Assembly (NCBI GenBank): GCA_023665245.1
Contig: JAMPEH010000004.1
Coordinates: 63,872 to 100,618 of the forward strand
Origin: Muribaculaceae bacterium
Lineage (GTDB): Bacteria; Pseudomonadota; Alphaproteobacteria; Rs-D84
Length of the DNA stretch: 36,747 bases
Direction: 5' to 3'
The translations under genes and the position numbers were made by a program. The notes under the pieces are model-generated. The model did not search any database. It was not told the DNA's origin and saw only the letters and a program-made list of their open reading frames with translations. This document shows, piece after piece, positions 1-36,747 of the stretch (the stretch's first letter is position 1; every line of letters starts with the position of its first letter).

Positions 1-933
1 ACACGCCCCATCAAGCACGGCAAAATGCTGTCCTATTATCTGGACTACTATCCCGGTTATCGTGATGAAACCACCATGAAGGTTATGCGCCACGAATCGC
101 TTGCCATCTATATCTATGCCAAGCCTAAGAACAGGCGCGAGCGTGAGTACAATGAGCGCATGACGGAAAAGGCGGAGGCACTGCGCTGCCGCCGCTATGA
201 GAGCATCGTCAATGAGCGTTATGACTTCTTTGACAAGGAAAAGGAGAAAGGTGACTTCCTCGGTTATTTCAGGGAGCTTGCCGGAAAACGCAACACCAAA
301 TGGGAACACGTCTACAAGCACTTTGAGAGGTTCGTGGGTGGCAGATGTACCTTTGGGGAGGTCAATGTGGACTTGTGCCGCAGGTTCATGGACTATCTGC
401 TGAATACCCGTCAGTACCGCCACTCCAAACAAACCCTTCACATCAACTCGGTGGCAGGCTACTGGTCTACGTTCCGTGCCTGCCTGCACACCGCATATCG
501 CGACAGGAAGATAAAGGAGAATCCCAACGGCTTCCTTGACCGTATAGACACCATTCCTACGGTCAAGGAGCATCTTTCACAGCAGGAACTTGTGACGCTG
601 GCGCAGACACCCTGTGAGATACCCGTGCTTAAGAAAGCCTTCCTGTTCGCCTGTCTGACCGGACTGCGCAAGAGCGACATCAAGAACCTCACATGGGAGA
701 ACATACAACCATACGGTGACGGTGGAATGTATGTCACCCTCCGTATGCAGAAGACCAAAGACCTTGTGAACAATCCCATCAGTGACGAGGCGATGGAACT
801 TATCGGGGAACGCAGAGAGGGCAAGGTGTTCGTTGGCTTTCAGGATTTCATGACACAGGCACCGATGCAACGCTGGCTGAAAGCTGCAGGGATTACCAAG
901 CATATCTCGTTCCACTGCACGCGCCATTCTTAT
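1..933 (+). pseudogene. Tyrosine recombinase, truncated at both ends
   Basis: The frame is already open at base 1, so the real start lies upstream; the first in-frame ATG, at base 25, is internal. The N-terminal arm-binding and SAM-like core regions are present, followed by the first half of the catalytic domain with the Arg I motif TGLRKSD (bases 655-675). The H-C-T-R motif is at bases 913-924. Homology stops after the His-Ser-Tyr that normally continues into the last third of the domain. From base 934 the frame runs antisense through conjugation genes until a stop at 1099-1101. The second conserved His and the tyrosine nucleophile are missing, so the product should be catalytically dead. 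Family membership is certain. Whether the breakpoint is biological or an assembly join is not known. Confidence 0.85.
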
Positions 934-973
934 CGGGCATCTTCTCACCGATTATCAGTTTCTTCCATCCCAT
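925..973 (-). pseudogene. 5' fragment of a conjugation gene downstream of traK
   Basis: An ATG at 973 lies 2 bases after the traK stop on the same strand and opens a frame beginning MGWKKLIIGEKMPDKN. After that the frame enters the antisense of the truncated recombinase and loses sense. The tight spacing and the charged, Trp-containing start fit the small tra gene that follows traK in Bacteroides elements, but 16 residues are too few to name it. Bases 925-933 (cattcttat) fit both parent genes and may be the microhomology at the junction. Confidence 0.5.
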
Positions 974-975
974 GT

Positions 976-1590
976 TCAATACGTATTTTTGGTTCTTTGC
1001 TCAATGTCCTTGTTCAGAAGTGTGCGCCAGTTCACTATCAGCAGCCCGTGTGGATTATTATCGGTGCGAGGCACACGCTTGAGTTGCCCTGCTGTCACTA
1101 ACTCACGGGTAAGGACTGATGTCCTGCGCTCTATGCGCTGACGGCCATAGTATGTGAACTCCATCTTCTCTTTGTTGAAGCTGATACTGTCACAAAAAAT
1201 GGAGAATACGGCAGAAGTACCCATGATGTTGTTGTAGAAACCTTTTTCTTTCAAGGTGTTATACTGCGCAAGACCAGTTTCGTCTACCAGATACATGGCT
1301 TTGTCAAGCGTGTATTTGATGTATTTGTCATCGGGAGCAAGTGTAAAAAATAAGTGATGGAACATTTCCACATGGCTCTTCGCTTCGACATCGAGGGTTT
1401 CGTCCATCGTCGTGCGCTGAACAAGAATCGGTACATTGCCGTCAAGAACATATATTTTCTGCTGGGCATCTACGACCATAGTTCTTGCCGTCCAGATACT
1501 TGACAGACAGATAATGATACAGCCGACTAAGAACAGGCCGCATACTATCATCACCAGTTTGATTTTGTTTTCCAAGTTTTTAATTACCAT
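976..1590 (-). CDS. traK: Conjugative transposon protein TraK
   Basis: A 204-aa inner-membrane protein of the Bacteroides conjugation (type IV secretion) apparatus. It has a short basic cytosolic start, one membrane segment at about residues 12-32, and then a periplasmic domain with the family pattern: QKIYVLD near residue 43, HVEMFHHLFFTLAPDD near 73, a GFYNNI stretch, and a C-terminal DNNPHG...NWR..NKD. Length matches the usual size of roughly 205 residues, so it is complete even though the DNA breaks 3 bases beyond its stop. It follows traJ by 19 bases in the same operon. Its single N-terminal membrane anchor plus periplasmic domain recalls VirB8, but that analogy is inference. Confidence 0.92.
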   Translation of the reverse strand: MVIKNLENKIKLVMIVCGLFLVGCIIICLSSIWTARTMVVDAQQKIYVLDGNVPILVQRTTMDETLDVEAKSHVEMFHHLFFTLAPDDKYIKYTLDKAMYLVDETGLAQYNTLKEKGFYNNIMGTSAVFSIFCDSISFNKEKMEFTYYGRQRIERRTSVLTRELVTAGQLKRVPRTDNNPHGLLIVNWRTLLNKDIEQRTKNTY

Positions 1591-1609
1591 GATATAATGT
1601 GTTTATTGA

Positions 1610-2740
1610 TTATCTCATCATTGATGCCATTGCTCCGGTAGTTGACATTTTTGCCTGTTGAGCCACACCCTCGCCAAAGTTTCGGGTAGAGAAGGCTGTA
1701 TCGCCTTCGGGAATCATCCATGCTGCGAGGTCAGGAACGAGGTTAAGGCATTTCAGAGCCACAATCGAGGCGGCCATAAGATAGCCAGCAGAGAAAAAGG
1801 AGTTTTGTAAGTATGCCGCCATAGTAGCCTCGTTCTGGGTTATGGCCGTGAGGTTCTCCACCTGTATGCAAAGCACAATGTCGAACAAAAGGAGGACATA
1901 AAAGCCTACGAAATAGAGCATCGCCCCATAGAAATGTACCGTCAGGTAACGTATCATCCATTTGGCCCATGCTCCTTCCCATTTAGGCAGGAGTGAGAAC
2001 GCCCATTGTATCGGGCCGAATATCGTAAGCATACCCAACAGTATCTGTTGGCAGTAAATCGTAGCCCACCAGCCAATACGAAAGACTATAAGAGCTATGA
2101 CCATCACAATCTTGTCAATACAGACAGTCGCGCCGGAAACGAGGCTTGTAAACCAGAGTTTGCTTGCGTCCTTCTCCATTTCGGTCACTTCATCGACACC
2201 GGTCTGTTCCATTGTGGACTCTATCAAAGCGGGATCCATAGTCCCTGCACGTGCTACGTCTGCTTTTGCCTGCAGATCGGTATATAAGGTGTCACGCACG
2301 AAGATAAGCTGCTGTACTTCCTCAAACTTGTCGGAAATCTGAGACGCCTCTGCCTGATACAGGTCATGGGTGTATGAACCGATGGCGTTGGGGATATATG
2401 AAAGGAAGTCAAGAAAACACCATGAGCTGCCGGAACGGTGCATTCCCGTGTCTGCCGGCGGATACCACCATGTCATGACTATCGCCACAGCAAGAGGGCG
2501 AAACAGCTTCATCACGTCAAGAGGTTCCTTCTTGACCATCATCTTGTATGCCATTCCTGCCGCCATGATGAAGGCGAACATCGCGGCCAAGGCCATGCAC
2601 ATCTGGAGAATCCACCAGAACGGCCCTTGTGTGCCGGTAAATGTCGCATCACACAGAAACTCATTAGTCTGAAAGATTACATCGTCTACTTCCTCTTCCA
2701 ACAGGTTTATACCGAAATCACTGAGAATATTATCTGCCAT
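1610..2740 (-). CDS. traJ: Conjugative transposon protein TraJ (VirB6-like)
   Basis: A 376-aa polytopic inner-membrane protein that would form part of the DNA-transfer channel. Hydrophobic segments are visible around residues 40-72, 82-95, 205-260, 268-300 and 320-345. The strings MTWWYPPADTG and FGPIQWAFSLLPKWEGAWAKW are characteristic of the family. The N-terminal part is soluble and acidic. The C-terminal tail (FSTRNFGEGVAQQAK) is polar. Length is close to the family norm, and the gene sits directly before traK, as in CTnDOT-type operons. The start ATG at 2740 follows an A/T-rich leader. No defect is visible. Confidence 0.92.
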   Translation of the reverse strand: MADNILSDFGINLLEEEVDDVIFQTNEFLCDATFTGTQGPFWWILQMCMALAAMFAFIMAAGMAYKMMVKKEPLDVMKLFRPLAVAIVMTWWYPPADTGMHRSGSSWCFLDFLSYIPNAIGSYTHDLYQAEASQISDKFEEVQQLIFVRDTLYTDLQAKADVARAGTMDPALIESTMEQTGVDEVTEMEKDASKLWFTSLVSGATVCIDKIVMVIALIVFRIGWWATIYCQQILLGMLTIFGPIQWAFSLLPKWEGAWAKWMIRYLTVHFYGAMLYFVGFYVLLLFDIVLCIQVENLTAITQNEATMAAYLQNSFFSAGYLMAASIVALKCLNLVPDLAAWMIPEGDTAFSTRNFGEGVAQQAKMSTTGAMASMMR

Positions 2741-2753
2741 AAATGCTTATTTA

Positions 2754-3497
2754 TTATTGATTTATTGTATTTGAATTGTTGCCTGACACACTCCAACCCG
2801 CGTCACGCCATCTTGAAAGTGCATTGGCGGCAGCGATAGCCTGAGGAGCCGGTTTTTCGTATGAACTATTCAGCAATGATGCCGTAGTACGGCTGTTTGA
2901 CAACCTGACCAGGTACCGTACAAGTGTCTCATTTTTCCGGACTGCATCAGCATATATCTGCAGATACTGTCTCTTGCGCTGTGAATTGGGCATATACGCC
3001 TGCTGCGTCGCCTTGATTGCAGAAGTCAGCACATTGTAATGTTCTCGCCAGAGAGTCTGCTGTCCCGGTGTTCCACCATACTGCAGAATCCTGTCGATAT
3101 TACGGTTGAAGTCAGACATCTTGGAGTTTATCTTCTCGCCCTCGGCAGCCCATGCCACGTCAAGGGCACCCCCTGTACGGTCTGCTATGTTCAGAGTCTC
3201 GATCTCGCTGCGCTTAATCATGGCCGAATCGAGTTTCGTAGCGTCATCTATCTGCTGATATGTGGCAACGCCGGCAACCGTGCGGAAACTCAGTTTGTTT
3301 TTCGCTGCGGCAGACTTGCGATACTTATTGTGCAATAGGGTGTAGTAAAGATCCGGAGTGAGAGTACCCGAACCGATTTCCGCTACGGTCATCTGATTCA
3401 TCTTTGCTGCGTCATGGCTGTAGGTAACATTCTGGGCAGAAGAGGTCAGGACCATCAAGGACATTATTATATATAAGGTATATCTTCTCATATCCAT
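2754..3497 (-). CDS. Exported conjugation-operon protein, DUF5045-like
   Basis: A 247-aa protein with an N-terminal signal peptide (hydrophobic residues 7-21, ending TSSAQ, a type I cleavage pattern). The mature part starts NVTYSHDAAKMNQ and is mostly helical, with the conserved-looking strings AEIGSGTLTPDLYYTLLHNKY, KNKLSFRTVAGVATYQQ and AYMPNSQRKRQYLQIYAD. I recognise this pattern as the DUF5045 family found just before traJ in Bacteroidales elements. Function is unknown; a periplasmic assembly role is inferred from context. The start overlaps the stop of the preceding gene by 1 base. The C terminus carries a RWRDAG motif that recurs in the two genes upstream in the operon. Confidence 0.8.
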   Translation of the reverse strand: MDMRRYTLYIIMSLMVLTSSAQNVTYSHDAAKMNQMTVAEIGSGTLTPDLYYTLLHNKYRKSAAAKNKLSFRTVAGVATYQQIDDATKLDSAMIKRSEIETLNIADRTGGALDVAWAAEGEKINSKMSDFNRNIDRILQYGGTPGQQTLWREHYNVLTSAIKATQQAYMPNSQRKRQYLQIYADAVRKNETLVRYLVRLSNSRTTASLLNSSYEKPAPQAIAAANALSRWRDAGWSVSGNNSNTINQ

Positions 3498-4234
3498 TAT
3501 TTCTTATATGGGTTTAGTCCGCTTTCGCGCCATCGTTTGAATGCACCTTCAAGCAGCAGCGAACGTGATTTGGGCAGATAGACGGATTCTTTCCAATATC
3601 CTATGCGTACCTGTATGTATCTCCATGTGTCGAAATACGCTGCGTTAAGAAGAATCCGTATATTGTCGAGACCGGTGTTGATGCTTTCCAGCACGAGCAT
3701 CAGGTCTGCAGTCGAACAGGCTGCGGCTCCTGTGGCATAGAGCAGAAGGTCACTCACGGAACGATACAGATTCTGTCCTTCCTTGCCAATCCGGTCTATG
3801 CAGCGGTAACTGATTTTGATGATTATCGTATCTGAAAGCTCCATGCGATTCCGTCTCAACACCTTTTCATTGTATTCAGAAAGCATCTTCTTGTAGTCTA
3901 TGATTCTGTCACTGATGGTATTGTAGGTGGAATACACATTCATTGAGGTACGGAGCGACTGATACAGAAGGTCAATTATGTCAAAAGCCCGGGCATACTT
4001 ATCAAGGTCAAAATTCAGTTCCTTGTAGTCTTTGGCCGCGTCCGCACTGTAACCATGCAGAATTTTGTTACTCTGCTCAAGTGTGGCACGTGCCAGAAGC
4101 AGGCTGCGTTGGTTCTTATGATCGGCGATATATGCCTCTACGGTACCAACATCAAATGACCACTGGGCTTTTGCCTTATCCGGCGAAAGCATCACAACCA
4201 TCAGAACCATTATGAATATTTTTATACTTTTCAT
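3497..4234 (-). CDS. Exported conjugation protein, TraI-like position
   Basis: A 245-aa protein with a clear signal peptide (residues 1-23, ending KAKAQW; cleavage probably after AKA or AKAQ). The mature protein is predominantly helical. In operon position, size and its signal peptide followed by a QW start it resembles TraI/DUF4141 proteins of Bacteroides elements, which sit between traG and traJ, but overall similarity to classical TraI is not obvious to me and I give no symbol. It overlaps the upstream 860-aa gene by 4 bases (ATGA) and the downstream gene by 1, so translation is probably coupled. It ends in FKRWRESGLNPYKK, with the same Arg-Trp motif as its neighbours. Confidence 0.7.
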   Translation of the reverse strand: MKSIKIFIMVLMVVMLSPDKAKAQWSFDVGTVEAYIADHKNQRSLLLARATLEQSNKILHGYSADAAKDYKELNFDLDKYARAFDIIDLLYQSLRTSMNVYSTYNTISDRIIDYKKMLSEYNEKVLRRNRMELSDTIIIKISYRCIDRIGKEGQNLYRSVSDLLLYATGAAACSTADLMLVLESINTGLDNIRILLNAAYFDTWRYIQVRIGYWKESVYLPKSRSLLLEGAFKRWRESGLNPYKK

Positions 4235-6813
4235 CGGGTAACGTCCTCCATAAATTCATATTCGGTTCTGAAATCACGTTCAGGATAATACCTGTGCATA
4301 GGAGAGCCGGACACTCCTGAAGCATTCTCTATCCATCGCCGGAAACCATCTTCAATAATTGTGTATTTACGTCCTTGAGTATCGTTTATATATGGTGCAG
4401 CTGCACTCAGTACATCTACAATGGACAATTTGTAATGCATCATCTTCTCAAGTGAGACAAGATCAGCATATATCTGCGTGAGCCTTGCGTCAATGCCTCT
4501 GGCTATTTCCAGACGGTCTGATGACCACAGAAGATGGTATGTATCCGGAGTAACAACCTCTTCCATCGGCTCACTCTTAACATATTCAGTTGAAATAATG
4601 CATGAGGGATAATCTTGTGCTATCTCTGAAATACGTTTGTTGACAATCTGAGAATTCTCCCTGTCACTTTTGTTCGGATCAAGCTGAATTACATCCACGA
4701 CCTGAGTGTCGGAATATTCTCCGTTTAATACCCATTCAATCTGCACGATAGCACGATGTATCTTTATGCCAAGAAAATATTTCGGCTTACGGGCGATAGA
4801 CAGAGTGGCGGTAAAAGTCAGTTCTGCATTCATACTACCGGAGGTAGCATGGCGGATAAACGAATTTCCGGACCAGGAACCTGTGTCTGTCCATGTAAGG
4901 TCAAAGGCAGTGCGACAATCGTTCATGATGGCCGGTATACGGTAGTAGTCATCTGTCTGCGTATCCTCGGCGGCGGCCGCTTCTTCCTTTGCAGCCCGTA
5001 CATCGGCTATCTTACCGTTAAGTTCCGCTATCTGAGCAGTCAAAGTCTCTATGCGACTCTTGTTGGCGTTGTATTGCTGACGTAACACTGCAGCTTCCTC
5101 GATAGTGGCCGTGGAAATCTGTGTTACTAATCCACGGTTCTCTGCATTAAGTCTGTCAATCTCACTTTGTATGTCCGCTATCTCTGTCTGATATTGAGTC
5201 TCAAGAGCATCAAGGTCAGAGGTGTCAAAACCACCGTCCGTCAATGATGTTGACATGGCACACTCTTTGGTATGACTGCTGACGGAACTTCCACACTTCT
5301 TGCATTTATACTGAGTATTTCCTTGCCCAAGTGTGAATCCGTCATGGCAAGTAACGGAGATTATCACACTCTCCGTTCCTTTCAGTTTTGCTTCATCTGT
5401 AGCATTATAGTAGTTTTTTGAATCATAGCCAATGTAATATACATATCCGTTCTCGTTATCATTGTATTCGGACAGTCTTGCGTTCAGTTGTGCCTGAAAT
5501 GTCGCAAGATCCATTGAGTATGAATCAAAGACATCCTCAAATACCTCCTCAGTCCAATTCCATGTGCGGTAGACATATATGGAATATGCGTATGACTTGG
5601 CATACTGTTTGTTCTTCTTTGAAAGGATGTATGACTGACGGGAAGTGGAGATATAGTAATTGTAGCCGTCATTGGAATTGTTCAGGGTTTTGACCTTTGA
5701 CCGCGACCATCCGGCGTAGCTCTCAGAGTTGGAGAGTATCTGTTCCGTCTGCGAAGCACTGGGATAGAAATTGGGATCAGTGGTGTTGAAGCGTGTCCAT
5801 GCTCCACCATAAAGGATACTGTTATCATCAGTAGGAGGAGCATAGTCGCACAACACCTCTGAACCTGAATCCCGTCGATAAATATACCATCTCTGGGTAT
5901 AATACTGTCCCATAGTCTCACGGAGATAATCGGTCATCCATGATGTCATGTTGTAGCTGTCAATGCTAAACAGACGTGCAATGTTTTCCGGACCACCGAG
6001 CATGGAGAGTACCGTACCTTTCATGTTCCGGTCAAGAGACTGATAAAAGCGGTAACTGCTTTCTGCCGCATTGACAATGGCCGGGATATTGCCGTTCACT
6101 ATGTCATCGAATGAGCTGCCTCCGAGAATAGCAGACATCATATTCCCGGCGCCGGCATTGGCTATGCCTACTCCCATTTGATAGAGATTGTCCATGTCGG
6201 CTTTCAGATTCTCCTTTGTGAAATGGGAGTCAATACTGCCCAGGTCATCAAAGAATCTCTGCCAGTCAATGTCCCCACTTCTTGCCAATGAGAATATTGC
6301 CTGAAACTCAGGTGACATCTGAAGGAACACGATATCTTTGAATGACAGAGAACTGTTGGTGACAATCGACTCGAACTGCATACAGAGACTTTCCACCTCC
6401 GTACAGATCTTGAAGATATAGCTCCCCCAATAGAGGGCGGTCTGCGGCGAGTGCATCATCATCTGTGCCACAGTCCATATCTTCGGCATAATCTTGGCAC
6501 TGACAAGTGAGTATATGCGGCGGTAATAATAATTCTCTGTTGGACTCGCCCAGATGCCGAGATCTGTCCGGGCCTTACGATCGAGATATTTTGACATGAA
6601 GATTCCGGCAGCGGCCACTTCCGCAGCCGTATATCTGTCAAGAATAGCCTTCACCTGCTCATTGTAATACATCTCCGATGCAGTTCCTGTACCGTATGCG
6701 GCTACCATTGCGGCGACGGTCTTACGGTCGTAGTTGACACTATACCACACGGATGCCTTCGATGTCATGGACACCGAGGCAACTATCAGCAGTATGAGCA
6801 GGAGTCTTTTCAT
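4231..6813 (-). CDS. Large exported conjugation-operon protein with coiled coil and Cys cluster
   Basis: An 860-aa protein with a signal peptide (residues 1-21, MKRLLLILLIVASVSMTSKA). The first 300 residues are helical, including a Gly/Ala-rich stretch near 215-235. A Tyr-rich region of short repeats spans roughly 320-490 (many YxY, WNW and YYI strings). At about 500-530 there is a zinc-ribbon-like cluster (CHDGF, CKKCG, SHTKEC). A coiled coil follows at about 540-610 (repeated EIDRLNAEN, RIETLTAQIAELNGK). A beta-rich segment near 640-740 leads into a C terminus with FRRWIEN at 824-830. I cannot assign a function. The signal peptide and place in the tra operon suggest an extracytoplasmic, perhaps surface-exposed, transfer component. 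It overlaps the next gene by 4 bases. Confidence 0.75.
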   Translation of the reverse strand: MKRLLLILLIVASVSMTSKASVWYSVNYDRKTVAAMVAAYGTGTASEMYYNEQVKAILDRYTAAEVAAAGIFMSKYLDRKARTDLGIWASPTENYYYRRIYSLVSAKIMPKIWTVAQMMMHSPQTALYWGSYIFKICTEVESLCMQFESIVTNSSLSFKDIVFLQMSPEFQAIFSLARSGDIDWQRFFDDLGSIDSHFTKENLKADMDNLYQMGVGIANAGAGNMMSAILGGSSFDDIVNGNIPAIVNAAESSYRFYQSLDRNMKGTVLSMLGGPENIARLFSIDSYNMTSWMTDYLRETMGQYYTQRWYIYRRDSGSEVLCDYAPPTDDNSILYGGAWTRFNTTDPNFYPSASQTEQILSNSESYAGWSRSKVKTLNNSNDGYNYYISTSRQSYILSKKNKQYAKSYAYSIYVYRTWNWTEEVFEDVFDSYSMDLATFQAQLNARLSEYNDNENGYVYYIGYDSKNYYNATDEAKLKGTESVIISVTCHDGFTLGQGNTQYKCKKCGSSVSSHTKECAMSTSLTDGGFDTSDLDALETQYQTEIADIQSEIDRLNAENRGLVTQISTATIEEAAVLRQQYNANKSRIETLTAQIAELNGKIADVRAAKEEAAAAEDTQTDDYYRIPAIMNDCRTAFDLTWTDTGSWSGNSFIRHATSGSMNAELTFTATLSIARKPKYFLGIKIHRAIVQIEWVLNGEYSDTQVVDVIQLDPNKSDRENSQIVNKRISEIAQDYPSCIISTEYVKSEPMEEVVTPDTYHLLWSSDRLEIARGIDARLTQIYADLVSLEKMMHYKLSIVDVLSAAAPYINDTQGRKYTIIEDGFRRWIENASGVSGSPMHRYYPERDFRTEYEFMEDVTR

Positions 6814-6833
6814 GCCAATACGCTATATCTCAC

Positions 6834-7154
6834 TTATTTTGATGTAGTTTGTTTGGACTCTACACCTTTTGTGCCTGTCTTGACAAAGCGATAGATTCCG
6901 GAAGTTCTCTCGCCCTCAGCTGCCTGATACACGATGTAACCGCGCTTCTGCAATTCCTCGCTGGCTGAGTTGACCGCAGCCTGTGCGAAACCTATGACCT
7001 TTGACAGGAGTGCGGCCGGGTGCAGATAGATTTCTGTATCCTTGTTCTGACGCTGAAGATAGAGAAGATGGAAGAACAGTACGGTTGCCTCCTTGGAGAA
7101 GTTGGCTCTTTCGCAGTCTTTCCAGAATTCCTCGATGAGTTTTGTTTCGTTCAT
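6834..7154 (-). CDS. Small winged-helix-like protein in the tra operon
   Basis: A 106-aa cytosolic protein without signal peptide or membrane segment. Residues about 10-85 look like a winged helix of the replication-initiator or regulator type: helices around ATVLFFHLLYLQRQN, a turn at SKVIGFAQAAVNSASEELQKRGYIV that could be the recognition helix, then two strands (YIVYQ, SGIYRFV) as the wing. Small proteins of this kind sit near traG in some Bacteroidales elements. A regulatory or DNA-binding role is inference from fold appearance only. The gene is 44 bases after traG and 20 bases before the 860-aa gene, and no separate promoter is evident. Confidence 0.6.
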   Translation of the reverse strand: MNETKLIEEFWKDCERANFSKEATVLFFHLLYLQRQNKDTEIYLHPAALLSKVIGFAQAAVNSASEELQKRGYIVYQAAEGERTSGIYRFVKTGTKGVESKQTTSK

Positions 7155-7198
7155 TGTGATATGAGATAATGATTAAATAATTTGTGTTTTTTGAGATG

Positions 7199-9904
7199 TC
7201 ACTGCTTTTCAGGGAGATTAAGCACATGTCCGGCTTTATGAACCCGTCTGGCAAATTCCATAGGATTGCTTATATCCGTTCGGTTCCAGTCCCTGCAATA
7301 TCTTTCGATGGCTTCCTGATGGGAGCATCCGAGTTCTTTCTTGTATAGTTTGAGGGCGTCCTTCTCAACTCGCTCCGTGGTGTATGTCATATAGCACTCA
7401 CGGCTTTCCTCGACACCATAGACACCGCTTTCGGAACCACGGCGAATAAAGACTTCACGGAAAAACGAGCGACCTTCTTTATTGTCCAGCCTGTTGATGG
7501 TGAAAATCTTTTTACAGTCCACATCGGTCAGTCCGAGAATTGCTTTGATGTTGTCGAATCTCTCACGGAATTTGCTCTGATCAAGAAGCATGACTACATC
7601 GGAGTTGTTGATGATGGCCTCCTTGACAATATCGGAGCCGATGATGTCCTGTATCTCCTGAGTAACCACCCCGACACTCGCCCAGAACTTACGGGCGGTT
7701 TTATACAGATATTTGATATATTCTGCCATAAGCGGTGTGGCAATAGCTTTCCATGCTTCTTCGATTACCAGAACCTTGCGGTTCTTTTTCAGGCGCATCT
7801 TCTGCAAGAAGACATCCATGATGATAAGCGTGACAATCGGAAACAGCTCCTTCGACTCCTTGATGGCATCAATTTCGAAGACGATGAAACTTTCATTGAA
7901 CAATGTAGTATCCACCTGCTCGTTGAGAGTCTTCTCATACTTGCCTCCTTTGTAGAAGGGTTGTATCATGAAAGCATACTTGTCATAGTCTATCTCGGTG
8001 ATATTGTTTTCGAGACAGATGATGTCAAGTGCCTCGATTGAGTATTCGTAGAAGGTGTTGAACGACAGCTCCTTCACTTTCAATGTCTTCCTACGCTCTT
8101 CAAGCATGGCGACCGTATCAGGCACTTTGGCGATGAGTTCTTCTGCGGTCAGTCCGAGAGTGGCAGCTTTGCGCTTGGCAGCCCCGACAAGTTTCTTTGT
8201 AATCGCTTCTCTACGGATTGTGTCGTACCCGGTAAACCCGTTGAAATAAGCATCGTAATATTCATTTATCATTTGCTCGGCTATGCGTATCTCAAGGTCA
8301 GTGGCCGTTGCATCGGAACCTTTCCAAATCTGAAGAATCAGGTTCTTCAGAAAGTTGATCTTCTCAATGTTTATTTCCTCCCGTGTGATGTTGAAAGGAT
8401 TCATCGTAATGGGTCGTTCCTCGGTATAGCTAATATACTTGCCTCCGAGATACTCGCACAGGCCTTCATAAGAGTTGCCTGTATCAACCATTACTACATC
8501 GGTTCCCTGCTCATGCAGCTGTCGTACTACTGAATTGATGTGAAAACTTTTGCCGCTTCCTGAAGGGCCAAGACAGAAGAAATTGGAATTGTCAGTAAGT
8601 TTGTTGCGTCCTTCCTTTCCGGTTATATCAATAGCAACAGGAACTCCCTGACGGTCGGTGTAATGAATCTTGAGCGGAGTATCCTCTGACTTCTGCATCC
8701 TCTCCTTATACATAAGACATGCTGCTGCGTCTCCGAGTGTGAGGAAACGGTCGTATTCCGGATTCATGCCATAACAGTTGCCGGGAAAGGAATTTATGAA
8801 CAGTTCGAGCTGATTGTAGGCCCGCTTGGAGATATGAATTCCGAGCCTCCCGAACATATTTTCAAGATGATTGGTTGGTTTCTGCATATCGGTCTTACGA
8901 CTGCAGCAAACTATCAGATTGAAATGCGTATAGACAAGCTGTTTACCTTCTCTTGCCACTACCTCCTGCACGCGCTTGATGTCCTCGACCGCAATCTGAT
9001 TGCTCGGATTGGGCATGGAGGCGTGTCGGTTCTTTTTCTTCTCCAGCAGGGAAAGCTCTCGCTTCTGGTTCGGTATATAAATCATCTGATTGTAGATGAC
9101 GGTCTCAGCATCCGGCACCGAGTCAATCGCCGACATCACATCAACGGGCATAGACGAATTATTGACCTCGATATTGTTAAAAGGTCGAATGACAGCAGGA
9201 AGTCCGATGCTATCTACATCCACCAGTGAGAATATCCGGCATTTGCGGTCACCCATGCAGATGCCTTCATCATCAACCTTAAAGTTATTCATTGCAACAG
9301 TATTGCTGTTGAAATCCATTGCAAAGAATCGGTCAACGTAGGAGTTGCATTCCTGAGAATTGAGAAACCTTACCGACAGACCGCCATCGCGGAGCTGGTC
9401 TTTGACCTTGCGGATCTTTGTTAGACAATCTCTCCATTTCTTGGGGTCGAATGACATCAGTTTCCCTTTCTTCGACTCCTGTGTGATGGTGAGATATGTC
9501 CGGCAGTCGGTGTATCTGCGTCCTTTGAAATAAGAGAAGTAGCTTCTTGACAGAAACTCCATATTCTCTGTCCCGGGATTGTTGAAAGACTTGCGTGAGA
9601 AAATGTCCTGCTTATGCAGGGCGTATCCCTCGCCGAGAGTTGCTGCTATAGCGGTTAAAAGATGGCTGAAGTCATAATAGGAATCTACATTGGCTGAGTG
9701 TTTCAGCACCGGATTATCGAAAGTCAGTATCGCAGAATACTCTCCGGTTTTGGTATATATGACACCGATACCGTCACAGTCCTCGACCGAGAAGTAGATA
9801 TCCTGAAATACTCTCTTTCTTTTTCCTCCTGTGCCAAACACGCTGACTGATACCGCCATTCCGACAAGTACTGCAGCAAATGCTATGATTACATACCAGA
9901 TCAT
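7199..9904 (-). CDS. traG: TraG family conjugation ATPase (VirB4-like)
   Basis: A 901-aa ATPase that powers assembly or substrate transfer in the Bacteroides-type T4SS, acting at the cytosolic face of the inner membrane. A hydrophobic N-terminal segment (residues 3-24) is followed by the VirB4 N-terminal domain. Walker A is GPSGSGKS at about 445-453 and Walker B is KVLVIEEAWKAI at about 708-720. A conserved GVVTQEIQDI and a late NNSDVVMLLDQ complete the RecA-like core. Length agrees with the family (about 830-900). The start ATG overlaps the stop of the lipoprotein gene by 1 base (TGATG), implying translational coupling to a surface-type lipoprotein. No disrupted motif is seen. Confidence 0.95.
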   Translation of the reverse strand: MIWYVIIAFAAVLVGMAVSVSVFGTGGKRKRVFQDIYFSVEDCDGIGVIYTKTGEYSAILTFDNPVLKHSANVDSYYDFSHLLTAIAATLGEGYALHKQDIFSRKSFNNPGTENMEFLSRSYFSYFKGRRYTDCRTYLTITQESKKGKLMSFDPKKWRDCLTKIRKVKDQLRDGGLSVRFLNSQECNSYVDRFFAMDFNSNTVAMNNFKVDDEGICMGDRKCRIFSLVDVDSIGLPAVIRPFNNIEVNNSSMPVDVMSAIDSVPDAETVIYNQMIYIPNQKRELSLLEKKKNRHASMPNPSNQIAVEDIKRVQEVVAREGKQLVYTHFNLIVCCSRKTDMQKPTNHLENMFGRLGIHISKRAYNQLELFINSFPGNCYGMNPEYDRFLTLGDAAACLMYKERMQKSEDTPLKIHYTDRQGVPVAIDITGKEGRNKLTDNSNFFCLGPSGSGKSFHINSVVRQLHEQGTDVVMVDTGNSYEGLCEYLGGKYISYTEERPITMNPFNITREEINIEKINFLKNLILQIWKGSDATATDLEIRIAEQMINEYYDAYFNGFTGYDTIRREAITKKLVGAAKRKAATLGLTAEELIAKVPDTVAMLEERRKTLKVKELSFNTFYEYSIEALDIICLENNITEIDYDKYAFMIQPFYKGGKYEKTLNEQVDTTLFNESFIVFEIDAIKESKELFPIVTLIIMDVFLQKMRLKKNRKVLVIEEAWKAIATPLMAEYIKYLYKTARKFWASVGVVTQEIQDIIGSDIVKEAIINNSDVVMLLDQSKFRERFDNIKAILGLTDVDCKKIFTINRLDNKEGRSFFREVFIRRGSESGVYGVEESRECYMTYTTERVEKDALKLYKKELGCSHQEAIERYCRDWNRTDISNPMEFARRVHKAGHVLNLPEKQ

Positions 9905-11379
9905 CAGAATAGATAGAATAGTCTTAGGTTTGTATTGGGATATAGCTTGGAGTTATGAGCCGAGATCTTCTGATTGATAATATCAACAGAATAGAAGGTA
10001 TTACTACCTGACTCACAGCAGGTAGTATAAAAGCCCTCCGGCATCAGAAACTCAGCTGGAAGTGTATCTTTGTTCTTCTCAAGGAAAAAGGAGAGACACG
10101 CAAGCTCAAATACAGTCGGAATGTATGCCGTTCCCAACTTGGCTTCGATGGTAAATATCTCAAGGACATCGAGATTACAGTTGGCTATGAGTATGCTTGT
10201 CAGCACTCCTCCGTTTCGGTGTGCTAAAGCGCATTTGGATGAATACCTGACATTGGGATTGAAAGCTACTTTGTTCTCACCCTCGCAACCTTGCATTGTA
10301 CCGGGAGTAAAGCAACCCTCACCGAATTGTCCGTCCACCGTCTGAAAGGCTATTCCGGTGGAGAAATCCGACCCTTTGAACATCATACCAACCGGAACAT
10401 CGGCAAGAGCAACAGCCTTACCGTGTTTTCCGTCAGTATCAATGACAATAGCTTCGCACTTGTCATCGTAATTAACGGTGATTGTTCCATCTGTCCTGAG
10501 ATATTGAAGCGGTTGTACGTCAGCATTTACTTTTGAAGCAGGTTTTGTGAACGAATGTCTGGTATCGACCCAGCTACTTCCTATATTCAGCTTGCCACTG
10601 GAGATTGTAAGTCTAAGTTCGGTTATGCTTCCGGCCCGCATGGGTGGAATGATAGTGCCTACAGAAAGGTAATGTCCGTTTACCTTCACTCCTATAGTAA
10701 TCTCTCCGGCTTCTTCGGTAGGTATCATGTTAAAATCATGATGTCGTCCGTTATTCACCATGCAGCCAGTAAGAACTGTTCTGAGACTACGGGTTGCTCT
10801 TGTCTCTATCCATTCACCGTTAAAGGGGCGAAAATGACTGGCTGCTATGCCTTTCTCACAGTTCACATCAATGCCTTCAAGAACATCGGTGATGCTGTCG
10901 CTTTTAATTTTCAGCCTCAGAAGGGCTGTTATTTCTTTGAGTTTCATTTTTACATTGATATTATCCGATGTTTGGGATGTGGAGCTGTAAATACCGATAT
11001 ACGCAACTCCGATTTCGGAGTCCGCATCTATGCTGTCGTTTGGATGAATCCCCGGACGATAAGGATAGATGACAACCGGGATCACCGTGCTGTCAACATT
11101 CACGGCATTCACCGGCCTGAAAGTTTCGCCGTCGAAACGAAACTCGCGTACCGTTTCTTCAGGATTGTCAGAAAGGAATACTCCTATGGAACCCATTGCC
11201 TCAAGCTCATCTTTGTCGCGGTCAATAACTGTAATTGACAATGGCTTTTCTACCCTTGACCATTCCTCCCTGACTCTCTCCACTGTGTTATGGGCAGTCA
11301 AAGTGTTATCATTCCCTTTGTTGCCGGAACAAGAACAGATAAGTATCATTAGTATCGAAAGAATGGCAGTATATTTCAT
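9904..11379 (-). CDS. Fimbrillin-like lipoprotein within the tra operon
   Basis: A 491-aa lipoprotein. The N terminus MKYTAILSILMILICSCSGN is a lipoprotein signal with candidate lipidation Cys at residue 16 or 18. Residues about 55-270 show the pattern of the Bacteroidales fimbrillin (Mfa-like) families: a GVF strand, a VVIYPYRPG segment, a LKEITALLRLKIK strand, then an IPTEEAGEITIGVKVNG region. The C-terminal third (AYIPTVFELACLSFF, FYTTCCESGSNTFYSVDI) resembles the FISUMP/DUF1566-like domains that follow such regions. It lies between traF and traG, 1 base from each by gap or overlap, so it belongs to the conjugation operon. A mating-pair adhesin or pilus-tip subunit is the obvious hypothesis but is inference. 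Confidence 0.7.
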   Translation of the reverse strand: MKYTAILSILMILICSCSGNKGNDNTLTAHNTVERVREEWSRVEKPLSITVIDRDKDELEAMGSIGVFLSDNPEETVREFRFDGETFRPVNAVNVDSTVIPVVIYPYRPGIHPNDSIDADSEIGVAYIGIYSSTSQTSDNINVKMKLKEITALLRLKIKSDSITDVLEGIDVNCEKGIAASHFRPFNGEWIETRATRSLRTVLTGCMVNNGRHHDFNMIPTEEAGEITIGVKVNGHYLSVGTIIPPMRAGSITELRLTISSGKLNIGSSWVDTRHSFTKPASKVNADVQPLQYLRTDGTITVNYDDKCEAIVIDTDGKHGKAVALADVPVGMMFKGSDFSTGIAFQTVDGQFGEGCFTPGTMQGCEGENKVAFNPNVRYSSKCALAHRNGGVLTSILIANCNLDVLEIFTIEAKLGTAYIPTVFELACLSFFLEKNKDTLPAEFLMPEGFYTTCCESGSNTFYSVDIINQKISAHNSKLYPNTNLRLFYLF

Positions 11380-11380
11380 A

Positions 11381-11680
11381 TTAAATCCTTTTTGAACAAG
11401 CGTATATAAAGACTCCTTTATATTCTTTCTTTGTGTGAAGGCCTTTTCTCTGCTTCACCATTATCAGAGCCGCTCCAATACCGAGGGAGCCAACAAGGGT
11501 TATCAGACCTGTTACAAACCCGACAAGGCAGTAACCGAGGATAAAACCGATGATGGCTCCTCCGGCTGCGGCGGCAGCCCAGTAGATATAGCGACCTTGC
11601 ACACCCATGAACTCAAGGGGTTTCTGCAACCCCTTGAATACCGGATAAGCGATGTATTCCTTTTCGTCTACAGCTGCCAT
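11381..11680 (-). CDS. traF: Conjugative transposon protein TraF (DUF4133, VirB3-like)
   Basis: A 99-aa inner-membrane protein. The N terminus has the family signature YPVFKGLQKPLEFMGVQGRYIYW, followed by two membrane segments at about residues 30-50 and 52-75 and a basic KQRKGLHTKKEYKG end. In Bacteroides elements TraF lies between traE and traG and is comparable in size and topology to VirB3. Here the lipoprotein gene has been placed between traF and traG. Its start is 6 bases after the traE stop. The assignment is secure from sequence pattern and position. Confidence 0.92.
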   Translation of the reverse strand: MAAVDEKEYIAYPVFKGLQKPLEFMGVQGRYIYWAAAAAGGAIIGFILGYCLVGFVTGLITLVGSLGIGAALIMVKQRKGLHTKKEYKGVFIYACSKRI

Positions 11681-11686
11681 GACGGG

Positions 11687-12055
11687 TCAGGAGATTCCGA
11701 AGAACATAGGCAGGGCCTGAGCTGCTGCAATGAGGAAGATACAAGCACCGACGACCATCATGATCTTCTTCTTGACATCCTGCTCCTCGTTGTTCATGGC
11801 GATGTAGACGCTGATGGCACCGACTACGGCAACCACACCGGCGATTGCGTAGCAGAGCTTGACTACGATGGGAACGTACTTGGCGATCTCCTCCGTTACG
11901 GTAGTGAGAGCTGCAGTGCCGGCCTCATAGTTGCCGGCGGTGTTCTGGGCGAAGCATAAGCCGGAGCAGACAATGGCCATGAGCGCGAACATCTGCGTGC
12001 GTGGAGAAGTGATGAACTTCCTGACTGCGGTTGTGACTTTCTTGAGTTTAATCAT
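11687..12055 (-). CDS. traE: Conjugative transposon protein TraE (DUF4134, pilin-like)
   Basis: A 122-aa small membrane protein with an N-terminal export signal (residues 14-36, ending LCFAQ). Two membrane segments follow in the mature protein (about 60-85 and 97-118), containing YAIAGVVAVVGAISVYIAMNNEEQDVKKKIMMVVGACIFL. This is the DUF4134 pattern of TraE, thought to resemble the VirB2 pilin in size and topology. It is the second of two consecutive DUF4134 genes, 64 bases after the first. The second membrane half is strongly alike in the two products while the first halves differ. Confidence 0.9.
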   Translation of the reverse strand: MIKLKKVTTAVRKFITSPRTQMFALMAIVCSGLCFAQNTAGNYEAGTAALTTVTEEIAKYVPIVVKLCYAIAGVVAVVGAISVYIAMNNEEQDVKKKIMMVVGACIFLIAAAQALPMFFGIS

Positions 12056-12119
12056 CTGTTTTTTAATTGTTTGTTTTTGTTGTTTGATATTTATCTCGTA
12101 TGCGCATTTGAGAATCCGT

Positions 12120-12455
12120 TTATATCTGGTAGCCGAAGAGGGCAGGCATGAATATCGAAGCTCCTATTATGAAGAGTATTGCACCGACCACCATCATGAT
12201 TTCTTTCTTAATTCCTTCCTCACCGACATTCATCTTGATGTAAATCTGTAGACTGGCTATCACAGCCACTATCCCGGCTATGGCATAGGACAAATAGACA
12301 ATATAGAGGAGCATGGTTATCACGAAATCGTGAGCTTTGGCCAGTCCGTCCGCTCCCCAGCTGTAATCTACCCCTCCGCATTTTGCGGACATCACCCCGT
12401 AACTCATCATTGCGGAGAGGGTGAACAGTAATCTTGTAGTATCAGAGTGTAGCAC
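12120..12455 (-). CDS. Second DUF4134 protein, TraE paralogue
   Basis: A 111-aa small membrane protein that shares with TraE the segment YAIAGIVAVIASLQIYIKMNVGEEGIKKEIMMVVGAILFI. The N terminus looks like an export signal (LLFTLSAMMSYGVMSA), followed by a Cys-Gly-Gly and a Trp-containing stretch in place of TraE's Thr-rich one. The longest frame starts at GTG 12455, which overlaps the preceding gene by 14 bases; an internal ATG at 12410 would remove most of the signal, so GTG is preferred. Two pilin-like subunits in one operon could be major and minor pilins or an assembly pair. That is inference. Confidence 0.8.
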   Translation of the reverse strand: MLHSDTTRLLFTLSAMMSYGVMSAKCGGVDYSWGADGLAKAHDFVITMLLYIVYLSYAIAGIVAVIASLQIYIKMNVGEEGIKKEIMMVVGAILFIIGASIFMPALFGYQI

Positions 12456-12864
12456 GTGTCTCTCTTATTGTTGATTTACGGAACATATCGGAAGGATTCT
12501 GATAGCGGGACGCTATGTATTCCGTCATCTCAGCCTCGAACATACCACCCTCGCTCTGTACGTCGGCTTCCTCAAGCTGACTACCGAGATCTTTATATTT
12601 ATCCGGCTTTTCGATAGGCTTCTCTTCTGTTCCCTGGTCTGAAGTTACGGTATGGATCTCATCCATATTGCCAAGGGAGAAGCCACCGTCCAACTCCCTC
12701 ACGGGGATGGCGACAACTTCTCCCGACATTGACGCAATGTCGAACTCTTCAGCTGTGTCTAGAACATCTCCTTTTCTGCCGTATAAATCCTTGCTGATAT
12801 TGTAGCCGTAATAGATAATGTAGGCTATCGTCAATGCTATTGCGAAGATTGCGTAAGGTGTCAT
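12442..12864 (-). CDS. Small single-pass membrane protein, first gene of the tra operon
   Basis: A 140-aa protein with one N-terminal membrane segment (residues 3-20, YAIFAIALTIAYIIYYGY) and a long acidic, hydrophilic tail (residues 30-140) containing VVAIPVREL, EEKPIEKPDKYKDLG and EMTEYIASRYQNPSDMF. I do not recognise a named family. Its place just before the DUF4134 genes is where Bacteroidales elements often carry an anchored accessory protein. It is the first gene after the candidate operon promoter at 12904-12911, with a leader of about 33 bases. Its 3' end overlaps the next gene. Confidence 0.65.
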   Translation of the reverse strand: MTPYAIFAIALTIAYIIYYGYNISKDLYGRKGDVLDTAEEFDIASMSGEVVAIPVRELDGGFSLGNMDEIHTVTSDQGTEEKPIEKPDKYKDLGSQLEEADVQSEGGMFEAEMTEYIASRYQNPSDMFRKSTIRETRATL

Positions 12865-12903
12865 TTATTCTTTGCGGTTATTGTATTGAGTTTAATTTGG
12901 CCG

Positions 12904-12911
12904 CAAAGTAA
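12904..12911 (-). promoter_or_regulatory. Candidate tra operon promoter (-7 box TTACTTTG)
   Basis: Read on the minus strand, TTACTTTG matches the Bacteroidota -7 consensus TAnnTTTG at 7 of the 8 positions (second position differs). Transcription would begin near 12897 and reach the first tra gene after about 33 bases. No convincing -33 TTTG is seen, only a T-rich run. The remaining sequence between 12865 and 13176 holds this box, A/T-rich imperfect inverted repeats around 12965-13010 and the terminator at 13072-13107; I see no gene there. Confidence 0.5.
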
Positions 12912-13071
12912 ATCCTAATATGATAGGGAGAAAAATATATTGACGATAAAGTTGTTACGCTTAAATATAATTATGATAATCTGCAATAATCATACTCAAA
13001 ATTATACTCAGGCACCTTTTTTATTGTTACCTTTTTGTTTGATACATCATATAGGAGAATTGTTCCCTTCA

Positions 13072-13107
13072 AAAAATAGGTCATACATTACTGTATAACC
13101 TATTTTT
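13072..13107 (-). terminator. Hairpin terminator downstream of the AbiE genes
   Basis: A 10-bp perfect stem (aaaaataggt / acctattttt) encloses 16 bases, and the stem can be extended inward with mismatches. Read on the minus strand it ends in a run of T and lies 70 bases after the toxin gene stop, so it should separate the AbiE operon from the tra operon promoter. Confidence 0.55.
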
Positions 13108-13176
13108 ACATTTTAGGTGCTATTGAAAATCAATTACCTAAATATACTGAAATACTTTAAACCTGCATATTGTATA

Positions 13177-14163
13177 TTACAATGCCATATTCCTGACAAT
13201 TCCCATCACAAGTGAAATGCTGTTCTCTATCTCAGAGGTCATGGGAATCTGAGAATAAGCTAAGGGTGGTAATTCCTGCTCATACCTTACCGACAATGTT
13301 TTCCAAAACTCTGATAGATTGGACACAAGCGGAGATTGATTTAATTGCCTATACTGCCAACCATCGGGCTTCGCAAACAATTCTCTGTCATGTTCCAATA
13401 ACGAGTTAAAATTAAGAACAAATTCACCGTTATTGATATAATCCTTTATCTCGTCGTCTTGAATCAGATAATGTATATCATAGAAATGACGAATCTTTGC
13501 TGCAACTTCTATTGTTGGATTGTCAGAAAGAGAAAACCGTATCAGCGACACAAGTTTCTCTGTAAAAGTTGTGCGTTTGTCAAGGACGTTGACATTAAAA
13601 ATATCGATGTCATACTCTTCTATTATGTCATTATGACCCATGTTGGCAAGATAATCCCTTATGAAGCTGCTTACCGGTTGCAGGTGGAAAGGATAAGGAT
13701 TTGCAAATGAATTTATCTCAATAAGAAGCTGTCCTGGCAGCAAACTGCTTATCGGAGAAAGACCCTCTACCTGCTGATAGAGATAATAGGACTTTCTGTA
13801 ACGAGATCCTTTGCTTGTAAGTCCTGGTTTATCTATAGCTACCATTCCCTCTGCCATCGACTTTTCTGTATTACGGATTATGCTTTTAAGTTTGGCATCT
13901 GTCATTCCTTCCGGCTTGACAATAGCCACATCGACATCTTCGGAGAATCGTGCTCCAATTCTATATATTTTGGACAAGCTCGTTCCGCCCTTAAAGACAG
14001 CCGTTTCCATCGCTTCACATCTAGAAAGTTGTTGCAATGCCTTTGTTATCCAATAGTCCTTTTCAATAAAACTGGCATTGATTCCTAATCCTCCTGATTC
14101 TTTGGGTTGGCTTGCCCGTATTATTATTTCGGCAAAAAGTGCCTTGTCTTCATGTAGTTTCAT
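13177..14163 (-). CDS. AbiEii-type nucleotidyltransferase toxin
   Basis: A 328-aa protein of the AbiEii (DUF1814) family, the toxin of type IV AbiE toxin-antitoxin and phage-exclusion systems. It is a predicted NTP-dependent nucleotidyltransferase. The polymerase-beta-like motifs are intact: KGGTSLSK (residues 58-65) is the Gly-Ser motif and SEDVDVAI contains the D76-x-D78 metal pair. IEKDYWITKAL near 33-43 is also typical. The start ATG overlaps the antitoxin stop by 4 bases (ATGA), the usual AbiE arrangement. The DNA looks more A/T-rich than the flanking conjugation genes, which suggests it arrived as a cassette between the replication-like and tra modules. The likely role is abortive infection or element maintenance. 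Confidence 0.88.
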   Translation of the reverse strand: MKLHEDKALFAEIIIRASQPKESGGLGINASFIEKDYWITKALQQLSRCEAMETAVFKGGTSLSKIYRIGARFSEDVDVAIVKPEGMTDAKLKSIIRNTEKSMAEGMVAIDKPGLTSKGSRYRKSYYLYQQVEGLSPISSLLPGQLLIEINSFANPYPFHLQPVSSFIRDYLANMGHNDIIEEYDIDIFNVNVLDKRTTFTEKLVSLIRFSLSDNPTIEVAAKIRHFYDIHYLIQDDEIKDYINNGEFVLNFNSLLEHDRELFAKPDGWQYRQLNQSPLVSNLSEFWKTLSVRYEQELPPLAYSQIPMTSEIENSISLVMGIVRNMAL

Positions 14164-14879
14164 TTAATATTCCAATTTGATTTTGTGGGTAGCACTGATG
14201 TTGATATGCTCAAGTTATACTTTGTGAAAGGGCTTAGCATACTCTTTAGATTCACCCCATCATAACCGATGGTATCCAATATAGCACCGAACAGTGCTTT
14301 CACAGAAGCGGGATAGTTTTCTGCGTAATCAATAAGACATTTTAATTCTATCTCTGTAAGTGTTCTTATTTTAGTTTTTAAGACTTCTACGACTTGATCG
14401 GTAGTCGTAGCAGGAATTTTTTTGATAAACTTTAGAGCATCCAAAATTCTTAGCAAAGGAATGGATTCATCATTAATCACATTGAGTTGCTTGGTATACG
14501 AAATATCATATCCGGCTCTTTTTAGAGGTCGTCTATAGGTTAGGCTACCAATTATTATCTTAGATGAAATTTGGGTAGTCAGGCCTAACTGAGCAAAAGC
14601 AGGCACGCCGGTTATATAGCCAATTCGACGACCATCCTTGAATAATAAATCTTTTGTCAACTGTTCAATCATCGGAGGCATTTCTCCAAGTCTTGAGACG
14701 ATCGGCTTGTAGAACTTTCCTTTACCAACTTTTCTTAGCTGCTTATCTGTCACCATACGACTCAAGGCCATAGCACTTGCGGACTGCAAATCAGCGGGAA
14801 GATTGAGGTCGGAATAGCCGAATACAACTCCTTCACCTATGCTTCTGATTCGTTCAATTATGAGGTCTGTTGATTTCAT
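14160..14879 (-). CDS. AbiEi-type antitoxin and autorepressor (DUF6088-like)
   Basis: A 239-aa protein encoded directly before the AbiEii toxin. The N-terminal third (IIERIRSIGEGVVFGYSDL to QLRKVGKGKFYKP) looks like the winged-helix domain of AbiEi-like antitoxins. The rest (GYITGVPAFAQLGLTTQ, RRPLKRAGYDISY, LRILDALKFIKKIP) fits the DUF6088 type. The frame is open further upstream to 14957, but that start would sit inside the operator and promoter; the ATG at 14879 gives the natural MKSTDLIIERIRS start. A perfect TACCTTTG box ends 4 bases before this ATG, so the transcript would be almost leaderless. Autoregulation through the adjacent palindrome is inferred from the known behaviour of AbiEi. 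Confidence 0.82.
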   Translation of the reverse strand: MKSTDLIIERIRSIGEGVVFGYSDLNLPADLQSASAMALSRMVTDKQLRKVGKGKFYKPIVSRLGEMPPMIEQLTKDLLFKDGRRIGYITGVPAFAQLGLTTQISSKIIIGSLTYRRPLKRAGYDISYTKQLNVINDESIPLLRILDALKFIKKIPATTTDQVVEVLKTKIRTLTEIELKCLIDYAENYPASVKALFGAILDTIGYDGVNLKSMLSPFTKYNLSISTSVLPTKSNWNIK

Positions 14880-14883
14880 GATG

Positions 14884-14891
14884 CAAAGGTA
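14884..14891 (-). promoter_or_regulatory. AbiE promoter -7 box (TACCTTTG)
   Basis: A perfect TAnnTTTG on the minus strand. With the usual spacing the transcript starts at or within a few bases of the antitoxin ATG at 14879, implying leaderless or near-leaderless translation. Confidence 0.65.
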
Positions 14892-14894
14892 ACC

Positions 14895-14934
14895 AAAAAT
14901 GTTAAGTTTTCGCATGTAAAAACCTAACATTTTT
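14895..14934. promoter_or_regulatory. 40-bp palindromic operator of the AbiE operon
   Basis: A near-perfect 40-bp palindrome centred on CATG (14913-14916), with 17 of 20 base pairs matching; the outer arms are aaaaatgtta and taacattttt. It covers the expected -33 region of the AbiE promoter, so a bound repressor would block RNA polymerase. The best candidate ligand is the AbiEi-like protein encoded next to it. Confidence 0.7.
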
Positions 14935-15063
14935 GATTCCGCAAGAAAAAATTCCATTCAGTACCAGTTTTGAAAACCGTAAACAGAACTATTAACACCT
15001 TTTTTGTACCATTTTCAGTTCATTTGATAATAGTATAAAAACGATGATTATGGAAACAGATAC

Positions 15064-15951
15064 TTACGGGCAATACGGCTTCTTCCTGAGAAAGTCGTTC
15101 AGATCTTTGTAGCCGGCATAAACTCCTGATACATCAAAGATACCGTCTCTGGCTTCTCCCAAAGTGTCTACCGCTTTACGTCCGGCATCATCATTGTCAA
15201 GACAACAGGTGACAGTTTGGTAATGCTCCAGCCACGACATAGCACGCCGTAGGTTGCTGACAGAGTTGAGAATCAGAAAGTCCATCGTTTCAGCTATCCC
15301 AAGTAGATCACCTCTTTTACTAAGCGTTAGATAGGACAGGAAGTCCATGAAGCCCTCAAAGATTGTGATGTCGTTGTTTGCCTCATGCTGCCGGATAAGC
15401 GATATGTCTTTCGGGCCGATGCAACCTTTAAAAGAAGGGTTCCTTGCCTCAAATCCATGACGGACATTCTCGAATCCGAGCGCATAATATTCTCGTGGAC
15501 CGAGACGGTAGTGTATCTCCACACAATAGCGTACAGCTATCTCTACGTCGATACTACGGCTTGTCAAATATGATAGTAACGGCCTTGCCGCAAGAGGTAA
15601 CGCCCTGACATCCACGAATGGAGCGAAAGGATTCTCCTTAACCTTCTCTTTTCGGATATGGTTTCGTACTGTCACGTTACCGTCATACGCGTGCATGCGT
15701 TCAATCACAGTAATGATGTCGGAAGTGCCGTAGATAAGTTTCCCAAGGTCGATTATGTCACCGCTCTCCATCGTGGCGAGGTCATACCACCTGTTCTTTT
15801 TCTTGCTGACTTTGAAGGACGGGTGTATGTCTTTCCGATAAGGAGCGTGGAAAAGGGCATAATCGGTATAGTTTCTGACGGGACGTACACCAAGCCGCTC
15901 AAGAAATACCATTATGGGTATCGCCTTGATTTCTGCAAAATCGTATCGCAT
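15064..15951 (-). CDS. Toprim-domain primase-like protein
   Basis: A 295-aa protein with the plan of mobile-element primases. The N-terminal part resembles the CHC2 zinc-finger region (YALFHAPYRKDIHPSFKV, WYDLATMESGDIIDLGKLIYG) but lacks the zinc cysteines. The C-terminal Toprim domain has IFEGFMDFLSYL with the catalytic Glu at 199 and CCLDNDDAGRKA with the acidic D252-x-D254-D255 cluster. Such proteins make primers or act with a replicative helicase in plasmid-like replication of integrative elements. It follows the ATPase gene by 3 bases in the same operon. The missing zinc ligands are common in this group, so I do not take them as decay. Confidence 0.8.
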   Translation of the reverse strand: MRYDFAEIKAIPIMVFLERLGVRPVRNYTDYALFHAPYRKDIHPSFKVSKKKNRWYDLATMESGDIIDLGKLIYGTSDIITVIERMHAYDGNVTVRNHIRKEKVKENPFAPFVDVRALPLAARPLLSYLTSRSIDVEIAVRYCVEIHYRLGPREYYALGFENVRHGFEARNPSFKGCIGPKDISLIRQHEANNDITIFEGFMDFLSYLTLSKRGDLLGIAETMDFLILNSVSNLRRAMSWLEHYQTVTCCLDNDDAGRKAVDTLGEARDGIFDVSGVYAGYKDLNDFLRKKPYCP

Positions 15952-15954
15952 AGC

Positions 15955-17055
15955 TCAGTCCTTTATATGGTTGATATTGTCAGGCTGGTACCGATATCTT
16001 TTGTCCTCTTTGACAATTACACCCACATTGGTAAGCAGTTTGACCAGTCCGACAAAACTCGTCCTTGCCCGCTTGAATCCGATTATACCGTATTCCTGCT
16101 TTAGTGAGTCTATAAGCTCACCGTAAGCCAAAGTGCGGTTTTCAGAAAATACTGCCGACAGAGCTTTTCCGTGCATTGAAACCGTTATTGATTCAAGCGT
16201 CAAGTTTTCCTCTTCATTTACATAGTCATCAACCTTTTCAGGGAGGCCGTCGGCATTGATCCTGAATGCGAAGCTGTCAAACTCGCGCTCTCTCGTAATC
16301 ATCGGTAGTACCTCGCTGATACTGGGGGATAAAGTATTCTTCACGACTTTTAATACAGTCTCGGCCTTGTTGTTCAGCTCCGTTCCGATGTGGCCTCTCG
16401 TGTTATCGTCGGACTTGTTGAGATGCAGGACCGTGTGAATGTGTATGTTGTACACATTTGTCCACCGCATGAGGTCATTGATAATGTTGACGGATTCTCC
16501 GGGAGAATTTATATCACTTATCAAGTCTCTCACACCGTCTATCACAACAAAACCTATTGACGGTTCGTCCTCAAGAGCCATATCAATGATATTTCTCCGC
16601 TCAACCGGTGTGAACTCACGGAGCATCAGGAAGTCAAGCTGCGAGCTGTCATTGTCCGTGGGTAAATCTGCAAGGCGCAGTATGCGGTCAAGTACCTTAT
16701 GGCAGTGAACACGGCTCTGTTCGGTGTCGACATACAAGACCTTTGTTTTCCCTTGGGGAAGTTTTGCCTTGTAGTTCAACACTTTCTTGCCGGACAGCAG
16801 CGCGGCTACAATGGCGCAAACATTAAATGTCTTACGGGATTTAGGTTTCCCGACCGAAGCACTGAAATTGCCGACTGTGGCAATGGTTATTTCATCCACC
16901 GTCAGTATCTCCGGAGGATATACAAAATGATCTGTCGCTCTGACACGGATATGTTCAAGAAATCGCCTGAACTTCTCCTGTGTGTCCTTTTCTTCCTGTG
17001 TCAGCTCCCGTTCCGGCTTTATCACGCGGTCGAACGGAATCTTATTCTCTTTCAT
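15955..17055 (-). CDS. RepA-like replicative ATPase/helicase
   Basis: A 366-aa AAA/RecA-fold protein resembling plasmid RepA/DnaB-type helicases. Walker A is the variant GKPKSRKT (residues 69-76), VLYVDTEQ lies at 106-113, Walker B is FVVIDGVRDL (169-178), and HTVLHLNKSDDNTRGHIG follows as the sensor region. The C-terminal 90 residues (LAYGELIDSLKQEYGIIGFKRAR) look like a helix-turn-helix. It overlaps the upstream HTH gene by 4 bases (ATGA) and is followed by the Toprim gene 3 bases on, so the two probably act together in element replication. Confident at family level; the precise substrate is unknown. Confidence 0.82.
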   Translation of the reverse strand: MKENKIPFDRVIKPERELTQEEKDTQEKFRRFLEHIRVRATDHFVYPPEILTVDEITIATVGNFSASVGKPKSRKTFNVCAIVAALLSGKKVLNYKAKLPQGKTKVLYVDTEQSRVHCHKVLDRILRLADLPTDNDSSQLDFLMLREFTPVERRNIIDMALEDEPSIGFVVIDGVRDLISDINSPGESVNIINDLMRWTNVYNIHIHTVLHLNKSDDNTRGHIGTELNNKAETVLKVVKNTLSPSISEVLPMITREREFDSFAFRINADGLPEKVDDYVNEEENLTLESITVSMHGKALSAVFSENRTLAYGELIDSLKQEYGIIGFKRARTSFVGLVKLLTNVGVIVKEDKRYRYQPDNINHIKD

Positions 17056-17501
17056 TTCGCAGACCCTTTCTTTTTCTTTGATTTATCAGCTGTCTGCTCC
17101 ATAGTGGCAGCTATCGCCTGGCGCTCCAAAGCTTTCTTTGAATATACCGGATTGGTACGAAGCAGTTCGTCAAGATCCTTTCTGTCGATGTATACGACCC
17201 TGCCGTTAGGCTTGTAGTGTGTGATACCGCGGCTTGCCGTCATCTTGTACAGCAGGCTTTTTGACGCGCCCAGATATTCGGCGGCCTCGTCCAGTGTCAT
17301 CATTTCCTTCAACATGAAGAATTTTGATTCCACTTCTTTGAGATGTTCGATTATCGGTCCCATATCACCGTATCGGTTTATGAAATCACTGATTGTCTTT
17401 ATTCGGGATACCGCATCATCAAGAGATACTGGTCCCATTTTGGATAGAAGACGTGCGGTCTCTTCCAGTTTCTGCATTGTTTCTATAAACTCAGATGCCA
17501 T
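17052..17501 (-). CDS. Helix-turn-helix protein, excisionase type
   Basis: A 149-aa protein. Residues 1-65 are helical and coiled-coil-like (TMQKLEETARLLSKM, IEHLKEVESKFFML). Residues 68-125 are a MerR/excisionase-type HTH: MTLDEAAEYLGASKSLLYKMTASRGITHYKPNGRVVYIDRKDLDELL. The tail is Lys-rich (KSKKKKGSAK). It is the second of two consecutive proteins of this kind in the operon, 16 bases after the first. In Bacteroides elements such pairs act as excision or transfer regulators; which operon this one binds is not shown by the sequence. Confidence 0.78.
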   Translation of the reverse strand: MASEFIETMQKLEETARLLSKMGPVSLDDAVSRIKTISDFINRYGDMGPIIEHLKEVESKFFMLKEMMTLDEAAEYLGASKSLLYKMTASRGITHYKPNGRVVYIDRKDLDELLRTNPVYSKKALERQAIAATMEQTADKSKKKKGSAK

Positions 17502-17517
17502 AATGTTTCCTGCTTTT

Positions 17518-17913
17518 TCAGTTGATATACATGTCTGTCATCGGCGCTTCAGCATCCTTATTATCGTCGGCAGCTCCGGTATCGGCTGTTTCTAATGTTT
17601 CCGAGACCTCTGTTCTTGACGCTATCCACCGGTCCAGCTCTTCCTTGCTGAAATATATCTTGCCGTTGGTCGGTCGTGTGTGTGGAATATTGAACTTCCT
17701 TACCATCCTGTAGAGATGTCCGGTTGTAATACCGAGATACATCGCCGCCTCTTCTGTAGTCAGGACTGCTTTTGTATGGAATAGCATCGAAACTATCCTG
17801 TCGAGCCGTGACAGTACCATGTCGAGCTTGTAGGAGCACCTTTCTCCCCAGCTCATTTCCTTATCTTCCTTTTTCTGATCACTCATTGTGACTATTGGTT
17901 TTTTGTTCGACAT
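17518..17913 (-). CDS. Helix-turn-helix protein, probable operon autoregulator
   Basis: A protein of about 131 aa with the same plan as its downstream neighbour: an N-terminal helical stretch (ERCSYKLDMVLSRLDRIVSMLF), then an excisionase-type HTH (LTTEEAAMYLGITTGHLYRMVRKFNIPHTRPTNGKIYFSKEELDRWI), then an acidic tail. The longest frame begins at a TTG at 17955, but that codon lies inside the candidate promoter box, so I take ATG 17913 (MSNKKPIV); ATG 17886 (MSDQKKED) is also possible. It heads the operon HTH-HTH-ATPase-Toprim. The repeats at 17990-18029 upstream of its promoter are candidate binding sites for it. Confidence 0.75.
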   Translation of the reverse strand: MSNKKPIVTMSDQKKEDKEMSWGERCSYKLDMVLSRLDRIVSMLFHTKAVLTTEEAAMYLGITTGHLYRMVRKFNIPHTRPTNGKIYFSKEELDRWIASRTEVSETLETADTGAADDNKDAEAPMTDMYIN

Positions 17914-17952
17914 TGGGAGTTCATGAGCTCCATTTATGAAAATTTTCGACTG

Positions 17953-17960
17953 CAAAGTAA
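17953..17960 (-). promoter_or_regulatory. Candidate promoter of the replication-like operon
   Basis: TTACTTTG on the minus strand, the same box and the same following GC as at the tra operon promoter (GCAAAGTAA on the plus strand in both). Transcription would start near 17946. The shared sequence may mean the two operons use a common promoter type. Confidence 0.5.
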
Positions 17961-17989
17961 CAGCCGAAAATGAAAGAAATCACTATAAA

Positions 17990-18029
17990 AAGTGTGATAG
18001 TTGAGTGCTATCACAAAACTATCACACTT
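17990..18029. promoter_or_regulatory. Inverted and repeated GTGATAG operator-like sites
   Basis: A 12-bp perfect inverted repeat, aagtgtgatagt (17990-18001) and actatcacactt (18018-18029), with a third half-site ctatcac at 18008-18014 between the arms. It sits 30-75 bp upstream of the candidate promoter of the HTH operon and just beyond the 3' end of the upstream gene. Confidence 0.55.
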
Positions 18030-18038
18030 ATAGCCAGA

Positions 18039-18831
18039 CTATTGCGTTTTAAAGGCGGTTTTGTCGGTAAGATGATCCATCAGAAGGTTTATATCCGTCT
18101 GAAACGGCATCGGATTCTTTCCCTTAAGACGAGAAAGTGTAGTGCTGAGATTGGTAATTGTCACAAACTTGTCACTCTTTCCCGACTTGATGGACTCGCT
18201 TTTGGCAAGCGGTGTCTGCCATTGGCCGGTTATGAATGTGCCCACACTGAGTGCATCAAACAGATAGCAGATACCTTTAAGGTTATTTGCCGTCAAAGGC
18301 TCCTTAAGTGTTCCAAGTAGCAGATCCTTTATCTCTTCTTCAGTGACATCCTTCTTGAACAACTGCGTCTTGTTGACACATTCCATAATTACAGGCCAGT
18401 CCTTATCACCAAGCGTACAGCTGAGCGGATTCTGGACGGTAACTTCTCCGTCTGTTTCAATCCTGCTCTCAGTGTATACAAATTTCATCATCTTTTCAAT
18501 GTCGCTGTTTTTCAATTCAGGAGAGTCAAAGAATAGCGCCACAAGGTCATGGCGTTCGGTGAGAAGCAAATGCACCATGCTCAATGCCTCGTTGTAGTTA
18601 TTCCTCCCGCTAGCTGAGGTACTTTCGCCATGCTTATGGGAGGCGATGAACTGTAGTGCGAATACACGCATCGTCATCTTGCTGGTTGGCACGTTGGCCC
18701 TATATTCCTTGTGGGCCTCTTTGAGTAGCCTGAAAAGGCAGTCTGGGGTCAGCTCGATGCTGTCTTTGTAATCGAGGCATAGTCTATGAAAAAAAAGAGA
18801 TAAACCTCTTTATAGTTTGTTTTATGGTCAT
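18039..18831 (-). CDS. Uncharacterised protein, reading frame broken at a T8 tract
   Basis: The long open frame (to about 18768) has no ATG near its start; only GTG 18692 would give the 217-aa form. Upstream in that frame, good protein-like sequence (CLDYKDSIELTPDCLFRLLKEAHKEYRANV) continues back to an in-frame TAA. An ATG at 18831 opens another frame (MTIKQTIKRFISFF) that hits TAG just after eight Ts (minus strand; plus-strand A8 at 18789-18796). Removing one T joins the two into a continuous protein of about 263 aa. I do not recognise the family. It is mostly helical, with no signal or membrane segment. The break may be a sequencing error, decay, or regulated slippage. Confidence 0.55.
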
Positions 18832-18884
18832 ATTATTTTGTCAAATTAAAAAAAACGCCCCTGGATGGAAGCGGTATAAACACA

Positions 18885-18908
18885 AATGTATACAGTAATG
18901 TATACAGT
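18885..18908. repeat. Tandem 12-bp repeat with TGTATACA palindromes
   Basis: Two perfect adjoining copies of aatgtatacagt (18885-18896 and 18897-18908), each containing the palindrome TGTATACA. They lie 54-77 bp upstream of the ATG at 18831, where a regulator of that gene would bind. Confidence 0.6.
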
Positions 18909-19057
18909 CCGCAACGATAACGGGCGGACCGCATAGAGTGAGATTGAAGCGGGGATTGCACATCCGCCTATTCCCGGAAAGTCTTGTAATATTCTTTATG
19001 TCTATGATTGAATGTCCTTATGTTTATTGTGTTACTACTATGTGTTTCCCTATGATT

Positions 19058-19171
19058 GGTCGGTCATTATATATATACCTTACGACTAACTGACCGGTAA
19101 TAATTCGGTTTCAAATATTCATACCAAAGTCCGGTCGGTCATATTATATATACTCTCCGACTGACTAACCG
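19058..19171. repeat. Pair of 40-bp imperfect repeats beside the integrase gene (candidate att or arm sites)
   Basis: Copies at 19058-19097 and 19133-19171 share ggtcggtcat, an A/T alternating run and CGACT(A/G)ACT(G/A)ACCG. Each copy is itself partly self-complementary (GGTC...GACC). They lie between the 3' end of the integrase gene (stop at 19183) and the T8-tract gene. The location suggests integrase arm or excisionase sites near an attachment site. The rest of 18832-19182 holds the 12-bp tandem repeat and no credible gene. Confidence 0.5.
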
Positions 19172-19182
19172 CGCTGTATATT

Positions 19183-20316
19183 TCAAAATATATCATTCAG
19201 CAAGGATACTGCGTCGTCTTTCTTGCTGTTGATGATCCTGGCATAACGCTGCGTATGACGGATGGTGGTGTGTCCAAGCAACTGACTGGTAGTATAGATG
19301 TCTATTCCGGCAGTAAGACAGAGAGTTGCGAAGGTGTGCCTGCTCGTGTGATAGGTCACGGGCTTGTCAATGCCTGCTTTCTCCAGCCAACTTGTGATAG
19401 CGTCGTGATAGTAGTATGACAACTGTGGGAAGCATCGGTCATCGGGAGAGGCATCACCCTGTTCTGGCAGCCATTTCCTCGCACTCATATTCAACGGGAG
19501 AAACAACGGAACCTTTGTCTTGAACTGTATTATCTCCACCTGCCAGTTGTCTCCGTTCTTGGCAATGTTTTTCCAACACAGGTCCATCACGTCTTTGATA
19601 CGAAGCCCACAAAAACAGGAAAACAGAAACGCAGCCTTGATGTCAGGCCTTTTACATGGGGTCTCTATCAATTTCTTCACTTCTGGCACGGTAAGGTACT
19701 CCCTCTTAAATTGCGACCCTCTTACCATATCCCTTGAAATTCCCTTATACGGACTTGCGGGTATCAGTTTCTCCTTGACAGCGAAATTAAGGGTCGCACG
19801 TATGTAGTCCATAAAAATGAATACTGTTCCTTTTGCGAGATTATCACGGTGGCGGTTCATAGGTTTGCGGGAAAGCAATCGGTCCATGAAGCCGAGTATA
19901 AATTCCTTGTTTACTTCCGCCAGCGTCACCTCCGGACGATACTCTTTTAATTCAGAAATAACTCTCTTGATCCAATGCTCATCACCGTTACGTTTCAACA
20001 CATCAGCTCTGTACCGTTCCATCCAGTCAGTGAAGAGCATCTTTGCCTTATGAGAATTTTCATGAATGCCGGCTATTTTATTGGTAAGGTCATAGATCAT
20101 TTCACTCTTGATTGCATTGGCCTCTGCAAGAGTGTTGGAATTGGCAATTTTTGATGCTGCGTCAGTCTCAGGAACAAGATATTTCTTCAGGAACTTGTAC
20201 GAGCGTTTTCCATTGTAATACATATCGAGATAAAGGGAGCGTCGTCCGTCTGAGAGTACCTGTTCCCTGAGTCTTATCGGTTCCTTGGCTGCTGTCTGTT
20301 TTTTTGCTCTTCCCAT
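19183..20316 (-). CDS. Tyrosine integrase, intact catalytic set
   Basis: A 377-aa integrase using ATG 20316 (MGRAKKQTAAKEP). An upstream TTG at 20340 is in frame but overlaps the preceding relic and is less likely. It has an N-terminal arm-binding domain, a SAM-like core domain (about 90-190) and a C-terminal catalytic domain. Catalytic residues are Arg239 in CGLRIKD, His323 and Arg326 in HTSRHTFA, His349 in LLGHTTI and Tyr358 in QRYARI. The full Arg-His-Arg-His-Tyr set is present. It probably belongs to the conjugative element lying to its left, with the repeats at its 3' side as att-region sites. Target site and polarity cannot be read here because the other element end is lost. Confidence 0.9.
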   Translation of the reverse strand: MGRAKKQTAAKEPIRLREQVLSDGRRSLYLDMYYNGKRSYKFLKKYLVPETDAASKIANSNTLAEANAIKSEMIYDLTNKIAGIHENSHKAKMLFTDWMERYRADVLKRNGDEHWIKRVISELKEYRPEVTLAEVNKEFILGFMDRLLSRKPMNRHRDNLAKGTVFIFMDYIRATLNFAVKEKLIPASPYKGISRDMVRGSQFKREYLTVPEVKKLIETPCKRPDIKAAFLFSCFCGLRIKDVMDLCWKNIAKNGDNWQVEIIQFKTKVPLFLPLNMSARKWLPEQGDASPDDRCFPQLSYYYHDAITSWLEKAGIDKPVTYHTSRHTFATLCLTAGIDIYTTSQLLGHTTIRHTQRYARIINSKKDDAVSLLNDIF

Positions 20317-20332
20317 AGTGAATGTAATTTTT

Positions 20333-20508
20333 TCAGTCAAACAAACGGTCTATCATATACACAGCACTGATTTTCTTGGTATCAATAATCTTTCCATAAA
20401 CCTGAGTGGTCTCGACGTCAGAGTGTCCCATCAGTTCGGCCGTCGTGTATATGTCGGCTCCCATTGTCTGTGTCAATGTCGCAAAGGTATGCCTGGCGAT
20501 ATGGAATA
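20333..20508 (-). pseudogene. C-terminal relic of another tyrosine integrase
   Basis: Only the last 56 residues or so are recognisable: HIARHTFATLTQTMGADIYT, then ELMGHSDVETTQVYGKIID and the end SAVYMIDRLFD. The H-x-x-R, Gly-His and nucleophile Tyr are present, but everything before the HIAR motif is replaced by unrelated sequence, although the frame stays open to 20728. The fragment ends 16 bases before the intact integrase start on the same strand. It therefore marks an older integrase gene cut through its catalytic domain, probably when the DNA to the right was joined. Confidence 0.8.
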
Positions 20509-20764
20509 TACACGGCAAAGCAAGCAAAAGCGAATAGGTAAAGAGTAAACGTAACCCGTTAGGAATAAGCGATATTTCAGTATTTTGCAAAGTTGAGAAA
20601 ATGCAAACGATAACGGAATATTGAGGTTGTTCAGTTACCAAACCGTTAGCCGGGCGGTTACCAAAACGGGAACAGGTAACGGCAAGCAATGAAAAGAAAT
20701 CCTCACCGTTTTGTTTGCACTCATACACAGTATTTTGCGTATCAAGGGACGCTTATATGGCAAG
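20509..20764. other. Non-coding repeat-bearing region, candidate att end of the second element
   Basis: No gene is credible here. An 11-bp direct repeat cagtattttgc occurs at 20577-20587 and 20728-20738. Another, gttaccaaaac, occurs at 20633-20643 and 20657-20667, exactly 24 bp apart. Several further gtaac/ccgtta variants surround them. Spaced direct repeats just upstream of an integrase gene are typical of integrase arm sites. No terminal repeat could be matched to a partner in this window. Confidence 0.4.
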
Positions 20765-20772
20765 TAAATTTG
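20765..20772 (+). promoter_or_regulatory. Promoter -7 box of the tandem integrases (TAAATTTG)
   Basis: A perfect TAnnTTTG 19 bases upstream of the first integrase ATG at 20792, giving a leader of about 12 bases that is A/T-rich (aaaaatataagcgt). Confidence 0.6.
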
Positions 20773-20791
20773 CACTTAAAAATATAAGCGT

Positions 20792-22021
20792 ATGAAAGTA
20801 GTGAAATTCAAGGTGTTGCTCTACCTCAAAAAGAGCGGACTGGACAAGTCGGGCAAGGCTCCCATCATGGGACGTATCACCGTGAACCGCACGATGGCGC
20901 AGTTCGGTTGCAAGCTGTCCTGCACACCCGAATTGTGGAATCCCCGTGAAAGCCGTCTGAACGGCAAGAGCAGGGAGGCGGTGGAAACCAATGCCAAAAT
21001 AGAGAAGTTGCTGTTGGCGGTGAACAACGCCTTTGACAATCTTGTGAGCCGTAAAGTGGATTTCGATGCCACCGATGTGAAGAATCATTTTCAAGGCAGC
21101 ATGGAAACACAAATGACCCTCATGCGAATGACGGACGTTGTCTGTGACGACCTAAAAGCCCGTATTGGCATTGACCGTGCGAAAGGGACTTATCCCGGCT
21201 ATCACTATATGCGCCTGACACTTGGCGAGTTCATCGAGCATCAGTACAAGGTCAAGGATTTGGCATTCGGGCAGCTTACAGAACAATTCATCCACGACTA
21301 TCAGACATTCGCCATGGAAAACAAGGGATATGCGATAGATACCGTCCGCCATCATCTTGCTATCTTGAAGAAGATATGCCGTCTGGCTTATAAGGAAGGT
21401 TATGCAGACAGGAGCCACTTCCTGCATTACACCCTGCCTAAGCAGTCAGATAAAACCCCACGGGCATTGAGCCGTGAATCGTTTGAAAAAATCCGTGATG
21501 TGGAAATACCTGCTTACCGTAAATCCCACATATTGGCAAGGGATATGTTTCTCTTCGGGTGTTACACCGGGGTCTGTTATGCAGATGTTGTCTCAATTAC
21601 TCGTGAGAACCTATGTACGGATGAGGACGGGGCTTTGTGGTTGAAGTATCGGAGAAAGAAAAACGAACTTCGTGCCAGTGTAAAACTGTTGCCGGAAGCG
21701 ATTGTTCTGATTGAGAAGTATCACAGTGAGGAAAGGGACACCCTGTTTCCTTTACTGCGCTGGTCAAATCTCAGAAGGCACATGAAGGCGTTAGCTGCAC
21801 TGGCGGGTATCAAGGATGATTTGTGCTATCATCAGGCAAGGCATAGTTTCGCCTCGTTAATCACGCTCGAAGCGGGTGTGCCTATCGAGACCATCAGTCG
21901 GATGCTGGGACACTCCGATATTTCCACCACTCAGGTATATGCCCGTGTCAGTCCGAAAAAACTGTTCGAGGACATGGACAAGTTCATAGAAGCGACCCAA
22001 GATTTCAAACTCACCCTATAA
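20792..22021 (+). CDS. Tyrosine integrase 1 of a tandem pair
   Basis: A 409-aa Bacteroides-type integrase with an N-terminal arm-binding domain (LLYLKKSGLDKSGKAPIMGRI), a SAM-like core (about 110-215) and a catalytic domain. His347 and Arg350 lie in YHQARHSFA, Gly-His 373-374 in MLGHSDI, and the nucleophile is Tyr383 in QVYARV. At the position of the first catalytic Arg there is Cys262 (TGVCYAD), an absence known from IntDOT-like integrases where another Arg is thought to substitute. It is followed after 13 bases by a second integrase on the same strand, and a perfect promoter box precedes it. Confidence 0.92.
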   Translation: MKVVKFKVLLYLKKSGLDKSGKAPIMGRITVNRTMAQFGCKLSCTPELWNPRESRLNGKSREAVETNAKIEKLLLAVNNAFDNLVSRKVDFDATDVKNHFQGSMETQMTLMRMTDVVCDDLKARIGIDRAKGTYPGYHYMRLTLGEFIEHQYKVKDLAFGQLTEQFIHDYQTFAMENKGYAIDTVRHHLAILKKICRLAYKEGYADRSHFLHYTLPKQSDKTPRALSRESFEKIRDVEIPAYRKSHILARDMFLFGCYTGVCYADVVSITRENLCTDEDGALWLKYRRKKNELRASVKLLPEAIVLIEKYHSEERDTLFPLLRWSNLRRHMKALAALAGIKDDLCYHQARHSFASLITLEAGVPIETISRMLGHSDISTTQVYARVSPKKLFEDMDKFIEATQDFKLTL

Positions 22022-22034
22022 ACCCAACAACAAT

Positions 22035-23255
22035 ATGCGAAGCACTTTTTCACTATTGCCCTATATCAACCGCAGCAAAGTCAAGACTGACGGTACGACC
22101 GCCGTACTTTGCCGTATAACCATTGACGGCAAGCAGACAGTCATAAGCACAGGTATCTATTGCCGCCCAGAAGATTGGAACGGCAGGAAGAATGAGATAA
22201 AGATTATCAGGGAGAACAACCGTTTACGGGAATATCTGCGTCTGACGGAAGAAGCCTACACCGAGATACTGAAATCGCAAGGCGTGGTCAGTGCCGAAAT
22301 GCTGAAAAACCACATATCCTTGAACAACATTCATCCGACTACCTTATTGCAAATGGGAGAATGGGAACGTGAGCGGTTGAAGAAACATTCCGAAGAGATT
22401 GATTCCACTTCTTCCTATCGGGCTTCAATGTACTACCAGAAGTACCTGACGGACTTTATAGCGTCAACCGGGAAAAAGGACATTCCTCTTGAAGAAGTGA
22501 CGGAGGATTTCGGCAAGTCCTACAAAGCCCATTTGAAGAAATGCAAGAACTTCGGAGTTTCCCAAACAAACCATTGTCTGCGTTGGCTGAACCGATTATT
22601 GTACCTTGCAGTCGATAAGGAGATTATCCGTGTGAACCCCTGCGAGGATTTGGAATATGAAACGAAACCTGAGGCAAGACACAGGTACATCAGCCGTGAT
22701 GAGTTCAAGAAGATACTTTCCACACCGATGTATGACAAGCGGATGGAACTGGCAAGACGGGCTTTCATCTTCTCGACCCTGACCGGACTGGCGTATGCAG
22801 ACATACAACTGCTGCATCCCCATCATATCGGGACGAATGCGGAGGGCAGACGCTACATCCGCATCAACCGCAAGAAGACAAAAGTGGAGGCGTTCATACC
22901 CTTACATCCCATAGCGGAACAGATATTGTCGCTGTATAACACAACTGATGATGAGAAGCCCGTGTTTCCTCTTCCCAACCGTGATGCCCTATGGTTTGAG
23001 GTTCACGAGTTGGGAATAACCATAGGAAAAGAGGATAACTTGACCTATCATCAAAGTCGGCACAGCTTCGGCACTTTCCTGATTTCAGCGGACATACCCA
23101 TTGAGAGCATCGCCAAGATGATGGGACACTCCAATATCAGGACGACACAGGGATATGCACGGATAACAGACGATAAAATCTCCAAGGATATGGACAAACT
23201 GATGGAGCGGAGAAAGAAAATATCGGCTGGCGAAAAGAAAGAGAATAGTAAATAA
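22035..23255 (+). CDS. Tyrosine integrase 2 of a tandem pair
   Basis: A 406-aa integrase. The N terminus (LLPYINRSKVKTDGTTAVLCRITIDGK) is the common Bacteroides arm-binding domain. Catalytic residues are His339 and Arg342 in YHQSRHSFG, Gly-His 364-365 in MMGHSNI and Tyr374 in QGYARI. The Arg I position holds Ala253 (TGLAYAD), as in many relatives. The tail is Lys/Glu-rich. It shares an operon with integrase 1. Such pairs occur at the ends of several Bacteroides mobilisable or conjugative elements and may work jointly; the sequence does not show which one catalyses strand exchange. Confidence 0.92.
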   Translation: MRSTFSLLPYINRSKVKTDGTTAVLCRITIDGKQTVISTGIYCRPEDWNGRKNEIKIIRENNRLREYLRLTEEAYTEILKSQGVVSAEMLKNHISLNNIHPTTLLQMGEWERERLKKHSEEIDSTSSYRASMYYQKYLTDFIASTGKKDIPLEEVTEDFGKSYKAHLKKCKNFGVSQTNHCLRWLNRLLYLAVDKEIIRVNPCEDLEYETKPEARHRYISRDEFKKILSTPMYDKRMELARRAFIFSTLTGLAYADIQLLHPHHIGTNAEGRRYIRINRKKTKVEAFIPLHPIAEQILSLYNTTDDEKPVFPLPNRDALWFEVHELGITIGKEDNLTYHQSRHSFGTFLISADIPIESIAKMMGHSNIRTTQGYARITDDKISKDMDKLMERRKKISAGEKKENSK

Positions 23256-23276
23256 CCATTATAAAATAGATGAATT

Positions 23277-23651
23277 ATGAACAGAGGAATAATAACAATC
23301 AGTGAAACGGGGGTGGTCACCGTACCAACTGCCCCCGTGTGGATGACCCAGTTTGAGATAGCCGACCTGTTTGGGGTGTTCTCGTGCGACATCCGCAAGG
23401 CGATACGGGCAATCTACAAGAACAAGGAATTGAGTGAAACTTATACAATGAAGTATATCAAGCAAACTGACGGCATCAGCTATGATGTGTATAACCTTGA
23501 AATGATTATAGCCATTGCATTCAGGATATGCAGTAAAGAAAGTTTTCAGTTCAGACGGTTCGTAATAAATGAAATCTGCGCCTCCAAGAAAGGAAGTCCG
23601 ACAACATTGTTCTTCTCTTGCGGTAAGGGCAGTAACCTATGGTATAGTTGA
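23277..23651 (+). CDS. Small RhuM-like protein of Bacteroides elements
   Basis: A 124-aa protein, 21 bases after integrase 2 on the same strand. Residues 20-100 (PVWMTQFEIADLFGVFSCDIRKAIRAIYKNKELSE, YDVYNLEMIIAIAFRICSKESFQFRRFV) resemble the N-terminal DNA-binding-like part of RhuM/KilA-type proteins: a helix-turn-helix followed by a Tyr-x-Leu-(D/E) helix. The last 25 residues (SKKGSPTTLFFSCGKGSNLWYS) look foreign to that domain but stay in frame. A regulatory role near integrases is plausible, not demonstrated. It is probably co-transcribed with the integrases and followed by the terminator at 23872-23936. Confidence 0.65.
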   Translation: MNRGIITISETGVVTVPTAPVWMTQFEIADLFGVFSCDIRKAIRAIYKNKELSETYTMKYIKQTDGISYDVYNLEMIIAIAFRICSKESFQFRRFVINEICASKKGSPTTLFFSCGKGSNLWYS

Positions 23652-23871
23652 GGTTCATCCCGTCAGCCACCTGTTCCCGATGCTCGGATGCAAAGGTAGC
23701 GTGTGGCTTTGACGGCATTGGCAAGGTCAGGCGGCAGAGCCGTTTCAGGCAGAATCTTCCTCAAACGGGTTTGAGCGTATTCCGCCCGAAAACCTTGCCA
23801 CTGCCATCCACACGCTTGAAAGGCATCCGGCAACGGAAACAAGCGACTGGCGGGAAATCAGAAGAAATAGA
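23652..23871. other. Intergenic region without a credible gene
   Basis: Open frames exist on both strands, but none has family features or a start with context. The region holds a palindrome ctcaaacgggtttgag (23760-23775) and separated arms ggcaaggt / accttgcc. It may be regulatory or a decayed gene. Confidence 0.4.
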
Positions 23872-23936
23872 GGAACGGCTTACAGACGAAGCTAAACATT
23901 GATGCTTCATCTGTAAGCCGTTCCTTTTGTCTTTTT
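23872..23936 (+). terminator. Strong rho-independent terminator
   Basis: Arms at 23872-23892 and 23904-23924 pair over 21 bases with one mismatch (core acggcttacag / ctgtaagccgt), separated by 11 bases and followed by ttttgtcttttt. It ends the integrase operon before the convergent HTH genes. Confidence 0.75.
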
Positions 23937-23999
23937 GCCGAAGTTCCATTGCTGCCGCAAACATAGGGCAAGACGGCAAACTGCGCTCCTTCAAGAAAA

Positions 24000-24305
24000 T
24001 CAGGTTGCCTTCAGTCGGTAGGCGGATTGGTAGCCGTCAGCCAGCATCCTTTCGATGTCGGATTCACGGTAGAGGATTTTGCCGCCCAGCTGAATGTAGG
24101 CTATACGTTCCTCGTTGCGGTAGTCCTGAAGCGTCCGGCGGCTCACTTTCAACCGTGCCGACACTTCCTTGTCTGTGAAGAAACGCTCCCCGTTCAGTGT
24201 CGGGCGGTAGTTTGCGGTCAGATGCTCTACGTTGTCCAGCAGACGGTCAAGGCTGCCCAAGAAGTGGATTATCCACTCGTTGTCTTTGTTAATCAGTTCG
24301 CTCAT
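24000..24305 (-). CDS. Excisionase-type helix-turn-helix protein
   Basis: A 101-aa protein. The first 35 residues are helical (NEWIIHFLGSLDRLLDNVEHL). Residues 40-95 form a MerR-like HTH: RFFTDKEVSARLKVSRRTLQDYRNEERIAYIQLGGKILYRESDIERML. This is the standard pattern of the small HTH proteins that come in pairs in Bacteroides integrative elements and resemble Xis of CTnDOT. The gene follows another of the same type by 46 bases on the minus strand and converges on the integrase operon. A role in excision or its control is inferred from family and position. Confidence 0.8.
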   Translation of the reverse strand: MSELINKDNEWIIHFLGSLDRLLDNVEHLTANYRPTLNGERFFTDKEVSARLKVSRRTLQDYRNEERIAYIQLGGKILYRESDIERMLADGYQSAYRLKAT

Positions 24306-24351
24306 ATTACTTTGGATTTAGTGTAATTATTGTTATTACTCTATTCGGTTA

Positions 24352-24663
24352 TCAGATTGTTCTGCCTTTGAACTTTGCTTCTTTTCGCCTGTCCTCCACG
24401 ATGGAAACGATGCGTTGCACGTCTTCGGGACGGTAATAGGTCTTGTGGTTTATCTGCGAATAAGCCAACGTGCCGTTGTCCCGAAGCGTCTGCAAGGTTC
24501 GGGGGCTGATGTTGAGCATCCGGCACACGTCCTGATTGTCCATCCACTCGCTCATTTTCTTTTCGCCGTGACGATGGCAGATGGCATCCATACGGCTGAC
24601 GAAGCGGTCGAACTTGGCGACCAGTTCCTCGAAGGTCTTTCTCTCGATTGATACGATTTCCAT
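24352..24663 (-). CDS. Excisionase-type helix-turn-helix protein
   Basis: A 103-aa protein, first gene of the minus-strand pair. It has an N-terminal helix (FEELVAKFDRFVSRMDAICHRHG) and an HTH at about residues 38-90: EWMDNQDVCRMLNISPRTLQTLRDNGTLAYSQINHKTYYRPEDVQRIV. It ends in a basic KEAKFKGRTI. A box resembling TAnnTTTG (one mismatch, TTCCTTTG on the minus strand, about 24701-24708) lies just upstream. It probably acts with its partner on the att region or the integrase promoter. Confidence 0.8.
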   Translation of the reverse strand: MEIVSIERKTFEELVAKFDRFVSRMDAICHRHGEKKMSEWMDNQDVCRMLNISPRTLQTLRDNGTLAYSQINHKTYYRPEDVQRIVSIVEDRRKEAKFKGRTI

Positions 24664-25205
24664 ATTGTCTTTCTTTTAGTTGTTACTGTTTCTTTTGCCG
24701 CAAAGGAATATATAATCCGTTACCTGACAATAGGTTCCCCGAAAGTGGAAGCGTGTTGCGCTGATACGGCAGTCATTGTCCGGGATGCTGACTTCCCTTT
24801 GGCGGCTATCATTCCTTCTCCTGCAAAGAAATACATAATCCGGCATCCGGCAATGGTTTCAATCAGGTCTGGCAGCAAGTGGCACAGGGTGGTAGAGGTT
24901 GGCATTGGCTGGAGGCAGCGGTTATCCTCTTAATTCTAAAAAATAGAAAGGTGGCAAGGGGAAAAATAAGGGCTTAATTCAAATTCGCCTACAATTGAGT
25001 CTTTGCCCTTTCGGGCATATACATCCGGCAAAACGGTGAAGTCCTCACCGTTTTATCAACCGCCATAATGCAAAACCACACAAAATTGCCTAAGAGAATC
25101 CAAGTGCTTGACTGACTGTATTAAAGCGCCTTACTTTGCTCCCGATAATCGGTCAAGGTGTTTACCAAGACCACAGTTAATAACTTAATCAATTTGTTTT
25201 TTACA
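24664..25205. other. Long non-coding stretch with a diverged direct repeat
   Basis: No credible gene is seen in 542 bp. A diverged direct repeat of about 35 bp occurs at 24700-24735 and 24823-24857; both copies start gcaaag(g/a)aata and continue into ataatccg. The first copy overlaps the promoter-like box of the HTH gene, so the second may be a duplicated promoter fragment. The right part before 25206 is A/T-rich leader DNA with an imperfect TCAATTTG box ahead of the next gene. Confidence 0.4.
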
Positions 25206-25673
25206 ATGAAGAGAGAACCAAACATTACAGAGCAGCAGGCTCGTGAAATCGTGGAAAAGATGGGACGCAGGGAATCCTACACTCCCAAGTCGATGAATGA
25301 CATCTACAGACGTATCGGTCTGGAGCCGGATGAGCTGGAACTGCCCGGCAATACCGTTACGGAGGAAACGGAGACCGCTATGGCGGATGAACCGTCAAGT
25401 GAGGCGGTCGAGAAAACGGCAATGCCGCAGAAGCGTGTCAGCAGCAAGCAGCGCAGGTTGTCGTTGGAGGAGTACTGCGCCACCTACCTGAAAGTCCCGA
25501 AACTTGTCAACCGCAAGCCCGTGTTCGTCAGCGAGACGGTGCGTGACGAACTCGACAGGGTTGTCCGCTTCCTCGGAGGAAAGGGCATGAGCGCATCGGG
25601 GCTGATTGAAAACCTCGTCCGCCTGCACCTCGACACCTATCGGAACGACATCGAGCAGTGGCGCAAGCTCTGA
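25206..25673 (+). CDS. DUF3408 mobilisation-region protein
   Basis: A 155-aa protein starting at ATG 25206 (MKREPNITEQQAREIVEKMG); the open frame extends 48 bases further upstream, but that start has no supporting context. The first 90 residues are polar and acidic and probably disordered. Residues 95-155 (RRLSLEEYCATYLKVPKLVNRKPVFVSETVRDELDRVVRFLGGKGMSASGLIENLVRLHLDTYRNDIEQW) are the DUF3408 domain, with the look of a ribbon-helix-helix DNA-binding module. In Bacteroides elements this family sits just before mobilisation genes, as here, and probably contributes to relaxosome assembly or partition. Confidence 0.8.
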   Translation: MKREPNITEQQAREIVEKMGRRESYTPKSMNDIYRRIGLEPDELELPGNTVTEETETAMADEPSSEAVEKTAMPQKRVSSKQRRLSLEEYCATYLKVPKLVNRKPVFVSETVRDELDRVVRFLGGKGMSASGLIENLVRLHLDTYRNDIEQWRKL

Positions 25674-25760
25674 CGGGATTACAGAAAGTCGGTTGGGCTG
25701 GTGAATACACTTCATCGGCTTAACCGATACCCAAGATGAGTGAGTACACCCGGAAACAAA

Positions 25761-25885
25761 TCCGACAGGCGGAGGATTTTTGTGTCCTCAAAGACACAGC
25801 AAGGTATATTTTCAGTTACCCGAATAATTCTAAGTAACTGAAAATGCCTTCACCGCCGTGGGCAGAATTATCCTCCGCAGTCGGA
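25761..25885. other. Nested inverted repeats, candidate oriT
   Basis: Three inverted repeats lie inside one another or side by side between the DUF3408 and MobC-like genes. Outer arms are at 25761-25777 and 25870-25885 (tccgac.ggcggaggat / atcctccgc.gtcgga, with a small bulge). There is a small hairpin tgtgtc/gacaca at 25781-25798. A perfect 12-bp pair attttcagttac/gtaactgaaaat lies at 25808-25819 and 25834-25845. Origins of transfer in this position are common in Bacteroides mobilisable elements. No nick-site consensus could be confirmed. Confidence 0.45.
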
Positions 25886-25952
25886 TAATTTCGGAGTTCA
25901 TTAATCAAAGATTAAGCAATGGACAAGCCATAAAATTAAAAGAATAAGAAGC

Positions 25953-26372
25953 ATGAAGAAGAACAAGTACGGGAGAAATCCCAAGTTGAACCCGAAGACA
26001 CACTGTGTGATGGTGCGCTTCGATGATGTAGAATGGAACAGGTTTCTGACGATGTATGAGGAATCGAACGTGTATGCGAAGGCAGTCTTTCTCAAGGCGC
26101 ACTTCTTCGGTCAGAAGTTCAAGGTGCTGAAAGTGGACAAGACGATGCTGGACTACTATACCAAACTGTCGGACTTCCACGCCCAGTTCCGCTGCATAGG
26201 CACGAACTACAATCAGGTTGTCAAGGAGCTACGCATCCACTTCTCGGAGAAGAAGGCGATGGTGTTGCTCTACAAGCTGGAGAAGTGTACCATCGACCTT
26301 GTGAAACTGAGCCGTGAGATTGTAGAGCTTTCAAGGGAGATGGAGAAATGTTACCAATCCAAATCCGACTGA
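25953..26372 (+). CDS. MobC-like relaxosome accessory protein
   Basis: A 139-aa basic protein. The start (KKNKYGRNPKLNPKTHCVMVRFDDVEWNRFLTMYEESNVYAKAVFLKAHFFGQKF) fits the ribbon-helix-helix-like part of MobC/MobA-type mobilisation proteins. YTKLSDFHAQFRCIGTNYNQVVKELR is the conserved helix of the family (usual form h-x-x-IGxNhNQhhk). Such proteins bind oriT DNA and help the relaxase. Normally a relaxase gene follows directly; here the stop is followed after 1 base by the start of a recombinase gene, and no relaxase is present in the window. Intact in length, it is orphaned by context. Confidence 0.82.
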   Translation: MKKNKYGRNPKLNPKTHCVMVRFDDVEWNRFLTMYEESNVYAKAVFLKAHFFGQKFKVLKVDKTMLDYYTKLSDFHAQFRCIGTNYNQVVKELRIHFSEKKAMVLLYKLEKCTIDLVKLSREIVELSREMEKCYQSKSD

Positions 26373-26373
26373 C

Positions 26374-27582
26374 ATGGCATCGGTCAAGGTCAAGTTTCGC
26401 CCATCCACCATAGGCGGCAAGGAGGGCACAATCTACTATCAGGTGATTCATAACCGTGTGGTCAGGCAGATATATACCGACTATAAACTTTTCGCTTCGG
26501 AATGGGACTGCCATTCCGAAGCGGTCATACTGCATCGTGTTCCGAATAAGCAAGAGCGGAATAACCATTTGCTTTCGATAAGCTCACGCATCAGATGGGA
26601 TAAGGACAGGTTAAACAAGATTATACAGACCTTATCCCAATCCGGCACATTTGTGACGGATGATGTAGTCGTGCGCTTTCAGGACAACAGGCAGGAGCCA
26701 TCGTTTAACAACTATATCCGCCAGCAGATTGCCAGATTGAAACGCTTGGGGAAGATACGCACCTCGGAAACCTATACGGCAGCACTCCGAAGTTTCAGCG
26801 GTTTTATGGATGACAAAGAGGTCTTGTTTGACCAGATTAACGCTGACCTGATAGCGGAATATGAGGCTTATCTAAAAGGCAGAGGCAACTCGCCCAATAC
26901 CATCTCGTTCTATATGCGTATCCTGAAAGCGGTTTATAACCGTGCCACTGAAGACGGATTGACCGAACAACGGCATCCGTTCAAGTCTGTCTATACGGGA
27001 GTGGAGAAAACTTTGAAGCGAGCCATATCGCTTGGCGACCTTAAACGCATCAAAGGGCTGGATTTGTCGTTGAAGCCAAACCTTGACTTTGCCCGTGATA
27101 TGTTCCTATTCTGTTTCTACACAAGGGGTATGTCGTTCATAGATATGGCTTATCTGAGAAAGAAGGACTTGCAGAACGGCATCCTTTCTTACCGCAGACG
27201 AAAGACTGGTCAACAATTGTTCATTAAATGGGAAAAGTGCATGCAGGAGATTGTTGACAAATATCCCGTAAATGAAACGGAATACCTTTTACCCATCATT
27301 ACAGAACAGAACAAAGATTATCGAAAGCAATACACCAACGAACTTCACCGAGTGAACCATCTGTTGAAGAAAATAGGGAAGCAACTGAATTTGCCAATAC
27401 CCTTGACAATGTATGTCGGACGGCACTCGTGGGCAAGTATTGCCAAGAGCCGCAATGTGCCTATTTCCGTCATCAGCGAGGGGATGGGGCATGATTCGGA
27501 GAACACCACGCAGATTTATCTTGCATCGCTGGATACCTCAGTGGTGGATAAAGCCAATAAGAAGATACTGGATTTGCTGTGA
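26374..27582 (+). CDS. Tyrosine recombinase of the Bacteroides DNA-invertase type
   Basis: A 402-aa recombinase whose start MASVKVKFRPSTIGGKEGTIYYQVIHNRVVRQI and core FARDMFLFCFYTRGMSFIDMAYLRKKDLQNGI match the family that includes the site-specific invertases (Tsr type) flipping promoters in Bacteroides. Catalytic features are Arg251 in YTRGMSF, Arg350 in MYVGRHSWAS (Tyr347 stands where His is usual, as in relatives), His373 in GMGHDSE and Tyr382 in QIYLASLD. It begins 1 base after the MobC-like stop. Its stop is 31 bases before an 18-bp inverted repeat that encloses a promoter-like box. Inversion of that segment is its most likely local job; element integration is an alternative. Confidence 0.88.
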   Translation: MASVKVKFRPSTIGGKEGTIYYQVIHNRVVRQIYTDYKLFASEWDCHSEAVILHRVPNKQERNNHLLSISSRIRWDKDRLNKIIQTLSQSGTFVTDDVVVRFQDNRQEPSFNNYIRQQIARLKRLGKIRTSETYTAALRSFSGFMDDKEVLFDQINADLIAEYEAYLKGRGNSPNTISFYMRILKAVYNRATEDGLTEQRHPFKSVYTGVEKTLKRAISLGDLKRIKGLDLSLKPNLDFARDMFLFCFYTRGMSFIDMAYLRKKDLQNGILSYRRRKTGQQLFIKWEKCMQEIVDKYPVNETEYLLPIITEQNKDYRKQYTNELHRVNHLLKKIGKQLNLPIPLTMYVGRHSWASIAKSRNVPISVISEGMGHDSENTTQIYLASLDTSVVDKANKKILDLL

Positions 27583-27613
27583 AACCGTGAATGTTTTGCA
27601 AATCTGTCCAACG

Positions 27614-27808
27614 CTTTCTAAGAGACGGATATTACAATGCAAAGTTACGCAAAATAATGATTTCTAGGCTGTAAAATACTGAGAATTTTGCAGGTACTAT
27701 ATTTTTTGTTTTGCGAGGGATATTGGATGTTTTGCGAAATCATCTATGGAAATAAAAAATATATCTCAATATCAACGATATAGAGTAATTTATCCGTCTC
27801 TTAGAAAG
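27614..27808. repeat. Candidate invertible promoter segment bounded by an 18-bp inverted repeat
   Basis: A perfect inverted repeat: ctttctaagagacggata at 27614-27631 and its exact complement at 27791-27808, enclosing 159 bp of A/T-rich DNA without a gene. The arms do not extend further on either side. The loop is far too long for a terminator. The segment lies between the stop of an invertase-type recombinase and the first Ter-cluster gene, and contains the promoter box at 27640-27647. This arrangement is that of the invertible promoters of Bacteroides surface-polysaccharide and SusC/D loci. Confidence 0.75.
27640..27647 (-). promoter_or_regulatory. Promoter -7 box inside the candidate invertible segment (now facing left)
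   Basis: TAACTTTG on the minus strand is a perfect TAnnTTTG, 8 bases inside the left repeat arm. It would transcribe toward the recombinase 3' end. If the segment flips, the box moves to 27775-27782 on the plus strand and would drive the TerB-domain gene with a leader of about 75 bases. No clear -33 TTTG is seen; a T-rich ttttac lies at about the right distance. I see no equally good rightward box in the present orientation. Confidence 0.6.
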
Positions 27809-27863
27809 AGATTCCCACAAAATCATACTACTTCACCTGAAAACGACCTTGGATATAACTGAT

Positions 27864-29258
27864 ATGAGATACGAAGAAAGAGCATGTATAGTTAGAATTG
27901 CCTTAGACCTAATAAAGGCTGATGGCATTATAGATACAAGAGAGATTGACTCCCTTGATGTTCTAAGAAAGAAGTATGCTATCACTAGGGAAGATGAGAT
28001 ATGTGCAGCCGATTACACACTATCTCAAGCCTTAAAACATATAACATCTGCCGATGATGCCACTAAGCATACTTTCATGCAGGACTTTATTCAGATTACC
28101 ATGTCTGATGATTTTTGTGCTCGCGAAGAAGCTTTGCTCTTAATGGCTTTACGCTTGATGCTTACTATAGACTTACCATGTGAAGTTTCTATTTTATCTT
28201 TCGATTCTTCGGTAATTAACTTTGAGAACTCGCAAATCTTGTATTTGGAGAGCGAATTTGACAAGGAAGTAAATGAGCAGATGCAGAAGTTTTATCGAGA
28301 AATCTGTTCAGAGGTTCGTCTTGCCGGATTTGAGTTGGTTTACCTGCCGAAAGTTTCTGAGCATTATAGTAGCATAGCAGAAGCAGACTTATTGAGAATC
28401 GTAAAGTGCCTGTACCCTAAAGTAAGTACAGAAAGGCTACAATCTGTCATAACACAAATGCTCAATTTGTCAACAGCCTCATTCTGTAACAATCAGTTAT
28501 CTCCCAAGTTTTCTATTAAGGAGCTTCGTTCTATCAGCCCCTCTTTCTTAATCAAAATAGGTGATTCAACGGTTAATGACAAAAGAATATCGAATTTTCT
28601 GCTTGTGGAAATAGAAAAAAATCCATTGGCTACAATCAGGACTATACTTGACCTTTTTGCTGAGCATTACCATAATCTGCGTCTGAATTACATTCAAGAG
28701 GCGAAAGGTCGCTTTATCTTCACAGGATATTACCGACAGATTTTTGATATTCTTATGCTTCGTAAAGGGATAAAGAGTACCGTTGTGTTAGACCCGTCTC
28801 GTGAACGTATATATTTCCCTGAAGCAGATGTCAAATTGAATAAAATACACCGTCGCGAAAAAGCTCTCTATGCTTTATTTCTAATGGAATCTGCCAGTGG
28901 TGGCATAAACTTCAGTCCACCGGAATCGCCAAAACAACTTGAACGGTATGAAAAACGCATGAAAGCAATTATGCACAAGTACCAACTCATTTATAGGATG
29001 TTTGGTGGAGATTCGGAAAAAGCTCCTAATATAGAGATACCCGAAATACGCTTACCGATGATAAGTTTACTGAAGAAACAGTTATCCCAGCTAAAGGACA
29101 TTCTTTATCATGTGGACGACTACATGATTCAACGAAATATATATGGCAATTATTCGGTAAACATTTCCGCATCGTTATGCTGTTGCTGTGGAGTTGAAAG
29201 AACCGATATAAAACTTTTATCAGAATCGGAAGATTGGATAAGAATAGCTGCCATATAG
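27864..29258 (+). CDS. TerB-domain protein, first gene of the Ter cluster
   Basis: A 464-aa cytosolic protein, taking ATG 27864 (MRYEERACIVRIALDLIKADGIIDTREIDSLDVLRKKYAIT); a TTG 15 bases upstream is in frame. Residues about 1-110 have the TerB pattern: a helix, the acidic turn ADGIIDTREID, and a second helical hairpin (DDFCAREEALLLMALRLM). TerB domains are linked to metal sensing and membrane-associated Ter complexes. The remaining 350 residues are unrecognised, apart from a helical C-terminal section (LHRREKALYALF-like) and a CCCCGVE cluster near the end. It lies directly downstream of the candidate invertible segment and 160 bp upstream of the terD genes, which have their own promoter box. 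Confidence 0.7.
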   Translation: MRYEERACIVRIALDLIKADGIIDTREIDSLDVLRKKYAITREDEICAADYTLSQALKHITSADDATKHTFMQDFIQITMSDDFCAREEALLLMALRLMLTIDLPCEVSILSFDSSVINFENSQILYLESEFDKEVNEQMQKFYREICSEVRLAGFELVYLPKVSEHYSSIAEADLLRIVKCLYPKVSTERLQSVITQMLNLSTASFCNNQLSPKFSIKELRSISPSFLIKIGDSTVNDKRISNFLLVEIEKNPLATIRTILDLFAEHYHNLRLNYIQEAKGRFIFTGYYRQIFDILMLRKGIKSTVVLDPSRERIYFPEADVKLNKIHRREKALYALFLMESASGGINFSPPESPKQLERYEKRMKAIMHKYQLIYRMFGGDSEKAPNIEIPEIRLPMISLLKKQLSQLKDILYHVDDYMIQRNIYGNYSVNISASLCCCCGVERTDIKLLSESEDWIRIAAI

Positions 29259-29373
29259 CGCAATCTTTCTATCGTAAAGTCAAAGGGTTCAAAGGTTGCA
29301 ACTTTCATTTGCCGAAAAAAGCAGTTCTCGGTTGTAACGTTTCTAAAAGTCAGGAGCTAACTAAAGAACAACA

Positions 29374-29381
29374 TAATTTTG
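29374..29381 (+). promoter_or_regulatory. Promoter -7 box of the terD-led operon (TAATTTTG)
   Basis: A perfect TAnnTTTG 38 bases upstream of the first terD-like ATG, giving a leader of about 31 bases that is very A-rich. It implies that the terD-to-phosphatase block can be expressed independently of the TerB gene. Confidence 0.6.
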
Positions 29382-29418
29382 CATCAGAAATAATTCAAAC
29401 AAATTAAAATTTACAACT

Positions 29419-29979
29419 ATGATTAATCTTGAAAAAGGACAGCGCATCAGCATGGACAAAGGTCTTACGCTGGTAGGTGTAGGTCTCGGATGGGATCCGA
29501 ATGAAGGTACAGGATATGATTTCGACTTGGACGCATCAGCATTTATGCTTGGCGAAAGCGGAAGGATACCGACTGATGAGTATTTTGTTTTCTACAACAA
29601 CCAAAAATCTCCTGACGGTTCGGTTGAGTCAACTGGCGATGACTTGACAGGTGGTAATAGCGATGGGGGTGATGACGAGACTATAAATGTAGACTTGTCA
29701 AAGGTTGATCCTAAAATTCAGGAAATCGTTTTTACTGCAACAATCTACAAAGCAGAGGAACGCAGACAGAATTTTGGTCAAGTGCGAAATTCGTATATAC
29801 GCATCTATGATGCCAAGACAAATGCCGAGATAGCTCGCTATGACCTTGACGAAGACTTCTCTATTGAGACAGCAGTAGAATTCGGACGTCTGTATCGTCG
29901 TGGCGATGAATGGAAATTTGAAGCTATGGGTATAGGCAACAAGGGAGGTTTACAATCTTTAGTTAATAAATACGCTTAA
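29419..29979 (+). CDS. terD: TerD family protein
   Basis: A 186-aa TerD-domain protein of classical length. The N terminus INLEKGQRISMDKGLTLVGVGLGWDPN is the family hallmark. Acidic calcium-binding loops follow: DFDLDASAFML, the GDDLTGGNSDGGDDETINVDL stretch and RYDLDEDFS. It ends EWKFEAMGIGNKGGLQSLVNKYA. TerD proteins are cytosolic, bind calcium and act with TerB/TerC and, in wider Ter systems, with TerY-kinase-phosphatase modules in stress or anti-phage responses. The next gene is a clear tandem duplicate starting 5 bases after the stop. Confidence 0.95.
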   Translation: MINLEKGQRISMDKGLTLVGVGLGWDPNEGTGYDFDLDASAFMLGESGRIPTDEYFVFYNNQKSPDGSVESTGDDLTGGNSDGGDDETINVDLSKVDPKIQEIVFTATIYKAEERRQNFGQVRNSYIRIYDAKTNAEIARYDLDEDFSIETAVEFGRLYRRGDEWKFEAMGIGNKGGLQSLVNKYA

Positions 29980-29984
29980 ATGGT

Positions 29985-30641
29985 ATGGCTGTTAATCTTG
30001 TAAAAGGTGAGAACCGAAAGCTTGACCTCAATAAATTCCATGTGGGTTTAGGTTGGGATGTAAACGAAGATGCATCTCAATTTGATTTCGACTTGGATGT
30101 GGCCGCTTTTATGATTGGAACTAATAAGAAAACTATAGCAGATGACTATTTGGTTTTCTACAACTCTGAAAAACGAGTTAAACCAGAAGATTTATCTACT
30201 ATTGTATCATCATCATTATGGTCAAACAACGATAACTTAAGAAAAGAGTCTCGTCCTGTTGATCCAGACCTCTCGGTTATAGGCTCTATTGATGATGAAG
30301 ATGGTAAAACGTCAGAGGATGGTGATGATGAAATCATGGATATAAATCTGGACAAGGTTCGTCCTGAGGTTCAAGAAATCATTATTACGGTAAGTATCTA
30401 CGATTACCAAAATAGAAGACAAAACTTCGGTCAGGTAGAAAGAGCGTATGTCCGCTTGTATAAGCCCGGTAATGATGCAGATGGCAAAGAAGACTACCGC
30501 TATGATTTAACGGAAGACTTTTCAACTTGTGCATCTGTTGAATTCTGCCGCATTTATCGTAAAAACGATGAATGGAAAGTTCAAGCATTAGGCATTGGAC
30601 ATAGAGGCGGACTTGAAGAGCTGGTTTCTAAATACATGTAG
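29985..30641 (+). CDS. TerD family protein with an internal insertion
   Basis: A 218-aa paralogue of the previous protein. The same landmarks are present (GLGWDVNED, FDFDLDVAAFMI, GDDEIMDINLDKV, RQNFGQV, YDLTEDFS, GIGHRGGLEELVSKYM), showing tandem duplication. The extra length comes mainly from about 30 residues after VFYNSEKR (LSTIVSSSLWSNNDNLRKE and on to SVIGSIDDEDG), a polar loop next to the calcium-binding region. The calcium-binding acidic residues are kept, so it is probably functional with a different partner surface. Confidence 0.92.
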   Translation: MAVNLVKGENRKLDLNKFHVGLGWDVNEDASQFDFDLDVAAFMIGTNKKTIADDYLVFYNSEKRVKPEDLSTIVSSSLWSNNDNLRKESRPVDPDLSVIGSIDDEDGKTSEDGDDEIMDINLDKVRPEVQEIIITVSIYDYQNRRQNFGQVERAYVRLYKPGNDADGKEDYRYDLTEDFSTCASVEFCRIYRKNDEWKVQALGIGHRGGLEELVSKYM

Positions 30642-30643
30642 TT

Positions 30644-31282
30644 ATGGCTATCATTCTGGAAAAAGGTGGTGACACTCATCGCATCAATCTCGAAAAGAGA
30701 ACAGGAAAGACATTGACCGGTGAAATCGTCATCAATTTGGATTGGGATAAAGGTGGTTTCTTGAAAAACCTATTTGGAAATGCCATTGACTTGGATCTCG
30801 GTTGTTTCTACGAATTGCGAAACGGACAAAAGATGCTGATTGACGGTTTGCAATTCTCGCATGGTCGAGGTGGTGACCGTCATCATGTGACTAGACAGGG
30901 ATGTTACGATAAAGCACCCTACATTTGGCATCAAGGCGATGACAGAGGTGGAGGAAGTTCATCCGGTGAGACTGTTTTTGTCAATCCAATAGGCGTTAAT
31001 GACATAAAACGCATCATCGTTTACACTTTCATCTACGAAGGTGTTGCCAAATGGTCAGAAACGAATGCTGTCGTCAAAGTAAAGGTACCCGGTAGCGAGG
31101 ATGTTATAGTCGAAATGGGGCAACAAGTAAGTCCAAAGAAATTCTGCGCCATTGCTCAACTTGATTTTGGAGGCGACAATTCGATAACTGTCAAGAAACT
31201 TGTGACATTCCACGAAGGGCATAGTGATTGCGACCGGACATATAATTGGGGTTTCAATTATAGTCCGGGGAGTAAAGACTAA
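30644..31282 (+). CDS. TerD-superfamily protein, TerA-like
   Basis: A 212-aa protein starting 2 bases after the previous stop. It opens with AIILEKGGDTHRINLEKRTGKTLTGEIVINLDWDKG and contains AIDLDLGCFYEL in place of the usual DFDLDxSAF loop. It has an insert rich in His and Gly (HGRGGDRHHVTRQG, WHQGDDRGGGSSSG) and a late IIVYTFIYEG.AKW strand. The divergence from canonical TerD and the FCAIAQLDF.GDNSITVKKLVTFHEGH ending resemble TerA-type members. The His-rich loop might bind metal. Part of the same tightly packed operon. Confidence 0.8.
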   Translation: MAIILEKGGDTHRINLEKRTGKTLTGEIVINLDWDKGGFLKNLFGNAIDLDLGCFYELRNGQKMLIDGLQFSHGRGGDRHHVTRQGCYDKAPYIWHQGDDRGGGSSSGETVFVNPIGVNDIKRIIVYTFIYEGVAKWSETNAVVKVKVPGSEDVIVEMGQQVSPKKFCAIAQLDFGGDNSITVKKLVTFHEGHSDCDRTYNWGFNYSPGSKD

Positions 31283-31303
31283 CAACAATAAAAACAATAT
31301 ATT

Positions 31304-31975
31304 ATGGCTATTCGATTAGAAAAAGGACAACGCATCAATCTCGAAAAAGAGACCGGCGCAAAACTGACAAACTTCTGCGTAGGGTGCAATTGGGGTGCAA
31401 TAGTCAAAAAGACTTTCTTTGGACTCAGCAGCTCGGTAGTTGACGTAGACTTGGATTTAAGTTGCTTGATGTTTGATGCAGAAGGCAAACCAATCGACCA
31501 CATCTATTCGCCTCTCTATCGTTTTGGCGATAGAAACGTAGGGCTTCCAAATGGAAAGGTTGATTCAGTTGACCATGCTCTCCATCATACAGGTGATGAT
31601 ACACAAGGTGACCAAAATGGAGATGACGGATTGGACAACGAAATTATAACCGTTGATTTGAACAAAGTAAGTTCCCAAACAAACTCAATAGTGTTTTTCC
31701 TTAATATCTATAACAACAATGAGTTTAGTGGGGATTTTTCAGAGATACCCTATGCATCAATCAGAATGTATGAAGGTACTGCCACAAAGGTACATTCCGT
31801 TTTTGCACAATATGACGTTGCTACTAAGGATAATTGTCGTGGTATGCGAGCGCTTGTTATGGGCAAGCTCTATCGTCGTAATGGCGAGTGGAAATTCGCG
31901 GCCATTGGCGATGCTTTTGAGGATAGAAACATCGTTCAAACCATAGGAAGAGTAATGAAAGACTATTCAAAATAA
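31304..31975 (+). CDS. TerD-superfamily protein, TerZ-like
   Basis: A 223-aa protein with the N terminus AIRLEKGQRINLEKETGAKLTNFCVGCNWG, the loop VDVDLDLSCLMFD, an acidic stretch TGDDTQGDQNGDDGLDNEIITVDLNKV and the ending LYRRNGEWKFAAIGDAFEDRNIVQTI. These fit the TerZ-type branch of the superfamily. It lies 21 bases after the TerA-like gene and 12 bases before the first TerY. Together the four TerD-superfamily genes give a set of related calcium-binding subunits that may form mixed assemblies; that is inference. Confidence 0.85.
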   Translation: MAIRLEKGQRINLEKETGAKLTNFCVGCNWGAIVKKTFFGLSSSVVDVDLDLSCLMFDAEGKPIDHIYSPLYRFGDRNVGLPNGKVDSVDHALHHTGDDTQGDQNGDDGLDNEIITVDLNKVSSQTNSIVFFLNIYNNNEFSGDFSEIPYASIRMYEGTATKVHSVFAQYDVATKDNCRGMRALVMGKLYRRNGEWKFAAIGDAFEDRNIVQTIGRVMKDYSK

Positions 31976-31987
31976 AAAAATAGAAAT

Positions 31988-32626
31988 ATGAGACGACTTC
32001 CCGTTTATCTGCTCCTCGACACTAGCGGTTCTATGTACGGTGAACCTATCGAGGCGGTGAAGAATGGTGTGCAGACACTTATCTCCACTTTGCGCAGCGA
32101 CCCATATGCACTCGAAACTGCATATATCAGCATTATAACATTCAATTCTTCTGCTCAACAGATTACTCCACTTACCGAGTTGGCATCTTTTCAACAACCC
32201 AATATTGATGCAAGTGGCTGTACGGCTCTTGGTGGAGCATTGGAACTTCTTTCACAAAAGATTGACAGCGAAATAACCAAAACCACAGCAGAAGTAAAAG
32301 GCGATTGGCGGCCATTGATATTCATTATGACCGATGGTGTGCCTACAGATGATATTACCAAAGGACTCTCTGAGTTCAAAAAACGCAAGTGCGGTATGGT
32401 TGTGGCGTGTGCTGCCGGACAAGGAGCAAGCACAGACACACTCAAACAAATTACAGAGAATGTGGTGCAGCTTGACACGGCTGACAGCGCAACTATCAAG
32501 GCTTTCTTCAAGTGGGTTTCCGCAAGTATCAGTACAAGCAGCAAGTCTGTTGAGGAAACAGCAGCCGAAGCAACCACAATGAGCGAATTGCCACCTCCAC
32601 CTCCAGAGGTAAATATTGTAGTATAA
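31988..32626 (+). CDS. TerY-like vWA domain protein
   Basis: A 212-aa single-domain von Willebrand factor A protein. The metal-ion-dependent adhesion site is intact: D11-x-S13-x-S15 in LLLDTSGSMYGEPIEAVK, Thr in GCTALGGAL and Asp in IFIMTDGVPTDD. It lacks a signal peptide, so it acts in the cytosol, as TerY proteins do. It ends in the proline-rich tail ELPPPPPEVNIVV, also found in the next TerY. TerY, a PP2C phosphatase and a protein kinase form the published TerY-P triad linked to Ter systems; this operon supplies the first two. Confidence 0.92.
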   Translation: MRRLPVYLLLDTSGSMYGEPIEAVKNGVQTLISTLRSDPYALETAYISIITFNSSAQQITPLTELASFQQPNIDASGCTALGGALELLSQKIDSEITKTTAEVKGDWRPLIFIMTDGVPTDDITKGLSEFKKRKCGMVVACAAGQGASTDTLKQITENVVQLDTADSATIKAFFKWVSASISTSSKSVEETAAEATTMSELPPPPPEVNIVV

Positions 32627-32634
32627 GCATAACT

Positions 32635-32674
32635 ATGCCCGAAAGTCGCCTATACAAAAGTGTCTTTCGGGCAT
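32635..32674. terminator. Hairpin between the first two terY genes
   Basis: An 11-bp perfect stem, atgcccgaaag (32635-32645) and ctttcgggcat (32664-32674), with an 18-base loop, located 9 bases after the first terY stop and 16 bases before the second terY ATG. No strong T-run follows, so it may be a partial terminator or an RNA-processing or stability element that lowers expression of downstream genes. Confidence 0.5.
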
Positions 32675-32689
32675 TAATTCAAAAAACTA

Positions 32690-33328
32690 ATGAGTAGAAG
32701 ATTACCAGTATATATTTTAATAGATACAAGCGGCTCAATGAAGGGCGAGCCAATAGAAAGTGTCAAGGTGGGGCTATCTGATATGATAGCATCACTACGC
32801 CTTGACCCGTATGCGTTGGAAACTGCGTGTATCAGTATTATTACATTTAATAGTAATGTAAATCAAATACTTCCGCTAACAGACTTGGAAAACTTACAGT
32901 TACCCGATATACAAGTACCTATTTCTGGGGCAACCTTTTTGGGAGCAGCCCTAGAGCTTATGTGCCAGCGGTATGATGCTGAAGTGAACATGGGTTCTCG
33001 TGAGCAGAAAGGAGATTGGATGCCACTCTTGTTTGTACTTACAGACGGTAAGCCTTCGGACATACAAGCATACAATGAAGCTATTCAAAGAGTAAAGAAG
33101 CATCAATTTACCAATATCGTTGCGTGTGCAGCCGGTCCAAAAGCAAAAACTGAGCCTCTGAAAAAACTCACAGACAATGTGTTTACTCTTGATACTATGG
33201 ATAGCAGCACATTCAAAAAGTTTTTCCAGTGGGTAACCATCAACGTACAACAGGGCGGTCGTACAATGGGCGTTACCGACCAAGTTGAGCTTCCTGCTCC
33301 TCCGGCAGAAGTAAACCTTGTAATCTAA
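32690..33328 (+). CDS. TerY-like vWA domain protein
   Basis: A 212-aa paralogue of the preceding TerY. MIDAS residues are D12-x-S14-x-S16 in ILIDTSGSMKGEPIESVK, GATFLGAALEL for the Thr loop and LFVLTDGKPSD for the Asp loop. It also has SIITFNSNVNQILPLTDL and the tail ELPAPPAEVNLVI. It is the same length as its neighbour, so a duplication is likely. It begins after the hairpin at 32635-32674 and is followed by the AIM24-like gene 5 bases on. Confidence 0.92.
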   Translation: MSRRLPVYILIDTSGSMKGEPIESVKVGLSDMIASLRLDPYALETACISIITFNSNVNQILPLTDLENLQLPDIQVPISGATFLGAALELMCQRYDAEVNMGSREQKGDWMPLLFVLTDGKPSDIQAYNEAIQRVKKHQFTNIVACAAGPKAKTEPLKKLTDNVFTLDTMDSSTFKKFFQWVTINVQQGGRTMGVTDQVELPAPPAEVNLVI

Positions 33329-33333
33329 GTAGT

Positions 33334-33999
33334 ATGAACGTTAAGTTGATAGGCAACTTCATCCAGCATCTGGAAGTAGAACTTCTTTCCGATGAGGATT
33401 TCTATGCTCAAAAAGGAGCGCTGATATATCTTGAAAAGGGCATAGAAAAAGAAGCTCAAATGAATGGTGGAGGAACAGGGGCATTAGGAGCCCTTGGCAA
33501 TTTAATCGGATCTAAGTTGTCCGGTGAGTCTATTTTTCTAATGCACTATTCTAACAGGGCACAATCTCCTAAGAAAATTGTTTTTGGCGGTTCATTCGGG
33601 CTTCACCCCATTAAAATCCAGAACGAAACCCTGATTTGCAATAAGGGTTCGTATGTTGCTTCTAACAACTCCGTACAAATTTCTACGCAAATATCTATTG
33701 CCGGTATATTAGGCGGAATGGGAGTCTTCCTACAAAAGATTTCCGGTAGTTCTACTATATTTCTTGATTGCAAAGGTCAACCGATAACTAAAGATTTAGG
33801 ATATGGTGAAACCATAGAAGTGGATGAAAATCATATTATCGCTCTGCAAGGAATTTCCGAAGGTCAACTGTCTTCCGCTTGGTCATTGAAAAATGTGTTT
33901 GGAGGAGAAGGGCTTAGTATGCTGAGAATCACCGGTCCCGGTCGTGTCCACTTAAGTCCGGGTAGTTTAATACCCGAATACCGGCTTGTAAACCAATAA
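33334..33999 (+). CDS. AIM24-like (TIGR00266-type) protein
   Basis: A 221-aa protein, beta-rich with many Gly turns: GALIYLEKGIEKEAQ, then a Gly/Ala patch, SKLSGESIFLMHYSN, VFGGSFGLHPIKI, GSYVASNNSVQISTQ, then LGYGETIEVDENHIIAL and ITGPGRVHLSPGS. This is the pattern of the AIM24/DUF124 family, trimeric beta-prism-like proteins that often accompany TerD and vWA genes in bacteria. No catalytic residues are known for the family. It is tightly embedded between two terY genes, so it is probably a structural or membrane-recruiting member of the Ter complex; that role is inference. Confidence 0.8.
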   Translation: MNVKLIGNFIQHLEVELLSDEDFYAQKGALIYLEKGIEKEAQMNGGGTGALGALGNLIGSKLSGESIFLMHYSNRAQSPKKIVFGGSFGLHPIKIQNETLICNKGSYVASNNSVQISTQISIAGILGGMGVFLQKISGSSTIFLDCKGQPITKDLGYGETIEVDENHIIALQGISEGQLSSAWSLKNVFGGEGLSMLRITGPGRVHLSPGSLIPEYRLVNQ

Positions 34000-34027
34000 C
34001 GACAACAATAACAATAAAGATGATATT

Positions 34028-35074
34028 ATGAGACGATTACCCGTATATTTCCTCGTTGACGTATCAGAGTCAATGGTAGGCGAACCCATACAGCAGGTTC
34101 AAGATGGCATGAGAATGATAGTGCAGGAATTGCGCACTGACCCTTATGCCCTCGAAACAGCGTTTATCTCTGTAATTGCATTTGCAGGGAAAGCCAAGAC
34201 ACTGCAACCTTTGACAGAATTGTATAAGTTCTATCCACCTATCTTCCCTATAGGCGGCGGAACATCACTTGGTGCAGCATTGGATTACCTTATGGATGAT
34301 ATGGATAAATCGCTGGTAAAGACCACTACCGAGCAAAAGGGAGATTGGAAACCTATCATATTCCTCTTTTCCGACGGAACTCCTACTGATGACCCGACCT
34401 CTGCCTTTGCCCGATGGAACAACAAGTATCGCCGCAAAGCTAATATCGTTGCTATCTCTATCGGTGATAATGTCAACACGCAGATGCTTGGACAGATTTC
34501 CGACAACGTTCTTCGTCTTAACAGCACAGACGAGATGTCGTTCAAGGCATTTTTCAAGTGGGTAACTGCATCCATTAAGGCAACAAGTGTGTCTGTTACG
34601 GATGTTGGCGACGATGATGTAAAACTGGCACCGACCAATGGTATTAACCTGGAGAAGGTTGACACTTCCAAGCCTTGCATTGTAGATGAGAACTTTGCGG
34701 TGTTGCTTGGAAAATGCTCTAATACCAAGAAGCAATATCTCATCAAATATGCCAAACATCTTTCGGCTATAGAAGGACTGGAGAATTTGGATATGAAAGC
34801 TATTGACTTCAAACTTGTCGGCGCATATCCTATTGACGAAGAAACATACAACGAGCTATGTGATGGTAAGTCAAACCGTAACATCAACACTATGTCGCTG
34901 CGAGGTGTACCGACATGCCCCTGCTGCGGCAATCAACTTGGTGTAGTTGTCTGCGAATGCGGAAACATAATGTGCTCGGATGGACATACTACCGCTTGTC
35001 CTTGGTGTGGTATGGAAGGCTCATTAGGAGAGATTGCCGAAGGTGGTATGGATATAACAAGAGGAAGAGGATAA
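34028..35074 (+). CDS. TerY-like vWA protein with C-terminal zinc ribbon
   Basis: A 348-aa protein. Residues 1-200 are a vWA domain with MIDAS D11-x-S13-x-S15 (FLVDVSESMVGEPIQQ), GGTSLGAALDYL and IIFLFSDGTPTDD. Residues about 215-285 form a linker domain (IVDENFAVLLGKCSNTKKQYLIKYAK). The end carries a zinc-binding module: CPCCGNQ, CECG, C followed by DGH, and CPWCG. This architecture is the TerY with C-terminal domain described in Ter systems. It precedes the phosphatase by 4 bases, so the two are probably co-translated partners. It is longer than the two plain TerYs and likely the one coupled to phospho-signalling. Confidence 0.9.
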   Translation: MRRLPVYFLVDVSESMVGEPIQQVQDGMRMIVQELRTDPYALETAFISVIAFAGKAKTLQPLTELYKFYPPIFPIGGGTSLGAALDYLMDDMDKSLVKTTTEQKGDWKPIIFLFSDGTPTDDPTSAFARWNNKYRRKANIVAISIGDNVNTQMLGQISDNVLRLNSTDEMSFKAFFKWVTASIKATSVSVTDVGDDDVKLAPTNGINLEKVDTSKPCIVDENFAVLLGKCSNTKKQYLIKYAKHLSAIEGLENLDMKAIDFKLVGAYPIDEETYNELCDGKSNRNINTMSLRGVPTCPCCGNQLGVVVCECGNIMCSDGHTTACPWCGMEGSLGEIAEGGMDITRGRG

Positions 35075-35078
35075 AATT

Positions 35079-36722
35079 ATGACTTTCGAGAAAATCATCC
35101 AAACAATCATAGGCGACACGAATGATGAAAGGGCTGAAGGCTTTTTACGTTTCTTGTCATCAAAACTATGGGGACTATATAACGATTATCTTATGGACAA
35201 AATTAAAGTGGCTGAGAGCGAGATTGTCTGGAATCTCAATATGCCCAATGCCAAAGAAAACCAGATATACAATCAAACGGTTGAGATGCCAAAAGTATCT
35301 TCAGCCCAATTGCCTGAGGTGGAAATACTTCTTAACGATGTGGTAGGACTGGAACAGGATATACATGGACTGCAATTGATGGTAGCTCCAGACAAGCATT
35401 CATTCGCTATTACAGGGACACCTACTCTTGAGCATTTCCGCAAAGATGGTGCTACAGCACTATCGACATTTGAACTTACTCTTAAATATCATTTCTCGGG
35501 AATGGAAATGCCTGCGGAACGTCCCGTATTGGAACGCAAGGTGCAGTTTGTTATCAACCAAGACCCGCGAAAACTATGGCGAGACATTCCTGTTGATTGG
35601 GAAAATATGACTGAACCCAAGTACAAGAAAGATGACATTCAGATAGACTATGTAAAAGTTGAAGCGTTGTCAGATGGTACACCGCAGAAGGATATTGTTG
35701 CCGCCAGTAAGCGAGGACGTAGCCACGCACAGGAGGGCAAACCACGTGACGACCACTTCAAGATGAGCCACATGGATAATGGATGGTACATCATGGCTGT
35801 TGCCGATGGAGCAGGATCAGCAAAATACTCTCGTGAGGGTTCACGGATAGCTTGCGAAGAGGTGACAAACTATTGTATGGCGCAACTAGCCAATAGCAAA
35901 GATTTTGAATCGGCAGTCAAGCAATATAATGAGCACAAAACAGAAAGCGAAAGTGACGCACGAAAGGCTGTAGGCGACTATATCTATAAGATTGTCGGAA
36001 CCGCTGCATTCAAGGCTCATAAAAGCATAAATGCAGAAGCCGCAATAAAGAAGTTGCCGGCAAAACAATATGCTACTACTCTATTGTTGGCAATCTGTAA
36101 GAAATTTGAATTCGGATGGTTCATTGCGACATTCTGGGTTGGAGATGGTGCTATATGCCTGTACAACAAGCAGGCACATACTGCAGAAGTCCTTGGCGTA
36201 CCCGATGAAGGTGAATATGCAGGACAAACTCGATTCCTTACTATGCCGGAGATATTCAAAGATGCGACATCATTATATCAGCGTCTGCGCTTCCGAATTG
36301 TTGATGACTTCACCGCACTTTTTCTAATGTCAGATGGTGTAAGTGACCCCAAGTTTGAAACGGATGCCAATCTCAACAACCCGGATAAATGGGATGCACT
36401 TTGGACTGACCTAAAAGAAAACGGCGTAGAGCTAACCGATGACAACGAAGAAACGAAAAATCAGCTGCTTGCATGGCTTGACTTCTGGTCTCCGGGCAAT
36501 CATGATGACCGTACCATTGCTATATTGTATGAAGGTGAAGATGTTTCACAGAACATCTCTTCAGAAACGGCAGATGAAGATAATACCTCCATTCCCGATG
36601 TACCCGAAACTACATCGAATGAGGAAGAAATTGCAGAAACACCTGTTGAACCTTCCTCTACAGAAGACATTGAAGAGCAAGATCAATCGGCCGCAGAAGA
36701 TGTAGAACCTCAAAAGGAATAA
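35079..36722 (+). CDS. PP2C-type serine/threonine phosphatase of the TerY-P module
   Basis: A 547-aa protein. Residues 1-195 form an unrecognised N-terminal domain. The PP2C domain runs from about 205 to 485: SHAQEGKPRDDHF (first Asp motif), MAVADGAGSAKYSREGS, FWVGDGAICLY, FLMSDGVSDPKFE and NHDDRTIAILY supply the metal-binding aspartates. The last 60 residues are very acidic and Ser/Thr/Pro-rich (GEDVSQNISSETADEDN and on), probably disordered and possibly itself phosphorylated. In the TerY-P triad this phosphatase works against a kinase; the next gene, cut by the window edge, is the likely place for it. Confidence 0.9.
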   Translation: MTFEKIIQTIIGDTNDERAEGFLRFLSSKLWGLYNDYLMDKIKVAESEIVWNLNMPNAKENQIYNQTVEMPKVSSAQLPEVEILLNDVVGLEQDIHGLQLMVAPDKHSFAITGTPTLEHFRKDGATALSTFELTLKYHFSGMEMPAERPVLERKVQFVINQDPRKLWRDIPVDWENMTEPKYKKDDIQIDYVKVEALSDGTPQKDIVAASKRGRSHAQEGKPRDDHFKMSHMDNGWYIMAVADGAGSAKYSREGSRIACEEVTNYCMAQLANSKDFESAVKQYNEHKTESESDARKAVGDYIYKIVGTAAFKAHKSINAEAAIKKLPAKQYATTLLLAICKKFEFGWFIATFWVGDGAICLYNKQAHTAEVLGVPDEGEYAGQTRFLTMPEIFKDATSLYQRLRFRIVDDFTALFLMSDGVSDPKFETDANLNNPDKWDALWTDLKENGVELTDDNEETKNQLLAWLDFWSPGNHDDRTIAILYEGEDVSQNISSETADEDNTSIPDVPETTSNEEEIAETPVEPSSTEDIEEQDQSAAEDVEPQKE

Positions 36723-36727
36723 TCAAT

Positions 36728-36747
36728 ATGGCTAATAAAGTAACACT
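36728..36747 (+). CDS. Start of the next Ter operon gene (partial)
   Basis: ATG at 36728, 5 bases after the phosphatase stop, opens MANKVT and then the window ends. Too short to identify. By analogy with TerY-P triads a protein kinase-like gene is expected. Confidence 0.45.

Follow-up and report, generated by a model that had tools for sequence, protein, structure and literature searches.

A recombinase-driven promoter switch inside a mobile element in all likelihood turns a Ter operon ON and OFF in DNA assigned to a Muribaculaceae bacterium of the gut. The switch lies in a 36,747-nucleotide stretch of contig JAMPEH010000004.1 (hereafter the window), where a tyrosine recombinase gene is followed by a short inverted repeat enclosing a promoter motif and then by the operon. 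Judged from the sequence and its relatives, the flippable promoter and the recombinase very probably switch the whole Ter operon, which would be one of several alternative cargos attached to this switch. The recombinase family as a whole appears to form a mobile switch module whose cargo is exchangeable and mostly of the defence type.

Anatomy of the switch and the Ter operon

The features of the window that enter the argument are as follows.

20792-23255, + strand: two tandem tyrosine integrases of the carrying element
25158-25673, + strand: DUF3408 gene of the element backbone (PF11888)
25953-26372, + strand: MobC_2 gene (PF19514, E 1.9e-49)
26374-27582, + strand: tyrosine recombinase, 402 aa, presumed invertase (Pfam PF13102, PF17293, PF00589)
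27611-27625, no strand: left core recombination site, ACGCTT-TCT-AAGAGA, with a degenerate outer half; overlaps the perfect left arm 27614-27631
27632-27790, no strand: putative invertible segment, 159 bp, 28.3% GC; homologous segments of relatives are known both ways round
27640-27647, - strand: -7 box TAACTTTG, leftward (OFF); by arithmetic at 27775-27782 on the + strand after a flip
27797-27811, no strand: right core recombination site, TCTCTT-AGA-AAGAGA; overlaps the perfect right arm 27791-27808
27864-29258, + strand: first cargo gene, 464 aa, with a TerB-like N-terminal domain and a winged-helix-like C-terminal part
29419-29979, 29985-30641 and 31304-31975, + strand: TerD-domain genes (PF02342)
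30644-31282, + strand: untyped gene between the second and third TerD genes
31988-32626 and 32690-33328, + strand: two VWA-domain genes (PF00092)
33334-33999, + strand: AIM24-family gene (PF01987)
34028-35074, + strand: TerY, VWA plus TerY_C metal-binding domain (PF15616, PF00092)
35079-36722, + strand: PP2C phosphatase gene (PF13672)

The recombinase carries the catalytic set R251, K277, Y347, R350, H351, H373 and Y382. Across 89 aligned sequences R251, K277, R350, H351, H373 and Y382 are invariant, and position 347, usually H in the wider family, is Y in 82 and H in 7. The original prediction had placed the protein in the recombinase type that includes Bacteroides promoter invertases; its Pfam domains and catalytic residues are those of an intact tyrosine recombinase. 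As in switches of the Bacteroides type, an intact tyrosine recombinase adjoins the segment.

The predicted layout of the site also held at every point. The perfect 18-bp inverted repeat is present with 18/18 complementary arms and encloses 159 bp; its left arm begins 31 nt past the recombinase stop, its right arm ends 55 nt ahead of the ATG at 27864, and the expected TAnnTTTG box lies on the minus strand. Within the window no other exact inverted repeat reaches 14 bp with arms 50-500 bp apart. A chance repeat was ruled out, with 18 bp observed against a longest exact repeat of at most 15 bp across 200 Markov resamplings of 17.7 kb. Inverted repeats enclose a promoter motif, as in Bacteroides-type invertible promoters, and no conserved -33 box is evident ahead of the -7 box. 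The left core has two mismatches, its outer half reading ACGCTT instead of TCTCTT, and the same degeneracy occurs in eight close relatives (L001-L007 and L081). Among viral contigs, the exact repeat pair of the window is absent and its promoter stretch has no match beyond the relative L081.

All Ter genes (27864-36722) are co-directional and rightward, and the operon may continue past the end of the window, which comes 25 nt after the PP2C gene. TerD-domain and TerY_C proteins are joined by a PP2C phosphatase in a single operon; known Ter/TerY-P operons likewise combine TerD repeats and VWA proteins with TerY_C and PP2C. The natural role of Ter operons is unsettled. Seven of the ten Ter-operon genes were compared with PADLOC and none matched, so the assignment of Ter as a defence system rests on the company it keeps and not on a model.

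We propose that the recombinase recombines the cores at 27611-27625 and 27797-27811, inverting the 159-bp segment between the arms. This segment would hold one Bacteroidetes-type promoter that drives the Ter genes. In the window it would fire leftward to the recombinase 3′ end, leaving the Ter operon OFF; after a flip, transcription would start rightward about 75 nt before the TerB-like ATG (if the start lies a few nucleotides past the box) and the genes at 27864-36722 would be ON.

Paired recombination sites in recombinase relatives

We collected 90 relatives of the recombinase, comprising 80 genome-contig loci (the best 80 of 409) and 10 loci from viral contigs. A repeat lies downstream of the recombinase in 74 of the 90. 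Seven of the 16 relatives without one have less than 200 nt of downstream sequence (L008, L009, L015, L019, L064, L066 and L090). Downstream sequence amounts to 200 nt or more in 83 relatives, and no repeat was found in nine of these (L020, L037, L048, L055, L058, L065, L074, L088 and L089); the recombinase match of L020 is incomplete, and some repeat-less relatives may have lost or altered the switch.

We then scanned for paired TCTCTTnnnAAGAGA cores, ignoring the spacer, allowing at most 3 mismatches in each core and requiring them to lie 120-230 nt apart. The scan covered 85 sequences, namely 84 loci and the window, and omitted L008, L009, L015, L064, L066 and L090, which have near-zero downstream DNA. 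Paired cores lie past the recombinase in 74 of the 85. The core spacers are equal between the two arms in 74/74 of these sequences and in 34/34 distinct pairs, spanning 21 spacer types; as the rows share ancestry, neither these counts nor the OFF/ON counts below are independent. Of 231 control stretches taken from these loci, 3 contain a core pair, none of them with an equal spacer. Spacers that match between arms and vary between elements are what strand exchange at the site predicts. In a separate observation, L023 and L059 share recombinase regions of about 93% nucleotide identity with L031 and L044, yet have clearly different repeat arms.

Orientation of the segment in relatives

Alignment of homologous loci, the check proposed with the original prediction, revealed the segment both ways round between near-identical flanks in the pairs L068/L069 and L004/L007. 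The segments of L068 and L069 are reversed with respect to one another (reverse-complement identity 1.00), with flank identities of 1.00 and 1.00 over 40 nt to the left and 60 nt to the right, and their recombinases are identical. The segments of L004 and L007 are reversed at 0.98, with flanks at 0.94 and 1.00. L040 is reversed against seven loci (0.91-0.94), with left flanks at 0.90-1.00 and right flanks at 0.93-0.97, except for L029, which has other cargo (0.52). The window segment matches L003 directly at 0.78, and matches L007, also at 0.78, only when inverted. Both orientations were found in relatives only.

The polarity of the -7 box is OFF in 57 loci, ON in 11 and neither in 6 (74 assessed, window included; L005 dropped as N). 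The claim that the TerB-like gene is OFF now and would be ON after a flip is supported to the extent that the polarity predicted for the window fits this family. OFF is, as we read these counts, the common state. In L005 a run of N fills the segment exactly; the locus has two other N-runs.

Some contigs also break at the left arm. Six of 35 downstream contig ends fall less than 240 nt from the recombinase stop, against 0.72 expected (P 1e-4, with a threshold set post hoc). Three of these ends, in L008, L015 and L066, lie inside the left arm or at its border; of the remaining three, L064 breaks off in other, repeat-rich sequence, the contig of L019 stops within the segment region, and that of L009 stops a few nucleotides short of the arm position in near relatives. 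As a rough control, 2 of 24 upstream contig ends lie less than 240 nt from the recombinase match, so part of the excess may have another cause. The ends at the left arm, together with the N-run of L005, are suggestive of the assembly fork that mixed populations would produce. Taken across relatives, the two orientations, the matched spacers and the contigs breaking at the left arm make inversion of such segments well supported.

Mobile backbones carrying the switch

In the window, the recombinase start codon follows the MobC_2 stop after a single nucleotide. A MobC_2 relative lies at most 200 nt upstream of the recombinase in L001, L002, L003, L005, L067, L081 and L090 as well, and relatives of both tandem integrases occur in L003 (the first partial), L004, L007, L081 and L090; the window backbone of MobC_2, DUF3408 and tandem integrases is common to its close relatives. 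In L004, L007, L164 and L165, a relaxase gene and one further gene precede the recombinase, so the switch rides on two backbone types. In both, the recombinase starts 1 nt past the preceding stop (window, L004, L164). No homologue of the L004, L164 or L165 relaxases was found in the window, where integrases and MobC_2 are present. The recombinase gene closes the mob operon, so transfer may itself reset the switch on arrival in a new host; a coupling of switching to transfer via the mob operon is speculation.

L164, an extra relative, has matched ACC spacers and a promoter in the OFF direction, and is followed by two large untyped genes encoding 614 and 788 aa. It is MT835906.1, a faecal record labelled Bacteriophage sp., and joins an L004-like relaxase backbone to the switch. 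L165 (5329-6255) is a Parabacteroides distasonis plasmid record with DUF3408, mobC, a relaxase and a shortened recombinase relative. Elsewhere in the window, a short integrase-like piece (20333-20728) sits beside an integrase (19183-20340) near the border of two elements, a neighbouring element carries an AbiEi/AbiEii-type abortive infection pair (13177-14957), and a TraG P-loop conjugation ATPase is encoded at 7199-9904. The left-hand portion of the window resembles a fragment of a conjugative element that adjoins the one bearing the switch.

Exchangeable cargo behind the switch

We typed the cargo from representatives, comparing 40 cargo proteins with PADLOC and assigning some by Pfam, and spread the types by blastp single-linkage. 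Defence or defence-candidate cargo lies in 57 of 74 repeat-bearing relatives, a count without a baseline from random tyrosine recombinases; within the 57, the “SNF2 only” loci (5), L001 and L003 are candidates only. The cargo comprises type IIG pairs (14), split IIG (9), ISP (7), SNF2 only (5), SNF2 with type III (5), type III (4), SNF2 with IIG (3), Zorya (3) and type II methyltransferase (2), with AAA/IetA-like, ZorB-like, 5mC methyltransferase, Dnd/Pbe and BREX cargo at one locus each. The remaining 17 of 74 have other or untyped cargo, including glycan and radical-SAM loci.

In place of Ter, closely related switches are followed by Zorya or by type IIG or type III restriction systems. In a quick recombinase tree, the window falls in a clade of nine with six cargo kinds (SH-aLRT 100), and the 58 typed rows require at least 30 cargo changes. 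Within this clade the outer edge of the right site is often the point at which one cargo gives way to another.

Ter operons elsewhere

Among the 90 recombinase relatives, no Ter match came to light that would mark a second such operon behind the switch; many of these loci are short downstream. L128 carries the same operon, with a first gene 70% identical, eight of the other nine at 79-96% and the second TerD at 39%. L129, L130 and L132 are more distant; the first gene of L130 is split in two matches, and in L132 the TerB-like gene lies elsewhere in the cluster. In L128-L132, the 800 nt ahead of the TerB-like gene yielded no inverted repeat, and the switch recombinase had no match in the sequence available at E 1e-4 (L129 has only 780 nt upstream). 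Homology between the window and L128 starts at the TerB-like start (27866). The Ter operon thus exists without the switch, and in the window stands directly behind it. L130 has a tyrosine integrase about 1.9 kb upstream, 28-29% identical to the element integrases of the window, so Ter operons occur on other mobile DNA too.

Homologues of the TerB-like protein occur in 28 of 399 genomes family-wide (best 70% identity) and in 7 of 393 order-wide (all below 30%). Plasmids gave one remote match at 34% identity; none was found in phages, nor, in a search for close relatives only, in viral contigs.

Alternative readings

A recombinase of this kind might join operons at its right site much as an integron does, with promoter inversion as a by-product. 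Homology of the window to L001, L002, L003, L004 and L006, which all carry different cargo, breaks off at the outer edge of the right core (27811-27812), and homology between pairs with different cargo ends at +2 (L029/L043, 97%) and +1 (L061/L070, 95%) beyond that edge, and at 2-3 nt beyond it for L001/L081 and L001/L002. The alignment of the window with L081 ends at 27740, inside the segment, and those with L005 (N-run) and L007 (inverted segment) end at 27630, leaving the border unreadable. For pairs that differ in cargo, 134 matches have an identity of at least 80%; 41 of them end within 5 nt of the edge, 49 inside the segment and 44 beyond it (163 of 1680 within 5 nt at any identity). The right-site border recurs but is no rule. 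Homologous recombination in the shared left part would also preserve an old border. We detected no further core with up to 1 mismatch in the window and nine close loci (the window lacks its cargo end), and none with up to 2 mismatches in L007, where the cargo end is visible; scattered 2-mismatch matches in other loci limit this search, as the left core itself has 2 mismatches. On this balance we consider cargo capture unlikely.

It is somewhat harder still to see the window switch as a static relic, once invertible and now locked OFF, with Ter silent or under another promoter; we hold this improbable. OFF polarity in 57 of the 68 loci with a callable promoter and the degenerate left outer half-site would fit such a relic, but the recombinase is intact, the arms remain 18/18 identical though spacers differ between elements, which indicates that they are kept in step, and L007, with the same degenerate half-site, is in the ON orientation, opposite to L004. 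A third reading has the OFF-facing promoter itself functional, producing antisense RNA into the recombinase and mob genes that controls the inversion rate or transfer. The -7 box in OFF aims at the recombinase 3′ end 58 nt away, and the recombinase starts 1 nt past the preceding stop in both backbones; these points are purely positional, and in most loci a large operon in the sense direction follows the segment. Antisense transcription into the recombinase in the OFF state is speculation, and we rate this reading as very unlikely. We therefore retain the promoter switch acting on the Ter operon as the preferred interpretation.

Discussion

In Bacteroides, invertible promoters accompanied by a local tyrosine recombinase are a classic arrangement, best known for capsules, surface proteins and S-layers; according to work dating from 2004, they are reportedly flipped by a local tyrosine recombinase of the Tsr type. 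The switch described here resembles the Tsr-type switches in its adjacent tyrosine recombinase, its inverted repeats around a promoter and a downstream locus that would be switched. The cargo differs: capsule, surface and S-layer loci there, and here a Ter operon, with intracellular defence systems in relatives. Other Ter/TerY-P operons differ from that of the window: the related L128, L129 and L130 show no such repeat over the 800 nt leading up to the TerB-like gene, and no match to the switch recombinase. The phase-variable restriction systems of B. fragilis and epigenetic invertons reportedly shuffle specificity genes, whereas the present family places an ON/OFF promoter ahead of complete systems of various types.

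For the B. fragilis systems and the epigenetic invertons, a 2025 review (PMC12632263) cites Ben-Assa 2020 and Huang 2020, and it also lists restriction systems among inverted loci; the likeness to our case is that DNA inversion acts on Bacteroides restriction systems. A 2023 paper passes on a proposal that methyltransferase expression may be varied by invertible promoters (PMC10333322), and palindromic repeats preceded by recombinases are described outside capsule loci as well in a 2025 article (PMC12118408). Closest in arrangement are the invertible promoters on integrative elements (ICEs) that control antibiotic resistance genes, which PMC8748976 derives from glycan loci. Those switches, too, are carried on mobile DNA, and the region that immediately follows the promoter is highly variable; the cargo named there comprises resistance and glycan genes, T6SS or pathogenicity operons and tetQ elements, in contrast to ours, and the strings “tellur” and “defense” are absent from the main text. 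In the published literature searched (preprints lay outside it), we found neither a Ter operon under an invertible promoter, of which a prior mention is possible, nor a switch family loaded mainly with defence systems. Ter as switch cargo appears to be new, whereas invertible promoters with variable cargo on mobile elements were already known.

We suggest that ON and OFF cells would hedge a costly defence or stress system, with bet-hedging as the selective force. More tentatively, and at somewhat less than even likelihood, this may be a Bacteroidales mobile switch family specialised for stochastic anti-phage systems, loaded again and again with Zorya, BREX, Dnd or type III, ISP and IIG restriction systems, with the right site as a recurring junction, Ter as a costly defence cargo that is mostly OFF, and transfer perhaps resetting the switch. 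If the proposal is true, a mobile switch carrying whole defence systems would make immunity heterogeneous at the population level, beyond receptors, and could help to explain defence genes that are present but silent. The presence of Ter in a slot mostly filled by anti-phage systems would then offer a testable hint of Ter function.
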